A DNA stretch of 64,000 nt from Gelidibacter mesophilus DSM 14095 (GTDB lineage: Bacteria > Bacteroidota > Bacteroidia > Flavobacteriales > Flavobacteriaceae): positions 1 through 64,000 of the forward strand of contig NZ_AUHD01000007.1 of assembly GCF_000423005.1 (NCBI RefSeq), in the 5' to 3' direction. The notes beneath the pieces were generated by a model that was given only the letters and a program-made list of their open reading frames with translations, was not told the DNA's origin and did no database searches. Shown one piece after another: positions 1 through 64,000 of the stretch; positions within the stretch are counted from its first letter, which is position 1; the number at the start of each line of letters is the position of its first letter. A program made the translations under genes and the position numbers.

Positions 1-252
1 ATTTTTATTTATGGGTTTGTCAACAGAATAGAAGAAGTTTTTTGAGATTTTTCCGTTCTCGATTAGAGTCATTGCAAAATTTCCAACAAATTCATCATCT
101 ATTTTTTCTTTGGTAGCATCTATAAAAGAATCCGAAGTATTATTTGAAGTAATTGGTTTTAATAAAAATCCATCTATAAATCCGAAGCCGATAAATGCAG
201 TCCAAATCAAAATTGCAAGAATAATTAATGCGGTGTATTTAAAAGTTCTCAT
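1..252 (-). CDS. Probable serine hydrolase (beta-lactamase-like), N-terminal part only
   Basis: An open frame on the minus strand starts at ATG 250-252 and runs off the left edge with no stop, so only about 84 residues are visible. It opens with MRTFKYTALI and a hydrophobic stretch (residues 7-25), which would be a signal anchor or uncleaved signal peptide. A segment reading ENGKISKNFFYSVDKPINKN resembles the start of class C beta-lactamase-like serine hydrolases, where it precedes the SxxK motif. That catalytic motif would lie outside the window, so the assignment rests on resemblance to the family start. It lies beyond the integrase gene and may be element cargo or host DNA. Confidence 0.5.
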   Translation of the reverse strand, partial: MRTFKYTALIILAILIWTAFIGFGFIDGFLLKPITSNNTSDSFIDATKEKIDDEFVGNFAMTLIENGKISKNFFYSVDKPINKN

Positions 253-301
253 TTAGTTTATTTTTGGTTCGTAATTTTTTTTCAATTGTGGGCAACATGT
301 G

Positions 302-325
302 GGTATGTACACCGGTGCATATACA
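302..325. promoter_or_regulatory. Palindrome near the 3' end of the integrase gene
   Basis: CACCGGTG at 310-317 is a perfect 8-bp palindrome. It is flanked by imperfect TATGTA / CATATA arms, giving dyad symmetry over about 20 bp, just 20 bp past the integrase stop codon. It could be a recombinase core or arm site, or a weak terminator. No T-run follows it, so a terminator is less likely. Confidence 0.35.
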
Positions 326-337
326 TACACTATATAC

Positions 338-1468
338 TTACAAATCTAATGGATTTTTGATAGAATCAAAACTGCTCATAGCAACATGAGTGTAAATTTC
401 TGTTGTTTTTGTCGAATTATGGCCTAAAAGTATCTGTATGTACCTAATATCTGTGCCAGCTTCAAGTAAGTGGGTTGCAAAGCTGTGCCTCAGGGTGTGC
501 GGGGTGACATTCTTTTTGAAATTTGATTTTAGGGAAGCATTTAATACGATTTTAGAAACACTGCTTTCACTATAGCGCGCGTTCTCAGAGCTTTCGAAGA
601 GATAATCCTTAGGACGCCATTGTCTAAAATAAATGCGAAGATCTTCTAAAATGTTTTTTGATAATAAGGAATATCTATCTTTGTTTCCCTTTGCTCCCCT
701 AATGTGAACCATCATTCTACTACTATCTATATCCCGTATTTTCAGATTCAATAATTCACTACGTCTCAAACCGGCAGAATACAAAAGACCTACTATGCAT
801 TTATGCTTGATATTGTTTGTATTGTCAAGTAGTTTCCGTACCTCTGATTTTGAGAGTACGATGGGAAGCTTCTGTTCTTTCCTTGGCCGTTCTATGGCAT
901 AAAATCTATTGGGCATTCCCAATACGACCTCATAATAGAATTTAATGCTATTTATGGACTGATTGATATAAGAGTTGGACCTCTGTTCGGAAACCAATGT
1001 CCTTAGATAAGTGCGGATATCATCTTCGTTCAAATTTTCAAGTGGTACGTTTTTGTAAAAGTTAATAAAATGTTCGAAACAGCCTACATAAGATCTTACT
1101 GTATTGTTGGAATACCTTTTTACTTCCAATTTTTGTAAATATTCCTTTGGACAAACTCTATGGTCCTTATTTAGTTTTCTTTTAGCCATCCAAACTACCT
1201 CAATAGGATCGTCCAACTGTTTGGAATTATTTTTGTCAAAAAAATATTTACAGTTTATCCATGCCACACCTCTATAAATTGAAAATAGTTTGTCTAAATG
1301 CGGTTTTGTATTTGGAACGTGGTACATCCCGAATTCCTCACTCCAACTGACATCAGGAATCTCTTTAAGTAAAGCCAGTATTACTTTGTCCGTATGGAAA
1401 TGTAAACCAATACATTTCTTATGGGAAATCATCAGGTGTTTTAAGGTAATATGTTTTTTTAATTCCAT
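338..1468 (-). CDS. Tyrosine recombinase / integrase
   Basis: A 376-residue site-specific recombinase. The C-terminal catalytic domain shows the first arginine in SAGLRRSELL, a lysine in GAKGNKDR, HTLRHSFATHLL (HxxR), LLGH and the nucleophilic tyrosine in TTEIYTHV, so the active site looks complete. Before it, from about residue 105, is a SAM-like core-binding domain (NTVRSYVGCFEHF). Residues 1-100 form an extra N-terminal domain not found in XerC/D, and no CTnDOT-type arm-binding domain is recognisable. The end (THV followed by KNPLDL) recalls integron and XerC-like recombinases, but the extra patch of IntI enzymes is absent. It probably moves this element or acts on the nearby repeats. Confidence 0.93.
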   Translation of the reverse strand: MELKKHITLKHLMISHKKCIGLHFHTDKVILALLKEIPDVSWSEEFGMYHVPNTKPHLDKLFSIYRGVAWINCKYFFDKNNSKQLDDPIEVVWMAKRKLNKDHRVCPKEYLQKLEVKRYSNNTVRSYVGCFEHFINFYKNVPLENLNEDDIRTYLRTLVSEQRSNSYINQSINSIKFYYEVVLGMPNRFYAIERPRKEQKLPIVLSKSEVRKLLDNTNNIKHKCIVGLLYSAGLRRSELLNLKIRDIDSSRMMVHIRGAKGNKDRYSLLSKNILEDLRIYFRQWRPKDYLFESSENARYSESSVSKIVLNASLKSNFKKNVTPHTLRHSFATHLLEAGTDIRYIQILLGHNSTKTTEIYTHVAMSSFDSIKNPLDL

Positions 1469-1510
1469 AACGTCTTTATATCAGGTAATTATAGATGATA
1501 TAATTTATAT

Positions 1511-1551
1511 AGTAGTACATTAGACGCATATCATTCGTTTAATGTACCACT
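1511..1551. promoter_or_regulatory. 12-bp inverted repeat between integrase and zinc-ribbon gene
   Basis: Arms AGTAGTACATTA (1511-1522) and TAATGTACCACT (1540-1551) match at 11 of 12 positions, with a 17-bp spacer. They lie between two divergent genes. The site is suited to be an operator for the divergent promoters or a recombinase arm site. No direct evidence decides between these. Confidence 0.4.
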
Positions 1552-1566
1552 AACGTGAAATTGTTT

Positions 1567-1950
1567 ATGGAATTAACTCATCAGTGCTTGGCTTGTGGCA
1601 ATGCTTTAGTTGGAAGGTCTGATAAAAAGTTTTGTGATGCATATTGTAAAAGTTCTTACCATTACAAAAAATCAATTGACGGCCAAAGAGGTAGTTTCTA
1701 CAATGTGGTCAATAACCAACTTAAAAAAAACAGGCGGATATTGTCGTATTTTAATAAAGCTGGGAAAGCCGTGATAAGATCCAGTACAATGCTAGAGCGT
1801 GGTTTCAATCCTAAATTTTTCACCCACTACTGGAGAAATGGAAAGGGAGATATTTATTTTTTTGTTTATGAGTATGGTTTTCTAAAGCGAAAGGAACATG
1901 GGGTTGAAAAATATATCCTTATCAAATGGCAGGATTATATGAAGTTGTAA
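1567..1950 (+). CDS. Zinc-ribbon protein of unknown function
   Basis: A 127-residue protein if started at ATG 1567. An upstream in-frame GTG at 1555 would add four residues. The N-terminus has four cysteines spaced Cx2C-x12-Cx3C (residues 7, 10, 23 and 27), a typical zinc ribbon. The remainder is basic and aromatic (KKNRRIL, THYWRNGKGD, YGFLKRKE), with no domain I can name. It is divergent from the integrase gene and precedes the repeat array, so a role in element biology is plausible but unproven. Confidence 0.75.
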   Translation: MELTHQCLACGNALVGRSDKKFCDAYCKSSYHYKKSIDGQRGSFYNVVNNQLKKNRRILSYFNKAGKAVIRSSTMLERGFNPKFFTHYWRNGKGDIYFFVYEYGFLKRKEHGVEKYILIKWQDYMKL

Positions 1951-2169
1951 TCGTTTTATTAACGGGATATAAATATTGATCAAAAAATCAAATATCATAC
2001 ATGTTAAAGATTTTTAGTTAGTCAATCCATAAGGTCATCAATATAGATCAAATAACCGTCGAGTCCCATTCTACTTTTGCCCTATTCACGGTAAAAATAA
2101 AAAAGCTGAAAACTCTATTTCGGTTCTTCATATTAAGGTCAGAATGCTTAACATCCTACTAAATAAGAA

Positions 2170-3030
2170 CATTCCGTTTTCACAACCCATTCCGCCCATT
2201 CCCCTTCATTTCGCAGAAAAAGCTTCATTTCGGGAAAAGCGCTTCATTAAAAAAGTCTTGGACCCAACTCCAAAGTTTCCGACTTCCATTCCACTTGACC
2301 GTCTATTCCCGAGAAAAACCGGAAAGCGGCCAAACTCCATTCCCAATCTCCAACTTTGGAGTTACGTCCGCTTTAAATCCTACTTCTAAAGATTAATCCG
2401 TTTTCAAAATCGTTCAGCCCATTCCCCTGCATTTCGCGAAAAGCTCCATTTCGGGAAAAGCGCTTCCATTGATAAGTCTTGGACAAAACTCCAAATACTC
2501 CGATTTCCATTATGTTAATCCTGCCTGAAAAACGGCAACAACACTCCATTCCCAATCTCCGTCTTTGAAGTTCAGTCCGCTTTAGATCCTACTTTAAAAT
2601 GTATAATCCGTTTTCATAATTCGTTCAGCCCATTCCCCTGCATTCCGCGAAAAGCTCCATTTCGGGAAAAGCGCTTCCCTTGATAAGTCTTGGACAAAAC
2701 TCCAAATACTCCGATTTCCATTATGTTAATCCTGCCTGAAAAACGGCAACAACACTCCATTCCCAATCTCCGTCTTTGAAGTTCAGTCCGCTTTAGATCC
2801 TACTTTAAAAGTATAATCCGTTTTCATAATTCGTTCAGCCCATTCCCCTGCATTACGCGTAAAGCTCCATTTCGGGAAAAGAGCTTCACTTAAAAAGTCT
2901 TGGACACCATCCCCAATTTCTACTTTCCATTCCGCTAACCCGGTCCGCTGCGCCGGAACGGGACGCTTCATTCCCAATCCGAAATCGTGAACGGAGTCCG
3001 CCAATTCGGATTTCCATTTCATCATTTGGT
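2170..3030. repeat. Four tandem imperfect non-coding repeats, about 210 bp each
   Basis: Four head-to-tail units can be aligned on the shared string GCCCATTCCCC, at about 2194, 2417, 2628 and 2838, giving periods near 223, 211 and 210 bp. Units 2 and 3 are almost identical over their full length; 1 and 4 are more diverged, as expected for edge copies. Each unit contains a segment rich in GCGAAAAGC / GGGAAAAGCGCTTC that can pair with itself, then GTCTTGGAC, then CATTCCCAATC, then GTCCGCTTTA. Short frames occur on both strands but change between units and are not conserved, so I read the array as non-coding DNA or repeated RNA genes. Confidence 0.85.
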
Positions 3031-3082
3031 GCCACTTCCAACATTATTGTACTTCACAAAAGTCTTTAGAAACACTTCCGCA

Positions 3083-3239
3083 CCCTCACTGCCTTAACCT
3101 TTTTTTGCCAGCAAAATACCAACATTTGGAAATTGACCGGACTGCATAAACCAGGCTCGTGCCTCGCACTTTTTTATAAGTCCTCAACAATTCCAAATAT
3201 TGAAAATGTATCGGCAACAAAAAAAGGTAACAGCGAGGG
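3083..3239. repeat. 157-bp element with long imperfect terminal inverted repeats
   Basis: The left arm (3083-3132) and right arm (3191-3239) are imperfect inverted copies over about 48 bp. Shared blocks are CCCTC(A/G)CTG, ACCTTTTTTT, GCC and ATTTGGAA. The 58-bp centre holds the G/C-rich GGCTCGTGCC. Folded as a single strand it makes a long bulged hairpin. It resembles a MITE or a structured recombination site more than a terminator. The next ORF begins 4 bp past its right end. Confidence 0.6.
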
Positions 3240-3242
3240 CCT

Positions 3243-3431
3243 ATGGGAAGTAAATCTAAAATGAATCTTATGAAATCTTACAAAAACATACAAAAGGAAG
3301 CGGCACCAACAAAAACAAAAAAGGAAAACGCTCAAGATATAATAAGTAAATCACTTCAAAAAAATATAAAAACGTACTGTCTGAATGTTTACCCGACAAT
3401 TAACATTGACGGGGTTCAGATAGCATTTTAA
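3243..3431 (+). CDS. Small lysine-rich hypothetical protein
   Basis: A 62-residue frame starting at ATG 3243, immediately after the inverted-repeat element and 21 bp before ssb. The first half is very lysine-rich (KMNLMKSYKN, TKTKKEN) and the second half looks like a folded strand-rich tail (TYCLNVYPTINIDG). I do not recognise a family. Its position in line with ssb suggests it is expressed as part of the element. Confidence 0.45.
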   Translation: MGSKSKMNLMKSYKNIQKEAAPTKTKKENAQDIISKSLQKNIKTYCLNVYPTINIDGVQIAF

Positions 3432-3452
3432 TTAATCTTTAATTCTTTTATT

Positions 3453-3797
3453 ATGAGCACTTTAAAAAATCACGTACAGTTAATCGGAAACGTTGGTCAA
3501 GAGCCAACAATTGCAAACCTTGAAAGCGGTAAAAAAGTAGCCCGTTTTTCACTTGCCACTAACGAGTATTACAAGGATGCCAATGGCGAAAAGCAAACAG
3601 AAACCAATTGGCATACCGTAGTAGCTTGGGGAAATAATGCCGAAATTATCGAAAAATATGTAGGCAAAGGCAAGGAAGTGGGTGTTATGGGAAAATTGAA
3701 ATCCCGAAGCTACGAGGACAAAGAGGGTATCAAACGATATGTTACCGAAATCGAAGCGAATGAGATTCTTTTACTTGGTATTAAAAATTACAAGTAA
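3453..3797 (+). CDS. ssb: Short single-stranded DNA-binding protein
   Basis: A 114-residue OB-fold protein. It shows the N-terminal LIGNVGQEP strand, the ARFSLATNE segment, the aromatic WHTVVAWG core and the GKGKEVGVMGKL loop of bacterial SSB. It stops right after the OB fold and lacks the acidic C-terminal tail that recruits partner proteins in chromosomal SSB, as is usual for mobile-element copies. The probable role is protecting transferred single-stranded DNA. A hairpin terminator follows directly. Confidence 0.92.
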   Translation: MSTLKNHVQLIGNVGQEPTIANLESGKKVARFSLATNEYYKDANGEKQTETNWHTVVAWGNNAEIIEKYVGKGKEVGVMGKLKSRSYEDKEGIKRYVTEIEANEILLLGIKNYK

Positions 3798-3810
3798 TTC
3801 CTAAAAATCA

Positions 3811-3847
3811 AAGAGGGCGTTCCTCTCGAAAGTTGCGCCCTCTTTTC
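3811..3847 (+). terminator. Rho-independent terminator after ssb
   Basis: Arms AGAGGGCG (3812-3819) and CGCCCTCT (3836-3843) are perfect complements followed by a short T run. It separates ssb from the next gene. Confidence 0.75.
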
Positions 3848-3874
3848 ATTATTCACAGTTTAAATATATGCACA

Positions 3875-4330
3875 ATGAAATCAAAGATTATTTCATCCGT
3901 TCGCCTTAAAGGCTCGGGTCACGAATTCCAAAACAAATATGAACCGATGAGTACAGCACAAGTTAATGAAATCAAAGAAGGATTGCAACATTTTCACGGA
4001 ACGGAAATGTTCTTCCAAATCCCATTAATTAGAACACGTTTTACGGACGGTCTAAAATATTTGGCCGATGTAGCGGATTGTTTTTGGCTCATTACGGATA
4101 CTTCGGTAGTTGCAAAAAGCCTGATTCCTCGTAGCGAATTTATAACCATAGACTTTAAAAGATTGTCAGAAGAAAGACAAGATTTTACAGGCTACGAAGC
4201 TGAAATTATTTATACCGATGGTAACGATAATATTTTAGAAAAACACGGCTATCGGGCAACCGATTTTCCACTCGATGAACTGCGTTTATATTTTGTAAAT
4301 GATACACTGATGTTACCAAGCGAATACTAA
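3875..4330 (+). CDS. DUF6876-like protein
   Basis: 151 residues from ATG 3875; the frame is open further upstream, but that part overlaps the ssb terminator. The block FTDGLKYLADVADCFWLITD matches a family common in Bacteroidetes mobile elements (DUF6876 as I recall it), whose function is unknown. The rest is mixed, with an aspartate-rich segment (YTDGNDN). It sits with ssb and another small gene in a short rightward group typical of conjugative element maintenance genes. Confidence 0.7.
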   Translation: MKSKIISSVRLKGSGHEFQNKYEPMSTAQVNEIKEGLQHFHGTEMFFQIPLIRTRFTDGLKYLADVADCFWLITDTSVVAKSLIPRSEFITIDFKRLSEERQDFTGYEAEIIYTDGNDNILEKHGYRATDFPLDELRLYFVNDTLMLPSEY

Positions 4331-4341
4331 ATTTTAGAGCT

Positions 4342-4539
4342 ATGGTTTATCTCAATTTTACAGACTTGAGAGAAGAGACTCAAAATCGACTTTTGGAAAA
4401 TTCTAAAAAATACGTGGAACGAAAATTTGGCGATGATATTCGCAAATACGTAAGAGAAAATTACACCTGTTTTGAAACGATGATAGAGGAAGAGGCATTG
4501 CGAAATTTATATTCCTACACATTCATTTCTAACATTTAA
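4342..4539 (+). CDS. Small hypothetical protein
   Basis: 65 residues starting 11 bp after the DUF6876-like gene, with a terminator just downstream, so it is probably the last gene of the ssb group. The sequence is helical and charged (REETQNRLLENSKKYVERKF) with no recognised domain. Tight spacing and matching orientation support it as real. Confidence 0.6.
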   Translation: MVYLNFTDLREETQNRLLENSKKYVERKFGDDIRKYVRENYTCFETMIEEEALRNLYSYTFISNI

Positions 4540-4559
4540 TTTTCCAACTAGATAATAAA

Positions 4560-4588
4560 GCACCTCTAAATTTTGGAGGTGTTTTTTG
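4560..4588 (+). terminator. Rho-independent terminator of the ssb group
   Basis: CACCTC (4561-4566) pairs with GAGGTG (4576-4581) around an A/T loop and is followed by a run of six T. Confidence 0.8.
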
Positions 4589-4772
4589 TTTTATAATTCC
4601 AAATCAAATAAAAAAACGTATCTTTATTTCGCTGTAATTCAGCATTCAAATTTACTTAGGGTTATCCATTTTTCACTTTCGCCTATAACCGTACCCATCG
4701 AAAAATAACATATCGGAAATTTATTTCCTTAAAAAGGCAATTGGCTTTTTAGCCAGATTGTATGAAATTTTT

Positions 4773-4790
4773 GTCCCGCTAAAGCGGGAC
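4773..4790. repeat. Perfect GC-rich hairpin
   Basis: GTCCCGCT-AA-AGCGGGAC forms a perfect 8-bp stem with a 2-bp loop in otherwise A/T-rich DNA upstream of the mobilisation genes. It could be part of the transfer origin, or one of the short GC palindromes scattered through this window. Confidence 0.6.
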
Positions 4791-4960
4791 GAAAAGAATA
4801 GCAAGAGGGTAACACGCGATGCGATGTTTCGGATTCCTTTTCGTTTTTAAATAGCTGATAGTCAGCTGTTTAAAATAATTGTAATTTCTTGACAATCAAT
4901 GATTTGCGACAAATGAGCTATAAACGCTCATTTTTAGGGAAGATTTTGCGACAAATCGGC
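4773..4960. other. Candidate origin of transfer upstream of the mobilisation genes
   Basis: This stretch has no gene and lies directly before the relaxosome genes. It contains the hairpin at 4773, an inverted repeat at 4844-4875 (TTTTTAAATAGCTGA pairing with TCAGCTGTTTAAAA), a hairpin ATGAGC/GCTCAT near 4912-4930, and the 11-bp string TTTGCGACAAA twice (about 4901 and 4944). Clusters of such repeats next to mobilisation genes are typical of oriT. The nick site is not identifiable from sequence alone. Confidence 0.4.
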
Positions 4961-4965
4961 GAAAT

Positions 4966-5364
4966 ATGGATTCATTTAAAGGAATTAGATTTAAAAAGGA
5001 AACAGCCATACGTTTCCAAACATTCTCCCGCACTTACTTCAAATCGCACACCGAAGCGATGGCTACAATGCTCGATTTTTTCTTCTACAATGAGATATCT
5101 CCAAAAGAAAAATTGGGTCCGACAGGGCGAACCATCGAAGCCAAGTTGCTTAAAAGAATCAATGCCGTCATCGCAATAATGAGGGATGTTGAAAAGACCC
5201 AAACTAAGCCCACGGTCGCAATGATTCAATCTCTTTTTGAGACGGAACAGCCAAACAATAAACCTTTGATATTGGAAAAGAAATATGCTGAAGAAAAAAA
5301 GGAAATTCGCTTTTTTGAAATCGAGTCTACGAGATTAACGACCAAAGGGAGAGCGAAGCGGTAA
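4966..5364 (+). CDS. BfmA/BtgA-type mobilisation protein
   Basis: 132 residues. The start MDSFKGIRFKKETAIRFQTF and the following helices fit the ribbon-helix-helix-like DNA-binding accessory proteins (BfmA/BtgA family) that precede relaxase genes in Bacteroidetes mobile elements. It probably binds oriT and helps load the relaxase. It lies 37 bp upstream of the relaxase gene, same strand. Other frames over the same DNA lack these features. Confidence 0.82.
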   Translation: MDSFKGIRFKKETAIRFQTFSRTYFKSHTEAMATMLDFFFYNEISPKEKLGPTGRTIEAKLLKRINAVIAIMRDVEKTQTKPTVAMIQSLFETEQPNNKPLILEKKYAEEKKEIRFFEIESTRLTTKGRAKR

Positions 5365-5401
5365 AAACAAAATCTTAAGAATGAACTTTAAAATATAGGC
5401 G

Positions 5402-6433
5402 ATGTATATCACGATCACAGCTCAAAAAATGGGAGGAAAATATTCACAAAGTTCAGGCGATTTTGTCGGTTATCTGGAGAAGGAAAACCAAGGTCTTGAG
5501 CAACAGGATATGGAACAATTTTTCAATCAATATGGCGAAGGTATTTCCGCTGAAGACGTGGTAAGGGATATTGATGGAAACACTGCAAAACTCAAAAAGA
5601 CAGAACCGAAATTCTATTCCATTACAGTCAGTCCGTCAAAGTACGAATTGAACAGGTTGCAGAACAGTAGTGAAGATTTGAAAAAGTACACGCGGGAGCT
5701 GATCAAGGATTATGTGGCATCCTTCAATCGTGAAATCGATGGAAGACCTATAACCATCGATGACATAAAATACTATGCAAAAATAGAACATCAAAGAACC
5801 TTTAAAGGAACTGACATACAGATTAAAGAAAACCAGCCTTATGCTACAAAAATACTTCAGCTTAAAACTGAAATCCGAAATCTGCAAGATGGGAGAGCGG
5901 AAGGGAATATCAACAGTATGAAAAGGGAAATTGCAAAACTGGAAAAGCAAGCACCACACCAACAAGATGGTAAACGAATTGTGCAAGGAATGCCAAAGGC
6001 TGGAAACCAAAGCCACATTCACATCATAGTAAGTCGTAAAGATGCATCCAATACGTTCAGTCTTTCGCCAGGAAGTAAACATAAAGCTTCGGAAGTTGAG
6101 ATGCACGGTAAGAATGTGAAACGTGGCTTTGATAGAGATAAATTTTTTGAGAGTGCCGAGAAACGGTTTGATAAAACATTCGATTACCAAAGGAACTTTG
6201 CAGAAACCTATAAAGCACGAAAGGATTTTGTCAAGAATCCGAAAATCTATTTTGCTTCCTTGATGAAACTGCCCACCAACGAGAAGGCATTGGCTTTTAA
6301 AATAATGGGTAAAGCCGGTATTCCAATAATGCCAACAATTCCCGTAACGCAGGCACAATTGGCAATGAAAATATTTAATCGGCTACGACGTGGTGCGGAA
6401 GTGGCCATCAAATCGAGTTCCATCGGAATCTAA
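5402..6433 (+). CDS. Relaxase (DUF5712 / MobB-like)
   Basis: 343 residues. The start MYITITAQKMGGKYSQSSGD and the histidine motif SHIHIIVSRKD (about residues 203-213) fit the Bacteroidetes DUF5712 mobilisation proteins, a relaxase-type family using an HxH metal site. A tyrosine near the N-terminus (Y25 region, FVGYLEKEN) is a candidate nicking residue. It is expected to cut at oriT and pilot the strand into the recipient. It sits between the BfmA-like accessory protein and the coupling protein, the usual MobA-B-C order. Confidence 0.85.
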   Translation: MYITITAQKMGGKYSQSSGDFVGYLEKENQGLEQQDMEQFFNQYGEGISAEDVVRDIDGNTAKLKKTEPKFYSITVSPSKYELNRLQNSSEDLKKYTRELIKDYVASFNREIDGRPITIDDIKYYAKIEHQRTFKGTDIQIKENQPYATKILQLKTEIRNLQDGRAEGNINSMKREIAKLEKQAPHQQDGKRIVQGMPKAGNQSHIHIIVSRKDASNTFSLSPGSKHKASEVEMHGKNVKRGFDRDKFFESAEKRFDKTFDYQRNFAETYKARKDFVKNPKIYFASLMKLPTNEKALAFKIMGKAGIPIMPTIPVTQAQLAMKIFNRLRRGAEVAIKSSSIGI

Positions 6434-6442
6434 TTTAAAATT

Positions 6443-8023
6443 ATGCAAATGGACAATCTCGTAACGGTACTTTTTATTATTGGTTTGGCCAGTAGTGTTT
6501 TCTATGGAATATTTCGGATAAGCAGATATCCATTTGTAGTCAATCTTCTTTTGATTGGTGCTCTTGTGTATTATTCAAATGAACAATTACCATTGGTGCA
6601 AGTAGCACTTTATTTGGTTTGTCCTCTGATATTAATTAACATAGGAATGTATGTTTTCTTGCATAAAACGGAGAAGCCTAAAAATGGAAATGCCAAATAT
6701 CAGGTAAACTTTTCCACTACAAAAGGAAACTTTAAACTGGACAACATCAAACGTGGGGCATCAATCATTGGTTCTGCCGGAAGTGGAAAGACCGAGAGTG
6801 TTGTGTATGGATTCCTGAAACATTTCCAAAAAGTAGGTTTTTGCGGCATCATCCACGATTACAAAGATTTTGAGCTGACCGAAATGGCATATCCGCTTTT
6901 TAAGGATGGCGATATTCCGTTTAAGGTCATTTCCTTTGATAAAATCATTCACAAGGTAAATCCTATTGCGCCACGCTATTTAGAGAACGAGGAAAGCGTC
7001 AATGAGGTGTCAAGGGTATTAATCGAAAACCTTTTGGAACAAAGGGAATCAGGAACTTCGGGAACCACAAAGTTTTTCAATGATGCTGCGGAAGGCTTGA
7101 TTGGTGCCCTGATCTGGAAACTGAAAACCACCTATCCTCAGTTTTGCACACTTCCACACTTGATTGCCATTTATCAATACCTGGACACGGACAGCCTGAT
7201 CAAATTTTTGGAAACCAATACCACATCAAGAGCAATGGCAGATGCCTTTATCAGTGGGAAGGATTCTGAGCGGCAGACCGCAGGTGTAAAAAGTACTTTG
7301 GCGAATGCACTGAAACGAATTAGCACACAGCGGATTTTTATGACCTTATCTGCAGACGACGTACCACTAGATATAAACAGTCCAGAAAACCCAACTGTGA
7401 TTTCCATAGTGAACAACCCCAAATTTGAAACCTCCTATTCGCCAGTTATCGCTACCATTATTCACACCATCATAAAGCAAATGAGTGTTCGTAATAGCAA
7501 GCCTTCATTTCTTTTGATGGAAGAGGCACCTACCATCCGATTATTGAATATGCATCGTATTCCAGCAACATTGCGGAGTTATAATATTTCTACAATTTAT
7601 GTGATGCAGGATAAAATTCAGAATGATATGATGTACGGTGATAAGGGGAGTAAGGCAATTTTGAGCAATCTTTCTTATCAGTTTTTTGGTAAAGTCAATG
7701 ATCCTGACACCGCCAAATATTACGAACGTTTCTTTGAGATTGTGAAAGATCCAACCAAGAGTATCAGTCGTGGTCATAATCTTGATTTTGATACGCGCAT
7801 AACTACGGGCGAAAAGGAAATTCCGAAAATAAGAGCTGATGTGTTTTTTAGACTGAAACAAGGCGAGTTTATTACTTATGCTGATGGGAAGGATAAGAAG
7901 GTCCAGTTTAAGCTGGGCAGAATCGAAAGAGAACTACCACAAAGTGCTATTGAATTTTCAGATGAAGACTTGGAGACCAACTTTGAAAGAATTTATGATG
8001 AAGCGCGATCAATATTTGATTAA
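6443..8023 (+). CDS. Type IV coupling protein (VirD4/TraG-like, MobC)
   Basis: 526 residues. Two or three N-terminal transmembrane segments (residues 5-80) precede a cytoplasmic ATPase with Walker A GSAGSGKTES (about 111-120) and Walker B-like SFLLMEEAPT (about 352-361). ATP-driven transfer of the relaxase-DNA complex to the secretion channel is the expected role. The gene starts 9 bp after the relaxase stop. The protein is full length for Bacteroidetes MobC-type coupling proteins and shows no damage. Confidence 0.9.
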   Translation: MQMDNLVTVLFIIGLASSVFYGIFRISRYPFVVNLLLIGALVYYSNEQLPLVQVALYLVCPLILINIGMYVFLHKTEKPKNGNAKYQVNFSTTKGNFKLDNIKRGASIIGSAGSGKTESVVYGFLKHFQKVGFCGIIHDYKDFELTEMAYPLFKDGDIPFKVISFDKIIHKVNPIAPRYLENEESVNEVSRVLIENLLEQRESGTSGTTKFFNDAAEGLIGALIWKLKTTYPQFCTLPHLIAIYQYLDTDSLIKFLETNTTSRAMADAFISGKDSERQTAGVKSTLANALKRISTQRIFMTLSADDVPLDINSPENPTVISIVNNPKFETSYSPVIATIIHTIIKQMSVRNSKPSFLLMEEAPTIRLLNMHRIPATLRSYNISTIYVMQDKIQNDMMYGDKGSKAILSNLSYQFFGKVNDPDTAKYYERFFEIVKDPTKSISRGHNLDFDTRITTGEKEIPKIRADVFFRLKQGEFITYADGKDKKVQFKLGRIERELPQSAIEFSDEDLETNFERIYDEARSIFD

Positions 8024-8037
8024 AAATAATTTTTTAT

Positions 8038-8064
8038 AATTCGGGACGCACTGTGTCCCGAATT
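8038..8064. repeat. Perfect 10-bp hairpin after the coupling protein gene
   Basis: AATTCGGGAC (8038-8047) pairs perfectly with GTCCCGAATT (8055-8064) around a 7-bp loop, 14 bp past the coupling protein stop. No T run follows on the plus strand, so it may stabilise the mRNA end rather than terminate. It shares GGGAC/GTCCC with the hairpin at 4773. Confidence 0.6.
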
Positions 8065-8449
8065 GGATTTATGCTCAAAATAATAATCCACCACCGCTGG
8101 AATGAAATAATATTATAATTTTTACTACTGCATACGTTTGGCAAAAAGAATTGTCGAATCTTCCAATATCGCTGTAGTGATAAACTACCTAAATAAGGTT
8201 TACAAATCAGTTCAAATGGAAAAGCAATTTTTTGAAAACTACATGAAATTAGTACACAATATAAAATAACGAAAGTAAAATATAGACGGGATGCCAATAA
8301 TACCTATATTTCCTGGTATCGTTCAAATAGAATAAAAAAGAAATTTCTGCGAATAATTTCAAAAATGTACTGAAATTAATAGAAACTACAGGATAACCCA
8401 AGTCGATTCCACCTAAATCTAACGTCATTCTGTAAAGATTATCTTCCCC
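8065..8449. other. Intergenic stretch without a recognisable gene
   Basis: A/T-rich DNA between the coupling protein hairpin and the AbiEi-like remnant. Only short frames occur, and none has family features. It may be the decayed 3' part of the neighbouring remnant. Confidence 0.5.
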
Positions 8450-8842
8450 TTAGTTAACTCCTTTCCAAAACCGAGAAAGTCTCTTGTTTTCAGTATAGAA
8501 CTCTACGAAAATTGCTAAATCATTATGTATGGTAAAAGCATTTCCAGCGACGTCGATGTAGTTGATAACGCGCTCTTTAAGTTTTGGATTTTTTTTTAGA
8601 AATATATTCCGTGATTAAAACAATTGGCTTATCGCTATTGTTTTTCATTTCTTCCAATCGAAATAAAATTAAATTAAATCCTGTTGAGATGTTATAATAT
8701 AAAACCTGGTTTCTACAGTGAATTTTGAATTGCTGATAGTTAAGTGAGAGTTTTCCTTTATGCTGTCCACGATTATTTGGATATTGACGAGCTCTTTTAA
8801 TTTGGAAGTAGCTTCGTAAATGATATCATTATTTCGATACAT
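8450..8842 (-). pseudogene. Frameshifted AbiEi-family antitoxin remnant
   Basis: Reading the minus strand from ATG 8840-8842 gives a helical start (MYRNNDIIYEATSKLKELVN), then a stop. One frame over, the text continues as LILFRLEEMKNNSDKPIVLI then TEYIS, and after a run of A the third frame gives KNPKLKERVINYIDVAGNAF. The sequence order, ending in INYIDVAGN, is characteristic of Bacteroidetes type IV toxin-antitoxin AbiEi-like proteins. At least two frameshifts, one at an A-tract, break it, and no nucleotidyltransferase toxin (AbiEii) gene is adjacent. It was probably a defence cargo gene of the element that has decayed. Confidence 0.65.
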
Positions 8843-8971
8843 AATCTGTGATGTTCATTTTTTTATATTGTTCAGTGGCAATGAACATTCAGATTTAATG
8901 AACATCTTGAAATATGCAAAGTGAATTTTGAAGAAATCAATGAATGAAATTCAGAGAGAAGATTCTATTAG

Positions 8972-9337
8972 TTAAAACGGCCCCTTATCCCTCGGCCCAT
9001 TATGCGTTACCTTCCATTGGCCATCTTCTTGAACCAGTTTAAATACACCTGGTTTTGGATCGTAAGCTGTAGAATATTTTATCCAAGCTACCTCGCCATC
9101 CATAGCTTCATCGACCACTTTAAAGTTAGTTTCTGAATTTTTATCTTCAGCAAACATTTCTTGAATGCTGGAAAGGTTTGCATATCCTTCCGCAGTGGTA
9201 TGTTTTTTTAAGTTAGCATCATTTCCATGATAAAAACTTTCGGCAACAACTTTGGCAGTTTCAGAAGGGGAAAGATTCTTGCTCTCTGAACACGAGAAGA
9301 ACAACAAAATGAGCGAGCAAATGACTAAATTTTTCAT
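8972..9337 (-). CDS. DUF4878-like lipoprotein
   Basis: 121 residues. A signal peptide with lipobox (LLFFSC, cysteine about residue 16) is followed by SPSETAKVVAESFYHGN and a C-terminal QEDGQWKVTHNG block, the pattern of NTF2-like DUF4878 lipoproteins. It is the last gene of the leftward tra operon, 7 bp after traN, so it is probably an envelope accessory of the conjugation machine. The exact role is unknown. Confidence 0.75.
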   Translation of the reverse strand: MKNLVICSLILLFFSCSESKNLSPSETAKVVAESFYHGNDANLKKHTTAEGYANLSSIQEMFAEDKNSETNFKVVDEAMDGEVAWIKYSTAYDPKPGVFKLVQEDGQWKVTHNGPRDKGPF

Positions 9338-9344
9338 AATCTTT

Positions 9345-10202
9345 CTAATTTGGGTTATTGATATTTCTATGTGATATTTTCAGTTCTATACTGCGTTCGC
9401 CATCTTTTTCATTCAATTCTAAAATTGCCCTACGGTCATTGGATAATGAAAATTTGGGCAACACATAAACGAACCTTACCGTTTCGCTTTCTGCAATTTT
9501 TGAGGGCAGATTATGTATGTAAATTGGCTCTTGATATAATCGTTGTAACGATTTTCTTTTTCCTTTCTGACGCGTTTCAATCGAAAGTTTTAAGAAATTT
9601 AAATCATAATCCAAAGTCGAATTATTCTTTATCTCGATGACGAAATAAAGTTCTTCCGTATCAAAAACAATGTTTTCGACGCTCAAAACAATACCTTCGG
9701 TTCGCTTTTTATTCCTACCAAATCGCTGCTTTCTTTCAATAAGGTAAGAACTGAATTTCTGGTAATAATAATTCCTGTTATCAATTTTACTTTCAGCAAT
9801 AGCAACCGAGATAGTATCGTTCATTATTGGTTTTTCATTCCCGATACTACTGGACTTCGGAATAAAATAATTGAATTTAGATAACTGCGCCTTATACCTT
9901 ACAATATACGAAAAAATTGAACCATCTCTATTGACTATCAGAAGATTGCTTTCTTTTCCTGGCTTTGCTTGAAGCAAACCGAAATACTGCTCTTTCTCAC
10001 GATTGTAAGTGAATATAAAATTGTCCGAACCGGTTATGCCTTGGCGAATGGGCTCTGGGAAAAACATCGCCACATTTTTAGTGTCATTTGCGTAGATGGT
10101 GTCTATAACTATTAGGTTTTGGGCCGAAACCTGTGCCATGCAAAGGTGGGGTGTGATAGTGGAAGCAACGGCAATAAATGAAGTTATGATATATCTTTTC
10201 AT
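9345..10202 (-). CDS. traN: Conjugative transposon protein TraN (VirB9-like)
   Basis: 285 residues, with a signal peptide ending near MAQ (residue 24). The domain resembles DUF4138/TraN of Bacteroidetes conjugative transposons: an N-terminal segment with NVAMFFPEPIRQGITGSDNF, a middle with VLSVENIVFDTEELYFVIEI and a strand-rich C-terminus. TraN is the outer-membrane-side component of the mating channel. It lies 31 bp downstream of traM in the leftward operon. Length and context both fit. Confidence 0.88.
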   Translation of the reverse strand: MKRYIITSFIAVASTITPHLCMAQVSAQNLIVIDTIYANDTKNVAMFFPEPIRQGITGSDNFIFTYNREKEQYFGLLQAKPGKESNLLIVNRDGSIFSYIVRYKAQLSKFNYFIPKSSSIGNEKPIMNDTISVAIAESKIDNRNYYYQKFSSYLIERKQRFGRNKKRTEGIVLSVENIVFDTEELYFVIEIKNNSTLDYDLNFLKLSIETRQKGKRKSLQRLYQEPIYIHNLPSKIAESETVRFVYVLPKFSLSNDRRAILELNEKDGERSIELKISHRNINNPN

Positions 10203-10233
10203 AAGATTGAATTTTTAAGAACCTTTAAGTGGC

Positions 10234-11163
10234 TCATAGTTTTGGTTTTAGAATAAGCTTATAATTGTTCAGCACGGTCACTTTTACGCTTTTGTTTTTA
10301 CGTTTTAGAATTTTAGTAATACCACCAACTTCCGGAACACTAGGAATGTTGATATCGCCAATAACATCGTCTAGGACTTCCGTTGTAATTTCTTCCCGAA
10401 AATTGTTTTCGACATAGATGCCCTCACTACCATCCTGCAAATCGAATGCTTTCAGTTTGGTAGGATGATGATTAATATTCTCAATTTCTATTAAAGCACG
10501 ATTGGGCTGAAAACTGATAAATCCAAAAACGAGTGTGTTTTTCTGCATTTCCTTATTGTTAATCATTGCAGCTTTGGTAAGTCGCATCCGCAATCGGGAG
10601 TTTGCTTTTACTACTTGGTCTCCATCGACGACCACATATATGGTTTCATCCGTATTCCCGATGATTGAAGAATCGTTTGGCTCGGGAGAAGCAGCAAAAA
10701 ATAATTGATGTTCCAGTCCCAATTCTTGGACTTCAATCTTCTGTGCTCGTCTTATTTCTGCGGAATCTACTTCTTTAACTTTTTTTGGAGCTGCTCTTTT
10801 TGAACCCATATTCTGATATGCCACTTCTGAATATCTGATTTTCCCTGCCGAATAGATACTATCTACGATACGTTCTTTTTCACGTTGAGGCAGATCTGCA
10901 TCATAAAAGCCGAGGGAATCAATCAATTTTTCATTGTAGATACTCGGCGCATTCGTTTCGCGCACTTCCTTAAGATCATTGATGGCATCCAGTTTGGTCT
11001 TATACTCTTTTTGATTTTCTTGCAAAGCTGGTATTTGGGTCTGTTTAAGATTTTCATTTTCACTTTCATCATCGCCCATAACCATGATGGTATAGGAAAT
11101 TAGAAACATTAAAATCACAGCCAATACGGCTGCAAAGACAATTTTATTCTTTTCTATTTTCAT
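10234..11163 (-). CDS. traM: Conjugative transposon protein TraM (VirB10-like)
   Basis: 309 residues from the ATG at 11161-11163; the frame extends nine codons upstream, but MKIEKNKIVF gives the standard short basic N-terminus. One transmembrane segment (residues 10-30) is followed by a charged linker (KQTQIPALQENQKEYKTK) and a C-terminal beta-rich domain, the layout of VirB10/TraM spanning the envelope. TraM links inner and outer parts of the channel. A GC-rich hairpin separates it from traK. Confidence 0.88.
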   Translation of the reverse strand: MKIEKNKIVFAAVLAVILMFLISYTIMVMGDDESENENLKQTQIPALQENQKEYKTKLDAINDLKEVRETNAPSIYNEKLIDSLGFYDADLPQREKERIVDSIYSAGKIRYSEVAYQNMGSKRAAPKKVKEVDSAEIRRAQKIEVQELGLEHQLFFAASPEPNDSSIIGNTDETIYVVVDGDQVVKANSRLRMRLTKAAMINNKEMQKNTLVFGFISFQPNRALIEIENINHHPTKLKAFDLQDGSEGIYVENNFREEITTEVLDDVIGDINIPSVPEVGGITKILKRKNKSVKVTVLNNYKLILKPKL

Positions 11164-11189
11164 GAGAGTTAATTTTAAAATGCCCATCA

Positions 11190-11212
11190 CCTGCCCGACG
11201 GTAGGCGGGTCG
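11190..11212. repeat. GC-rich palindrome between traK and traM
   Basis: CCTGCCCGACGGTAGGCGGG forms an imperfect hairpin in the 58-bp traK-traM spacer. A similar core (CCTGTCCGCCGAAGGAGG) lies inside the repeats at 56786 and 59964, and another at 60407, so it belongs to a family of short inserted palindromes. Confidence 0.6.
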
Positions 11213-11221
11213 GCTCGATTT

Positions 11222-11830
11222 TCATTGTTTAAATTTTTTTAAGGAGTTTTCAAAATAATTGGTTATCAATAATCCGTGCGGATTATTCGGGAAGTTTCGG
11301 TCAACCATACTCAGGTTTCCGGTGGAAACGAGTTCATAAGTGTCGATGATAGAACCACGATTGATTTTAAAAATAGTTATGGTTCTAAAGCTGTAAATCC
11401 CATTGTTTTCCTCGATTTGTGAATCGATGCTCAATACTTTTTGAACAAGGGAGAATTGTAATAATCGGTTATAGACCCCATCCGCTCTTTTTTGACGATA
11501 TAGGTTGTCCACTGAACTATTGCCCAGCCAAAGTGCTTTCGCAAGATTCTTTTCATAATTGCTTGCGTCAATATTGTAAAAGTAATTATGGAACAGTTCC
11601 AAGTGGGCCAAAGCTTCGACCCCGAAATTTTCTTTTTGGGTAACGAGCTTTAAAGGAATGATACTGCCATCAGTGTTTATAGCGAATGCACTATTTAAAG
11701 TTTTCTTATTAGTATTGAACACCATCCAGATCGAAAATGTACTGGTAAGCAAAGCGCAAACCACCACCGCCAAAACGATGAAACGATTTAATTTGAGGAC
11801 TGCATATATGTTTTTATAGGGTGTTTTCAT
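11222..11830 (-). CDS. traK: Conjugative transposon protein TraK (VirB8-like)
   Basis: 202 residues. It has a short cytoplasmic N-terminus (MKTPYKNIYAVLKLNRF), one transmembrane helix (residues 17-38) and a periplasmic NTF2-like domain ending KKFKQ, as in TraK/VirB8 proteins that nucleate the secretion channel. It sits between traJ and traM with a 10-bp gap to traJ, matching the order in Bacteroidetes conjugative transposons. Confidence 0.88.
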   Translation of the reverse strand: MKTPYKNIYAVLKLNRFIVLAVVVCALLTSTFSIWMVFNTNKKTLNSAFAINTDGSIIPLKLVTQKENFGVEALAHLELFHNYFYNIDASNYEKNLAKALWLGNSSVDNLYRQKRADGVYNRLLQFSLVQKVLSIDSQIEENNGIYSFRTITIFKINRGSIIDTYELVSTGNLSMVDRNFPNNPHGLLITNYFENSLKKFKQ

Positions 11831-11840
11831 GTCATTTATA

Positions 11841-12683
11841 TTAACCGTTAAATAGTCTTAAGGTGAAGGATGTTGCACGCCTGTAAAGCTTGAACTTTAG
11901 AAATACTATGAATCCAACGGAACCAAGTTGTACGACGGGGGCAAAGAATCCTTGTCCGAGGTCGGTTCCAAATAGATTATTCCAAAAGTTGGTGTTGAGT
12001 TCTGTATATAGTGCATTTACGAATATATTAACCAAAAAGAAGGCTGGCACGAGCATATAAACCGCAGCATATAATTTGAAAAAATTATAGGCCAATGATC
12101 GGAATTTTTCAAATACTGCTAAACTGATAACCAATGGAAAAAAGGCCTGCATAATCCCCAAAAGAAAGAACCGTTCTGCCAAAAAGAGTGGATAGATAAA
12201 TAGGTCCAAAAGCCATAGAATGATGCCAATGATAAAAGCAATTATTTTGAATCCATAAAGTGGTGTGACCAAAGCTTCGTAAAGCAGAGTCATCGCATTT
12301 TTTGCAGCATCCATTAGATTGACTTCTTCCTCAATGTGAATGTCTTGCATTTGCAAGGGCAAAAGTGCTGGAGCAGTCCCTCTATACTGCGCTTCTATTG
12401 ACACCAAGATGCTATCAAAAAAGCCCAATAGCTGTGTCGAGAATATGACCAAAAGAACTATGGCAAAATTCTTTGCCAGTTCGCCTGGGCTCAATCCCCA
12501 AGTGTAACCATCTTTGTCCGCAATACCTTCATTGTATTTTTTAAGAATGTTCACAAGGAAAAACAAAACCGCAAGCGTTTTCATTCCTGCAATGGTATAT
12601 TGCGAAAAGCTACTGTTTTGTATGGTTTGGAAAACCGTATCGATATATTCCAAGCCTATTCCTAAAATGATGGTTGCAGTCAT
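11841..12683 (-). CDS. traJ: Conjugative transposon protein TraJ (VirB6-like)
   Basis: 280 residues with about six hydrophobic segments (for example TLAVLFFLVNIL, FAIVLLVIF, IIAFIIGIILWLLDLF). This is the polytopic inner-membrane TraJ of Bacteroidetes elements, the counterpart of VirB6. It follows the TraI-like gene with one base between coding regions, suggesting coupled translation. Confidence 0.87.
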   Translation of the reverse strand: MTATIILGIGLEYIDTVFQTIQNSSFSQYTIAGMKTLAVLFFLVNILKKYNEGIADKDGYTWGLSPGELAKNFAIVLLVIFSTQLLGFFDSILVSIEAQYRGTAPALLPLQMQDIHIEEEVNLMDAAKNAMTLLYEALVTPLYGFKIIAFIIGIILWLLDLFIYPLFLAERFFLLGIMQAFFPLVISLAVFEKFRSLAYNFFKLYAAVYMLVPAFFLVNIFVNALYTELNTNFWNNLFGTDLGQGFFAPVVQLGSVGFIVFLKFKLYRRATSFTLRLFNG

Positions 12684-12684
12684 C

Positions 12685-13257
12685 TTAATATTCTGTTTCG
12701 CGGTTATTGATTTTATCCTGCATTTTTCTGAAGGAAATAATATCCTTGTAGCGTTTGGTTTTGGTTTTCACATTAGAAACCATTTCCTTGGATTCCAGTT
12801 CTTTTTCTTTTAAGATTCCAGTACGTTCGGCATCAGTCATTTTTAAGAAATCACTGGACAGAATATCATCTATAAAATCCATTGTATCCAAGGAGTTTTC
12901 TACAATGGCGCTAAACGATTCCGATACCCGACTTACTTCATCAGGTTTGATATAAGGGGAATCAAGAATATCCCTTAAGTCATTTTGCATCACGCGAATT
13001 AGACGTTGGTTATTTTGACCGATTTCCCGAACCGCATTTAGTTGTCTAACCACGTCATTTACCTTCTCAATATTTTCTTTAGCCTTTTTCATAAATTCAA
13101 CCGTTTTTATAATGTTTGCTGTCTGCTTCCCAGATTCTATCAGTTGTTTTACCAAGCTGATGAAATTGGTATTGTCATAAGTGGGCATTCCCTGAGCATT
13201 GATGTTCAAGCTGAATAAGAGTGCCATTGCGAGTACTATAAGTTTCGATTTACTCAT
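12685..13257 (-). CDS. traI: Conjugative transposon protein TraI (DUF4141)
   Basis: 190 residues from ATG 13255-13257; the longer frame would overlap the end of traG and hide the signal peptide. From the chosen start there is a clear signal sequence (LIVLAMALLFSLNINAQG). The mature part is a long coiled coil (FMKKAKENIEKVNDVVRQLN) with a conserved DILDSPYIKPDEV block, which fits the periplasmic DUF4141/TraI family (VirB5-like position). Confidence 0.82.
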   Translation of the reverse strand: MSKSKLIVLAMALLFSLNINAQGMPTYDNTNFISLVKQLIESGKQTANIIKTVEFMKKAKENIEKVNDVVRQLNAVREIGQNNQRLIRVMQNDLRDILDSPYIKPDEVSRVSESFSAIVENSLDTMDFIDDILSSDFLKMTDAERTGILKEKELESKEMVSNVKTKTKRYKDIISFRKMQDKINNRETEY

Positions 13258-13303
13258 AGTTAAAAATCTGTTTTGGTATTCGTGAACCTTTGGTATCATA
13301 ATA

Positions 13304-15706
13304 TTATTTTTTAGAAGTGAATTCAATAATTGCTTTTTCCATATTCTGATGTTGCTCATAGAGCTTCATTATTTCTTCATTTTCCTTTCCATCTGTCAGG
13401 TAAGCGGCATACACTTCCTTTGGTACCTCGAGACGGAAAATGTTACTTTCCTTACCGATTTTTATAAACATTTCCGTGTATTTGCGTGGCCCGGAAAGAT
13501 TGTTCTTGATAGATTTTAATTGGTTGAGATCATGGGTGGAAAGATTGAGACGCTTGACCAATTCTGCATAACCTTTTTCATTATGGAGACTGTAGAACAC
13601 CTGTGTGTTTTCAAGGATGCTCGCCGATGTTGAATTGTTTGGAAGCTGGTTTATGGATTGCAGAACGATTCCGATGGCACCGTTCTGCTTTCGGATCGCT
13701 TGATAATAGAATTCTACACTTTCCAATACGTTCTCAAACTTCAGTTGCTTAGCAAACTCGTCGAAAAGGATGATGCCTTTTTCGGCTCGGTTCTTCCAGA
13801 TTGTCCGTTGAATGGCTGACTTAATCAGCTTCAACATAACGGACAGGATTTCTTTGTTGTCCTTTACTTCATCCAGTTCAAAAACAATTAAACGCTTGTC
13901 CTCGATTTTATAGGTCTGGTCTTCGCTGACTTCAAACAGAAAACTATAGAGACCATCGCCAACATACTCCGACATGACGTGCAAGAAGCTAGTAACATTG
14001 AAGTAGTCAGGATGGATTTTAAGTTGATTTAAGAGGTCTTTTTGATTGCTCTCTATAAAGTGGTAGAAGCCATCCAAAGAGTGATTTTCAGGCGTGCTAT
14101 CGTAATAATGGCGTAGAATCTTTTTTACCGAAACGGATTGTGCCTTGGTCACTTTTAAATCTGAAGCAAACAATTCAAATAGGAATACGGATAAGTCCTC
14201 CAATCGTTCAGGTGTCAGGTCGTTCGTATCACTTATGTAAAATGGATTGATACCGAGATTCTTTCCACTTTCGTATCGAAGCACAGTATATTGTTCAGGA
14301 TAAAGCTTAGCGAATTTGGTATAAGAACCACCCAAGTCGATAATGACCAGACGAACGCCACTTTCAAAATATTGGCGCAAAATGTTATTTGCCAGAAAGG
14401 ATTTGCCTTCGCCAGTTGGAGCGAAAATGGCAAAGTTCCGTGCCTTGATGCGTTTCTTACGTTCATCCCAAACATCTTTCAAGACAGGAATGTTGTGTTC
14501 TCGGTCGTTAAAAATGATTCCTGTAGGATCCGATTTATAATTGGTGTTATTGATAAACAGGCAAAGCGCGTGTTTCAAATCCGTCACATACATATCGGTA
14601 TTGCTGAAATTGGAAGAGAAACAGCAATAACTGTTCAGTATATAGTTCTTTCGTTCCTCTCCTCGTGGATAGTATGGGATGATATCCAATTCCTTGAATT
14701 CAGTCTTGATTTTAGAACCAATCCGAGCTAAATTTTCTGCATTTTTATCCCAATAAATGATATTGAGATGGCCACGGATAATTCTTGAATTATCGTCGGC
14801 ATTAATCTGGTCAAGGATATGCTGAATTTTGCCAAGAACAACTTTGTTCTGTGAACCGAAATTTGAACTTTTATTAAGTTCCTCGACCTTCTTGTCAAGC
14901 AGCTTGCGCCACTTTTGTTTATCGTCCAAATAGATAATCTGGTTGACAATATGGTTTTCGTTAAGCGTAAGCCCTAAACCATCAATAAACCCTTGATGAA
15001 ACACAAAATCGTCAGAAGTGAATTTCTCATTGGTCTTGCTACTCTGTACACTTTCGCCAAAGCACAGTTCACTATTGATGGCAAGGGCATCAAAATAGTT
15101 TTCGCCTATAGTGACGCTTTTCTTATCCAATAAAATATCGGTGTCAAATCCTTCATTGAATCCATTGAAATATGAATTCGTTAACTCTTGGATATGTTTT
15201 GCTTCAAGGGGGATAAGTTCAATCTTCCGACTATTATTGATAAAGGAAACGGAATCGCTGACCGACCCGATGAAGCTCTTTACGTTATCGTCTAATTTTT
15301 GAACGATATCCTTGACCACCTTTCGGAGAGGATTGACATATTTTGGGTTGTTCAATGCTTTGTTCTTGGTAAGTATAAAGAACAAATAGCAACGGTGTTC
15401 CATATATTCACGCCCTTTAAAATGGTCGTGCGTAGCCTTTTCCAGAAAGGTAGAATTAGGCAATTGATCGGACGTGTAGGATTTCTTTATATAGATATCC
15501 TGTTTGTGAACGACCGTTCCAACAGACAACGATTTTAACGCCTGAAACCATGCACCGTGCAAATCCTCAAAATCCTTTTCCGATAGGGAGTAGATTTCAG
15601 GTAATATCCCCTCATAGCACAAGACCACGTTGCCATTATTGGCAAAAATGATATTGTCCTGAATATCCGCAATCGGACGATATGCTGAAAGGTTAATCTT
15701 GTTCAT
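13304..15706 (-). CDS. traG: Conjugation ATPase TraG (VirB4-like)
   Basis: 800 residues, the usual size. The N-terminal TraG domain begins NKINLSAYRPIADIQDN. The ATPase domain has Walker A FAPTGEGKSFL (about residues 429-439) and Walker B KGIILFDEFAK (about 655-665), with the conserved QNGAIGIVLQSINQ segment after it. It energises assembly of the mating channel. Its start overlaps traF by 14 bp, indicating translational coupling. No break is seen. Confidence 0.94.
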   Translation of the reverse strand: MNKINLSAYRPIADIQDNIIFANNGNVVLCYEGILPEIYSLSEKDFEDLHGAWFQALKSLSVGTVVHKQDIYIKKSYTSDQLPNSTFLEKATHDHFKGREYMEHRCYLFFILTKNKALNNPKYVNPLRKVVKDIVQKLDDNVKSFIGSVSDSVSFINNSRKIELIPLEAKHIQELTNSYFNGFNEGFDTDILLDKKSVTIGENYFDALAINSELCFGESVQSSKTNEKFTSDDFVFHQGFIDGLGLTLNENHIVNQIIYLDDKQKWRKLLDKKVEELNKSSNFGSQNKVVLGKIQHILDQINADDNSRIIRGHLNIIYWDKNAENLARIGSKIKTEFKELDIIPYYPRGEERKNYILNSYCCFSSNFSNTDMYVTDLKHALCLFINNTNYKSDPTGIIFNDREHNIPVLKDVWDERKKRIKARNFAIFAPTGEGKSFLANNILRQYFESGVRLVIIDLGGSYTKFAKLYPEQYTVLRYESGKNLGINPFYISDTNDLTPERLEDLSVFLFELFASDLKVTKAQSVSVKKILRHYYDSTPENHSLDGFYHFIESNQKDLLNQLKIHPDYFNVTSFLHVMSEYVGDGLYSFLFEVSEDQTYKIEDKRLIVFELDEVKDNKEILSVMLKLIKSAIQRTIWKNRAEKGIILFDEFAKQLKFENVLESVEFYYQAIRKQNGAIGIVLQSINQLPNNSTSASILENTQVFYSLHNEKGYAELVKRLNLSTHDLNQLKSIKNNLSGPRKYTEMFIKIGKESNIFRLEVPKEVYAAYLTDGKENEEIMKLYEQHQNMEKAIIEFTSKK

Positions 15707-15977
15707 AATCGAAACCAGAGGTTTTTTTATTGCTGATGATTCTTGGAAAGGCTTTCGCTATCTGAAATAGTTGCGGATTGTGGGTCGTTTTTGACAGGGC
15801 AACATAAAGGGTCGCATTGAAAACCAGTATGCCAATAATCAACATAAAGCTGAAAGAGAATATGATGATTAAGAGCGAAGCGATAATCGACACCATCATT
15901 AATGCAAACAGGGAGATGGGCAGTCCAAAAATGACCGCCCGTTTCCTGATGTTTTTATAGATCTCGAATTTCTTCAT
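15693..15977 (-). CDS. traF: Conjugative transposon protein TraF (DUF4133)
   Basis: 94 residues. It begins MKKFEIYKNIRKRAVIFGLP, has two adjacent transmembrane helices (residues 20-60) and ends QIAKAFPRIISNKKTSGF. This small inner-membrane protein corresponds to VirB3 and normally sits between traE and traG, as here. Confidence 0.88.
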   Translation of the reverse strand: MKKFEIYKNIRKRAVIFGLPISLFALMMVSIIASLLIIIFSFSFMLIIGILVFNATLYVALSKTTHNPQLFQIAKAFPRIISNKKTSGFDYEQD

Positions 15978-16008
15978 GCTTCTTTTCTAATAAATTCCTC
16001 TTTGGTGG

Positions 16009-16296
16009 TTAGACTACGATGGAGATTAGGTAAGTGAATATCCCGACCACCGCACCTGCAATGAGTACAAACACAAGAACCCGTGTAATCCCCTTTTTAA
16101 GGTCAGCGTTTTCGCCAAAGAAGTGTCCTGCATTAAACAGAAAACCCACAAGAAAGATGACTCCCAATATAATTGGGAAAATTGTCCTGATGGTGTCCGA
16201 AACATCATTAACGGAATCTTCAATACCTCCAATCTGCGCAAAAAGCGAGGTTGAGAATAGTGAAATAAGAGCTGCGAAATAGATTGATTTTTTCAT
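16009..16296 (-). CDS. traE: Conjugative transposon protein TraE (DUF4134)
   Basis: 95 residues from ATG 16294-16296; the 26 extra upstream codons do not resemble a signal peptide. A signal sequence ending LFAQ is followed by two transmembrane helices separated by GENADLKKG, the VirB2-pilin-like DUF4134 pattern. It is probably the pilus subunit. In this operon it precedes traF and traG. Confidence 0.87.
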   Translation of the reverse strand: MKKSIYFAALISLFSTSLFAQIGGIEDSVNDVSDTIRTIFPIILGVIFLVGFLFNAGHFFGENADLKKGITRVLVFVLIAGAVVGIFTYLISIVV

Positions 16297-16484
16297 AACG
16301 GAACAGTTTAAATTTTGGATTGTTTTCGTTATTGGAAATATACATATATTTACTTTTAAATAATTGATAATCAAATATTTGTGAATAAAATGTTGTTTGA
16401 TATCATTTGAATTCCTTTGCTGTTATTTGGCATTAAATTTTATGGAATTTTGAATATCGGTTGTTGATAATCTGAAAAATTAAA

Positions 16485-17117
16485 GTGAAAAAAGTGTTCA
16501 AAAACGTCAGCTTTGTCATTTTGCTTCTAAAAATGTCTCTCATTTTTGGACAGGAACCGGCAACTCAAAAAATTATAATTATCGATGTTGGGCACGGTGG
16601 AATGGATTCCGGTGCAATCGGAATAAATGGCATCCAGGAAAAGGATGTTGTACTGGATATTGCATTGAAGATATTGAGACTTAACGAACAGGCTGAAAAA
16701 ACGCTGGATATTTACTTAACGAGATATAGCGATACGCTTATTTCGTTATTTGATAGAACAAAACTAGCTAAAGCTCTAAAAGCAGATCTGTTTATTTCCT
16801 TGCATTGTAATCATTCGGATAATCCGAATGCAAGAGGCATAGAGGTTTATGCTTCAAGAGTGCAAGGGGATTATTCAAGAGAATCCGTAGTTATAGGATA
16901 TCAAACTGAAAAGATACTATGCAAAAGGGTAGGATATGACAGTCGAGGTGTGAAGTTTGCGAATTTTCAGGTTTTGCGAGAAATGAATCACTATTGTGCA
17001 TCAATGCTTTTGGAACTTGGATTTTTGAGTAATATCGATGAAGCCAGCTATATTTCTGATTCCGATAATATCCAACATATCGCATTGGCCATTCTGCTAT
17101 CCATACAAAATCAGTAA
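16485..17117 (+). CDS. N-acetylmuramoyl-L-alanine amidase (Amidase_3)
   Basis: 210 residues with a GTG start and a signal peptide ending IFGQ. Motifs of zinc amidases are all present: IDVGHGGMD (first His), NGIQEKDVVLDIAL (Glu ligand), FISLHCNHSDN (second His) and LLELGFLSN (catalytic Glu). It cleaves the peptide from the glycan of peptidoglycan. It is transcribed opposite to the tra genes, between traE and the ATPase gene, so it probably opens the cell wall for the mating channel, taking the place of the lysozyme-like protein of other elements. Confidence 0.92.
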   Translation: MKKVFKNVSFVILLLKMSLIFGQEPATQKIIIIDVGHGGMDSGAIGINGIQEKDVVLDIALKILRLNEQAEKTLDIYLTRYSDTLISLFDRTKLAKALKADLFISLHCNHSDNPNARGIEVYASRVQGDYSRESVVIGYQTEKILCKRVGYDSRGVKFANFQVLREMNHYCASMLLELGFLSNIDEASYISDSDNIQHIALAILLSIQNQ

Positions 17118-17121
17118 TATT

Positions 17122-17220
17122 ATGAAAGATTTATTTTTAGAATTAACGATGAGTTTGAAAACCATTGTTCAACAATTTATTTCTGAAGTAATTTTATTAT
17201 ATAAGTCTTTCAGAAGTTGA
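17122..17220 (+). CDS. Possible 32-residue peptide after the amidase
   Basis: ATG 17122 lies 4 bp after the amidase stop, and the frame ends at 17220, one base before the convergent ATPase gene. The product (start MKDLFLELTMSLKTIVQQF) is a single amphipathic to hydrophobic helix. Spacing supports translation, but nothing identifies it. Confidence 0.3.
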   Translation: MKDLFLELTMSLKTIVQQFISEVILLYKSFRS

Positions 17221-17221
17221 T

Positions 17222-17884
17222 TTATTTCCTCTTATCCCCAGCACTCTCGTCAAAAGCAATTAAATTAAATAGCTCACGCATTCTGCTGCGAACGCGGTTT
17301 CCATAGCGTTCCTCCAATTCTTCTGCGTTGAGATTAGTGGTGGCGTGGGTTTTTATTTTCTTCTTGGATTGCAGATATAATTCGTAACGCGATAAAAGCA
17401 CTTCCCCCATTACATTGAGATCCTTGCCATAAAATCGCCCAGCAGGTTCAATGCCCAAGTCATCAAAGCAGAAGAATTTGGTATTTCCGTAATCTTCAAT
17501 CGTTTTGAAGCCAATGTGATTAAAGCTAAACGCCACATTCCGACAGGGAATCACTTCGTAGGGTCGTTGCAATGGGACAATGTGCCGTAACAATTTCATC
17601 AAAGTTGTCTTTCCACATCCCACTGGTCCGGATAGAAGAATTCCTTTGTCAGGATCAATGTCATCTTTCATACAATTTTCTTGGTCTTTTATGAAATAGT
17701 GACACAGTTTGCGGATGATAACCGTGTCCTCAGGGTAAATTCTAAATTGTTCTCCAAAGAGCAATTTCCCTTTTGCTTCCAAGTAAACCAGGATTTTGTC
17801 AAAATCATAGAGCACGCTTTTGCCATCAAACTTTCCGAGCGAGTATTCCACGCCTCCTTCGGTAATTTTAGAGGGGTTGTCCAT
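17222..17884 (-). CDS. DnaC/IstB-like AAA ATPase
   Basis: 220 residues. Walker A LSGPVGCGKTTLMKL (about 81-95), Walker B KFFCFDDLG and an arginine-rich end (NRVRSRMRELF) place it with DnaC/IstB helicase-loader type ATPases. It overlaps the gene upstream by 17 bp, so the two are translated together. The pair probably acts in element replication or processing rather than secretion. Confidence 0.82.
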   Translation of the reverse strand: MDNPSKITEGGVEYSLGKFDGKSVLYDFDKILVYLEAKGKLLFGEQFRIYPEDTVIIRKLCHYFIKDQENCMKDDIDPDKGILLSGPVGCGKTTLMKLLRHIVPLQRPYEVIPCRNVAFSFNHIGFKTIEDYGNTKFFCFDDLGIEPAGRFYGKDLNVMGEVLLSRYELYLQSKKKIKTHATTNLNAEELEERYGNRVRSRMRELFNLIAFDESAGDKRK

Positions 17885-18620
17885 AATCTTTATTTTTAGT
17901 AGTCCGCAAGTTGTCCTTGATTTGGGACGCTTGTTTTTTGTTTGGGTTGTTTTCCTTGTTGAATAATTCTGTTCTGTCCATCCAGTTGCTCGCTAAAGCG
18001 CGCCAATCCCTAATTTCATTTCCATCACTCGTTTGCCAATTCCGAGTTTCGTAATATTCGAAGAATTTTTTTCCTTCATCAGCATTAAAATCTTTTTCAA
18101 TAAAAAAATCAATAACGGCCTGCCAGCCCTTTGGTTGTTTTATAGTGTTTACTTGTTTGGTATTGTTTATAGTAGATACCAGTGCTTGTCCACTGGTGGG
18201 ACGGTGCGAGTCCACAGCTTGTCCATTAGTGGGATGGTGTTGGTACACTACTGGTTCACGTATGGGACGGTAGTGTTCCGCAAGTTGTTCTAATGTGGGA
18301 TTGTACTGTCCCGTAACAGGTTCATCACTTGTCCCGATAATGGACATCTTAATTTTACTGCCTTTATATGGATTGTTTGAAGGGAAGTAGGATAAGTAGT
18401 TCCAAGAATCCAATTCTGTAACACATCTGTGATATGTGGTTTTAGAGCCAATTTTCGAAGCTCTCATCAAATCCCTTCGGTTCACATAAAGTTCATCCGC
18501 AAAACGACTGCTGTTCCATTCCTGAAATAGCGCCATATACAAACTGATATGGGTAGGATTTAGGCGGTCATCGAAATAGAACTTTTCAAAAGCCGCATTA
18601 AGTAGCTTTATGTAGTTCAT
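17868..18620 (-). CDS. Replication-initiator-like protein with a degenerate repeat linker
   Basis: 250 residues. The N-terminal 90 residues look like a winged-helix domain (NPTHISLYMALFQEWN, NRRDLMRASKIGSKTTYHR). Residues 95-165 are a low-complexity linker of imperfect 11-residue units (RPTSGQALVS, HPTNGQAVDS, RPIREPVVYQ). The C-terminus (WQAVIDFFIEKDFNADEGKK, then YYETRNWQ) resembles the tail seen in primosome or phage replication proteins. It is between an HTH gene and a DnaC-like ATPase, consistent with an initiator plus loader pair. The function is inferred. Confidence 0.65.
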   Translation of the reverse strand: MNYIKLLNAAFEKFYFDDRLNPTHISLYMALFQEWNSSRFADELYVNRRDLMRASKIGSKTTYHRCVTELDSWNYLSYFPSNNPYKGSKIKMSIIGTSDEPVTGQYNPTLEQLAEHYRPIREPVVYQHHPTNGQAVDSHRPTSGQALVSTINNTKQVNTIKQPKGWQAVIDFFIEKDFNADEGKKFFEYYETRNWQTSDGNEIRDWRALASNWMDRTELFNKENNPNKKQASQIKDNLRTTKNKDYGQPL

Positions 18621-18623
18621 CTT

Positions 18624-18908
18624 TTAAGAATTTAGGCCGTGCTGCACACGGTTGGCATCCATAACTTTTTGAATTTCCTCTGCGTCATAGTAGATGATGC
18701 CACCAACTTTGTTGTAGGGTAAAGTACCATTGATACGAAGATTCTGTAAAGTGCCTGGACTTACTTGAAGTAAATCCATAACCTCGGAAGATTTGAGATA
18801 TTTTTTAAGTTTTCCTGTTGTTTGTTTGGATAATAATTTTTTGATGTCATCGAGCAATTCCATTTTGAATTCCCGAAGGTCGTCTGTGGTAATAATACTT
18901 GTTGGCAT
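18624..18908 (-). CDS. Excisionase-like helix-turn-helix protein
   Basis: 94 residues. The C-terminal part (LKSSEVMDLLQVSPGTLQNL, then NGTLPYNKVGGIIYYD) is the MerR/HTH_17 fold used by Bacteroidetes element regulators and excisionases. The N-terminal 40 residues are a charged helix. It is the first gene of the leftward tra operon, 3 bp before the next gene, and lies just downstream of the RteC-type palindromes. It is a good candidate for the excision or transfer switch. Confidence 0.85.
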   Translation of the reverse strand: MPTSIITTDDLREFKMELLDDIKKLLSKQTTGKLKKYLKSSEVMDLLQVSPGTLQNLRINGTLPYNKVGGIIYYDAEEIQKVMDANRVQHGLNS

Positions 18909-18927
18909 AATAGAGCGATTTTAATGG

Positions 18928-18967
18928 TAAAAAGGCTATCGCATTGCTTTCAACTAATTTGATAGCC
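18928..18967 (-). terminator. Candidate attenuator in the leader of the tra operon
   Basis: On the minus strand GGCTATC (18961-18967) pairs with GATAGCC (18934-18940), followed by five T, about 20 bp upstream of the HTH gene start. Because it lies inside the leader, it would stop transcription before the operon unless bypassed. The loop is long (20 nt), so the structure is only moderately convincing. Confidence 0.4.
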
Positions 18968-19033
18968 CCTGACCTGATTTGACTTTCGTTCTACAAATTT
19001 GGATAATATTATTGGATTTTTTCCCCCATGTCA

Positions 19034-19046
19034 ACCGTACTACGGT
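19034..19046. promoter_or_regulatory. Palindromic operator 1 upstream of the tra operon
   Basis: ACCGTA-C-TACGGT has perfect 6-bp arms. It shares the central GTACTAC with a second palindrome 138 bp away. In the intergenic region between rteC and the HTH gene it is a candidate RteC-binding site. Confidence 0.5.
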
Positions 19047-19170
19047 CAAAATTTAACATTTTGAAATTTGATGCGTTTTGCGGTTATTTACTTGTTGTTT
19101 CTTCAGAGTCCATCATCAAATAGGTATAAATAAAATGGAAACAGCAGTGAAAAGATGATAACGGTAGGTC

Positions 19171-19185
19171 GACAGTACTACTGTC
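19171..19185. promoter_or_regulatory. Palindromic operator 2 upstream of the tra operon
   Basis: GACAGTA-C-TACTGTC has perfect 7-bp arms and the same GTACTAC centre as the site at 19034. It lies 34 bp past the rteC stop codon, on the side from which the tra operon would be transcribed. Confidence 0.5.
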
Positions 19186-19218
19186 TTTTTAGAAGTCGAA
19201 AATAGGGACATATTAATA

Positions 19219-20055
19219 CTATTCATGACTTTTTTTAATTTCTAATAATAAGGCTGAGCAGAGCGAATCTAAAAATAGGGTTTTACTGTTTTTTCGGTAT
19301 TTAATATGCTGGAACGTTTTGTAAAGATCTTTGGGAATATAATCAAAAGTTTGTTGCAATGCTTTTGACACTTTTCTGATATTTAAATTGTTCTTATGTG
19401 AGAGTCCGGCAAAGTAAATTGCATAAACTAGTTCCACCCAATCAGTGTTAGTAAATGGCCATGCCAATTTTTTCAGCTTATCACTAGTGTTCTCAGTACT
19501 TGGCAAAGTTAAAGTTAAATTCGCTAAGCGATTTTCAAGATAAATAAGAAACCAACCATACGCTCTAAATTTACCCAAAAGCAAATCTCTGGGGGTTGAA
19601 AATTTTGAATCTTGAAAATAGACTTTAGAAGTGACTATGTGGTAATTATCCAGAAACTCACGTGTATAGTATTCTCGATCAAAATGGTGGTAATCTGAAT
19701 CTGTGTATTGTATAAAGTCCAAATTATAAATGAAAAATCGATTGATATTTTGAATTTTTTTTCTTGTAAATTTTCGTTGAATAACCTTATCGGCCTTTGG
19801 AAATTGAAGTTCAAATGAGAGTATTTCAGAAAAGTAGATTAAATGCTGTAAAGGCATTTGCTTTGTGAATTGGAAAAAATAAATTTCCTCGGGAACAGAG
19901 CTAAACCCATTTTTATTAATTTCTCGCTGAAATAGTTGTAAAAGTTTATTGCAAGCTACTATGGACCGTTTGCACCTTTCAATAATCGTATTTGAATTTT
20001 CATCAATATCCAGTAATTCTTGTTCTAAATTCTGTGTAAGTAGTTCTAAATCCAT
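19219..20055 (-). CDS. rteC: RteC-family regulator of element transfer
   Basis: 278 residues. Length and internal text (KRSIVACNKLLQLFQREIN, QMPLQHLIYFSEILSFELQF, IVTSKVYFQDSKFSTPRDLL) fit RteC of Bacteroidetes conjugative transposons, which binds DNA and activates the excision operon. It is at the right end of the tra cluster, facing the operon it would control, with two palindromes between. No rteA/rteB pair is seen nearby, so control of RteC itself must differ from CTnDOT or lie elsewhere. Confidence 0.85.
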   Translation of the reverse strand: MDLELLTQNLEQELLDIDENSNTIIERCKRSIVACNKLLQLFQREINKNGFSSVPEEIYFFQFTKQMPLQHLIYFSEILSFELQFPKADKVIQRKFTRKKIQNINRFFIYNLDFIQYTDSDYHHFDREYYTREFLDNYHIVTSKVYFQDSKFSTPRDLLLGKFRAYGWFLIYLENRLANLTLTLPSTENTSDKLKKLAWPFTNTDWVELVYAIYFAGLSHKNNLNIRKVSKALQQTFDYIPKDLYKTFQHIKYRKNSKTLFLDSLCSALLLEIKKSHE

Positions 20056-20561
20056 ATCATATCTATTTAGAGTTTTAGGAGACTATAAATAGAGTCAATA
20101 TTGAATAGTTGAGAGAATTTAGGAAGATGACACGCTATAAATAGTTGTATGGAAGAGATTACAAAAAGCATGCCTAACTATAATAACTTATTGATTTACA
20201 TTATTTTGAGACTCGCTACATATCTCTAATTCTTTAGATTTTAGGATAGCCGAAATTTTCATTACCAACAAAGAACAAATGTAGGTAGTGGTTGAAGTTA
20301 AGATTAATGGCAGTGGAGTACAATAGTCTGGATATGAAAGCAGATAATACCGTGATAATTCATATTTGGAACCAAAATAGGTTCCACGAAACATTTTAAG
20401 TGCTTTTATTAATATTAAGTATGGTTAATTGATTCTATTTAGTATTTTTGCACCAGACGAAATCAAATTGTACCATAACCCACGTGTTTAAGGTCACAAA
20501 TCGTCAACATAGAAAAAGAGATTTAACAAGAGTGTTGATATGGTTGGGATAATTGAACAAA
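20056..20561. other. Intergenic stretch at the right end of the element
   Basis: A/T-rich, with a 68-codon minus-strand frame (20188-20394) that has one hydrophobic segment but no family features or convincing start context. I do not count it as a gene. The last 20 bp lead into the tRNA-Asp fragment. Confidence 0.5.
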
Positions 20562-20582
20562 GTTCGAGTCCCGTCCAGACCG
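20562..20582 (+). tRNA. 3' fragment of tRNA-Asp, probable attachment site
   Basis: GTTCGAGTCCCGTCCAGACCG reads as half of a T arm (TTCGAGT plus CCCGT), the 3' acceptor strand CCAGACC and discriminator G, which match the tRNA-Asp of flavobacteria as I know it. The 5' side of the T stem is missing (AACAAAG instead of a GGG-containing strand), so this is not a functional tRNA. Elements that insert at tRNA 3' ends leave exactly such a duplicate. It probably marks the right boundary, with an intact tRNA-Asp beyond the left edge. Confidence 0.65.
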
Positions 20583-20595
20583 CAATAATGCTAAG

Positions 20596-20624
20596 AAGCT
20601 CTAAAGAAATTTGGAGCTTTTTTT
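20596..20624 (+). terminator. Terminator following the tRNA-Asp fragment
   Basis: AAGCTC (20596-20601) pairs with GAGCTT (20614-20619), followed by a T run. This is the layout of a tRNA gene terminator left in place after the tRNA body was displaced. Confidence 0.75.
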
Positions 20625-20680
20625 GGCAAGATTCCCATCGTCATGGGATCGAGAAGATGTTGTGTTGTTTCCGAAGAGAT

Positions 20681-20796
20681 TCGGGACGTAGTGATACCAA
20701 AGCAATTTGGTATTCCGATGAGAAGCTTTCCTTTTCTGTTTTCAACAGGATCGGGATGCTTTTTTGTTTTGGGGTGGTTTGTGAATTCGTCGGAAG
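20681..20796 (+). repeat. Direct repeat copy 1, with terminator
   Basis: About 110 bp that align with 26706-26812 at roughly three of four positions. Both copies begin TCGGGA, continue with ATTT and GATGA, then form a long hairpin around CTGTT / AACAG (here 20722-20765) with a T tail, then TTTTGGG-TGGTTTGTG. The hairpin is a plus-strand terminator, here isolating the next gene from the element. Confidence 0.7.
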
Positions 20797-20969
20797 TCAT
20801 AAAAAGAGGATTAAGTTAAAAGTTATGAATTCCTGAGAACAGCAGAATGCAGACTCTAGGAACACTTTTATTAAAGGCTAAATACTTAGAGATAGATTTA
20901 ATTCAAATGTATTTTGAATTGAAAATAAAACTACATTTATCCCATAATTAGAACCTCCAAATCAACCTT

Positions 20970-23900
20970 ATGAAATACTACTACACCCTGCTGTTTTGTT
21001 TCCTTTTTTCTGTGGCTCAAGGCCAAACTTTTATCAAAGATTTTTTTTCTATAACAGAACTGGTTTCTTTGGGAACCGATTCCTATTTCGTAGCTACAGA
21101 TGAGAGAGGTTTTGAACTGTGGAAGACAGATGGCACCAAAGCGAATACCTTTTTAATTAAAGATATTAATACCTTACAATCTAGTGATCCTGCAGAGCTG
21201 ACGGTCTTTAATGGGGAAGTTTATTTCTCGGCCAATGACGGATTTTTCGGTCGGGAATTATGGAAAACTGACGGCACTGAACAAGGTACGCGGATGGTAA
21301 AAAATAGTCATCAGGCTCTTGGTGGAAGTTCAAATCCTAGCAATTTTACTGTTTTTAATAATGAACTTTATTTTACGGCTACCGATCATTTTCTTGGCGG
21401 AGGATATCAATTGTGGAAAACGGATGGCACTGAAAACGGTACCGTAAAATTACATGATGCAGAAGGCTCAACGATGTCTCATTTGGTTGCAGTACATAAT
21501 AAGTTATATTTTACATTGAGTGGCAGTATGTTAATGTCATATGATCCGCAGAACGGTTTTAAAGAATATCCTTCTGATGTATATTATTCCACCAATCGTT
21601 TAATGGCAGTGGATAACGCTTTGTTTTATACAACGTACAACTCTTATGATAGTGCGATTCGTCTGTATAAGCTAGAGGCGGACGAGAATCCGATATTGTT
21701 ACACGAATTTTCTGGAGATCAGAAACTTCTCAATATGACTAAAGTGGGCAGTTCTGTTTATTTTTCTATAGCAAAAAGAGTAGAAAACGGTCAGAATACC
21801 GATGATTTATGGAAAACTAATGGTACCCAGGACGGCACTATTTTGGTTAAAACCTTTACCTGGGATCCTCATCTTTTTGGTTCCAATATCACCAACTTTA
21901 TAGATTATAAAGATGATTTGTTTTTTAGGGCAGGAAACGCACTTGATCACAAACTATGGAAATCAGATGGCACGACCGAAGGAACAGTAAAAGTTGGAAA
22001 TACACGTCTTGATCCTTGGGCAAACTTGGTGGTGTTTGAAGACTTGCTATATTATATCGGTGGCCAAAAAATTTGGGCCAACAGTGGGAGTACTGAAAGT
22101 GAAGCAAAAATTTCTAACGTGCCTATAGTTTATCATGGATCCGATGGTTATTTTACTATGAAGGCTGCCGGAGGGGAATTGTATTTTAAGGCAGCATATC
22201 AAGAAAGAACTGCGCTATACACAATCTCTTCAAACCCAATTTTGGAAGTTAAGAAGCAGACCCATTTAATCAATGTGAAGGATGATCTTTATTTTGAATC
22301 AAAACTAGATAGCGTCGCCAAGGTGCTTTTGGATTTGAAAAATATTGGAAATAAAGAGCTCGTTTTTTCTAAAGTTGAGGTGGTTGGAAGGGATTTTTAT
22401 ATCAATGATGCCATTGCGAGTTCAGAATTTCAAAATGGCCAAGATCGTTTGAACCAGAAAATGAATCCTGGAGAGACATCCGAACTTGAAATTTTGTTCT
22501 ATCCAAGTACAAAGGGGGTCAAACATGCAAGTTTATATTTCTATAGTACAGATGTTAATTTCCCTTTATTTGAAATCGCATTAACCGGATTTTCGGAGCC
22601 TGAAATAGGGTTAAGCGATGGTCAGTCCATACAGCTTAAAAAAATGATTGACTTCACAAATTCAGAAGCAACCATTCTACTTGATAGCAGTTCTATACCA
22701 GAGAATGCGGGCAACAATTATCTGGTGGGTAAATTAAAGGTAAAAGATAATGTCGATGGTATTGCCTTTCAATTGCCGGTAGATCCGGAGTATCCTGATA
22801 ATGCCTATTTCAAAATTAAAGGCAACCTTTTAAAGACTAAGGAGAGTTTTGATTTTGAGCAAAAAAACACCTATCAGATTTCTATTAGTGGTGTCAATAA
22901 CACTACTAATCTCGAGCTCATTCAACAGTTTGCCATTAGCGTCTTAGATGTTATTGAAGCTCCTGTTTTAGAAGCTTGTGGTGTAGAAGAGGTCAACATG
23001 GGATATGGTCTAAACGCTGTCACATTTTTAGATGCCACTACGGTGGTTGCAGTTGGAAGCCATGGCGCCATTTTGAAATCTGATGATGCCGGTATGACGT
23101 GGAGACGGATCAACAGTAAGGATCATAAACACCTAATCAATCTTCAATTTGTCAATGCAACAATAGGTTATGCCATTGGAGATGGGTTATTCAAAACTGA
23201 AGATGGCGGAGAAACATGGTTCAAAATTAAATTGACTAATGCGGCCTACCCACCAAGAAATTTATATTTCGTAAACGAAATGGTAGGTTATCTTTTTGGA
23301 GAAAACGGTACTATTTATAGTACTACCGACGGTGGCCGTTATTGGAAGCAAAAAAACGTGGGCTACAACAATCATCAATCGGCGCACTTTTTTAATGCCG
23401 ATAAAGGCATTGTTGTAGGGAGTTCAAAATTTATATATACCACCCTTGATGGTGGCACAACTTGGGAATCAAAAGAGCTACAGGTATCAGGATTGTCAAC
23501 ATTCGAAAGATTTACGAAGGTTTTTTTTATAAATGATACCGTTGGATTTATTGGAACGGGCAGTGGTAAGATTATTCAAACCTTAGACAGTGGAAAGACC
23601 TGGAAGGTGGTTTCAAAACTCGAGTATGCGACAGATATCATAGATTTAAAATTTTTTAATGACCACATTGGTTATGTGTTAACGGAGGGTTCGTTATTCA
23701 AAACCAACGATTCTGGCAAGACGTGGGTAGAGGAGCGTTTGGAAGATTACCATCGTGGGCTGCAGAGCATAGCCTTAAGTCCGGATGGCACTAAAAAAAT
23801 TATGGTGGGTCACGGAGCTTCCTGCTGTGTGGGCTTAACACCGGGACACATTATTTATGCCCAAGAGGCCCAAAATCCTTGGACCACAGTCTCTTATTTG

Positions 23901-25895
23901 GCCTTAGGTTTTGATCCTACAGGTTCTATATATATGAAAGATAATTTAGGATTGGTGTTTGGATCTTATGAGGGCGCTAGATCTTTTGACGGGGGTGTAA
24001 CCTGGGAGCGTATTACGGCACCGGGCCAAGATGTCAAGAATGTGTCAGTTGTTGAAAAGACTATTTATATCTCAACACAAGATGGTCTGTTCAAAAGCAT
24101 TGATTATGGTAGCAACTGGACTATTTTAAATGCGTCAAGTTTTAAGACTCTATTTTATGTCAATGAAAGGATAGTGTATGCGACAGCTCATGAAGGTGTT
24201 TTCAAATCAGAAGATAGCGGCCATAGTTGGACACATTTGAGTTCAGTGCCCGAGAATGGATGGAATCTGTTTTTTAAAAATGAAAATGAAGGCTATGTGG
24301 GGACGGTAGTGAATGGCCTGTACAAGACAACTGACGGTGGATTGACATGGATGCCAGTGCCTTTGGAAATCATTGGAGATGCCTACATGAGCGTGTATGC
24401 TGTAAATCTTAAAGATGACATTGGTTTTGCTGGCACCTCGCAAGGCCTGTTTAAAACTATAGATGGCGGCGTTACTTGGAAACAAACCAGCAAAACTCTG
24501 CCAGAAATCAGATTTATCCTTCCTGTCACAACCTCAGAGTGGTTTACCGTATCCCAAGATATGATTTTCAGAACGGTGAATGCTGGTGACCATTGGGAGC
24601 TCGTATCTCATGGTGATGACTTATCTGCAGTTTATTTTGCCAACGAAAAACTTTTTGCTATCGGTTATAAAACATTTATACAGCTGAGAGGGAAACAATC
24701 CTTAGCTCCTGCCAGTCCGATAGCTGGTCCAGTTTATGTGCGCGAGAGAACGACGGAACAGTATCAGGTAAACAATGATCTTGATGCCAATTACGTATGG
24801 ACGGTGACCGGACCTCATAAAATCAGTTATTCTGGTAATACAGCTTCTGTGGAATGGACGGTTCCAGGAACTTATAAAATAACAGTGCAATCTTATGACA
24901 ACTGTGCATCTGGAAGTGTGAGGGAGATGACCGTGACGGTCGCTAAGCAAGAGTCTATGGTCAGCATCAATGGCGCTACCGAGGTTGAAGAGTTTTCAAA
25001 TAATCATGGCTATTCTACAGCAATCCATGCTGATATACGCTACCATTGGTTAGCTGCCGGGCATCAAAACTTCACGGTATCCAATGATAAAATGAAGTTG
25101 GATTGGGGCAAATCTGGTTTGGGAAAAGTGCAACTCATTGCCACAAACGCAAACACCGGACTCAGGCAGGAAGCACATTTAGATGTTGCGATATTGGCCA
25201 AACCCCTGCCCTCCAATAATTTTAAGGTTGAGGTTATTGGTGAATCCTGTCCCGGATCGAATAATGGAAAAATCAATATCACCGCCAGCGTGGGCAAGGC
25301 TTATCAAGTGTCCTTAAATGGTGTAAAGCATCAATTTACAACAGCATTATCACTTCAAGACCTTCCTCCCAAAAGTTATGAGTTTTGTATTGTTGAAGCT
25401 GAAACTTCGTATAAACAATGTTATAAGGTAGAGTTGCCAGCTGCCGCCCCTATTTTGGGAAGAACTTCCGTACAGTCAGAATCCTTAAGGGTGGATATGG
25501 AAAATGGGACCGCACCTTTCAAAATATTTATCAATGGAACTTTGAACTTGGAAACATCCGACCCTTCATTTTCAGTGCAGGTAAAGCATGGAGATATTAT
25601 CGCGGTACATTCTGATATTGCCTGTGAAGGTGTGTTGCACAGAACCATTACTATAGATAATGAATTTAGCATCTTCCCAAACCCGAGCCAAGGTGATTTT
25701 CAGATGAGAGTACCCGTACAGCAGAAAACGATTTCTATTTCGATGTATTCAGCGCAATTACGATTGATATCTAATTGTGAATACCCTGTAACCGATGGGA
25801 ATGTGCAACTGAGCCTGAAAGATCAGTCCAGCGGCTTATATCTAATCACGGTGCATACAGAAACACCAGTAGTAATAAAATTATTAAAACAATAA
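20970..25895 (+). CDS. Giant secreted mosaic protein, T9SS substrate
   Basis: 1,641 residues with a signal peptide ending VAQGQ (about 19). In order: five ELWKTDGT-type repeats (48-345), a Hydin-like strand domain (430-540), a cadherin-like domain opening with IPENAGNNYLVG (560-665), twelve Asp-box repeats such as TEDGGETWFKI or TIDGGVTWKQT (700-1210) forming one or two YCF48/BNR beta-propellers, PKD-like domains (1250-1400), and a C-terminal type IX sorting domain (about 1566-1641; FPNPSQGDF start, GLYLITVHT, basic end). The C-terminal signal means export across the outer membrane and probably surface attachment. The lipoprotein gene follows after 2 bp. A carbohydrate- or protein-binding adhesin role is a guess. 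Confidence 0.88.
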   Translation: MKYYYTLLFCFLFSVAQGQTFIKDFFSITELVSLGTDSYFVATDERGFELWKTDGTKANTFLIKDINTLQSSDPAELTVFNGEVYFSANDGFFGRELWKTDGTEQGTRMVKNSHQALGGSSNPSNFTVFNNELYFTATDHFLGGGYQLWKTDGTENGTVKLHDAEGSTMSHLVAVHNKLYFTLSGSMLMSYDPQNGFKEYPSDVYYSTNRLMAVDNALFYTTYNSYDSAIRLYKLEADENPILLHEFSGDQKLLNMTKVGSSVYFSIAKRVENGQNTDDLWKTNGTQDGTILVKTFTWDPHLFGSNITNFIDYKDDLFFRAGNALDHKLWKSDGTTEGTVKVGNTRLDPWANLVVFEDLLYYIGGQKIWANSGSTESEAKISNVPIVYHGSDGYFTMKAAGGELYFKAAYQERTALYTISSNPILEVKKQTHLINVKDDLYFESKLDSVAKVLLDLKNIGNKELVFSKVEVVGRDFYINDAIASSEFQNGQDRLNQKMNPGETSELEILFYPSTKGVKHASLYFYSTDVNFPLFEIALTGFSEPEIGLSDGQSIQLKKMIDFTNSEATILLDSSSIPENAGNNYLVGKLKVKDNVDGIAFQLPVDPEYPDNAYFKIKGNLLKTKESFDFEQKNTYQISISGVNNTTNLELIQQFAISVLDVIEAPVLEACGVEEVNMGYGLNAVTFLDATTVVAVGSHGAILKSDDAGMTWRRINSKDHKHLINLQFVNATIGYAIGDGLFKTEDGGETWFKIKLTNAAYPPRNLYFVNEMVGYLFGENGTIYSTTDGGRYWKQKNVGYNNHQSAHFFNADKGIVVGSSKFIYTTLDGGTTWESKELQVSGLSTFERFTKVFFINDTVGFIGTGSGKIIQTLDSGKTWKVVSKLEYATDIIDLKFFNDHIGYVLTEGSLFKTNDSGKTWVEERLEDYHRGLQSIALSPDGTKKIMVGHGASCCVGLTPGHIIYAQEAQNPWTTVSYLALGFDPTGSIYMKDNLGLVFGSYEGARSFDGGVTWERITAPGQDVKNVSVVEKTIYISTQDGLFKSIDYGSNWTILNASSFKTLFYVNERIVYATAHEGVFKSEDSGHSWTHLSSVPENGWNLFFKNENEGYVGTVVNGLYKTTDGGLTWMPVPLEIIGDAYMSVYAVNLKDDIGFAGTSQGLFKTIDGGVTWKQTSKTLPEIRFILPVTTSEWFTVSQDMIFRTVNAGDHWELVSHGDDLSAVYFANEKLFAIGYKTFIQLRGKQSLAPASPIAGPVYVRERTTEQYQVNNDLDANYVWTVTGPHKISYSGNTASVEWTVPGTYKITVQSYDNCASGSVREMTVTVAKQESMVSINGATEVEEFSNNHGYSTAIHADIRYHWLAAGHQNFTVSNDKMKLDWGKSGLGKVQLIATNANTGLRQEAHLDVAILAKPLPSNNFKVEVIGESCPGSNNGKINITASVGKAYQVSLNGVKHQFTTALSLQDLPPKSYEFCIVEAETSYKQCYKVELPAAAPILGRTSVQSESLRVDMENGTAPFKIFINGTLNLETSDPSFSVQVKHGDIIAVHSDIACEGVLHRTITIDNEFSIFPNPSQGDFQMRVPVQQKTISISMYSAQLRLISNCEYPVTDGNVQLSLKDQSSGLYLITVHTETPVVIKLLKQ

Positions 25896-25897
25896 CT

Positions 25898-26584
25898 ATG
25901 AAAAAGGTTTTATGGATAGTAAGTGTGATGTTGTGGTCGTGCGGAGGCAGTTCTGATGATGCTCCACCGCCCGAGAAGAGTAATGATGCTCCTACAATCC
26001 CGGCATTGTTTTATCCAACAAATAATTTGTTATGCACAGACTCCACAGTGAGTTTTAGTTGGGAGGCCGCTCGTGATGCAAACAATGATCCTATAGAATA
26101 TATGCTCCAGGTAGCTACCGATAATCAGTTCGGCACCCTTGATTTCAGTGCTAAAACTACCACAACTTCACACGCATTTAAGCTAAAGAAGGGGGTTTTC
26201 TATTATTGGAGAGTAAAGGCTTCAGACGATAAAAATGCGTCCAGTAATTTTTCGCCAGTGTTTAGTTTTTATACCCAGGGTGAAGCGGTTTCAAATCACT
26301 TGCCATTTTCACCGCAATTGGTGTCGCCTATTTTAAACGCTAAAATAGATGATCAGCTTATTGACCTCAAATGGTCAGCTAATGATGTTGATAATGACCC
26401 GTTACGTTTTGATGTCTATTTTGGAACTGATAATCCGCCTATGCTTTTAGTGGGTCACAATCAACCTTCACCACAAATACAGGTGCAGGTTACATCTAAA
26501 AGCAAGTATTATTGGTATGATGTCGTTAAAGATAATCGGGGTGGTGTAACCTTCGGACAAATATGGAATTTTGATGTCAATTGA
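25898..26584 (+). CDS. Lipoprotein with two fibronectin-III-like domains
   Basis: 228 residues with a lipobox (MLWSCGGSSDD, cysteine about 15). Two related beta domains follow: one around TVSFSWEAARDANNDPIEY and YYWRVKASDD, the second around LIDLKWSANDVDNDPLRF and YYWYDVVKDN. These W and YYW positions are typical of fibronectin type III folds. Two bases separate it from the giant protein gene, so it is co-transcribed and may anchor or partner that protein. Confidence 0.82.
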   Translation: MKKVLWIVSVMLWSCGGSSDDAPPPEKSNDAPTIPALFYPTNNLLCTDSTVSFSWEAARDANNDPIEYMLQVATDNQFGTLDFSAKTTTTSHAFKLKKGVFYYWRVKASDDKNASSNFSPVFSFYTQGEAVSNHLPFSPQLVSPILNAKIDDQLIDLKWSANDVDNDPLRFDVYFGTDNPPMLLVGHNQPSPQIQVQVTSKSKYYWYDVVKDNRGGVTFGQIWNFDVN

Positions 26585-26705
26585 GCACGTAACTCTACGC
26601 TTAAAAGTGGGTGTTTGAAATGGCAAAAGTCTTTTCTCTGTGCAACATTATATTTTTTACAGAACTATAAACATGTTTTAATGTTTCCAAATCTCGATTT
26701 ATAGG

Positions 26706-26812
26706 GTCGGGAAGGGGTAATGCCAGAGTAATTTAGTAGTCTGATGAAAGCTTTTCGTTTCTGTTTTTAACAGAATCGAGAAGCTTTTTTGTTTTGGGAT
26801 GGTTTGTGGATT
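26706..26812 (+). repeat. Direct repeat copy 2, with strong terminator
   Basis: Second copy of the 20681 repeat. The hairpin arms AAGCTTTTCGTTTCTGTT (26748-26765) and AACAGAATCGAGAAGCTT (26769-26786) pair with two mismatches and are followed by TTTTTG, a strong terminator for the giant-protein operon. Together the copies bracket that operon. Confidence 0.75.
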
Positions 26813-26955
26813 CTTTAAAAATCATCACAGATTGAGACGGTGTTCGAGGTTCTTAATTTTTGAAATAAAATCTAGTCATTTTAATTTTTTAACAGGAAGA
26901 TTGTTACTTTTATTTCCATTTCATCGAATTTATATTACACTTTACGGATGAAAAT

Positions 26956-26985
26956 TTTGTTAGTGACTTTATTATAATATATTTG
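26956..26985 (+). promoter_or_regulatory. Bacteroidetes-type promoter of the peptide leader
   Basis: TTTG at 26956-26959 and TATATTTG at 26978-26985 (fits TAnnTTTG) are 18 bp apart, close to the known sigma-A consensus of Bacteroidetes. Transcription would start near 26992, leaving about 205 nt of leader before the peptide gene. Confidence 0.65.
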
Positions 26986-26991
26986 TAGTTC

Positions 26992-27196
26992 TTAAATGAG
27001 CCCCTAACGACTTATTCAAGAACATTTTAGTCCATTTTATACTAGACAAAGTTGCATGTCTCCTCTTCCCTCGACGTTTTATGCAACGTTGGGCCGCTAT
27101 GCCTAAAAATTAATTATCCATTCTTCCCTCGAATGGCATTTTTATGCCCAATTATTAATTAACTAAATAGTATATAACCCCTAAAATTGAATTAAA
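26992..27196 (+). promoter_or_regulatory. Structured 5' leader with a duplicated TCTTCCCTCGA motif
   Basis: TCTTCCCTCGA occurs at 27064-27074 and again at 27122-27132. In the second copy it sits in the loop of CCATTC/GAATGG; in the first it lies within the loop closed by GTTGCAT (27051-27057) and ATGCAAC (27081-27087). A further hairpin GGCAT/ATGCC follows at about 27134-27148. Two similar hairpins presenting the same loop motif suggest a regulatory RNA, by binding a protein, an sRNA or a ligand. I know no riboswitch class that fits. Confidence 0.45.
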
Positions 27197-27376
27197 ATGA
27201 AGACCCTAAAAATTACTCTATTACTTGCATTATTCTTAATGGTATCTAGCCAAACGTACAAAGCGAACACGAGTCTTGAAGCGGCAAAAAAAGCTGATGT
27301 TCAAGAAACAACCAAAACGTATTATGATTTGTTAGCGCATACTAGAGATAAAGTTGTGCTTCCTACCCAAGGATAA
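27197..27376 (+). CDS. Small secreted peptide, 59 residues
   Basis: ATG 27197 to TAA 27374-27376. A clear signal peptide (MKTLKITLLLALFLMVSSQT) is followed by a short polar mature part containing AAKKADVQETTKTYYDLLAH and ending VVLPTQG. It has its own promoter, long leader and terminator. No family is recognised. Its position directly upstream of a sensor kinase with an exported TPR domain makes a signal or ligand role attractive but untested. Confidence 0.7.
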   Translation: MKTLKITLLLALFLMVSSQTYKANTSLEAAKKADVQETTKTYYDLLAHTRDKVVLPTQG

Positions 27377-27396
27377 GCCTCTTTTGGAAATTTAAA

Positions 27397-27426
27397 AAGC
27401 TCTTATTTTGATTAATAAGAGCTTTA
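27397..27426 (+). terminator. Terminator after the small peptide
   Basis: AAGCTCTTATT (27397-27407) and AATAAGAGCTT (27414-27424) pair perfectly. The T tail is short, so termination may be partial and allow some readthrough into the kinase gene 100 bp on. Confidence 0.75.
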
Positions 27427-27529
27427 CTTGTTTATGGATATAAGACTTTTTTTTAAATCGTACTTAATTTCGATTAAATTCAGTGTTTCAAATAATTATT
27501 CTAAATTTAAAATTTAATAATTCATTTCA

Positions 27530-29560
27530 GTGCTAAGAATCCTCTGTTTTCTAATCTTTTTCTATCTTTCCGTTCCCCAATGTGCTGCTCAAGACCTTCT
27601 TGAATCTGCTAAATATGACAGTATTTTAAAACTTAGAAATCAAGGGAGGGACAAAACCACATCTTTGGATGAACGTTACAAATATGCTCAAAAGGCTGTT
27701 GAACTTTCAAAAGAATTAAACGTTGATAGTATTATTTTAAGAAGTAATAGAGTTTTATCAACCGTATATTTATATCAAGGAGATTATGAAAAATTCAGTA
27801 AGATCAATCATAAAAACTTAGAGATTTCCAAAATAATACATGATACTCTCGTTATTGGAATTGCCAATCATAACCTGGGTTTTTACCACTCAACCCAGAC
27901 TCAAAATGACAGTGCCTACTATTATTATAGAAAGGCCATTAAGAGCTATGATCAAGTTGGGGAAATTTCGAGAAAAATAGAGGTTATGTCTAATCTTTCC
28001 TTAATTCAATATATTGAAAGAGATTATTTTGGAAGTGAAGAAATGTGTATTAGGGCGCTCAGGCTCATAGAAGATTCTCCTTCCTACAAAGAAAACTTGC
28101 CGATGCTCTGGATCCTTAATAATAGACTTGGTAATATCTCATCTGATTTGGGCCAATACGAAACATCTCTTGAATACCATGAGAAAGCCATAAGCATCAG
28201 CAATAGGATGAAAAATGGCCGATCAGATTATTATACCTCCATCAATAACAAAGCCTATGTTTTAAGGAAACAAGGGCATTACACTAGGGCGATTCAATTG
28301 TATAATGAGATTTTAGCTCAAAAGGAACTGTTTATTGAAGATCCTAGTTTTTATCCGTTGATTCTTGAAAACCTCGCATTTACAAAATTTGAGTCCGAAG
28401 ACAAGGATTCTGCTGCAATAGAAAACATGCTAAAAGAGGCTTACCGGCTGAGTGATAGTTTAGAGGACCCTATGACGAAGTTGGCAGTTACCATTGATTT
28501 GTCGAAATTTTATAAGAGTCAAAATAAAATTGACGATGCCATTACTTACGCACAAGAATCCTATCAATTGGCAACTTATCTTTCTTCAAATGATATTTTA
28601 CTGGAATCGATGGTGCTTCTTTCTGAACTCAATTCAGGAGAGACCGGAAAAGCCTATTTGAAAGATTACATCAATTTAAGTGATAGTCTTCTGGCACATG
28701 AGCGCGGAATCAGGAATAAATTTGCACGTATTGAATTTGAGACGGATCAAATCGAATTGGAAAATGAACGCATTGCTACAGAAAAAATGTGGTGGAACAT
28801 AAGTTCTATTGTTCTCCTCTTAACGTCTATCTTGGTTTATATCATCATTACGCAACGGAATAAAAATAAGGAATTGGAATTTAAACAAGATCAGCAGGCA
28901 GCCAATGAAGAGATCTATAATTTAATGTTGTCACAGCAAGATAAAGTTGACGGAGCTAGGGCAGAGGAGAAAAGAAGTATCTCACAGGAGTTACATGACG
29001 GGGTGTTGGGACGACTTTTTGGGACACGGTTGAGTTTGGATAGCTATAATTTAGTTGAAGGACAAGAAGCAGTGCAAATAAGATCAAAATATATTACAGA
29101 ACTTAAAACCATAGAACATGATATTCGGAAAATCTCCCATGAATTGGATACCGACTTTGTGGCAGGTTCAGGGTTTATGGATATCTTGATAGAGATGGTG
29201 GAGCAGCAGACCGAAGCCTATCAACTGGACTATGATTTTAATTATACGGACGATATCTATTGGGAATCAGTTTCTAATAAAACTAAAATCAACATCTATA
29301 GAGTGGTACAGGAATCGCTTCAGAATATTTATAAACACGCCAAAGCAAAAACGGTTAATATTAGTTTCCAACTAAAAAAATCGGTAATTTGCTTGTCTAT
29401 TAGTGATGACGGAATTGGCTTTGATCCTGATAAGAGCAAAAAGGGAATTGGCCTCAAAAACATCAATTCGAGAATTAAAGAACTAAATGGTTCGGTAGCA
29501 TTTGATTCACAAGTTAATCAAGGCACCACCATAAAAATAAAAATCCCCTATACAATCTAA
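27530..29560 (+). CDS. TPR sensor histidine kinase (HisKA_3 / NarX-like)
   Basis: 676 residues with a GTG start and signal peptide to about residue 21 (CAAQ). Residues 30-400 are tetratricopeptide repeats (GIANHNLGFYH, INNKAYVLRKQGHYTRAIQL). One transmembrane helix (about 420-442) and a coiled coil follow. The phosphoacceptor lies in EEKRSISQELHDGVLGRLFG, and the ATPase domain has NIYKHAKAK and SDDGIGFDPDKSKKGIGLKN. The TPR part is thus outside the inner membrane, the kinase inside. It is co-transcribed with the response regulator 6 bp downstream. The ligand is unknown; the upstream peptide is a candidate. Confidence 0.93.
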   Translation: MLRILCFLIFFYLSVPQCAAQDLLESAKYDSILKLRNQGRDKTTSLDERYKYAQKAVELSKELNVDSIILRSNRVLSTVYLYQGDYEKFSKINHKNLEISKIIHDTLVIGIANHNLGFYHSTQTQNDSAYYYYRKAIKSYDQVGEISRKIEVMSNLSLIQYIERDYFGSEEMCIRALRLIEDSPSYKENLPMLWILNNRLGNISSDLGQYETSLEYHEKAISISNRMKNGRSDYYTSINNKAYVLRKQGHYTRAIQLYNEILAQKELFIEDPSFYPLILENLAFTKFESEDKDSAAIENMLKEAYRLSDSLEDPMTKLAVTIDLSKFYKSQNKIDDAITYAQESYQLATYLSSNDILLESMVLLSELNSGETGKAYLKDYINLSDSLLAHERGIRNKFARIEFETDQIELENERIATEKMWWNISSIVLLLTSILVYIIITQRNKNKELEFKQDQQAANEEIYNLMLSQQDKVDGARAEEKRSISQELHDGVLGRLFGTRLSLDSYNLVEGQEAVQIRSKYITELKTIEHDIRKISHELDTDFVAGSGFMDILIEMVEQQTEAYQLDYDFNYTDDIYWESVSNKTKINIYRVVQESLQNIYKHAKAKTVNISFQLKKSVICLSISDDGIGFDPDKSKKGIGLKNINSRIKELNGSVAFDSQVNQGTTIKIKIPYTI

Positions 29561-29566
29561 AAGTTT

Positions 29567-30235
29567 ATGCAAAACATTCATATTTTAATGGTAGATGATC
29601 ATCCTATTATTATTGAAGGTTACCAAAATACCCTGATGGCCACCAAAAAGGAAAATCAGACACTACAAATAGAGACGGCAAATGATTGTGATACCGCAAA
29701 TGAATTATTACAGCGTGCCGCTAAGGAAAAACCATTTGATATCTGTTTTTTTGATATCAGTCTTCCGGGATCTTCTAATGGTAAATTGACCTCAGGAGAA
29801 GATTTGGCAAAGATGACGCGAGATATCATGCCCAATGCCAAAATAGTTATCTTGACCATGTTTAACGAATCTTTTAGGGTGCATAATATTATCAAGGAAA
29901 TTAATCCGGACGGTTTTTTGATCAAAAGCGATATGACCTCCAGTGAGCTTGCAGAAGCCTTTCAGCATATTTTATCTTCACCACCATATTACAGTAGCAC
30001 GGTAAGCAATTTTTTAAAGAAATCAGTCACGGCCGATATTTATGTGGATGATATTAATCGGAAGATCCTCCATCTTTTATCGCAAGGAATTCGTACCATT
30101 ACCCTAAGAGAGCATATTAATCTTTCTATGAGTGCTATTGAAAAGCGCAAGAAACAACTGAAGCTGTTGTTCTCAGTAAATGATGGAAAAGATGAAACTC
30201 TCATTGAGGAAGCTCGGAAAAAAGGGTTTTTGTAA
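29567..30235 (+). CDS. LuxR/NarL-type response regulator
   Basis: 222 residues. The receiver domain has acidic residues in LMVDDHP, the phosphorylated aspartate D63 in CFFDISLPG, and the conserved T in IVILTMF. The C-terminal HTH is divergent (ILHLLSQGIRTITLREHINL, then MSAIEKRKKQL), but its spacing fits a LuxR domain. It is the partner of the kinase just upstream. A perfect palindrome about 100 bp downstream may be its binding site. Confidence 0.92.
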   Translation: MQNIHILMVDDHPIIIEGYQNTLMATKKENQTLQIETANDCDTANELLQRAAKEKPFDICFFDISLPGSSNGKLTSGEDLAKMTRDIMPNAKIVILTMFNESFRVHNIIKEINPDGFLIKSDMTSSELAEAFQHILSSPPYYSSTVSNFLKKSVTADIYVDDINRKILHLLSQGIRTITLREHINLSMSAIEKRKKQLKLLFSVNDGKDETLIEEARKKGFL

Positions 30236-30337
30236 CTGTTTATCAATGAAACTGGCAAATCTTCACTTTTGTTTGAGTTTTAAACGTGCAACAAAGCCAT
30301 GCTACTGCTAGAAACTACGGTTTTGCCACAGCAAGTC

Positions 30338-30352
30338 TACGGTAATACCGTA
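30338..30352. promoter_or_regulatory. Perfect palindromic operator before the candidate small RNA
   Basis: TACGGTA-A-TACCGTA has perfect 7-bp arms. Its centre is about 34 bp upstream of the -7-like box at 30375, the place for an activator site. Symmetric sites of this size suit LuxR-type dimers. Confidence 0.55.
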
Positions 30353-30374
30353 ATTTAATATCATATCCGTTTTC

Positions 30375-30490
30375 TATATTTGGCAGGTCAACAACAATTA
30401 ATTAATCCCTCTAAAATGTTTGTTGAATTAATAGCAAAAAAGCACAAACCTAATAACTGACCTTCTGGAAAGTTATTAGGTTTTATTTAT
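30375..30490 (+). ncRNA. Candidate small RNA downstream of the response regulator
   Basis: TATATTTG (30375-30382) matches the Bacteroidetes -7 element. A strong terminator ends it: ACCTAATAACT (30448-30458) pairs with AGTTATTAGGT (30471-30481), then a T-rich tail. The predicted transcript of about 95-100 nt holds only a 14-codon frame (30417-30461, starting MFVELIAK). With the palindrome just upstream it looks like an independently regulated RNA or micro-peptide controlled by the neighbouring two-component system. Confidence 0.5.
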
Positions 30491-30703
30491 TTATAATAGC
30501 GAGTGATTGAGTTCTATTTAAAAACTTCAGTTTGTTTCTCAGTTTTTTGGCTGGTTTATTTCTTTATCCAATTTCCCATGACAGGACATCAAAACAAAAA
30601 GTTCGAAGCTATTAAAATATTTCGTTTTAAGCCATTTCTTAATAATTCCACAGGTGTCTGATGGTCAATTGTGTTCAATTTCAACAAAATCTTTTAAAAT
30701 TTT
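30491..30703. other. Intergenic stretch before the BlaI operator
   Basis: No frame with family features on either strand, and no clear hairpins. Probably spacer between the small RNA and the blaI promoter. Confidence 0.5.
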
Positions 30704-30741
30704 GTAACTAATAATTTAGTTTTAACTAAAATTTTAGTTAC
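30704..30741. promoter_or_regulatory. Large BlaI-type operator
   Basis: Two 18-bp arms (30704-30721 and 30724-30741) beginning GTAACTAA are inverted copies with 16 of 18 matches and a 2-bp gap. Within each arm TTAGTT/AACTAA repeats the half-site idea, so two repressor dimers could bind. A TACATTGG box (-7-like) overlaps the right edge, so occupancy would block the promoter of the downstream repressor gene. Confidence 0.75.
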
Positions 30742-30842
30742 ATTGGCGTCGTACAGTTAGCGGATTATGGATTTTTAATTTCCTTATTCCTGATAAAATT
30801 TAAGATTAACTCAAAAGACAGCTGCCTTCGCAGGACCTTATT

Positions 30843-31205
30843 ATGAAACAACTTACAAAAGCAGAAGAAGAGATTATGCAAGTGTTATGGCAATTGCAAA
30901 AAGCAAGCGTTAAAGCCATTATTGCAGAGTTACCAAAACCGAAACCTGCCTACAATACCGTTTCTACCATTGTTCGGATTTTGGAAAGCAAAGGCTTTGT
31001 AGATTATGAAAAACAGGGGAAAGGCCATTTGTACTTTCCTTTGATGGCAAAGACGGATTACAGCAACCAAAGCATCAATATGCTGGTGGATAATTATTTT
31101 CAGGGTTCGTTTAAGAGTATGGTTTCCTTTTTTGTCAAGAAGAATGACCTAAACTTAAAAGAAATGGAGTCTATTTTAAAGGAAATTAATAAAAAAGAAG
31201 ATTGA
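30843..31205 (+). CDS. BlaI/MecI-type transcriptional repressor
   Basis: 120 residues. The winged-helix core (LTKAEEEIMQVLWQL, AYNTVSTIVRILESKGFVDY) and dimerisation tail are those of the BlaI/MecI family. These repressors leave DNA when the partner BlaR1-like membrane peptidase is activated. The gene is one base upstream of that partner and downstream of a large matching operator, so the pair is probably autoregulated. There is no beta-lactamase gene next to it, so the stimulus may be different. Confidence 0.92.
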   Translation: MKQLTKAEEEIMQVLWQLQKASVKAIIAELPKPKPAYNTVSTIVRILESKGFVDYEKQGKGHLYFPLMAKTDYSNQSINMLVDNYFQGSFKSMVSFFVKKNDLNLKEMESILKEINKKED

Positions 31206-31206
31206 T

Positions 31207-33483
31207 ATGTTACACTATATTCTACAAACTATCGCATTTCAGGTGTTCTTTTTGATCATTTATGATGCCTTTCTGAAAAAAGAAACCTTCTTTAATTGGA
31301 ATCGCGCTTATTTAATCGGTACTGCATTTTTGTCGTTTACGTTGCCATTTCTGAAATTTGAAAGCATAAAGGCTATTGTTCCAGAACCTATGATTGTCAG
31401 ACTTCCGGAAGTTATTATTGGCGAGGTGTCACCAACGTTTGATACCAATATTATGGTAATGGGCGCTGAGCAAGTTTCGGAACAAGCCATCACCTTTTCT
31501 TGGACTTATGTTTGGCTTGCTGGGATGGTGTTGGCAGCAGGTATTTTAGTTTATAAAATCGTAAAGATTGTGCGCATGCTCTATAAAAATCCACGGCGCT
31601 GGCAGGGTGATGCTCTATTTGTGTTTTTATTGAACAGCAGCGCGGCCTTCTCTTTTTTCCATTATATTTTTTTGGGGATTGATATTCAAGCTGAAAAGAA
31701 AGAGCATATCATACAGCACGAAATGGTACATGTCAAAGAAAAGCACAGTCTGGATTTATTGATCTTCGAAATATTGAGAATTGTATTTTGGTTCAATCCG
31801 CTTATTTATATGTATCAGAATAGATTGGCAAATTTGCACGAGTTCATCGCCGATGCTAAAGCCGTCAAATACAAAGGCAAATCAGCCTATTTTCAAAGTT
31901 TGCTGTCCCAAGTTTTTGAGACGCAGCACATCTCATTCATCAATCCATTTTTCAAACAATCATTAATCAAAAAACGAATCGTCATGTTAAGCAAATCAAA
32001 ATCAAAACAAATCCATCTCATTAAATATGCCTTATTGGTCCCTATGGTTATGGGCATGTTGATGTACACCTCGTCTTATGCGGGTGAAATTAAAGATCCT
32101 TTTCCAATCTTTCAGAAGGAATCTAAAACTCAAGAATTGACCTTTCAGGAACTTGTGGACAAATATTACAATGAGATATTAGAAATGATGTCAACTGAAA
32201 AAGGTGTCGCTGAAGTATTCAAAAAGTATACTCAAAAAACGGATAACTATATCGACAGCAAAGAAAATGTTGCCAAAAATCAGGCTTTTATGAATTACAT
32301 GTATAAAGCTATGAAGGATCGAAAGATAGCTGAAGGTGAATTTAAGGAAGATGATGATGAGAGGTATAAACGAATTACAAATAACTACAAGACGTATGAA
32401 GACTATCTGGCCTACAAAAAGACTGATTTAGCTAAAAAAAGTTGGGAAGAACTTGCGTCAATTGGTGAGAAGCGTTTGGTTGTTGATGATATGGGAAATT
32501 TGACCGAAGCTGAAAAAAAACGTAAAGCAGAACTATTGACTCTGGTTGAAAAAGATGATTTTTATAACAAACTTAACATGACCGATGGGAAATCCAATAT
32601 ATCGGTAGATTTTACTAAAAAAGATAAAGATAGGAAAAAAGATGATTTTGAAGCTTATGATATTGAAGTCCCTTTCGCAGTGGTAGACGAAGTACCTATA
32701 TTTACAGGTTGCGAAGATTTTAATTCAAATAAAGAGCGCAAACAATGTATGTCTGATAAGGTGTCAATGTTTGTCAATAAAAACTTCAATGTCGACATCG
32801 CTAAAGAACATAATCTTAAAGGAAAGCAGCGCATCAGTGTTATCTTTAAATTGGGCAAGGACGGAAAGATTAGAGAGATCAAAGCGAGAGCACCACATCT
32901 AGCCTTAGAGGAGGAAGCGATTAGGGTAATACAACTATTACCTGAATTCACGCCAGGAAAACAAAAAGGGAAAGCCGTTACGGTGCCTTATAGTTTACCT
33001 ATCCTGTTTATGGTGCAAGATGATAGTGTCGAAAGTGAAAAAACGGATAATAAAATTACAGGTAACGCTGATAACATCGTAGAAAATGTTGAGCTCCGAG
33101 AACAAAATATGGATGAAAATATCGAAGTTCCTTTTGCCGTAATTGAAGAAGCGCCAACGTTTCCATCTTGCGAAGAGTTTGGTTCAAGAGATAGTCGTAG
33201 GACCTGTACTTCTGATTATATAAGTCAATTTGTCAATAAAAATTTCGATGTGAAATTGGCAAAGAAATTGGGGCTAGAAGGAAAGCAACGTATGATGGTG
33301 ATCTTTAAAATTGGTACCGATGGCACGATTTCAAACATTAGAGCAAGAGCACCGCATCCTGAATTAGAAAAAGAAGCCATTCGAGTGATTGGCATGTTGC
33401 CAAAAATGCTTCCTGGCAAGCAACGTGGTAAAGCAGTAATCGTGCCTTACAGTCTTCCTATTCTTTTTAACGTCCAAAAATAG
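31207..33483 (+). CDS. BlaR1-like M56 peptidase with two C-terminal TonB-type domains
   Basis: 758 residues. Four transmembrane helices surround the M56 zinc site IIQHEMVHVKEKHS (about 168-181) and the later NLHEFIADAKA. After a final helix (about 278-296) is a charged periplasmic linker, then two paralogous TonB C-terminal-like domains (about 485-605 and 640-758), each running from EVPFAV through VNKNF to VPYSLPILF. Bacteroidetes BlaR1-like proteins often carry one such domain; two is unusual. It presumably senses an envelope signal and cleaves BlaI. Confidence 0.9.
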   Translation: MLHYILQTIAFQVFFLIIYDAFLKKETFFNWNRAYLIGTAFLSFTLPFLKFESIKAIVPEPMIVRLPEVIIGEVSPTFDTNIMVMGAEQVSEQAITFSWTYVWLAGMVLAAGILVYKIVKIVRMLYKNPRRWQGDALFVFLLNSSAAFSFFHYIFLGIDIQAEKKEHIIQHEMVHVKEKHSLDLLIFEILRIVFWFNPLIYMYQNRLANLHEFIADAKAVKYKGKSAYFQSLLSQVFETQHISFINPFFKQSLIKKRIVMLSKSKSKQIHLIKYALLVPMVMGMLMYTSSYAGEIKDPFPIFQKESKTQELTFQELVDKYYNEILEMMSTEKGVAEVFKKYTQKTDNYIDSKENVAKNQAFMNYMYKAMKDRKIAEGEFKEDDDERYKRITNNYKTYEDYLAYKKTDLAKKSWEELASIGEKRLVVDDMGNLTEAEKKRKAELLTLVEKDDFYNKLNMTDGKSNISVDFTKKDKDRKKDDFEAYDIEVPFAVVDEVPIFTGCEDFNSNKERKQCMSDKVSMFVNKNFNVDIAKEHNLKGKQRISVIFKLGKDGKIREIKARAPHLALEEEAIRVIQLLPEFTPGKQKGKAVTVPYSLPILFMVQDDSVESEKTDNKITGNADNIVENVELREQNMDENIEVPFAVIEEAPTFPSCEEFGSRDSRRTCTSDYISQFVNKNFDVKLAKKLGLEGKQRMMVIFKIGTDGTISNIRARAPHPELEKEAIRVIGMLPKMLPGKQRGKAVIVPYSLPILFNVQK

Positions 33484-33624
33484 ATGGACGTTGGCGAAAA
33501 CACATCTCTTTTTCCGGGAAGTGATTTTGCACAGCATAAGAATTTTGAAAGTATGTAAGATGCAAAACTTCAATTCGCGCTTTAATGACCAAGACCATCA
33601 TGCCAAATACCAATAAAGATCTTC

Positions 33625-34761
33625 ATGACGAAATGCTATTACTTTTTAATTATCGTGTTGCTTACGTGGAATGTCCAAGCCCAAGAAGCTGATTTGAAGC
33701 GCGCAGACAGCTTGTATGTCCATGGTAATTATTCCCAGGCTATTGCATTGTTTCAAAAGTATGAAAAGCAGGAACGCGTTTATGAAAAGATGGCAAAAGC
33801 CCATTTGGCATTGGGTAATTATGATCTGGCCTTGGAGAATTATGAGAAAGCGCTGAACGCATTTCCTGAGGATGCCTTAATTAAGTATGATTATGCCAAG
33901 CTACTTTCCAGAACGAAGAAGTTCAATGATGCGGCAGTGCTATTCAGTGAGTTGGTCTATCTTGATTATATAAATCCAAATTACCATTATGAATTAGGTC
34001 TCGTATTTGAACAACAGGGTGATTCTACGGCCATGAACAGATATCATTCTGCGTATAATCTCGACAAAACCCACCAAAAGTCCATTGCTAAAATAGCCCG
34101 ATACTATTTAGTAAATCGCAAGCATGAGGCATCCCTTCAATATATTGATACCGGATTGGAAAGCTTTGCCAACAATGCAGAACTGATCAGTTTAAAAGCA
34201 CTTAATTATTATTGGAAGGAAGATTATAAAGAAGCTACGATCTGGTTCGAAAAACTATTGGATTTAGGCGAAAGCTCTCAGTTTATCCATGAGAAGTTGA
34301 GCTTTTGTTATGCAGAACAGGCTTTATTTGACAAGGCGATTGTTCATGCCAGTCATGCTGTGGCCTATGATCGAAAAAAATCAGGAAATCTATATGTTTT
34401 AGGTCAGTTATATGAGAAGGTTAATGATTATGCTGCCGCAGAAGAATGGATCAGCAAAGCTTTAAATCTCATGGACCAGCCTTTAAACGCAGAGTATGTA
34501 AAATTGGCAACTGTTTTAAATTTGCAAAAGAAATATAAGGAAGCAATCGTTGCTCTGAACAGGGCAATTAAGGAAAATCCACAGGATGAAGTGGCACAAT
34601 TCTTTTTGGTGCGTACAAAAGATGAGTATTATGTTGATAGAGATTCTAAAATTAAGGTCTATGAGGTTTTCATGGAGAAATTCCCTAAAAGTGTCTATGT
34701 ACCCTTTGCCAATAAACGATTACAGGAGTTAAAGGAAGAAAAATTTATGAAATCTGAGTAA
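33625..34761 (+). CDS. Secreted TPR protein
   Basis: 378 residues with a signal peptide ending VQAQ (about 19). At least seven tetratricopeptide repeats follow (LALGNYDLALENYEKALNAF, YVLGQLYEKVNDYAAAEEW, LNLQKKYKEAIVALNRAIKE). TPR proteins of this size in the periplasm act as scaffolds. It follows the BlaR1-like gene on the same strand after 140 bp and precedes a small lipoprotein, so it may be part of the same response. No enzymatic domain is seen. Confidence 0.85.
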   Translation: MTKCYYFLIIVLLTWNVQAQEADLKRADSLYVHGNYSQAIALFQKYEKQERVYEKMAKAHLALGNYDLALENYEKALNAFPEDALIKYDYAKLLSRTKKFNDAAVLFSELVYLDYINPNYHYELGLVFEQQGDSTAMNRYHSAYNLDKTHQKSIAKIARYYLVNRKHEASLQYIDTGLESFANNAELISLKALNYYWKEDYKEATIWFEKLLDLGESSQFIHEKLSFCYAEQALFDKAIVHASHAVAYDRKKSGNLYVLGQLYEKVNDYAAAEEWISKALNLMDQPLNAEYVKLATVLNLQKKYKEAIVALNRAIKENPQDEVAQFFLVRTKDEYYVDRDSKIKVYEVFMEKFPKSVYVPFANKRLQELKEEKFMKSE

Positions 34762-34859
34762 GGTTCAAATCATCATTAAAGAAATTAGCGTTCAGAAATA
34801 GGTCTTGTGAATTTATTCTCCAAAAAAATTGTACTTTTCAGCTTCAGTACCCTTATACA

Positions 34860-35333
34860 ATGAAGCTACTATTACTTGTTTTCTTTATCGTCCTGACGTC
34901 TTGCGATTATTTTCAAGCTAAAAAAGTCTCCACTGAACAACTCTTGGAAGAAGAAATGCAAGCCATCAATTGGAATGACGTGGATGACTATCCAACGTTT
35001 TCTGATTGTGATAGCGCCACCACAACTCAAGAAAAGAAAACCTGTTTTGAAAATCACCTTTATGAGCTGCTCACATCCCATTTAGCCAATCAAAAAATTG
35101 TGGTGACTGAGGATGTGTCAGATACCGTAGTTTTAAAAATTCATATCGATAAAACCGGTCAATTTTCAATTAAGAACATTGACATGAATGCCTTGACCAG
35201 AGAACAGATTCCGCAGTTGGATAGCGTCTTGAGGCATAGTTTTGATTCTCTACCAAAAATTTATTCCGCCATAAAGCGCAGTCAGCAAGTAGCCACTGAG
35301 TTCAGTTTGCCGGTCATTGTCAATATCAAATAA
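34860..35333 (+). CDS. Lipoprotein paralogous to the BlaR1 C-terminal domains
   Basis: 157 residues with a lipobox (FFIVLTSCDY, cysteine about 15). The body aligns by eye with the two TonB-type domains of the BlaR1-like protein: YPTFSDCD and EKKTCFENHLYELL here against PTFPSCEEF and SRRTCTSDYISQF there, including the paired cysteines. It ends LPVIVNIK, like LPILFMV. A free-standing domain 1.4 kb downstream suggests duplication and possibly a soluble partner. Confidence 0.75.
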   Translation: MKLLLLVFFIVLTSCDYFQAKKVSTEQLLEEEMQAINWNDVDDYPTFSDCDSATTTQEKKTCFENHLYELLTSHLANQKIVVTEDVSDTVVLKIHIDKTGQFSIKNIDMNALTREQIPQLDSVLRHSFDSLPKIYSAIKRSQQVATEFSLPVIVNIK

Positions 35334-35375
35334 ATATATTTTAGAACTAAAAACAGCTGCTAAAGAATAAGTGGG

Positions 35376-36023
35376 TTAATTGAGTTTGAATTGAAGTCCA
35401 AAGGTAATATCAGTAGAAAAGTTGCCTTGGTTTTTGAAAAAGATAGCAGAAATTTGGTTGTAGCTCGAATTGGCATACATCCTATCGCTCAATCTTAGAT
35501 CTGCGCCTAGGCCTATAATAACCGGCACATCAAACGTGATTTCATCAATTTGTTTCGTAATCTTGTTGGATTCATCATCTTCAAAAGTGATGGTGGCATT
35601 TGTGAAATTAAGGGTTGAAATTAGACATCACCGTACAAATTAAATAGTGAAGTATTTAAGACCCGATACCGATAGCCTTATAATTGGGGGTGGCCGTGGC
35701 GCTATAGTTGTCAATAAAGCGTGCTACTTGGTAGATCCAAAATAACTTTAGAAACTTCTAAGGTATTATTTGTAGGTTCTCTTAATTGCTCTTGGTATTC
35801 GTTTTCTGCATTTGGAGTAGCCTTCAAATCAATGAATTATTGATCTTCTGTTTTTGTGGAATAGCGGTAACGCTTTGGCAGTAATTGACCAAAGCAAATC
35901 AAGAGCCCCTTCAACGGCAGTTTTTTTAGTTGAATGGATTGCCCCGCCATAGTATAGATTTCTTAGATCATTGGCAAAAAAAGAACTGGACAAAAAAACC
36001 GCAAGGAGTACAAATTTTTTCAT
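35376..36023 (-). pseudogene. Decayed outer-membrane beta-barrel gene
   Basis: On the minus strand ATG 36021-36023 opens a signal peptide (MKKFVLLAVFLSSSFFAND) and NLYYGGAIHSTKKTAVEGAL, which stops after 64 codons. Further on, in other frames, come ENEYQEQLREPTNN and, at the end, a barrel-like tail (FDVPVIIGLGADLRLSDRMY, then NFSTDITFGLQFKLN and stop at 35376). At least two frameshifts or stops lie between. The alternating C-terminal strand ending in LN and stop fits outer-membrane proteins. It is probably inactive. Confidence 0.65.
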
Positions 36024-36073
36024 AAAAGCGAATTTATGGAATAGTAAATCTACCAAAAATAATGACACTTATT

Positions 36074-37207
36074 CTATTGACGATATCTGCGACCTTTCCA
36101 CTTATAGCCTTTAAAAATTGCAATAAAGACCACACAAACACTGAAAAACGGATAATATAAGGCAGATAGCAAGTAATGTTTTAGATGATTTTTTTGATCA
36201 AAGAAATTAGCGGTTTTATAGATTAAAGTAAAATCGATACTGAGCTTTACCATAAAAATAAATAGGAGTGCTGTTGGTGTTAAAATACCACATGCCGTGA
36301 AAATAAGTCCGCAGATGATAAGTGCATTTTGCGCCAAAATAACAAGACTTGTAAGCTTTCCAAAGATGCTTTTGGACGCACTTGATTTTGCGGCCCATCG
36401 GACCCGTTGAGCAATCAAATTAGGTGTTGAGTTTAAAGCAGTAGAAGTGACAATGGTCTGTTTGCATTTTAAATAGTGCACTTTGGCCAATTTCTGCTCA
36501 GTTGCCTTTTCAAGTAGGAAAACGTCATCGCCGCTTGCTATTTCTGAGTTTCCCTGAAAACCATTGACCATTTTAAAAAGTAATTTTTTATAAGCAAGAT
36601 TGGCTCCATTGCATAAAAATGGGTTTTTAATCCCAAATGCACCAATGGTTGCCCCTTGTAAACTTAAGACTTCTAAAAGTTGAAAATTTTGTAAGAATCC
36701 TTTTGTGTGGTGATAGGTTACCGGCGCAGCAATGAGATCAGGGTTTTGTTTCTGAATGCATTCGTCAAAGCTGTTCAGCCAATAGATGGGAAGTGTGCAA
36801 TCAGCATCTGTGGTAACGACCCAATCATATTTGGCTCGCAAAATCGCCAAGCTAATAGCATCTTTTTTCGGTGAATTGGAGGAGTTTACATTTTTAATAA
36901 CCTTAATATCAGTTGGCGTGATCCCTGTTTCTGTCAGAATTGCATTGAGCACGTCAACTGAATCATCGTCAGAATCGTCATCTACAAAAATAATTTCAAA
37001 ATAATCTTTCGGATATTTTAATCTTGAAATTGATTTTAAAAGCAGAGGAAGGTTTTTGGCTTCGTTCCGAAAAGGAATAATAATACTGAAGCGTGTTTTT
37101 GGTTTTAGGAAGGTCAGTTCAAACAATTGAATCCGATCAAAACCCAGAATAAAACTCCCGATCAAGAAAATATAAATTACCGTAATGCCTATAATAAGGG
37201 AGATCAT
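36074..37207 (-). CDS. Family 2 glycosyltransferase, membrane bound
   Basis: 377 residues. A transmembrane helix at the start is followed by the GT-A domain: FSIIIPFRNEAKNL (nucleotide-binding strand), IIFVDDDSDDDSV and the DxD motif in VVTTDADCTL. The later QRVRWAAKSS corresponds to the Q/RxxRW acceptor motif. Two or three C-terminal transmembrane helices follow (residues 270-370). It transfers a sugar to a lipid or polymer at the membrane. ATGA overlap with the upstream gene indicates a two-gene operon. Confidence 0.9.
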   Translation of the reverse strand: MISLIIGITVIYIFLIGSFILGFDRIQLFELTFLKPKTRFSIIIPFRNEAKNLPLLLKSISRLKYPKDYFEIIFVDDDSDDDSVDVLNAILTETGITPTDIKVIKNVNSSNSPKKDAISLAILRAKYDWVVTTDADCTLPIYWLNSFDECIQKQNPDLIAAPVTYHHTKGFLQNFQLLEVLSLQGATIGAFGIKNPFLCNGANLAYKKLLFKMVNGFQGNSEIASGDDVFLLEKATEQKLAKVHYLKCKQTIVTSTALNSTPNLIAQRVRWAAKSSASKSIFGKLTSLVILAQNALIICGLIFTACGILTPTALLFIFMVKLSIDFTLIYKTANFFDQKNHLKHYLLSALYYPFFSVCVVFIAIFKGYKWKGRRYRQ

Positions 37208-38172
37208 GAAACGGTTTTAGGAAGTTTAAAAGTCAATACGTGGTAACTGCCAATGACGCTAGGCAATACAAAATTTAATACCCACATCAAAGTGACGACA
37301 GATAATATAATAGGATTAGGAATGCCAAAAATCCCGAATACATACACCGCAACACCACCTTTAATAACTACATCAAAAATAAAAATGGATGGAATAATGG
37401 AGGATAACAGGTACATGGTGGAAATAGCTGCCATAGCTTCCAGATAGTATAGATCAATCCCAAATAGAACCAACAAATAATAAAATTGAAAAGAGAAAAT
37501 CAAGTAACGCATTAAAGAAAACAAAACTGTTTTTAAGACGCTGTTCTTGGAAATTGATTTTGCGAAATTAATCAGTCGGTTAAATGCGTGTTTTTGCTTT
37601 TTAAACCAAGATACTTTTAGGAGATGCATCATACTGATGACTATAATACCCACAAGTAAAACCGAAATTAAGAGTCCGCCATAATTCAATTTTGGTTGAA
37701 AATATAAAATAAAATAGGCAAGACCCAATGTTCCAAAAATTGTGGTCATGGCCATTTGTAAGCTATGCGACAACAAATTCAAAAGCATTATTTTTTTTCG
37801 AAGATACCATTGATAGTACATTGCTTTTGCCCCGTATTCTCCAATTCGGTTTGGTGTAAATAATGACGCAGTAAGTGCGCCTAGACTTTGTGATGTGGCT
37901 TCCTGAAATGAGATTTTTGAAATATTAGCTACTAAGGTCTGCCATTTCAGGATTTCAAAAAACCAGTTAAAAAAACTCAGAGTTACTAAAATAATACTAG
38001 TATTTGTGGTAATTGAGCTAAGATCCGTCAGATTCTGAATCAGCTCTTTAAAATTTAAATCCTTATTTTGAAATAGTTTTAGATATATAAAATAAAATGC
38101 GGCAACAACAAGTCCTAATTTTATAAGTACAAGCGAGAATTGTTTAGTTTTGTAGGAGATTGCTATAAACAT
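37204..38172 (-). CDS. Flippase-like membrane protein (LPG synthase TM family)
   Basis: 322 residues with eight or so transmembrane helices. Segments such as SLGALTASLFTPNRIGEYGA and LLSSIIPSIFIFDVVIKGG are typical of the lysylphosphatidylglycerol synthase transmembrane (UPF0104) family. Without the cytoplasmic transferase domain these are thought to move or modify lipid-linked sugars. The gene overlaps the glycosyltransferase start by 4 bp, suggesting a shared glycolipid pathway. Confidence 0.85.
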   Translation of the reverse strand: MFIAISYKTKQFSLVLIKLGLVVAAFYFIYLKLFQNKDLNFKELIQNLTDLSSITTNTSIILVTLSFFNWFFEILKWQTLVANISKISFQEATSQSLGALTASLFTPNRIGEYGAKAMYYQWYLRKKIMLLNLLSHSLQMAMTTIFGTLGLAYFILYFQPKLNYGGLLISVLLVGIIVISMMHLLKVSWFKKQKHAFNRLINFAKSISKNSVLKTVLFSLMRYLIFSFQFYYLLVLFGIDLYYLEAMAAISTMYLLSSIIPSIFIFDVVIKGGVAVYVFGIFGIPNPIILSVVTLMWVLNFVLPSVIGSYHVLTFKLPKTVS

Positions 38173-38199
38173 AATCGCAAATTAAATGATAATTAGCTT

Positions 38200-38844
38200 A
38201 TGACACCTTATTTTAAAATACAAAACTTGAGTTGGCTTTTGTTTTTAACACTTATGACCACGTCTTTATGTGTAGGACAAAGGGATGTTGAGAAATGGAA
38301 ATTACAGCTTGCGTTAGGGATCAATAATACGCTTGATGAAGGTCAAACTCCTGGCTATTTCTCGAAACAAATCAATTTCCCTACCATTAATTTTGGAGTT
38401 CAGTACATGTTTGCCAGAAACTGGGGTGCTAAGCTTGATTTGGGTTACAATCGGTCGTCTGAAGCAGAGAGTTCTTTACCTTACAAATTAAATTATACCC
38501 GCATTAATGCGCAGGCAGTGTATGATTTTAAAGATATATTTACCTTTTTGCCACCACCAATTGGCATCGTGGCACATGCAGGTCTGGGTGTGAGTATGAC
38601 CAAACCTTTGGGTAATTTTTCAAATAACACTTATACATATATAAATCTATTGGCCGGTCTTGAATTGCATTACAGGCTGTCAAAGTCTGTATCAATTTTT
38701 GCGGATGGATCTTATGCATATTCGCTTGCTGGTAGTGATAAATATAATGTGGTCACGGATGGATTTTCATTTAATGGCGATTTAGCTTATGTTGCCATAG
38801 GAGTATCTATATCTTTGAGTGGGTGCAATTACTGTTCTTATTAG
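38200..38844 (+). CDS. Outer-membrane beta-barrel protein
   Basis: 214 residues with a signal peptide (to about CVGQ). Alternating strands (NFGVQYMFARNWGAKLDLGY, AHAGLGVSM, LLAGLELHYRL) and glycine/aromatic pairs fit the OprF/OmpA N-terminal-type small barrel. It ends VSISLSGCNYCSY, an unusual cysteine-containing tail. It directly abuts ruvC, with the two coding regions adjacent. Confidence 0.8.
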   Translation: MTPYFKIQNLSWLLFLTLMTTSLCVGQRDVEKWKLQLALGINNTLDEGQTPGYFSKQINFPTINFGVQYMFARNWGAKLDLGYNRSSEAESSLPYKLNYTRINAQAVYDFKDIFTFLPPPIGIVAHAGLGVSMTKPLGNFSNNTYTYINLLAGLELHYRLSKSVSIFADGSYAYSLAGSDKYNVVTDGFSFNGDLAYVAIGVSISLSGCNYCSY

Positions 38845-39447
38845 ATGATAAAAGAAAAAATTATTTTAGGGATTGATCCTGGTACGACTATCATGGGTTT
38901 TGGACTTATAAAAGTGGTGGGTAAAACGATGTCTTTTATACAGCTCAACGAACTTGACCTCAAAAAGTACGATGATCACTATCTCAAACTCAAACTTATT
39001 TTTGAACGTACCATCGAACTTATTGATACCCATCATCCTGATGAAATAGCGATTGAAGCACCATTTTTTGGAAAAAACGTTCAGAGTATGCTAAAATTGG
39101 GTCGTGCGCAAGGGGTCGCGATGGCAGCAGGTTTGAGCAGAGAAGTTCCGATTACCGAATATGCTCCAAAAAAAATCAAAATGGCCATTACTGGCAACGG
39201 AAATGCCAGTAAAGAACAGGTGGCGAAAATGCTCCAAAGTTTATTGGGTTTAAAGACTTTGCCAAAAAACTTGGACTCCATGGATGGTCTCGCCGCTGCC
39301 GTATGTCACTTTTATAATGAAGGCAAGATTGAAATTGGGAAAAGTTATTCCGGATGGAGTGCTTTTGTAAAGCAAAATAGCACCCCTGCGACCAAAGGTG
39401 GCGTCAAAAACAATCCGATTATTGATTTGAGAAAAAAGAAAGTGTGA
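38845..39447 (+). CDS. ruvC: Holliday junction resolvase RuvC
   Basis: 200 residues. The acidic catalytic residues are visible in ILGIDPGTT (D), [11 protein letters not shown] (E) and [13 protein letters not shown] (two D). Also present are the conserved GRAQGVAM and [20 protein letters not shown]. RuvC cuts four-way junctions during recombination with RuvAB. The C-terminus carries about 25 extra basic residues (RKKKV end). The start ATG follows the previous stop without a gap. Confidence 0.95.
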
Positions 39448-39652
39448 GGCTTTTTTGTTCTGTATTAGGAAGTTAGTAATCTTCAGCCAGCAGATCCGTA
39501 TTCACTTAAGTGTTTCTTTATGAAACTTCAAGGGGCTTTGTGGAATAGCTTTTTTATTTTCGTTAATCTTTTAATCCCGAAAACCAATTTTACAAACAAA
39601 ACCATTGTTGAACATCATTAGAAAAGGATAATCCATTTTGAAGTACAAAAAC

Positions 39653-40873
39653 ATGAACCACGCGAATAAGAGTGCTTCCACTTCGAGAAAGTTGGATGGG
39701 TCTTTCGGCATTTACATCCACATCCCCTTTTGCAAACAAGCCTGTCACTATTGCGACTTCCATTTTTCAACCTCATTAAATAAAAAGGATGAATTGGTCA
39801 ATGCCTTGGCTAAAGAATTGGTATTGCGAAAAGACGAATTCAAAAACAAATACGTTGCAACCATTTATTTTGGTGGAGGCACCCCAAGTTTATTAGCGAT
39901 TGAAGAATTAAAATTTTTGATTGATGAAGTCTACAAAAATTATAATGTCTCTGAAAAGCCTGAAATTACGATAGAAGCCAATCCTGATGATCTCATTAGT
40001 GAGCCTGACTCCCTGAGCGCAGCCGAAATGCTTCCTTTAACAATTTTCAAAGATTACAAAACCATCGGAATCAATCGTCTTTCCATTGGCATCCAATCTT
40101 TTTATGAAGAGGATTTAAAACTGATGAATCGCGCGCACAATTCGGAAGAAGCAAAGAAATGTTTGGAAGAAGCTACCAAGCACTTCGATAATATTTCCAT
40201 CGATTTGATCTATAGTATTCCGGGGATGAGTAACGAGCGCTGGATTGACAATATTGAAACCGCACTGGCGTTTGACATTCCTCATATTTCAAGTTACGCA
40301 TTGACCGTTGAGCCTAAAACAGCTTTGGCGACTTTTATCAAAAAAGGGATTATCAAAAATGTAGATGATGATTTGGCGCAAGAGCAATTTCATATTCTTA
40401 TTGAAAAACTGGAAGGCGCTGGATTTATACATTATGAACTTTCAAATTTTGGAAAGGAAGGATATTTTAGTCGCAACAACTCGGCCTATTGGCAAGGTAT
40501 ACCGTATTTAGGGATTGGACCTTCGGCGCATTCATTTGATGGAAAACACCGTGGGTGGAATGTGCGGAATAACTCAAAATACATCAAATCTTTAGATAAG
40601 AACATTGTTCCTATCGAAACGGAAACTCTTTCTATTAATGATAGATATAATGAATATATAATGACTGGTTTAAGAACCATTTGGGGTGTTAGTTTAGAGA
40701 AAGTAGCACAGGAATTTGGCGAATCGTATAAAACGTATCTTTTGGCGCAATCCGAAAAACATATTATGGAACATTTATTGTATCTTGACGATGGCAAGCT
40801 GCTGGTCACAAAAAAGGGCAAATTTTTGAGTGATGGCATTGCATCTGATCTTTTTAAAATCAATTTATCTTGA
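39653..40873 (+). CDS. hemW: HemW-like radical SAM heme chaperone
   Basis: 406 residues from ATG 39653; a TTG five codons upstream is possible. The radical SAM cluster motif is CKQACHYC (CxxxCxxC), with YIHIPFC before it and TIYFGGGTPSLL after, all diagnostic of the HemN/HemW group. SIDLIYSIPG and GIGPSAHSFDG are further conserved blocks, and the HemW-type C-terminal domain is present. As in HemW, a heme-trafficking role is more likely than coproporphyrinogen oxidation. It overlaps the next gene by 4 bp. Confidence 0.93.
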   Translation: MNHANKSASTSRKLDGSFGIYIHIPFCKQACHYCDFHFSTSLNKKDELVNALAKELVLRKDEFKNKYVATIYFGGGTPSLLAIEELKFLIDEVYKNYNVSEKPEITIEANPDDLISEPDSLSAAEMLPLTIFKDYKTIGINRLSIGIQSFYEEDLKLMNRAHNSEEAKKCLEEATKHFDNISIDLIYSIPGMSNERWIDNIETALAFDIPHISSYALTVEPKTALATFIKKGIIKNVDDDLAQEQFHILIEKLEGAGFIHYELSNFGKEGYFSRNNSAYWQGIPYLGIGPSAHSFDGKHRGWNVRNNSKYIKSLDKNIVPIETETLSINDRYNEYIMTGLRTIWGVSLEKVAQEFGESYKTYLLAQSEKHIMEHLLYLDDGKLLVTKKGKFLSDGIASDLFKINLS

Positions 40874-41619
40874 AAGCAATCATCGAGCACCATTCCAAAA
40901 TAATAAAAATTGACTTATCAAAACCACTTGATATTTCCATCCCACTTCGAGCTTCAACAACTAACGTCAATGCGTGGTATATTGGAGAACCAAAAATTGA
41001 ACCCGTTAAAAATGACGATTGGATTGGAAGTGTGAAGGCGGGTGCTGCGGTCAATTTCAATAATATTTATTTCAATCCACATGCCCACGGGACGCATACG
41101 GAATGTATTGGTCATATTACGGAAGAAGGCCACTCCATTAACAAGAATTTAAAACAGTTCTTTTTTACTGCAGAATTAATTTCTGTTGCTCCAGAAAACT
41201 ACATGAAGGACACGGTGGTTTCCAAAAATCAAATTGCACTCTTGCTGAAGGGTAAAACGCCTGAAGCGCTTGTTATCCGGACAATGCCCAATACAAAAAG
41301 TAAAAAGAATCGGCATTATTCTGAGACCAATTGGACTTATTTAACTGAGGAGGCGATGGTGTTTCTACGGGAAAAAGGAATCAAACATTTGTTGGTAGAT
41401 TTGCCAAGTGTAGACCGCGAACATGATGGAGGAAAATTACTGTCACACAAGGCTTTTTGGGATTTTGATGGCAATAGAAGGTTGGATTGCACCATCACTG
41501 AATTTATATATGTGAGAAACAAAATAATGGACGGGAGTTATATGTTAAATCTGCAAATTGCACCATTTGAAAATGATGCTACTCCAAGTAAACCAGTGCT
41601 ATATGAACTCATTGATTGA
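40870..41619 (+). CDS. Cyclase family protein (kynurenine formamidase-like)
   Basis: 249 residues with a TTG start that overlaps the hemW stop (TTGA), a coupling arrangement. The core LSKPLDISIPLR, PHAHGTHTECIGH (the HxGTHxD-like metal site) and LLVDLPSVDREHDGG are those of the Cyclase/KynB family of metal-dependent hydrolases. The substrate is not predictable, as no tryptophan-degradation genes adjoin it. Orientation and overlap place it in the hemW operon. Confidence 0.85.
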   Translation: MKAIIEHHSKIIKIDLSKPLDISIPLRASTTNVNAWYIGEPKIEPVKNDDWIGSVKAGAAVNFNNIYFNPHAHGTHTECIGHITEEGHSINKNLKQFFFTAELISVAPENYMKDTVVSKNQIALLLKGKTPEALVIRTMPNTKSKKNRHYSETNWTYLTEEAMVFLREKGIKHLLVDLPSVDREHDGGKLLSHKAFWDFDGNRRLDCTITEFIYVRNKIMDGSYMLNLQIAPFENDATPSKPVLYELID

Positions 41620-41620
41620 C

Positions 41621-41974
41621 ATGAAAACAACTTTAAAACTTGAGTAATTGGCTATGTTTGCTCTCGGGATTTTTGCATTTAACCAATTGGATTTTGCCTG
41701 GTGGTGGTTTTTGATTTTAATCCTGACCCCTGATATTGGCATGGTCGGATATCTCATCAACACAAAAATTGGTGCACTGAGCTATAATATTTTTCATCAT
41801 AAAGGCGTGGCGATCTTAATTTATTTTACGGGCATTTATCTTGCAAACGAGATGCTGCAGCTTGCGTGTATTATCTTATTTACCCATGCAGCGTTGGATA
41901 GGATTTTTGGGTATGGTTTAAAATATAGCAGTTCGTTTAATGATTCGCATTTGGGACCTTTGAAACTTAAGTAA
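41621..41974 (+). pseudogene. DUF4260 membrane protein with nonsense codon 9
   Basis: From ATG 41621 the frame reads MKTTLKLE, then TAA at 41645-41647, then LAMFALGIFAFNQLDFAWWW onward without further interruption to 41974. Members of this family start with a (KLEELAMF)-like segment, so TAA most likely replaces a GAA Glu codon. The rest (PDIGMVGYLIN, SYNIFHHKG, HAALDRIFGYGLKY) is intact, with three or four transmembrane helices. Translation could restart at TTG 41648 or ATG 41654 and give a near full-length product. It is either a recent loss, a sequencing error or a shifted start. Confidence 0.8.
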
Positions 41975-42768
41975 TTACGTTAAGACCAAGTCTGACGTCT
42001 CAATTATATTAGCTTCTAAGTCGTAAATTACTTCTTCAGTACATTCTTTCTGCCCTTATAACTGAATGTATCAAAGAGATAGGTTGATTGTAGTGTAATG
42101 AAGGTCTCCTATTGAAATGCTTATATTTTTAAGGGGGTTAAAAGGCGAATCGAATTAACTCTCCAGTATCCTTATTGCACATTTGGAAAACGTTTTAAAG
42201 TGTCAAAACTTCAATCATTGACGGTAATTTCCGATTTGATTTTAGCAGCTTTATATCAAATTGTAAATTTCTAAATAGTCATCCTATTTGACAACAGTCT
42301 TTTTAAGTGTCTATTATTTAGCTAAATACAATTGTTGTTGTCGATTTTTTTTTATATTTTTATACATTAGCAATTATAGCATTTGCGTTTTTGTTGAATA
42401 TTTCTTGAATTTTGTGGACGTCCCCAAGATGATATCCATAAAATAAGATGAAGTCATAGTTGTAATTCATTTTGTGATGCGCAGTTATATAAGATATAAT
42501 CTATCAAAAAATATTCAATAATTTTTTGAAAAATACTCTCCACGATATTGAAGCTAGCGGATCATTATTTCTCCGTGGTGCTTCTAAATTTTAATAAAAT
42601 AGCAACGTTTATATTTTGTATTTAATCGCTTACAGTTGTGTGCCTTTTAATGGAAGAAATTATGCGCTCATTTTTTTGTAATCATGTTGTCCCTAAGTAA
42701 AAATGGCAGATGCATCGTTTGATGCTCATCATCCCATTTTATAATCTAAAATTAAAAACTTAAGTCAA
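41975..42768. other. Gene-free intergenic stretch, 0.8 kb
   Basis: Strongly A/T-rich. No frame on either strand shows family features. A short minus-strand segment near 42047-42130 reads like a gene tail (STYLFDTFSYKGRKNVLKK) but is closed by stops and is not supported further. No convincing TAnnTTTG promoter or terminator was found. Confidence 0.55.
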
Positions 42769-43596
42769 ATGAAAACTCTAAATCACATGAAAAATTTAAA
42801 TTGTCGAATACTGTTGGTGGGATTCTTTTCGCTATGCTTTATTCCAACCTCACAGTCACAATTTCTCAAACGGCTTCAAAAACGCGTAGAGCAAAAGGTT
42901 GAAAATGCTGTTATTGAGAAAACTGCCAATAAAGCGGCAGAAAAGGCTTCTCAATCTATGGATAAAATGTTTGACATCAATCCATTTGGGGCAGGTAAAG
43001 AAAAGGCTGATCCATCTTTGGTAGCGAGTTCTTATGATTTTACTTGGAAATATTCACTTAAAATGTCAACTGCTGAAGGCGAAATTGTTTTTGATTATTA
43101 CCTCAAACCTGATGCACCTTACTTCGGATTCACTTCTGCCATGATGGCTAATATGTTTACGGTTATGGATAATGAACATAATATCATGGCCATGTTTATG
43201 GGTTCTGACGGAAATAATATTGGTATGGTCAATAAAATGCCGGATTTGGATATTGACGAAGTTAACCAAGAAACCGAAAAGTTCACTTTTGAAACCTTGC
43301 CAAACAAAACCATCAATGGTTATGATTGTAAAGGGGTTAAGGCCGTCAATGACGGATATGAAATGATCATGTATTTCACTACGGATGCTGAAGTTAGCTT
43401 TGATGATATCTATAAAAATAGCAAAACTAAAATTCCTGATGCACTCAAAGATTATTTTAACCCTGATGATAAGGTGCTCATGATCCATATGGATATGAAA
43501 AACTTAAAAAACAAAAAAGAAAATGCAACCATGGAGTGCATAGGTCTGGAGGAAGTTAAAAAATCAATTAAAAAAGCTGATTATAAATTCATGTAA
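42769..43596 (+). CDS. DUF4412 secreted protein
   Basis: 275 residues with a signal peptide (to about SQSQ, 31). A basic amphipathic helix (LKRLQKRVEQKVENAVIEKT) is followed by the DUF4412-type domain: NIMAMFMGSDG, ETLPNKTINGYDCKGVKA and MIMYFTTDAEV. These periplasmic proteins share an LolA/YmdF-like strand pattern, but their role is unknown. It is preceded by 0.8 kb of spacer and so has its own promoter. Confidence 0.75.
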   Translation: MKTLNHMKNLNCRILLVGFFSLCFIPTSQSQFLKRLQKRVEQKVENAVIEKTANKAAEKASQSMDKMFDINPFGAGKEKADPSLVASSYDFTWKYSLKMSTAEGEIVFDYYLKPDAPYFGFTSAMMANMFTVMDNEHNIMAMFMGSDGNNIGMVNKMPDLDIDEVNQETEKFTFETLPNKTINGYDCKGVKAVNDGYEMIMYFTTDAEVSFDDIYKNSKTKIPDALKDYFNPDDKVLMIHMDMKNLKNKKENATMECIGLEEVKKSIKKADYKFM

Positions 43597-43759
43597 GCCA
43601 TTGTTTGCATGTAACGACTCTTTCAACCTTAAGTTCATTAAAAACTTCAGTATGTTGGTTAAACCTTAATCTCGTCGTAGTTGTTGTTCAGCTTACGGTA
43701 AACATCTATTCTGAAAAATGAAGGATTGCAGACCATCAATTTCATAAAAACTAAAACTC

Positions 43760-44461
43760 ATGCAAACGCACATTTCTATTTTATTGAGTTTCGCATATAT
43801 GGCTTTAAGCTTTTCACAAGCCCAACCAGCAATTGATAATTACCCATTTGCAAATTTGGATGTAAATTTGGTCGTATTCCCTTTTGGTATGGAAAATCCA
43901 ATTGTTATTGGAGCGCTATCTAAATCAGGAGAAATTAAATTTGATTTTCCTTCAGTATTAGAAAATGTGACAAAAGAAGATGAAGTGAGCGAATCCTCAA
44001 AACTCTGGTACACTATTTTTTCGCAATGTGATAAGGGTTCAGAAATGGTTGCGGAAACCGATAATATATTTTCTTTTGATACAGGAGCTTTGTCTCTTTG
44101 GACAACTGATAATCGTTATGTAGGTGTAGTTTTTACTGTGTCAAATGAAGATTTACTCCCTTGGATTGAAGATTCTACAGATATGGATCCTATTCTGGCA
44201 TCCTATTTTGAATTGATTTATGTAGCCTCTCCTTTTCAATATAACCATGATTGTATCGAAACGATAATGTTAGATGATGGTGATGCTCAAGTTAGTTACA
44301 CGTATGATCTCGACCTAAAAGCAGGTTTTAATTTTATCGAATATAAAATTGAAAACGTTCATAAAACCAATCCTAACGTTATGGCGTCTTTTCCTGATAA
44401 AGTGTTGGTAACTTCTGTAGAAGGTATCCCAGACTGTAAATGGGTAGGGAAATACTTTTAA
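43760..44461 (+). CDS. Secreted hypothetical protein
   Basis: 233 residues with a signal peptide (ISILLSFAYMALSFSQAQ). Acidic, with strand-rich segments (NLDVNLVVFPFGMENPIVIG, YDLDLKAGFNFIEYKIENV). No family recognised. A terminator follows 25 bp after the stop. Confidence 0.7.
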   Translation: MQTHISILLSFAYMALSFSQAQPAIDNYPFANLDVNLVVFPFGMENPIVIGALSKSGEIKFDFPSVLENVTKEDEVSESSKLWYTIFSQCDKGSEMVAETDNIFSFDTGALSLWTTDNRYVGVVFTVSNEDLLPWIEDSTDMDPILASYFELIYVASPFQYNHDCIETIMLDDGDAQVSYTYDLDLKAGFNFIEYKIENVHKTNPNVMASFPDKVLVTSVEGIPDCKWVGKYF

Positions 44462-44485
44462 AGATGCCCAGAATTCATTAATTTT

Positions 44486-44520
44486 AAACACGTTCAATTG
44501 AAATCTGAACGTGTTTTTTT
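44486..44520 (+). terminator. Terminator directly abutting the next start codon
   Basis: AAACACGTTCA (44486-44496) pairs with TGAACGTGTTT (44506-44516), with T to 44520. The ATG of the MmcQ/YjbR gene is 44521-44523, so the terminator fills its whole upstream region. Confidence 0.8.
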
Positions 44521-44883
44521 ATGAACATCGAACAACTTCGCCAATATTGTATTTCAAAAAAAGAAGTCACAGAGGACTTTCCATTTGATGTCGATACCCT
44601 TGTTTTTAAAGTATTGGGGAAAATGTTTGCCTTAATAGGATTGGAAAAGTGGGAAGCAGGTCAGAAAACCATCAACCTCAAATGTGATCCTGATTATGCA
44701 GAGGAATTACGTGCTGAATATGAAGCTATTTATCCTGGTTACCACATGAGCAAAAAACATTGGAATACCATCGATTTAACGACGGACGAAATATCTCCAA
44801 AACTCTTGGCCGATTTCATTGATCATTCCTACGAAATGGTGGTCAAAGGCATGCCCAAAAAGATGCGGGATTCCTTAAATTGA
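44521..44883 (+). CDS. MmcQ/YjbR family protein
   Basis: 120 residues, the usual length. MNIEQLRQYC, EDFPFDVDTLVFKV, KMFALIGLE and GYHMSKKHWNTI are the conserved blocks of the MmcQ/YjbR fold, a small possibly DNA-binding domain of unknown role. The start is supported by family alignment even though a terminator hairpin ends at the preceding base, so no ribosome-binding site is possible outside the hairpin. Confidence 0.88.
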   Translation: MNIEQLRQYCISKKEVTEDFPFDVDTLVFKVLGKMFALIGLEKWEAGQKTINLKCDPDYAEELRAEYEAIYPGYHMSKKHWNTIDLTTDEISPKLLADFIDHSYEMVVKGMPKKMRDSLN

Positions 44884-45007
44884 AGTTCAAAATTCCAGGT
44901 TTCATGTTCACAAAAGTTCTATCTTTGAAAAATCAAAACCTCTAATTGGAATTTGATATTTTATTGTTTGGAACTTCAAGTTCTATTAATCCTCAATTGT
45001 TATTCTT

Positions 45008-45586
45008 ATGTCGGTTTTACAAATGCTTCAAGACAGAAGCAACAACACTTGCGAGCTATGTGGTTCCAACGAAAATCTATCCCAATACACCATCCCTCCA
45101 TCGCTAAATGAAAATGTAGCCAATGATGTTTTGGTCTGTAAAACCTGTTTGGACCAAATTGAAGGGACTGTTGACATGGATACCAACCATTGGCGTTGTT
45201 TGAATGACAGTATGTGGAGTGAACATGTGGCCGTCCAAATTATGGCGTGGCGAATGCTCCAAAGAATGCGGGCAGAAGGTTGGCCAAAAGATTTGTTGGA
45301 CATGATGTATCTTGATGCTGATGCTATGGCTTTAGCAAGAGCTACTGGAGAACATGAAGATGAGGCCAATAAAATCATCCACCGTGATGTGAATGGTGTT
45401 GTTTTGGAAGCAGGAGATTCAGTCGTGTTGATTAAAGATCTGAAAGTTAAAGGTTCTAGTATGGTCGCCAAGCAAGGTACAGCGGTTAGAAACATTCGTC
45501 TAGATCATGAAAACGCTGAATTTATTGAAGGAAGAGTTGATGGTCAGCAGATTGTCATCATCACTAAATATGTAAAAAAGAACTAA
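45008..45586 (+). CDS. PhnA-like zinc-ribbon protein
   Basis: 192 residues. The N-terminal zinc ribbon has CELCG and CKTC pairs; the C-terminal KOW-like PhnA domain contains DVNGVVLEAGDSVVLIKDLK, KGSSMVAKQGT and VRNIRLDHE. PhnA-domain proteins are named from the phosphonate operon but have no proven role there. It stands alone between the MmcQ and AraC genes. Confidence 0.88.
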   Translation: MSVLQMLQDRSNNTCELCGSNENLSQYTIPPSLNENVANDVLVCKTCLDQIEGTVDMDTNHWRCLNDSMWSEHVAVQIMAWRMLQRMRAEGWPKDLLDMMYLDADAMALARATGEHEDEANKIIHRDVNGVVLEAGDSVVLIKDLKVKGSSMVAKQGTAVRNIRLDHENAEFIEGRVDGQQIVIITKYVKKN

Positions 45587-45619
45587 TTGTATTGGTTGGC
45601 ATTCAATCGCTCCTGATTT

Positions 45620-45763
45620 TCAATCGTCTTTATTCTTTCGTTTAAAAAGTCCAAATCCAAGTGGAAACATAAAGAATAAAAAGAAGAACTTTCCAGAAAG
45701 CACACCGTAAATGGTAATTATGGCAGCAATAGTCAACAGTATCCAAATGTGTTTTGTGTTCAT
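45620..45763 (-). CDS. Small membrane protein coupled to the AraC gene
   Basis: 47 residues, start ATG 45761-45763, stop 45620-45622. MNTKHIWILLTIAAIITIYG and FFFLFFMFPLGFGLF form two hydrophobic helices with a basic end (KRKNKDD). The start codon overlaps the AraC stop (ATGA), so it would be translated by coupling. No family is recognised. Confidence 0.55.
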   Translation of the reverse strand: MNTKHIWILLTIAAIITIYGVLSGKFFFLFFMFPLGFGLFKRKNKDD

Positions 45764-46605
45764 TTGGCTGTTGATTTTATGTAGGCAAGTGGCGTCATTC
45801 CCAATGCCGATTTAAACTGCCGGTTAAAATTTGAAATATTTGAAAATCCTGAGGCTTCAGCAATTTCCGCAATTGAAGATTCACTCTTATTCTGCAATAG
45901 TTTACAGGCATGTTCTAGCCGCAACTCGTTCAGGAATTGGATATATGTTTTGTTGGTTCTTTTTTTGAAATACTTACAAAAAGCATTTTTCGTCATATTG
46001 GCAATTTCCGAAATGGCCTGTAATGAGATCTCTTTATTAAAATTGTTCATGGTATATTCAAAAACATTTCGCATCCTTTTGCCCTCGTTATCCGAATACT
46101 TTTTACCATATATAAATGAGGATAAGCTTTTATATTCGACCGTTGACGCAATCTTCAACAATTGAAGCAAAATTAAAAGTTGGCTTAATTTAGAGGGTTT
46201 TTCGAGCTCCAGAAATAAGGTTTCCAACTGTTTTCTTTCAGAAATTACTTTAAATCCGTGTTTGGAACGGTTGAAAAACTGTTGTAATTCCTTGAGTTCT
46301 TCAAGTTCGAAAAAATCAGTTCCAAAAGAGTTCTTCGTAAAAAACAGTGTAAACATGCGCGATCTAGAGATGTTGTAATCACTTTTAAAAACATGCGGGA
46401 GATGGCTTCCAATCACCAAAATATCACCCTGTGCATAATAATTGATGCTATCTCCAACAACGAGTTTGCCTTGTCCTTCCACAATATAACTTAACTGAAT
46501 TTCCTCATGTTGGTGCAATTTATCGTAAAAAATTAGGTCGTCATCAATCTGAAAGTAGAAGGCGTCTTGATGAGGTTTCGGTATTTTAAAAGGTAAAACT
46601 TTCAT
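45760..46605 (-). CDS. AraC-family regulator, probable hydroxyproline operon control
   Basis: 281 residues from ATG 46603-46605; four more codons are open upstream. The N-terminal cupin (YIVEGQGKLVVGDSINYYAQ) binds a small ligand. The C-terminal double HTH has SLQAISEIANMTKNAFCKYF and IAEIAEASGFSNISNFNRQF, classic AraC motifs. It is divergent from the hydroxyproline operon, sharing a 137-bp intergenic region, so it is the natural candidate regulator of that operon, probably sensing hydroxyproline or an intermediate. Confidence 0.9.
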   Translation of the reverse strand: MKVLPFKIPKPHQDAFYFQIDDDLIFYDKLHQHEEIQLSYIVEGQGKLVVGDSINYYAQGDILVIGSHLPHVFKSDYNISRSRMFTLFFTKNSFGTDFFELEELKELQQFFNRSKHGFKVISERKQLETLFLELEKPSKLSQLLILLQLLKIASTVEYKSLSSFIYGKKYSDNEGKRMRNVFEYTMNNFNKEISLQAISEIANMTKNAFCKYFKKRTNKTYIQFLNELRLEHACKLLQNKSESSIAEIAEASGFSNISNFNRQFKSALGMTPLAYIKSTAK

Positions 46606-46742
46606 GGTGTTGTACAACGTAAACTATTCAAAAATAAAGGTTTTATTTTTATAATGGATAATGTCCTATTAATTTAGGTTAAATGAAGATTAATATGACG
46701 TTCTAAAGACGCTTAAATTTACAGTATTTAAACGCCAAAATT

Positions 46743-47657
46743 ATGAGTATTCAATGGAAAGGCATCATGCCAGCAGTCACCACAAAGTTCAACGATAATG
46801 ATGAACTTGATTTAAAGAACTTTGAAATCAATATCAATGCCCAGGTAGAAGCGGGTGTTCACGGCATTGTTTTGGGCGGTACTTTGGGCGAGGCCAGTAC
46901 CTTATCAGATGCTGAAAAACGCACTTTGACCACCACCACGGTAGATATTGTAAAAGGTAAGGTCCCGGTTTTAATCAATATTGGGGAACAAACCACAAAG
47001 AATGCTATTCTGGCAGCACAAAAAGCTGAAGAAGATGGCGCTAGTGGATTGATGGTGTTACCTCCAATGCGTTACAAATCTGGAGATCGGGAAACGGTGG
47101 CGTATTTTAAGGCCATTGCCGATAATACATCATTACCTATCATGATATATAATAATCCCGTCGATTATAAAATTGAAATCACCTTAGATATGTTTGAGGA
47201 ACTGCTTAAATGTGATAATGTGGAAGCCGTTAAGGAATCTACTCGTAATATTACAAATGTAACCCGAATAAAAAATCGTTTTGGTGACCGACTGAAAATT
47301 ATGACTGGTGTAGATACGATTGCGCTTGAAAGTTTGATTATGGGAGCTGATGGTTGGATTGCAGGTTTGGTATGTGCCTTTCCAGCAGAAACAGTAGCCA
47401 TTTACGAACTTCAAAAAGCGGGCAGAATTAAAGAGGCCATAGAAATATTCCGCTGGTTCATGCCTTTGCTAGAATTGGACATTGTTCCTACATTGGTGCA
47501 GAATATAAAATTGGCCGAAGTGTATACAAAGATTGGTACTGAAAATGTACGTGCACCACGTTTGCCGTTGGTGGGTGAGGAGCGGAGGCAGGTTATCAAA
47601 ACAATTGAAGACGCCATCAAAAGCAGACCAAAATTACCAGACTATAAAAATATATAA
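46743..47657 (+). CDS. DapA-family lyase, probable pyrroline-4-hydroxy-2-carboxylate deaminase
   Basis: 304 residues of the DHDPS/NAL fold. The family motifs are GGTLGEASTLSDAEK, MIYNNPVDYK (tyrosine) and the Schiff-base lysine in AVKESTRN (about residue 162). In this operon, with hydroxyproline epimerase, D-amino-acid dehydrogenase and a semialdehyde dehydrogenase, the expected reaction is deamination of 1-pyrroline-4-hydroxy-2-carboxylate to alpha-ketoglutarate semialdehyde. It is the first gene, downstream of the shared AraC promoter region. Confidence 0.88.
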   Translation: MSIQWKGIMPAVTTKFNDNDELDLKNFEININAQVEAGVHGIVLGGTLGEASTLSDAEKRTLTTTTVDIVKGKVPVLINIGEQTTKNAILAAQKAEEDGASGLMVLPPMRYKSGDRETVAYFKAIADNTSLPIMIYNNPVDYKIEITLDMFEELLKCDNVEAVKESTRNITNVTRIKNRFGDRLKIMTGVDTIALESLIMGADGWIAGLVCAFPAETVAIYELQKAGRIKEAIEIFRWFMPLLELDIVPTLVQNIKLAEVYTKIGTENVRAPRLPLVGEERRQVIKTIEDAIKSRPKLPDYKNI

Positions 47658-47810
47658 AATAAAGTCACGATTACACGAATAAAAATTGAAAGAATGGTCT
47701 TAGAGTGGGTTTCAAAAGTTGATAGTCCTAAGACGAAAGCTTAAGTAAAGACTCACTTCAATTCAGAAAAATGTAAAAGTTCAAGAATTCGTAACAAAAA
47801 GGGGAAAGGT

Positions 47811-49393
47811 ATGATCACAGGGAAAAATTATATTGGAAATCAACAATCGGCAGAAGGTAATACCACTTATAAAACCTTCAATCCGCAGTTAAACATTGAA
47901 AACGACACCGTTTTTACAGAAGCCACTTCAGAAGAAATTGTGGCTGCCGCTTATTTGGCTTCAGATGCATTTGAAGTTTATAGACAGATATCGGGGGCAA
48001 AAAAGGCGGAGTTTCTCAACAGTATTGCCTCAGAGATTCTAGCTCTGGATGAGCTGTTGATCCAAACGTATTGTGCAGAAACCGGATTGCCCGAAGGAAG
48101 AGCGCGGGGTGAACGAGGAAGAACCATCAATCAGTTAAAATTATTTGCAGATTTGGTGACCGAAGAATCGTGGGTTGAGGCCACAATAGACAAAGCACAA
48201 CCAGAACGTCAACCCATGGCAAAATCAGACATTCGCAAAATGCTGATCCCGATTGGTCCGGTCGTTGTTTTTGGAGCGAGTAATTTTCCGTTGGCATTTT
48301 CAACGGCGGGTGGCGATACCGTATCGGCATTGGCATCAGGCTGTCCAGTAATTGTCAAATCGCATCCGATGCATTCCGCAACTGGGGAATTGGTAGCGTC
48401 AGCCATTATAAAAGCAGCGCAAAAAACGGGAATGCCCAATGGCGTTTTTTCTAATCTCAATGGGAAGAGTATTGAAGTGGGACAAAAACTGGTAAGACAC
48501 CCAAAAGTAAAAGCTGTCGGATTTACCGGAAGTTTTAACGCTGGAAAAGCACTGTTTGATCTCGCTGCACAGCGTGAAGAACCTATTCCCGTATTTGCGG
48601 AAATGGGAAGTGTCAATCCAGTAGTTTTGCTTCCAGAAACCTTGAACATTAAAGCCGAAGCTTTGGCAAAAACCTATGCGGGTTCAATAACTTTGGAACA
48701 GGTCAATTCTGTACCAATCCAGGATTGTTATTGGGAATCAAAAGTGAGTCTTTATCTAAATTTATTCAAAATTTGTCTGAAGAAATTTTAAAGATTGATC
48801 CTACTTCCATGTTGCATCCAAAAATTCATGAGGCCTATGATCGCAACAAGAATACGGCAATTTCACAAAACGGAATTGACGTAGCTGCTGATTATAGTTC
48901 AGAAATAAAGCCCAACTACGCGAAACAAGCAATAGTAACTGTGGATGGGGCCACTTTTTTGGACAATTCCACCTTGCATCAAGAGGTTTTCGGGCCCTTT
49001 TCTATCGTAATACAATGTGAGAGCGAAAAGCAATTGGAAGAGATCATCTTGAACATGGAAGGGCAGCTCACCGGTACTGTCATGGCAGAAACTAATGAAT
49101 TATCAAAATATACAAAAGTGATTGCTGCTTTGCAGGATAAGGTAGGGCGTATCATTTTTAATGGAGTGCCTACGGGTGTTGAGGTCTGTCCTTCCATGAT
49201 GCACGGCGGTCCATTTCCAGCTTCAACAGATAGTAGGTTTACGGCAATTGGCGTGCACGCCATCAAACGTTGGGTACGCCCTTTCAGTTATCAAGATTGG
49301 CCTAATGAATTATTGCCAAAGGCATTGAAGGATCGAAATGTTTTGGGAATAAATCGTTACATTAATGGGATTCAAACTAAAAAGGACCTATGA
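47811..49393 (+). pseudogene. Alpha-ketoglutarate semialdehyde dehydrogenase, frameshifted
   Basis: The first frame (47811-48791) holds the NAD-binding half (MLIPIGPVVVFGASNFPLAF, GFTGSFNAGKALFDLA, PVFAEMGSVNPVVLLP) and then derails after AGSITL. The second frame (read from about 48725 to 49393) carries the C-terminal half through VGRIIFNGVPTGVEVCP and HAIKRWVRPFSYQDW. Adding one G at 48695-48696 (TTTGGAACAGG to TTTGGGAACAGG) restores a continuous GTGQFCTNPGLLLGIKS, with the catalytic cysteine. So a single-base deletion just before the active site separates the halves. Either the gene is newly broken or the base is missing from the assembly. Expected reaction: oxidation of the semialdehyde to alpha-ketoglutarate. 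Confidence 0.88.
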
Positions 49394-51117
49394 ATTTTTT
49401 AAAATCTATTATCATTTTAATACTCTCGCTTTTTGCGACGGATCATGCACATTCTCAAAATCCTTCAACCATGTTGGATAGCTTGATTAATAGTTACGAG
49501 CAACATGATGGTTATGATAACAAACGCTATCCCTTAGGCTTATATACTAAGGACTATTTTAAAGCAGAAGCCGATTTTGCTCAAGAAAAGCTCAATGAAT
49601 TATCAATAATTGATATTACAGGATTACCGGAAACCCAACGGATTTCGGCCGAACTTTTAGCATTTTCCTTACAGGGCAAAATCGATTATTACAAATTTGA
49701 ACACTATCTCAACCCGCTGCTTTCAGATTCAGGCTTTCATAGTAATTTAAATTATGGGGTTGGGCCATTGTCTAATTACGGGCAAGTCAAAAATTATTTA
49801 AACCGTTTAAACGCCATTCCGGAGTTTGTGGACCAGAATCTGGAAAACATCCGTGAAGGTTTGAAAAAAGACGTTTCACAACCCTTAGTTATTTTTAAGG
49901 GCTATGAGTCCACCTATAACGACCATATTGTAAAGGATTATCAAGATAGCTTTTTTTATTCACCATTTAAAAATCTACCGAACGATTTAACACAAACACA
50001 AAATGATTCCGTATTAAATGCGGCTCAAATAGCAATCGAAACTAAAGTAACGCCTGAATTCAAGCGCATCAAAACGTTTTTTGAATCGGAATATTTTCCA
50101 AAAACAAGAACCACTTTAGGCATTTCTGAAATCCCGAATGGAGAAGCATACTATCAAAATAGGATCAATTTTTACACCACCAGTACGCAATATACAGCGG
50201 ATGACATTCACCAAATCGGATTGAAGGAAGTGGCGCGTATCAAAGCAGAAATGGAGCAAGTCATCAAAGGCTTAAATTTCGAAGGCAGCTTCGCCGATTT
50301 CTTTCATTTCCTAAGGACTGACAAGCAGTTTTATGCGGAGACTCCAGAACAATTGTTAATGATTGCACGTGATATGGCCAAACGGGCAGATGCGCAATTG
50401 CCAAGATATTTTAAAACACTTCCCCGTAAACCTTATGGTGTGGCTCCAGTGCCTGAGGCCATCGCTCCAAAATATACCACAGGCCGCTATATTGGAACTT
50501 TTAAGGAGAATACAGATCCTGGATATTATTGGGTAAACACTTATGATTTGCCCAGCAGAACCCTATATACCCTGCCAGCATTAACCGTTCATGAAGCTGT
50601 TCCTGGACACCATTTGCAGATAAGTTTAAACAATGAATTGGGAGATAGTATTCCAAAATTTAGAAAAAACCTGTACCTGTCAGCGTACGGCGAAGGTTGG
50701 GGCTTGTATTGCGAGTTTTTAGCCGATGAAATGGGCATGTACACCACGCCTTATGAGCAGTTTGGAAAACTAACCTACGAAATGTGGCGTGCCTGCCGAT
50801 TGGTTGTTGATACAGGAATTCATGCTAAAGGCTGGACACGTGAGCAAGTGGTGGACTATATGGCCTCAAACACTGCATTATCATTACATGAAATCAATAC
50901 GGAAACTGACCGCTATATCTCATGGCCAGGGCAGGCCTTGTCCTATAAAATAGGAGAGCTTAAGATTCGGGAATTACGTAAAAAAGCGGAAAAGGAATTG
51001 GCTTCAATGTTCGATATCAGAGATTTCCATGAAATTATTTTAGAGCAGGGTACCGTGACCTTAGCCATCCTGGAGAAGCGCGTTGATAATTATATTCAGA
51101 AACTAAAAAATGAGTAA
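49390..51117 (+). CDS. DUF885 metallopeptidase, secreted
   Basis: 575 residues with a signal peptide (to about HSQ, 23). The zinc motif is in LTVHEAVPGHHLQI (HExxxHH-like), with YLSAYGEGWGLYCEFLADEM and ALSLHEINTETDRYISWPGQ conserved in the DUF885 family. It overlaps the dehydrogenase stop by 4 bp (ATGA). Members are peptidases of uncertain specificity; within this operon a role in releasing hydroxyproline-containing peptides outside the inner membrane is likely. Confidence 0.88.
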   Translation: MNFLKSIIILILSLFATDHAHSQNPSTMLDSLINSYEQHDGYDNKRYPLGLYTKDYFKAEADFAQEKLNELSIIDITGLPETQRISAELLAFSLQGKIDYYKFEHYLNPLLSDSGFHSNLNYGVGPLSNYGQVKNYLNRLNAIPEFVDQNLENIREGLKKDVSQPLVIFKGYESTYNDHIVKDYQDSFFYSPFKNLPNDLTQTQNDSVLNAAQIAIETKVTPEFKRIKTFFESEYFPKTRTTLGISEIPNGEAYYQNRINFYTTSTQYTADDIHQIGLKEVARIKAEMEQVIKGLNFEGSFADFFHFLRTDKQFYAETPEQLLMIARDMAKRADAQLPRYFKTLPRKPYGVAPVPEAIAPKYTTGRYIGTFKENTDPGYYWVNTYDLPSRTLYTLPALTVHEAVPGHHLQISLNNELGDSIPKFRKNLYLSAYGEGWGLYCEFLADEMGMYTTPYEQFGKLTYEMWRACRLVVDTGIHAKGWTREQVVDYMASNTALSLHEINTETDRYISWPGQALSYKIGELKIRELRKKAEKELASMFDIRDFHEIILEQGTVTLAILEKRVDNYIQKLKNE

Positions 51118-52120
51118 GAATACCTTCGTTTGTATCGATGCACATACCTGCGGAAATCCGGTGAGAGTGATTAAAGAAGGTGGCCCAAACCTTATTGGGC
51201 ATTCCATAAATGAAAAGCGCCAACATTTTTTAAAAGATTATGATTGGATTCGGAAAGGTTTGATGTTTGAGCCTCGCGGTCATGATATGATGAGTGGTTC
51301 TATATTATTTCCTCCTCAAAATCCTCAAAATGATTTTGCCATTCTATTTATAGAAACCTCTGGCTGCTTACCTATGTGTGGCCATGGAACAATTGGAACA
51401 GTCACTATTGCCATTGAAGAAGGCTTGGTTATACCCAAAACACCAGGTCGCATCAAAATGGAAGCACCGGCAGGATTGGTGGAAATTGAATACCAACAAT
51501 CAGGATCTAAGGTGGATTGGGTAAAATTGACCAATGTGAAAAGTTATTTGGCTGCAGAAAATCTGACCGTTGAATGCCCAGAGTTGGGAATGTTAACTTT
51601 TGATGTGGCCTATGGCGGAAATTATTACGCAATCGTAGATCAACAAAAAAACTTTGCAGGCGTGCAAGCGTTTTCTGCCTCAAAAATTATTCAATTTTCT
51701 CAAGTGTTAAGACAGCGCATCAATGAGAAATATCCCAATTGGTTTGTGCATCCGGAAAATGAGAGTATAAGAAATGTTACACATCTACTTTGGACAGGCG
51801 CACCAATCAATGCGGCGTCCTCTGGAAGAAATGCAGTTTTTTATGGCGATAAAGCTATAGATAGAAGTCCTTGCGGCACAGGAACATCCGCACGTTTGGC
51901 GCAGTTGTACACAAAAGTGCAGCTGCAGATTGGTGAAGATTATGTTCATGAAAGTTTTATAGGAAGCAAATTTATAGGTCGTGTGGAAAAAGAAACCACT
52001 TTAAATAATACCTTAGCTATTATCCCGAGCATTAAAGGTTGGGCCAAAATATATGGACATAACACCATAACAATCGATTCTGAAGATGATCCGTATGCCT
52101 TTGGATTTCAGGTGATATAA
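51110..52120 (+). CDS. 4-hydroxyproline 2-epimerase (proline racemase family)
   Basis: 336 residues. The two catalytic cysteines lie in GCLPMCGHGTIG (about residue 90) and DRSPCGTGTSARLA (about 255), and the HxxD-like region is EPRGHDMMSG near the start. A cysteine at both positions is the signature of racemase/epimerase activity rather than dehydratase activity. It converts trans-4-hydroxy-L-proline to cis-4-hydroxy-D-proline. It overlaps the end of the DUF885 gene by 8 bp. Confidence 0.92.
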   Translation: MSKNTFVCIDAHTCGNPVRVIKEGGPNLIGHSINEKRQHFLKDYDWIRKGLMFEPRGHDMMSGSILFPPQNPQNDFAILFIETSGCLPMCGHGTIGTVTIAIEEGLVIPKTPGRIKMEAPAGLVEIEYQQSGSKVDWVKLTNVKSYLAAENLTVECPELGMLTFDVAYGGNYYAIVDQQKNFAGVQAFSASKIIQFSQVLRQRINEKYPNWFVHPENESIRNVTHLLWTGAPINAASSGRNAVFYGDKAIDRSPCGTGTSARLAQLYTKVQLQIGEDYVHESFIGSKFIGRVEKETTLNNTLAIIPSIKGWAKIYGHNTITIDSEDDPYAFGFQVI

Positions 52121-52130
52121 ATTTAATACA

Positions 52131-54386
52131 ATGAAGAGCTTTTATTATTTCTTAGTAGCCATCTTTCTGACCACTCACGTTAGTGCACAAAAACTTACTC
52201 CAGCAGAGTATCAAAGCGCAGTAAGTTTTATGCACGAGAATTTAAACAATAAAACGGTATTTAATCTTTACACTAACGCGTATTGGTTTAATGACCATTC
52301 CGGACTTTGGTTTGTGGATTACAGCAAAAATAACGAGACTTATAAAACCCTTTCTTTTGAGGATTATAAAGTAAAACTGCTGTTTGATCATGAAAGAATT
52401 GCTCAAGAATTATCCAAAATAACGAAAAAAAAAATTGAGGCAAATCAATTGGAGCTCTCAAATATTGAGCGAACAAAAGGGGAGGGTCTAATTTTTGATT
52501 TTGACTCGAAGACCTATACATTCCATCCTAAAACCTATCAAATTCAGCTTAAAAAAGAAGAGCAAAAACAGGAGAAAAATGAATTTGAAACTAAGTCGCC
52601 AAACGAAAACTGGATTGCTTTCTCCAAAGATTATAATCTGTACATAAAATCTACAAAAACAGATCAGGAGTACCAATTGAGCTTTGACGGTAAAAAAGAC
52701 TATGAATACGCAACGTATTATGGTTGGTATGATATTTTGGAAGGAGAAAATGCGGAACGTCCAAAACATTTTAAAGTGACGTGGTCTAAAGATTCTAAAT
52801 GGATTGCAGCTGATGTTGTAGACTTTAGAAATGCAGAGAAGATGTATCTGTTAGACCATAGTATTGACTCCCTTTATAAATCAAAATTACTATCGTATTA
52901 CAGAGGTTCTCCTGGAGATACGACTATGGTTCATGTCACACCTGTGTTTTTTAATGTTGAAAGCAAAAAGGAAGTAAAAACAAACCTGCCAATAGGAACA
53001 CATATCAATTCAGTAGCTGTGGAGTGGATGGAAAAGTCTGGCGTACTGTTGGCAGGATATTCAGAAAGAGGTTATAAAAAGGAATTTTTAAAACTAATAG
53101 ACCATAATACAGGAACTGAAGAGACGCTTGTAGAAGAAACAAGTAAAACGAATATTGATAATTTTTGGTATAGAAAGTTTGATAACAAACAAAAGGTCAT
53201 CTTCTTGTCGGAGCGCAGCGGATGGCGACAACTCTATATGGTTGATATCAAAACGAATGAAACGAAACCTTTAACTAGTGGTAAGTTTTACATCAATTCC
53301 GTTATACATACCGATGAAGAAAACGAAGAAATTTATTTTTTAGCGTCAGGGAAAGACCCCAAAATGAATCCTTATCACCAGCAGCTTTTTAAAGTTGATT
53401 TCAAAGGAAACACGCTCTTGCTGACCCCAGAGAATGCACATCATTTGGTGTCTTTTTCAAACGATGGACTCTACTTTGTCGATAATTATTCAAGCGTAAA
53501 TAATCCTACCAACACTGTTTTGAGATTGGCTAAATCTGGTAAAATAGTGGCGGAATTAACAACGGCAGAGATTGCGGATGTTTTGGTAAAAGGATGGACA
53601 GCGCCAGAACCATTTAAATTAACCGCAAAAGATGGCAAGACCACTATTTATGGAGCCCTCTGGAAACCAACTCATTTTGATCCCACCAAATCGTATCCAA
53701 TAATTGATCATACCTATTCTGGTCCGCATACCCAAATGTTTCCAAAATCGTTTGACAGGGCATTTATGAATCAATCCTTGGCCGAACTCGGTTTTATAGT
53801 GATGATGGTGGATGGGTTGGGGAGCTCTGGGCGTTCAAAAGAATTTCATGACCATTCCTATAAAAACATGGGCAATAATCTTGAAGATCACATTCTGGCC
53901 ATCTCTTATTTAGGAAATCAATACGCTTGGGTGGATACTGATCGTGTGGGGGTTTTTGGTCATTCTGCAGGTGGATATGATACGGGAAGAGCGATGCTCG
54001 CGTTTCCTGAGGTGTACAAAGTAGGGGTGGCAAGTTCTGCAGACCATGATTTTAGAATGGAAAAAGCGTGGTGGCCTGAAATGTACCAAGGCTGGCCAGT
54101 AGATGCAACTTATGAAGAGGTGTCCAATATAACAAATGCCAAAAACTTGAAAGGAAAATTATTGTTGGTGCATGGTGGGATTGATGAAAACGTAAATCCT
54201 TCCGCCACCTTTAAATTCGCGGAAGCTTTAATAAATGCAGATAAGGAATTTGATTTGTTCATTTTTCCAAGTCAACGTCATGGTTATCAAGGCAAGGCTA
54301 ACAAATATTTCATTAAAAAAAGATGGAATTATTTTGTGGAGCATTTAAAGGAGGAGGTGCCAATTTGGGATTTTAAATGGGAATAA
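52131..54386 (+). CDS. S9 prolyl oligopeptidase family protease (DPP IV-like)
   Basis: 751 residues with a signal peptide (to VSAQ, about 19). An N-terminal beta-propeller (DPPIV_N type) is followed by the hydrolase domain. The catalytic serine is in GVFGHSAGGYDTG, aspartate in VHGGIDENVNP and histidine in FPSQRHGYQGK. DPP IV enzymes release X-Pro dipeptides, which suits a pathway for proline/hydroxyproline-rich peptides. It sits between epimerase and D-amino-acid dehydrogenase genes; the next ATG begins at the base after its stop. Confidence 0.92.
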   Translation: MKSFYYFLVAIFLTTHVSAQKLTPAEYQSAVSFMHENLNNKTVFNLYTNAYWFNDHSGLWFVDYSKNNETYKTLSFEDYKVKLLFDHERIAQELSKITKKKIEANQLELSNIERTKGEGLIFDFDSKTYTFHPKTYQIQLKKEEQKQEKNEFETKSPNENWIAFSKDYNLYIKSTKTDQEYQLSFDGKKDYEYATYYGWYDILEGENAERPKHFKVTWSKDSKWIAADVVDFRNAEKMYLLDHSIDSLYKSKLLSYYRGSPGDTTMVHVTPVFFNVESKKEVKTNLPIGTHINSVAVEWMEKSGVLLAGYSERGYKKEFLKLIDHNTGTEETLVEETSKTNIDNFWYRKFDNKQKVIFLSERSGWRQLYMVDIKTNETKPLTSGKFYINSVIHTDEENEEIYFLASGKDPKMNPYHQQLFKVDFKGNTLLLTPENAHHLVSFSNDGLYFVDNYSSVNNPTNTVLRLAKSGKIVAELTTAEIADVLVKGWTAPEPFKLTAKDGKTTIYGALWKPTHFDPTKSYPIIDHTYSGPHTQMFPKSFDRAFMNQSLAELGFIVMMVDGLGSSGRSKEFHDHSYKNMGNNLEDHILAISYLGNQYAWVDTDRVGVFGHSAGGYDTGRAMLAFPEVYKVGVASSADHDFRMEKAWWPEMYQGWPVDATYEEVSNITNAKNLKGKLLLVHGGIDENVNPSATFKFAEALINADKEFDLFIFPSQRHGYQGKANKYFIKKRWNYFVEHLKEEVPIWDFKWE

Positions 54387-55634
54387 ATGAATAAAAATGT
54401 TATCGTTATCGGAGGCGGAATCATCGGTTTGTGTTCCGCATATTATCTTCAAAAGGAAGGGCATCACGTCACAATTATTGACCAATCCAATATGGACGCT
54501 GGTGCGTCCTATGTCAATGCTGGGTTTTTATCGCCGAGCCATATCATTCCTTTGTCTGCTCCCGGAGTAATGCGGAAAGGTTTGAAATGGATGTTTGATC
54601 CCACAAGCCCTCTTTATATCAAGCCACGACTGGATTCTGATTTTTTAAAATGGACCTATGCCTTTAATAAATCCTGCAATCCCAATCATGTTAAAAACGC
54701 GATTCCAGCCATTAAATCCTTGGCAGTGTTGAGCCAAGAATTATATAAGGACATTAGGGAAAAGGAGCACTTCTCATCTCAATATCAAAAAGATGGAATA
54801 TTGATGTTGTTTCAGACTGAGAAAATGCTTCACGAAGAGCTCAAACATGCGCGATTGGCTACGGAAGAAGGTTTGGAAGTGAATGAAGTGACGCTTACTG
54901 ATTTAAAACAATTGGAGCCAAATGTAAATTTGAACGTTTTAGGTGGTATGTATTATAAATGCGATGCACATACCACACCAAACGAATTTATGACGGAAAT
55001 GAAAGCCTATTTAAAAACGAATGGGGTGGTATTTTATCCCAATGAGAAGGTGGAAGATTTAGAAGTGAAAAATAAGAAAATAGTAGCACTTGTCACTAAA
55101 GCTCATAAACTCACTGCCGATGAATTTGTCTTAGCGGCAGGTTCTTGGAGCGCAACCTTAAGTAAAAAGTTAGGCATCCATTTATTATTGGAGGCCGGAA
55201 AGGGGTATAGAATTGATACCACACGGTCCACCGGCATAAAGTTGCCCGCCATTTTAGTTGAATCCAAGGTGGCCGTAACACCGATGCACGGTTTTACTCG
55301 TTTTGCAGGCACCATGGAGATTGCGGGAATTAATGATACCATCAATAAATCGAGGGTCAACGCCATTGCTAATGCGGTTACCAAATATTATCCAGAAATA
55401 TCAGTAACCGATACTGAAAAAGATGCAGCAGCGTCAGGGTTACGGCCGGTCTCTCCTGATGGATTGGCCTATATTGGGACGTCTTCCAAATGTTCTAATT
55501 TAATTATCGCGGCAGGTCACGCCATGTTGGGTTGGAGTATGGCCACGGGAACTGGGAAATTAGTGTCTGAACTGATTTCAGAAAAAAAACCAAGTCTAGA
55601 ATTAAAGATGTTTAGTCCGGATCGGAAGTTTTAA
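54387..55634 (+). CDS. FAD D-amino-acid dehydrogenase, probable D-hydroxyproline dehydrogenase
   Basis: 415 residues. The N-terminal FAD-binding GxGxxG is VIGGGIIGLCSAYYL. DAO-family motifs follow, with ASYVNAGFLSPSHI, AGSWSATLSKKLGI and RPVSPDGLAYIGTS toward the C-terminus. In the operon it is expected to oxidise cis-4-hydroxy-D-proline to 1-pyrroline-4-hydroxy-2-carboxylate, the substrate of the DapA-family enzyme at 46743. No signal peptide, so membrane or cytoplasmic association. Confidence 0.9.
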   Translation: MNKNVIVIGGGIIGLCSAYYLQKEGHHVTIIDQSNMDAGASYVNAGFLSPSHIIPLSAPGVMRKGLKWMFDPTSPLYIKPRLDSDFLKWTYAFNKSCNPNHVKNAIPAIKSLAVLSQELYKDIREKEHFSSQYQKDGILMLFQTEKMLHEELKHARLATEEGLEVNEVTLTDLKQLEPNVNLNVLGGMYYKCDAHTTPNEFMTEMKAYLKTNGVVFYPNEKVEDLEVKNKKIVALVTKAHKLTADEFVLAAGSWSATLSKKLGIHLLLEAGKGYRIDTTRSTGIKLPAILVESKVAVTPMHGFTRFAGTMEIAGINDTINKSRVNAIANAVTKYYPEISVTDTEKDAAASGLRPVSPDGLAYIGTSSKCSNLIIAAGHAMLGWSMATGTGKLVSELISEKKPSLELKMFSPDRKF

Positions 55635-55718
55635 AAAGGTTTTGTTTATGGTGTTTTTATCGGATATATTGGAATTTTTTGCCCTCTAAACCCATCAAAA
55701 AGCGGTTGGTCGAATAAA

Positions 55719-55750
55719 TTGTTGAGTTTTTTATTTTTTAACCATATTTG
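55719..55750 (+). promoter_or_regulatory. Candidate promoter of the STAS gene
   Basis: TTG near 55722-55724 and CATATTTG (55743-55750, one mismatch to TAnnTTTG) are 18 bp apart. Transcription would start about 50 bp before the STAS ATG. Confidence 0.45.
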
Positions 55751-55811
55751 TCTCATTACCAATGATTAATAGCCCAAAATTTATTTATTAACCAACTTAA
55801 TCTATGCTGTC

Positions 55812-56093
55812 ATGGAGTTAGAAATTACTAAACACACCGCTTTTATTCAAGTAAAGGGAGTTCTTAACAAATTCAATGTACACCAATTCAAAAGAGAATT
55901 TTCAAATGTTTTTGAAAAACAGGATGCTGTTGTCATTAACATTGAAAAACTCACTAGTATTGATCGTTATGGCGTGAATGCTTTGGCTCAATTGCATAAT
56001 GAATCTCTTATTAAAAGTAAAAAACTTTCCATTATAGGAATGGGCTGTGACGATTTATATGAGCATTTCAAATCTGAGGAAACCGCAGCTTGA
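55812..56093 (+). CDS. STAS-domain protein
   Basis: 93 residues. The strand-helix pattern and VVINIEKLTSIDRYGVNALA, including a Ser/Asp pair at the usual phosphorylation loop, fit anti-sigma-factor antagonist-like STAS domains. No kinase or PP2C phosphatase partner is adjacent. It is single-gene, with its own promoter-like sequence. Confidence 0.75.
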   Translation: MELEITKHTAFIQVKGVLNKFNVHQFKREFSNVFEKQDAVVINIEKLTSIDRYGVNALAQLHNESLIKSKKLSIIGMGCDDLYEHFKSEETAA

Positions 56094-56275
56094 AGAGCGG
56101 CCCCAACCTTCACTAGTTTGCCATTCGTTTTCAATTATTTAAAAAGGATGGTGACTGTGGCATTTAGCTATAGTTGATGTTCAAGTACAAGTTGCATTAG
56201 GGTATAGATCGCTTGACTAGGTGTCAATTATTGAGTAGTTCTGAGTAGTTCAAATGTGTGGAAAGAGCAGCTTCC

Positions 56276-56734
56276 TTAGCAGGACATATCTGCAACGATT
56301 TTCCAATGGCCATTAATGTATTTGAATATAATCGTAAAAACACCATTGGTATTACCTACATTTCTTTCTAAATGATATTCCCCAAACACCAAATAGGCAC
56401 CCTTCGCAATCATTGAAATATCAGTGATTACAAATTTGAGTGTGCCACTTTCCTCTGTGGTAGGGTAATATGTTTTGTAATTAGACAAACTTTTATCCCA
56501 GCCATAAGTCATACCGCTCTTCCCAAAAAATTTTAAGGAATCGTTTTTCCAATACCCGTCCATAAATCCTTCCAAATCGTGAGTGTTCCATGCAATTTCT
56601 TGATTGGCCAAAGCTTTTTTTATAGCAATTTTCGCTTCACTTTCTGATGGAAACATGTTTTTTTTATCGTTTATATTGCAAGAAAATACTAATAGTAACA
56701 GGAATGCATAAAGAGATTTCATGACAGAATTCAT
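56276..56734 (-). CDS. NTF2-like (DUF4440/SnoaL) lipoprotein
   Basis: 152 residues with a lipobox (LLVFSCNIN, cysteine about 19). The body has AIKKALANQEIAWNTHDLEG, FMDGYWKNDSLKFFGKSG and IIFKYINGHWKIVADMS, the pattern of NTF2-like SnoaL/DUF4440 proteins. It is probably a periplasmic small-molecule binder. It faces away from the DUF1080 operon's end, with a terminator hairpin between. Confidence 0.82.
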   Translation of the reverse strand: MNSVMKSLYAFLLLLVFSCNINDKKNMFPSESEAKIAIKKALANQEIAWNTHDLEGFMDGYWKNDSLKFFGKSGMTYGWDKSLSNYKTYYPTTEESGTLKFVITDISMIAKGAYLVFGEYHLERNVGNTNGVFTIIFKYINGHWKIVADMSC

Positions 56735-56785
56735 TTTGGAGTTTGATGGCTTTGTAAGGTATCCCTTATAAATGAGTTGCTAAAA

Positions 56786-56837
56786 AAACCTGACCGGTTT
56801 TTACCTGTCCGCTGAAGGAGCAAAACCTGTCAGGTTT
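56786..56837 (-). terminator. Palindromic repeat acting as terminator, copy A
   Basis: AAACCTGACCGG at the left pairs with the AACCTGTCAGGTTT block at 56822-56837. On the minus strand the hairpin ends in seven T, so it terminates the leftward DUF1080 genes. The same unit, including an inner TACCTGTCCGC-GAAGGAG, occurs at 59964. Confidence 0.75.
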
Positions 56838-56865
56838 AATAATTACAAGAATTTTGGTATAATTA

Positions 56866-57459
56866 TTAAAGCGTCTTCAATCGGATATTCCTCCAATAGA
56901 CTTTAATTCCGCCGCCGTCATGTATCTGTAAGGCTATTTTGCCGTTGGCAGCTCCTATTTTTTCATCAGAAAAATTGACCATCTCCACGCCATTTAACCA
57001 ACTAGTGATTTGGTTGTCTTTTACTTTGATTCTCAAATCATTCCATGCCCCGTATTTAAGTGCCGCTTCTTTTTCAGGAGATGGCTTGATCAACCAACCA
57101 CGACCATAAGATTCATAAATACCACCCGTATGAAGGTTTGGCGGTGCAACCTCTATCTGCCACCCAGATATCTTTGTGCCCTCAATTTCAGATCGGATAA
57201 ACACTCCGCTGTTACCATCGGCTTCTTGTTTAAATTCTAAATTGATCTCAAAGTTCTTATAGTTTTCTTCAGTGGCAAGGTAGCCATATTGTTTGTCTGG
57301 ACCACTTTCAGAGATTAACAACCCATCTTCTACATACCATTTCTCGGTACCATAGGTTTGCCATCCTTCAAGATTTTTTCCATTGAAAAGTTCTTTGCTA
57401 GACTGACAACTTGTGAATGCGAAGCTCAGTGCAATCGCTAGTAAACTAATTTTTTTCAT
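56866..57459 (-). CDS. DUF1080 (3-keto-sugar hydrolase) protein 2
   Basis: 197 residues, signal/lipobox near FTSCQ (cysteine about 18). FNGKNLEGWQTYGTEKWYVE, DGNSGVFIRSE and LRIKVKDNQITSWLNG are the DUF1080 jelly-roll motifs (Pfam name 3-keto-disaccharide hydrolase). Such domains act on 3-keto-glycosides, often after a Gfo/Idh/MocA enzyme makes the keto sugar. The operon here has one such enzyme and two DUF1080 proteins. Confidence 0.87.
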   Translation of the reverse strand: MKKISLLAIALSFAFTSCQSSKELFNGKNLEGWQTYGTEKWYVEDGLLISESGPDKQYGYLATEENYKNFEINLEFKQEADGNSGVFIRSEIEGTKISGWQIEVAPPNLHTGGIYESYGRGWLIKPSPEKEAALKYGAWNDLRIKVKDNQITSWLNGVEMVNFSDEKIGAANGKIALQIHDGGGIKVYWRNIRLKTL

Positions 57460-57559
57460 ATTTAGAGTTTAAGAGCCCAACATGGTTGAGCTTTGTATTA
57501 TTTGAATCTTGATTTGATAAAAAGTTGAACAGCCTAAATAACAATCAGCCTGATACTTT

Positions 57560-58378
57560 TTATAATCTTCTAATTTTAATGTTTCGGAACCAGATAGGGC
57601 TAGCATGATCCTGCAACCCAATAAAGCCTGTTTTGAATTTACCATAGTCAGGGCTTCCTTCCCATTTTCCTGAATTCTTTTTCTTATGCCATTCCTCGTC
57701 CCACGGAACAAATGATAGTACTTTTATACCATTCAGCCAATGTTCTACATTGTCGGGTGTAAATACAATTTTACTGGAATTCCATTCACCTATAGGATTG
57801 AGTTGAATTTTATCGGGATCTGGGGCGTGCATGGAGTAATCTGAGGCTGTTTTATTGAGAGGCTTTAACTCTGAAAGATTTTCCGTATGGCCAAGGCTTT
57901 TGTTATATCCGGTAAGATCGTGGATTTTTTCGTAATTTTTGTCGTCTATGAGTTGATATTCTGGAGCTACATTATACGGTGCAGAATAGCCTTCTTTAAT
58001 ATGGTAAAGAATGCCACTGTTTCCGCCCTCGGGAAGTTTCCACTCCAAATAGAGTTCAAAATTATCAAACTCTTCAGCACCATAAATGATGTCACGTCCG
58101 CCAGTGTAATCCTCTTCCAACCCGAGCTCTGTATTATAGGTAAGGACTTCATTCTCTATGATCCAACCAGGAGGTAATTGTTCTTCATTGTAGGCTCTCC
58201 AACCGTCAAGAGAGGTGCCGTCAAACAAATACTGCCAATCTCCGTCGTTTATTTGGTTCTCACTTTGGTTATTTTCTAGAGCGACTTTTTCTTCTTCAAC
58301 TTGCTTACGGCTCTTATCTGAATCTTTACAGGCAATTATTGATAGTACCAATAACACACTCGTTAATGTTCTTTTCAT
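57560..58378 (-). CDS. DUF1080 (3-keto-sugar hydrolase) lipoprotein 1
   Basis: 272 residues with a lipobox (VLSIIACKDSD, cysteine about 17) and a charged spacer. The DUF1080 domain has FDGTSLDGWRAYNEEQLPPG, LPEGGNSGILYHI and HWLNGIKVLSFV, ending IWFRNIKIRRL. It is larger than its neighbour because of loops around residue 125-175. It lies 16 bp downstream of the oxidoreductase gene and is likely co-transcribed. Confidence 0.88.
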   Translation of the reverse strand: MKRTLTSVLLVLSIIACKDSDKSRKQVEEEKVALENNQSENQINDGDWQYLFDGTSLDGWRAYNEEQLPPGWIIENEVLTYNTELGLEEDYTGGRDIIYGAEEFDNFELYLEWKLPEGGNSGILYHIKEGYSAPYNVAPEYQLIDDKNYEKIHDLTGYNKSLGHTENLSELKPLNKTASDYSMHAPDPDKIQLNPIGEWNSSKIVFTPDNVEHWLNGIKVLSFVPWDEEWHKKKNSGKWEGSPDYGKFKTGFIGLQDHASPIWFRNIKIRRL

Positions 58379-58394
58379 TATTATAAGTTTAATA

Positions 58395-59741
58395 TTAAAT
58401 CGTTTTCATGTTCTGTGGGTCCCATCCAATAAATGCATTTTTCTCATAACTTGCGTTACAGAGTAATGCCGGAGCTGCGGCACGGAAACCAAAAAGTGGA
58501 TCTTCCGCCACTGTTCCATTATTTCGGATGGCATCGAAAAAATTTCCAAAATGGTCATAATGTGCACCTTTATAACCACTTTGGGCATTATAAACTGTGG
58601 TCAGTGGGGCTTCCATTGTTTTCCTATCGGATTTAGTGTTTGCTTCCTTGGCTTTTGCCGCTAAAAAGGGATCATCACTCTCGCCACCTGCATTACGCTT
58701 TAACGTCACACGATCCCATTCTACGTCCATTGAGCCTTTGCTCCCCACAAGTTTCAGATAGGTGGTGCCACTGGTGCCATCCACAAAATTACAACGTAGA
58801 GAAAGATTGAATGCCGGGTGCTCTTTCGTGTCGGGATAATCAAACATTCCTAATAAGATATCAGGAACTTCCCGACCATCTTTCCAATAGCGCAATCCGC
58901 CCATAGCTGCAATTTTATTGGGGCCTATAGAATTTGTGATAAAATGTAAACTGGAAAAAAGATGTACGAAAAGATCTCCTGCCATTCCTGTCCCATAATC
59001 GAGGTAATTGCGCCATCTAAAAAAGCGTAAGGGGTCGAAAGGCAGGTCTTTGCTTATGGAAAGATAATTTTTCCAATCCACCGTTTTCGTAGAGGCATCG
59101 TTAGGGATAGGATATTGCCATGCCCCAATTGGGGAGTTTCTCGCCCAAAATCCTTCGGCATAATTGAGCTCACCAATAGCGCCAGCGGCCAATAGTTCTT
59201 TTGCTTTTTCGTTGCCTAAGGAAGACATACCCTGACTTCCTACGATATAAACCTTACCAGATTTCTTCCAGGCATTAATGATCTCATGTCCTTCATCAAC
59301 AGTGTGTACCATAGGTTTTTCGCAATACACATGCTTACCTGCATTTAAGGCATCAATGCTGATTTTTTTGTGCCAAAAATCAGGAGTTCCTATAATCACC
59401 GCATCAATATCTGACCGTTTTAAAACGTCTTGGTAGTTTTTGGTGACCATCAGATTGCTTCCCCAAGTCGTTTTGGCATCATTTATCCGTCCATCATAGA
59501 GATCGCAAACTGCAACTAGCTCAATGTTTTTATGTTGTAAGGCGGTATTGGTGTCGGCAACGCCCATGCCACCTGCACCTATTAATGCGATTTTTAGCGT
59601 TTTGGGATTGTTTGAATCTAAGGTCTTCCTTTCAAGAAAATTAAGGGCTTCAGGTGTCTTAGCAAAGACAGAGGGTGTCAATATTGCCGCGGCACCAGCT
59701 AGGCCAAGATTTCTCAAAAATAATCGTCTGTGTTTTTCCAT
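58395..59741 (-). CDS. Gfo/Idh/MocA oxidoreductase with Tat-like signal
   Basis: 448 residues. The N-terminus KHRRLFLRNLGLAGAAA is a twin-arginine signal, so the enzyme is probably periplasmic and carries its cofactor through folded. The Rossmann motif is IGAGGMGVADTN and the family lysine is in HVYCEKPMV. The long C-terminal domain includes FFRWRNYLDYGTGMAGDLFV. With the two DUF1080 genes downstream, a role in making 3-keto-sugars for those hydrolases is likely. Confidence 0.9.
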   Translation of the reverse strand: MEKHRRLFLRNLGLAGAAAILTPSVFAKTPEALNFLERKTLDSNNPKTLKIALIGAGGMGVADTNTALQHKNIELVAVCDLYDGRINDAKTTWGSNLMVTKNYQDVLKRSDIDAVIIGTPDFWHKKISIDALNAGKHVYCEKPMVHTVDEGHEIINAWKKSGKVYIVGSQGMSSLGNEKAKELLAAGAIGELNYAEGFWARNSPIGAWQYPIPNDASTKTVDWKNYLSISKDLPFDPLRFFRWRNYLDYGTGMAGDLFVHLFSSLHFITNSIGPNKIAAMGGLRYWKDGREVPDILLGMFDYPDTKEHPAFNLSLRCNFVDGTSGTTYLKLVGSKGSMDVEWDRVTLKRNAGGESDDPFLAAKAKEANTKSDRKTMEAPLTTVYNAQSGYKGAHYDHFGNFFDAIRNNGTVAEDPLFGFRAAAPALLCNASYEKNAFIGWDPQNMKTI

Positions 59742-60048
59742 TTAAAAGAGGTTTAAAATTTAATTGTGAGTTAAGCGATTTTAGGAAATGTTGTGTTTGT
59801 TCCAAAAAACAATTAACTCATGCGTTAGGATTTCAATACGACTAATATAATTGAAATTTAGTTAGGTCTAAAATTGAATTAGTTTGTTTTATGATTTCAT
59901 GGTAAGATTTACGTTGAAAAATTAGAATGAATAGAAATGTAAGTAATAGAAAGAATGCAAAAGGACCTGACAGGTTTTTACCTGTCCGCCGAAGGAGGAA
60001 AACCTGTCAGGTCTAATCTAGGAAATTGATGAATTCTAAGTATCCAAA
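59742..60048. other. Intergenic stretch with repeat copy B
   Basis: The DUF1080 operon promoter should lie here, but I found no clear TAnnTTTG on the minus strand. Contains the palindromic repeat at 59964-60013. Confidence 0.5.
59964..60013. repeat. Palindromic repeat, copy B
   Basis: GACCTGACAGGTTTTT (59964-59979) pairs with AAAACCTGTCAGGTC (59999-60013) and encloses the same ACCTGTCCGCCGAAGGAGG core as copy A at 56786. It is a near-perfect hairpin, 3.2 kb from its twin, in the same orientation. Confidence 0.8.
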
Positions 60049-60320
60049 TCAATCTTTTAAAGGCATATGAGTGGAGGTGATATATACCTTAGGCTGTTTG
60101 GTGTCCATTTGTTTTGTTGAAATATAAAGCTCCTTAACGGTTTTTAACCTAGGTTAAGGCCTCATCGCCTGAGATTGGTTTGCTGTTATAGAAAAAGAGT
60201 GCGCCTTTTTCCTTCCTATCAGCGATATGATCACTTGCCGTCATTGCCGGTTGTAAGATGTCGTTGTCGTCTTGTATAACAACCACATAACCATCCGTTT
60301 CATCTTTACTTTTATTTATA
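60049..60320 (-). pseudogene. 3' fragment of a decayed gene
   Basis: The minus strand reads DETDGYVVVIQDDNDILQPA, FFYNSKPISGDEALT, then a TAG and, after a frameshift, ELYISTKQMDTKQPKVYITS-like text to a stop at 60049-60051. The end looks like a real protein tail, but the frame is broken twice and no start is present. The family is not recognised. Confidence 0.5.
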
Positions 60321-60406
60321 GTGTTTTAATAAAAAGCCACTAATATACGAATGTGATATAAACCTATTCGTAAATTAGTGGCTCAAAATCTTTGCGCCTC
60401 AGCGAC

Positions 60407-60426
60407 CCTGCCTTCCGGCAGGCAGG
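60407..60426. repeat. GC-rich palindrome before the dipeptidase gene end
   Basis: CCTGCCTTCCGGCAGGCAGG can form a short stem (CTGCC/GGCAG). It is another member of the short GC palindrome family seen at 11190, 56800 and 59978, 17 bp past the dipeptidase stop. Confidence 0.6.
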
Positions 60427-60442
60427 TCTGAGAGAGAAAATC

Positions 60443-61831
60443 TTATTTACTCAACTCGGTAAAATACTTATAAAACAAAGGAATAGTTGAAATTCCTTTC
60501 AAGTAATTCCAAATTCCAAAATGTTCGTTAGGTGAGTGGATGGCGTCACTGTCCAGGCCAAAGCCCATCAAAATGGTTTTACTTTTTAATTCCTGCTCAA
60601 ATAACGAAACAATAGGTATACTGCCGCCACTACGTTGTGGAATTGGCGTTTTTCCAAAAGTTTCTTCATAAGCTTTTGAAGCAGCCTGATAGCCAACACT
60701 ATCAATTGGGGTAACATAGCCTTGACCGCCATGATGCGGTTTTACCAATACTTTAACCCCTTTCGGCGCAAGGCTTTCAAAATGTTTCTTGAACAATTCT
60801 GTGATTTCCTCCCAGTCTTGATGTGGCACCAACCGCATTGAAATTTTCGCAAACGCTTTACTCGCGATAACCGTTTTGGCACCTTCCCCGGTATAACCGC
60901 CCCAAATGCCGTTGACATCTAAGGTTGGTCTTATAGAATTACGTTCGTTGGTGTTGTAGCCTTTTTCACCGTATACATCGTCTATATCTAGAGCTTTTTT
61001 ATAATTCTCCAATGAAAACGGCGCTTTTGCCATTTGAGCACGCTCTTCATCTGATAGATTTTCAACCTTATCATAAAACCCAGGAATGGTAATATGATTG
61101 TTTTCGTCATGCAAAGATGCGATCATCTTAGTTAACACGTTGATCGGATTTGCTACGGCACCGCCGTATAGGCCAGAATGTAAATCTCTGTTTGGCCCAG
61201 TAACCTCTACTTCCACGTAGCTTAAGCCTCGTAATCCTGTTGTAATTGATGGGGTGTCTTGTGAAATCATGCCCGTATCAGAGATGAGGATGACATCATT
61301 TTTTAATTTCTCCTGATTTTTTTTAACAAACTTTCCAAGGTTGACACTGCCCACCTCTTCTTCACCTTCTATCATAAATTTAACATTACAGGGCAATTGA
61401 TTTGTTGACGTCATAAATTCCATCGCTTTGACGTGCATATACATTTGACCTTTGTCGTCACAGGCACCTCTAGCAAATATGGCGCCTTCAGGATGAATGT
61501 CTGTTTTTTTGATCACTGGTTCAAACGGTGGTGAGGTCCAAAGGTTGATAGGATCGGCCGGTTGTACATCATAATGGCCGTAAACCAAAACCGTTGGCAA
61601 ATTTTTGTCAATTATTTTTTCACCATAGACGATTGGATAACCTTCAGTTTCGCAAATTTCAACATGATCACAACCTGCTTTTTCCAAGCTTTTCTTAACT
61701 TCATCTGCCGTTTTTAGAACATCCTTTTTAAAAGCAGAATCGGCACTCACCGATGGTATCTTAAGCAATTCTATGAGTTCATTTATAAATCGGTCTTTAT
61801 TTTTTTCTACGTAACTATCTATGTTTTGCAT
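60443..61831 (-). CDS. M20 family dipeptidase
   Basis: 462 residues from ATG 61829-61831. Metal ligands are in VLVYGHYDVQPA (His, Asp), FARGACDDKGQ, and the catalytic/bridging glutamates in FMIEGEEEVGS, then ISDTGMISQDTPSI. The C-terminal lid and HSPNEHFGIWN (last His ligand) are complete. Members cleave dipeptides with a free C-terminus. It fits the peptide-utilising character of the region but has its own transcription unit. No signal peptide. Confidence 0.92.
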   Translation of the reverse strand: MQNIDSYVEKNKDRFINELIELLKIPSVSADSAFKKDVLKTADEVKKSLEKAGCDHVEICETEGYPIVYGEKIIDKNLPTVLVYGHYDVQPADPINLWTSPPFEPVIKKTDIHPEGAIFARGACDDKGQMYMHVKAMEFMTSTNQLPCNVKFMIEGEEEVGSVNLGKFVKKNQEKLKNDVILISDTGMISQDTPSITTGLRGLSYVEVEVTGPNRDLHSGLYGGAVANPINVLTKMIASLHDENNHITIPGFYDKVENLSDEERAQMAKAPFSLENYKKALDIDDVYGEKGYNTNERNSIRPTLDVNGIWGGYTGEGAKTVIASKAFAKISMRLVPHQDWEEITELFKKHFESLAPKGVKVLVKPHHGGQGYVTPIDSVGYQAASKAYEETFGKTPIPQRSGGSIPIVSLFEQELKSKTILMGFGLDSDAIHSPNEHFGIWNYLKGISTIPLFYKYFTELSK

Positions 61832-61981
61832 GTTATAATAATTAATTAATTCCAATGTTTTGGGCGTTGATTTCTGAGTGATTCAAAAGTACAAAAAATG
61901 AAGTGAATTTTTCTTGAATAAAGTTATTTGTATATTCAAAGGAATCATTATATTTGCATCCCGATAATATTCGGAACCTAT

Positions 61982-62063
61982 GCAGGTGTGGTGGAATTGG
62001 TAGACACGCTAGACTTAGGATCTAGTGCCGCGAGGTGTGGGAGTTCGAGTCTCCCCACCTGTA
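61982..62063 (+). tRNA. tRNA-Leu (anticodon TAG)
   Basis: A complete class II cloverleaf: acceptor GCAGGTG with CACCTGT, D arm with TGGTAGACACGC, anticodon stem CTAGA/TCTAG with loop CTTAGGA (anticodon TAG), variable arm TGCCGCGAGGTGT, T arm GGGAG-TTCGAGT-CTCCC. The discriminator is A, followed by CA not part of a templated CCA. A terminator follows at 62072. Confidence 0.95.
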
Positions 62064-62071
62064 CAGAAAAA

Positions 62072-62099
62072 AAGCTTCTCTTCTTAGAGGGGCTTTTTT
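62072..62099 (+). terminator. Terminator of tRNA-Leu
   Basis: AAGCTTCTCT pairs with AGAGGGGCTT around TCTT, followed by six T. Confidence 0.85.
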
Positions 62100-62108
62100 G
62101 CTTTTGAA

Positions 62109-62196
62109 GGAATTTGGTAGAGACGTCACGCTTTGGGGCGTGATGCCGCAAGGTGTGGGAGTTCGTCCCAGGAGCTATCGGGAACCCACCTATACA
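62109..62196 (+). pseudogene. Degenerate tRNA-Leu copy with an inserted palindrome
   Basis: Starting with GGAATTTGGTAGA it follows the D arm, then ATGCCGCAAGGTGTGGGAG of the variable and T arms, then ACCCACCTATACA at the end, all close to the intact tRNA 130 bp upstream. The anticodon arm is replaced by TCACG-CTTTGGGG-CGTGA, and the T loop is split by a CCAGGAGCTATCGGGA insertion. The 5' acceptor strand is lost. A near copy of the tRNA terminator follows. It cannot fold as a working tRNA. Confidence 0.8.
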
Positions 62197-62201
62197 AAAC
62201 C

Positions 62202-62232
62202 GAAGCTTCTCTTTTTAGAGAGGCTTTTTTTA
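62202..62232 (+). terminator. Terminator following the degenerate tRNA
   Basis: GAAGCTTCTCT pairs with AGAGAGGCTT and ends in seven T. It is a duplicate of the tRNA-Leu terminator at 62072. Confidence 0.85.
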
Positions 62233-62824
62233 TTTAGACACATTCACTAAATCGGTAAATAATTTAAATTTTATCATCATATTATCTATAAATAAGAGTC
62301 TAGGTTTTAAAACGTCTTTCACAAGAAATACCAAAAATTATTCCCCTTAAGGCCACTATTGTTGTAACGTTCTCGGCTTCAGCAATAAATAAATTATTTA
62401 TTTTTTTATATCGGATAAATTTATCTGCATTAAATTGAGCTTGTATATTTGCATAATCATTTTGATAAATTCGCAAAACGGAGCATTTAATTTGTTAAAT
62501 TTAGAGTGCCGCAACCATTGAAATTTCGGAAGTGAAATATTGCGATATAGCTTCTTATGAAATTAGGAAGAAGTGATTTACCATTCCTGTGTTGGAAATT
62601 GCTCAATCGAATTGCTTTAGTGGAACCTTGATATTTCGCATTAAACTATCCGCGGATTGTATGATCATCATAGCAAAGTCTGCTTTGCGTACGGTAAGCA
62701 CCATTTACTTATGACGTAATTAATTTACTTATTAATTGAATTACAATAACTACTCAAGAAGATCTTGATGCTTTTGAAGAATTCGTGTCCCAAGAAACGA
62801 TAAATAGGAAATAAATTAAACTTT
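62233..62824. other. Intergenic stretch before the oxidase gene
   Basis: A/T-rich, without a recognisable gene. The oxidase promoter should be here. No TAnnTTTG with a good partner element was found, and no FNR/CRP-type inverted TTGAT site is clear. Confidence 0.5.
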
Positions 62825-64000
62825 ATGAAAAATTGTAAGATAGGAATCTTGTTGTTTTTAGCGGTACTCCCAAACATTTTAAGTGCCCAGGAGAAAATTA
62901 CAACAGATAATTGGCTTTCCAGTCCTGGAATTATTGGGACGTTCATCTTAATAGCCATTGTGATGATCATTGCGATCATTATTTTGTTCATAAAATTAAA
63001 TGGCTATATCGACAGTATGAAGCGTAGGCAGCTCGATAAGCATCGGATGGCATTTGATGATGAGATTGTGGCAATGGAAGGTGCTGATATTGATACTATT
63101 CTTGAAAAGCGTAAAGCCGCTTTAACCTACAAACTCAAAGGGGACGAATTATCTGGAGATAATGAGGCGGTTGATGATAAAGGGTTATTACATCGGGTAG
63201 AAAAAGATCCGAACAATGCCTTCTTTGACGAAAAGAAAAAGACATCTCTCAGTCTCGAAACGCCTCAGGAATTAAAGAAAATAGTTATTTATTATATTGG
63301 TGCTGCAGCTATTTGGCTGGTGTTGGGGACTTTGATTGGCCAGTATTTAGGAATGAAATTCCTTTGGCCAGAAATGGACCAGCAATCGTGGTTGAGCTTC
63401 GGTCGTTTACGTCCGGTGCATACGAATATGGTGTTTTGGGGCTGGTCTTCATTGGCGATGATTGGTCTTGGTTATTTTGTGATTGCCCGTACCTCAAACA
63501 CTAAAATTTACAATTACAAATGGGCTTGGACGGCGTGGTTGCTTATTAATGCTACTATAATATTGGGTACTCTCTGTTTAATGGCAGGTATCAATAACGG
63601 TGGTGGAGAATACAGGGAGTATATTTGGCCCGTTATGATCCTATTTGCCATAGGTTTAATTATTACGTTTTATAATTTCTATAAAACGGTCGCCACCCGT
63701 AAAATATCCGAAATATACATTTCCAATTGGTTTATTTTGGCGGCGCTCATCTGGACCATAGTATTGGCTATCATTGGCTATTTACCTTTTTACCAAGATG
63801 GATTGGGTGAAACTGTCATCCAAGGTTATTATATGCACCAAGGGGTAGGCATGTGGTTTATGACCTTTACCCTAGGGTTGGTCTATTATTATTTGCCATC
63901 AGCATTAAACAAACCTATTTATTCGTATTCATTGGGAGTGTTGGCGTTTTGGACACAAATGCTTTTTTATACCATGATTGGGACGCATCACTTTGTGTTT
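62825..64000 (+). CDS. Heme-copper oxidase subunit I (cbb3-like), partial, N-terminally extended
   Basis: An open frame from ATG 62825 to the right edge (392 codons). A signal peptide (MKNCKIGILLFLAVLPN, to about 22) and one transmembrane helix (about 36-58) are followed by a charged cytoplasmic or periplasmic segment to about residue 155. Then comes the oxidase core: GRLRPVHTNMVFWGW (heme-ligand His about 199), further helices, YMHQGVGMWF (HNAVGF-like position) and GTHHFVF (HH copper ligands) at the edge. The core resembles CcoN of cbb3 oxidases or the related nitric oxide reductases. The extra 155 residues are not part of standard CcoN. Confidence 0.85.
   Translation, partial: MKNCKIGILLFLAVLPNILSAQEKITTDNWLSSPGIIGTFILIAIVMIIAIIILFIKLNGYIDSMKRRQLDKHRMAFDDEIVAMEGADIDTILEKRKAALTYKLKGDELSGDNEAVDDKGLLHRVEKDPNNAFFDEKKKTSLSLETPQELKKIVIYYIGAAAIWLVLGTLIGQYLGMKFLWPEMDQQSWLSFGRLRPVHTNMVFWGWSSLAMIGLGYFVIARTSNTKIYNYKWAWTAWLLINATIILGTLCLMAGINNGGGEYREYIWPVMILFAIGLIITFYNFYKTVATRKISEIYISNWFILAALIWTIVLAIIGYLPFYQDGLGETVIQGYYMHQGVGMWFMTFTLGLVYYYLPSALNKPIYSYSLGVLAFWTQMLFYTMIGTHHFVF

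Follow-up and report, generated by a model that had tools for sequence, protein, structure and literature searches.

A Gelidibacter locus encoding a small exported peptide, a TPR sensor kinase, a response regulator and an sRNA resembles a quorum-sensing-type signalling unit

The Gelidibacter (Flavobacteriaceae) locus described here lies in a window of 64,000 nucleotides, the whole stretch of DNA that was analysed, and has a gene for a small exported peptide followed by genes for a TPR sensor kinase and a response regulator (RR) and by a terminated sRNA of ~100 nt. The original prediction had named a peptide ORF, a TPR kinase, an RR, a palindrome and a terminated RNA, all of which are present at the positions claimed. 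Its reading of these parts as a joint peptide-kinase-RR-sRNA signalling unit is also supported, as the peptide C-terminus and the sensor co-vary and are exchanged as one block. Unless another set is given, loci named below come from the best 80 of 357 relatives' loci, 11 of which coincide with a first set of 18 relatives.

The peptide gene is preceded by a likely −7 element, TATATTTG (26978..26985, plus strand), identified from sequence and kept in the genus, with the start site at about 26992; TAnnTTTG is the Bacteroidota promoter type. The mRNA leader (26992..27196, plus strand) contains two copies of UCUUCCCUCGA (27064-27074 and 27122-27132) and a small hairpin (27118-27136) with the loop UUCCCUC. 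A promoter with a long structured leader had been predicted here; over the whole leader no consensus structure was found, RNAalifold giving 0 pairs, and the leader as one conserved structure was rejected. An Rfam search of the leader found no family. The feature common to the leaders of the different species is a repeated UCCCUC motif, with [TA]CCCTC present in at least two copies in 69 of 76 peptide leaders (loci from the best 80 of 357) versus 0 of 334 control genes.

The 59-residue secreted peptide of the original prediction is encoded at 27197..27376 (plus strand) as an exported precursor with a conserved signal (MKTLKIT...) and a variable C-terminus (...DLLAHTRDKVVLPTQG). Across the family loci the export signal is conserved and the C-terminus hypervariable, export having been called with a simple position-and-signal rule and not with a signal-peptide predictor. 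The peptide was not flagged in a 19-residue hydropathy scan for membrane helices, and none of nine different peptides, that of the window included, reached a cut-off in Pfam or NCBIfam. Sequence folding places a terminator-like hairpin 3′ of the gene (27396..27425, plus strand).

The kinase gene (27530..29560, plus strand) has a GTG start and encodes a protein of 676 aa with matches to Pfam TPR_12 (2.9e-18) and HATPase_c (6.9e-13). The protein is made up of a signal (residues 1-20), a TPR sensor (21-419), a transmembrane segment (420-443), an H-box with His489 and an HATPase domain (587-675). Hydropathy exceeds the cut-off only at residues 1-20 and 420-443, leaving one transmembrane helix, in keeping with the earlier placement of the TPR domain, a domain of the peptide-binding type, outside the membrane. 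In an AlphaFold model, residues 21-424 form a TPR superhelix (pLDDT 91.7), for which Foldseek returned Rap structures at ranks 45 and 49, after eukaryotic and designed TPR proteins.

The kinase gene is followed, as predicted, by that of the RR (29567..30235, plus strand; Response_reg 1.5e-10), in which DD, D63 and K120 are present, and whose C-terminal part resembles LuxR/NarL-type regulators (full-length matches, all below cut-off). A perfect palindrome had been predicted ahead of the terminated transcript and is found at 30338..30352 (TACGGTAATACCGTA); it is not single but the second of two tandem sites, the first being TACGGTTTTGCCACA (30316..30330). The two precede the sRNA with a spacing of 22 bp and are predicted RR sites. 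TACGGTAATACCGTA has a single exact copy in the genome, and as many near-matches to it were obtained in 0 of 100 shuffles of the window. In 120 family genomes, tandem sites (≤2 mismatches) were found behind an RR gene in 14 of 14 cases and nowhere else, while the single-site pattern occurs ≤170 nt 3′ of the RR gene in 75 of 76 loci. The same single-site pattern is absent from the 500 nt upstream of the peptide gene (0 of 76 loci), which argues against direct transcriptional autoinduction. A predicted link from the RR to the sRNA is supported by the tandem palindromes at the sRNA promoter and by locus L112, which has three sRNA copies in tandem, each with its own palindrome pair and terminator.

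In nine Gelidibacter genomes a looser tandem pattern marks 21 distinct places, including the sRNA promoter in 8 of the 9, with a backward control giving 7 matches overall. Eight of these places look like chance, and five clearly palindromic ones lie before lipoprotein genes (L153-L157), with a gene for an AHH-nuclease protein next at one of the five. The 120-genome search did not include the genomes G002-G008; judged by eye, the sites of L153 and L154 would fit its strict pattern, so in Gelidibacter the RR could control more than the sRNA.

The sRNA promoter has a likely −7 element of the same sequence, TATATTTG (30375..30382, plus strand; from sequence and genus comparison), and 79 of 80 loci have TAnnTTT[GA] 5′ of the sRNA (best 80 of 357; a count without chance control). 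The short terminated transcript predicted for the end of the unit is borne out by alignment and covariation at about 30386-30488 (plus strand). Its hairpin 1 (30388-30394 paired with 30420-30426) carries the loop AAUUAAUUAAUCCCUC (30396-30411) and is followed by the linker UUAAUAGCA (30428-30436) and a covarying terminator (30446-30483). Loop and linker hold invariant letters outside the terminator. Covariation is mainly in the terminator (10 of 13 pairs), and hairpin 1 has changes on both sides in 2 of 7 pairs, four minus-strand matches (E 0.013-0.093) having been excluded from the count by a stricter cut-off. Among 199 family genomes all 28 sRNA matches lie behind an RR ortholog, with RR-to-sRNA gaps of 90-172 nt, apart from one second copy, which lies 713 nt away. 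A coding reading of the sRNA was rejected, the 14-aa ORF of the window not being conserved in 17 aligned relatives. Rfam (4227 models, positions 26500-31000) gave two sub-threshold matches only (E 0.31 and 0.34), both outside the sRNA, and the sRNAs of L088 and L112 matched no family at gathering score.

A motif in the sRNA, UUAAU..UCC / UCCCU(C), is akin to the one present twice in the peptide leader. In the sRNA loop UCCCUC is present in 60 of 80 loci and UCCCU lacking the final C in 18 (best 80 of 357), which makes the match to the leader motif imperfect at some loci. A perfect 12-nt complement, GGGATTAATTAA, is present in its own genome only at the sRNA itself; elsewhere it occurs at four places spread over three of the eight other Gelidibacter genomes. 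The linker complement TTTGCTATTAAY gave scattered matches, its control likewise many. Predicted pairing of the sRNA with leader, kinase or RR mRNA was no better than with shuffled sequences (every second locus, 37-38 loci).

Conservation of the peptide gene had been set in advance as a check on the original prediction, and the gene was kept beside orthologous kinases in 18 of 18 relatives. Among the best 80 of 357 loci the kinase was present in 80, the sRNA in 80 and the peptide in 79, the lone peptide-less locus being at a contig end. By the position-and-signal rule, a signal-like ORF of 40-89 aa precedes 76 of these 80 kinase genes, compared with 4 of the 426 other genes at the same loci and none of 36 in the window; the rule misses L108, L118, L122 and L129, three of which have a peptide by pattern. 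More distant TPR-kinase loci were taken from 22 RR paralogs (31-45% identity), of which 20 were retrieved and 5 of those, without a TPR-kinase match, left out; here a small lipoprotein version of the peptide is found in 13 of 15 loci, L056 and L057 having no peptide. Release from the cell is not required of these distant lipoprotein peptides. With FimS-like TPR kinases (247 genomes of the class), no convincing peptide neighbour was seen in 17 analysable of 18 loci, the sole filter match (L239) lying inside the preceding gene. This is a rough test with ATG starts only, none of the set being above the family cut-off and the chosen ATG seeming to lie inside the gene at L238, L242, L246, L248 and others. 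An adjacent peptide as a general rule for TPR kinases was therefore rejected.

Variation in the peptide C-terminus follows that of the sensor. Corrected for catalytic domain and RR, the partial Mantel correlation between the two is r 0.45 (p 0.0005, the floor of 2000 permutations; 79 loci), while between C-terminus and catalytic domain, corrected for sensor and RR, it is r 0.04 (p 0.27; 79 loci). The signal part of the peptide correlates more weakly with the sensor (partial r 0.22, p 0.0005). The 79-locus test omits L122, and the peptides of L111, L112 and L139 were assigned by eye. In the Psychroserpens pair L088/L090, RR identity is 1.00, catalytic identity 0.98 and sensor identity 0.49, with sensor and peptide C-terminus exchanged as one block; along the DNA, identity drops from 0.94 to 0.60 within the peptide gene and rises again near the membrane helix. 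A similar pattern is found with L135/L147 (catalytic 0.99, RR 0.98, sensor 0.36, peptide end 0.30), but L120/L135 breaks the rule (sensor 0.33, peptide end 0.60). The sensor positions coupled to the peptide show no clustering on the helices of the concave TPR side (A helices hold 5 of the top 25 and B helices 10; p 0.93), and these helices are thus not favoured as the peptide-contacting surface.

Comparison of the genomes establishes that the genes are associated, that the peptide end and the sensor co-vary and are exchanged as a block, that tandem sites, sRNA and RR gene go together, and that sRNA and leader share a motif. From these we infer the links from peptide to kinase and from RR to sRNA, and consider it probable, on sequence grounds, that the locus encodes a pherotype-like two-component system of peptide and receptor whose output is an sRNA, agr-like in its working and different in its build. 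In such a system the small ORF would give an exported precursor, its conserved N-terminus acting as export signal, of the lipoprotein kind in distant members, and its hypervariable C-terminal 15-20 residues as the ligand. The extracytoplasmic TPR superhelix would read this ligand, presumably by direct binding and after release to neighbouring cells, and the signal would cross the single transmembrane helix to the kinase core and the RR. The RR would then bind the two palindromes 22 bp apart and switch the dedicated ~100-nt sRNA, whether up or down being likewise a matter we infer, and in some Gelidibacter it would also switch a few lipoprotein genes. The sRNA, whose motif is related to that of the peptide leader, may compete with that leader for a common partner and so act back on the peptide.

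A less likely reading makes the peptide a periplasmic helper of the kinase in the same cell, one that tunes or inhibits it in autocrine fashion without action between cells, much as CpxP or other small modulators do with sensor kinases. This reading fits the distant lipoprotein members, which could remain tethered, the lack of an exporter or processing protease between peptide and kinase (window and 18 relatives) and a peptide promoter without an RR site, but it offers no obvious reason for the allele-like exchange of the peptide-end/sensor block between near-identical loci. That exchange could also arise if the kinase sensed another diversifying ligand and the peptide gene hitch-hiked, since the peptide C-terminus adjoins the sensor and a single recombination event could move both with no functional link between them; the FimS-like kinases also manage without a convincing peptide. 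We regard this as improbable, as the edge of the exchanged block falls within the peptide gene, where the conserved signal gives way to the variable end, and a mere passenger would be expected to be lost at times, whereas the pairing is kept at nearly all of the close and most of the paralog loci.

Slightly more doubtful still is an antimicrobial peptide with the kinase, RR and sRNA as a self-sensing or immunity response. The peptide is indeed small, hypervariable and exported, the five tandem RR-type sites in other Gelidibacter precede lipoprotein genes, with the AHH-nuclease protein after one, and a search with one distant peptide brought up a RiPP precursor family, though below threshold (E 0.078; 13.7 bits, cut-off 40); against this, the unit is without immunity, modification or export genes and none of the nine peptides searched reached a Pfam or NCBIfam cut-off. 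That the RNA is no more than the terminated tail of the RR transcript, its terminator lying about 250 nt past the RR stop and holding most of the covariation, is very improbable given the tandem palindromes and promoter-like element just upstream, the invariant loop and linker and the three complete copies of L112.

The pherotype-like system proposed here can be compared with agr of staphylococci (AgrD-AgrC-AgrA-RNAIII) and with ComD/ComX, which are pherotype systems. Shared with these are a variable exported peptide, an RR, a regulatory RNA output and a sensor kinase that co-diversifies while its catalytic half is conserved. As in two-component peptide-pheromone systems, the peptide (exported by the simple rule) is encoded beside kinase and RR, and sensor and peptide co-diversify around a conserved core. 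Unlike agr, the locus has an extracytoplasmic TPR superhelix and a single transmembrane helix in place of the polytopic membrane domain of AgrC, no AgrB-type protease ORF lies between peptide and kinase in the window and 18 relatives, the RNA is ~100 nt and non-coding, and the host is a Gram-negative member of the Bacteroidota. GacS/GacA-RsmX/Y/Z is a further model, in which the RR acts via palindromes at sRNA promoters and GGA loops titrate CsrA. The predicted RR palindromes at the sRNA promoter (the 14 tandem sites of the 120 genomes) and the occasional multiplication of the sRNA, here in L112, are similar. However, the conserved exposed motif is AAUUAAUUAAUCCCU(C) and not GGA, a conserved GGA being absent from the sRNA and GGA present, by eye, only in some terminator loops; in addition the sRNA adjoins the RR gene and a peptide gene is present.

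With the RRNPP proteins (Rap, NprR, PlcR, PrgX, Rgg) the locus shares a short exported peptide encoded beside a TPR receptor. Those receptors are described as intracellular in a passage of PMC10075063, in contrast to the TPR domain here, which is exported with a signal and transmembrane helix and forms one protein with a histidine-kinase core. FimS-FimR of Porphyromonas gingivalis likewise has a periplasmic TPR sensor in its kinase, the signal of FimS being stated as unknown in a passage of PMC11053733. The window kinase scores 32.2 bits against NCBIfam NF053520 (curated cut-off 600), and differs from the FimS-like kinases of the class in having an adjacent peptide.

What is known of quorum sensing by peptides comes mainly from Gram-positive bacteria. 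The main text of a 2026 review on quorum sensing (PMC13220807), searched by word, contains none that starts with Bacteroid-, Flavobacter- or Porphyromonas, and no description of a comparable quorum-sensing-type system for Bacteroidota was found in the literature searched. We lean, with some reserve, towards a peptide-pheromone system of Bacteroidota in which exported TPR kinases are the receptor class, self-peptides diversify, pherotypes have switched repeatedly and the RR acts on one main sRNA carrying a motif of the pheromone mRNA. If so, the Bacteroidota would have a means of self-recognition with naturally occurring pherotypes, both the receptor architecture and the sRNA family would be new, and the paralogous kinase loci with lipoprotein peptides would make this a large family in Flavobacteriales. 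A ligand class would also be suggested for periplasmic TPR kinases like FimS, whose signal the passage cited gives as unknown, despite FimS-like kinases being without an adjacent peptide gene. The locus looks like a compact, repeatedly re-tuned signalling unit of marine flavobacteria.

In Gelidibacter mesophilus, a member of the Flavobacteriaceae, all parts of the unit lie in order on the + strand. A conserved promoter-like element, recognised from sequence, and a leader of ~205 nt precede the gene for the 59-aa peptide (27197-27376). This is followed by a terminator-like hairpin, the TPR sensor kinase gene (27530-29560), the response regulator (RR) gene (29567-30235), two tandem palindromes (30316-30330 and 30338-30352), a TATATTTG element and a terminated RNA of ~100 nt (30386-30488), hereafter the sRNA. 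Elsewhere in the window, conjugation genes on both strands at 5402-15706 (DUF5712, T4SS coupling protein, TraG P-loop ATPase) probably belong to an integrated conjugative element, and at 30843-33483 lie a BlaI-type repressor and, after it, a BlaR1-like M56 protein bearing two TonB C-terminal domains.

The kinase possesses a signal-like N-terminus, and a hydropathy scan shows a single other hydrophobic stretch, at residues 420-443; its TPR part (21-419) is therefore expected outside the cytoplasm. The same scan flagged no stretch in the 59-aa peptide; its export is judged by a short hydrophobic core that follows lysines and by the lipoprotein-type cysteine of distant members. Structure prediction gives the kinase sensor as an all-helical superhelix (mean pLDDT 91.7). 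The top solved matches are the TPR domains of LGN/Pins (TM about 0.6), several of these structures being solved with Inscuteable, NuMA or Frmpd4, while Rap receptors appear at rank 45 (with Phr peptide) and rank 49. As TPR superhelices are mutually alike, such matches indicate the fold and not the ligand.

The original prediction linked the peptide to this kinase, and the co-conservation of their genes across genomes supports this, the peptide gene being found in 18/18 relatives and 79/80 named loci. The 18 relatives were collected through RR orthologs of 61-92% identity; all have the kinase and an upstream small ORF of 46-79 aa starting MKxLKIT or a near variant, and the sRNA can be seen in each of the 17 with a contig that extends far enough. 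The second set, the best 80 of 357 relatives, comes from named genomes of Gelidibacter, Psychroserpens, Winogradskyella, Mangrovimonas and others, and shares 11 loci with the first. The kinase is present in all 80 loci. A strict pattern detected the peptide in 76 of them and inspection by eye added three more, the remaining locus (L122) being at a contig end. The sRNA model matches all 80, of which 19 served in building it. With a pattern-free rule (a signal-like ORF of 40-89 aa at most 400 nt upstream of a gene), 76/80 kinase genes were positive versus 4/426 other genes of the same loci and 0/36 genes of the window. In one relative (L150, 3476 and 3683) the peptide gene is duplicated, the copies differing by one residue. 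In another (L049, 2100-2339) the peptide C-terminus has three TGGGVDERD copies with TEATTF between them, resembling a precursor with repeated mature units.

The peptides of 79 loci combine a conserved signal with a variable end. Conservation of the kinase in 40-column blocks averages 0.39-0.59 in the sensor, against 0.65-0.84 beyond residue ~360. With the catalytic domain and RR corrected for, the distance between peptide C-termini follows that between sensors (r 0.45, p 0.0005, the lowest value that 2000 permutations allow), more weakly so for the signal part of the peptide (r 0.22, p 0.0005); no relation to the catalytic domain was found after correction for sensor and RR (r 0.04, p 0.27). 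In 33 pairs with catalytic domains at least 93% identical, which have loci in common and are not independent, sensor identity ranges from 0.33 to 0.92. It correlates with identity of the peptide C-terminus (Spearman 0.49, p 0.004), the correlation with signal identity being weaker (0.36, p 0.04), and catalytic and peptide-end identity are uncorrelated (0.07). Exceptions to the rule include the pair L120/L135.

The two Psychroserpens loci L088 and L090 have identical RRs and catalytic domains that are 98% identical, and their peptides share the first 34 residues and differ in the C-termini. Their DNA identity is mostly 0.92-0.98 in the upstream flank (two windows 0.80-0.82), drops to 0.42-0.63 over a stretch that begins within the peptide gene and covers most of the sensor, rises (0.73, 0.81) nearing the membrane helix and is then 0.88-1.00. 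The pattern recurs over a lower background in the pairs L107/L109 and L088/L093 and is absent from L124/L138 and L098/L099, which have similar peptide ends. It is what one expects from specificity cassettes of peptide signalling systems. Since the peptide end adjoins the sensor, a single exchange moves both, and co-variation alone is no proof of contact; in a search for them, peptide-coupled sensor residues showed no preference for the concave TPR face.

In the sRNA a first hairpin, whose loop is almost invariant, is followed by an invariant linker and then by a terminator. The model gave 28 matches in 27 of 199 family genomes, all on the RR strand and 90-172 nt downstream of an RR ortholog except for one second copy, at 713 nt. 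The RR is more widespread (120/199 genomes at E 1e-40, paralogs included), and diverged sRNAs missed by the model are visible by eye, e.g. in genomes G068 and G112. In an alignment fitted to the model, and hence leaning towards it, 95.8% of cells pair and both-side changes number 250 cells against 69 in shuffled and 26-46 in slid controls; of the 12 pairs with such changes, however, 10 belong to the terminator, and the nearly invariant first hairpin has them in two of its seven pairs. From an unfitted alignment RNAalifold found the terminator, with 7/11 pairs changed on both sides, and did not recover the first hairpin. In one relative (L112, 6730-7470) the sRNA gene is present as three tandem copies; every copy has a terminator and a pair of tandem palindromes, some of these sites with TGG for CGG.

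The tandem palindromes preceding the sRNA lie 22 bp apart. With at most two mismatches allowed, a search of 120 family genomes for this pattern gave 14 matches, each a short way behind the RR, and no match was listed for its reversed control. The single-site pattern occurs after the RR in 75/76 loci and before the peptide gene in 0/76; from this placement the most likely direct target of the RR is the sRNA promoter rather than the peptide gene. Upstream of the peptide promoter (window about 26920-26952) relatives have a repeated ATCGATAAAA/TTTTATCG element, spaced ~20-21 bp, and since it differs from the RR palindrome the peptide gene is probably controlled by another regulator. A leader hairpin with the second UCCCUC (27118-27136) is followed by a T-rich stretch and was flagged as terminator-like, making attenuation possible. 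Five further tandem sites lie before lipoprotein genes of other Gelidibacter (G002, G003, G004, G006 and G007; loci L153 889-3000, L154 2011-3500, L155, L156 and L157). After the L153 site comes a gene whose product has an AHH-type nuclease domain (PF14412); after another comes one whose product has a SprT-like match that is weak and below cut-off, and another precedes a DUF5004 lipoprotein gene. Such targets would fit RR control of competition between bacteria, which is a lead only, as the sites are few and the same pattern found no second one in the window's own genome.

The peptide leader and the sRNA also have motifs in common. At least two copies of [TA]CCCTC occur in 69/76 peptide leaders (shuffled mean 0.07 per leader) and in 0/334 control genes, and TTAAT(n0-3)TCC occurs in 70/76 leaders and 69/80 regions after the RR. 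The sRNA loop reads UCCCUC in 60/80 cases, UCCCU lacking the final C in 18, and neither form in two. In each of nine Gelidibacter genomes a longer bipartite leader motif is found a single time, in the leader of the peptide gene; its reversed control occurs 0-3 times per genome. Direct pairing of sRNA and leader was no better than shuffled. The simplest reading would be that sRNA and peptide mRNA share a common partner, protein or RNA; competition for it would provide a link back to the peptide.

A literature search, with preprints and most subscription papers outside its reach, listed no title or abstract opening that describes this system, and a prior report is possible. The portion available of PMC10075063 deals with Firmicutes RRNPP systems, whose receptors are intracellular, and with a screen limited to Firmicutes genomes; that of PMC7876071 mentions Bacteroidetes for AI-2 and gut ecology only. 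A word search of PMC13220807 gave no mention of Bacteroid-, Flavobacter- or Porphyromonas. The Porphyromonas gingivalis kinase FimS has a periplasmic TPR sensor whose signal is stated to be unknown in the available part of PMC11053733.

Through RR paralogs of 31-45% identity, 20 of 22 listed distant loci were fetched. A TPR kinase was recognisable in 15; in 13 of these a lipoprotein-like small ORF (about 50-79 aa) lies directly upstream of it, and many of these peptides have acidic tails, e.g. PDNDKD. Two of these loci (L065 and L070) are from another family of the same order. None of nine different peptides tested reached the Pfam/NCBIfam cut-off, the best matches below it being lipoprotein families (E 0.0012 and 0.0013) across the signal region. 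Unlike the kinases of this unit, FimS-like TPR kinases elsewhere in the class show no such peptide neighbour, and the pairing with a peptide therefore seems to be a property of this kinase lineage rather than of TPR kinases generally.
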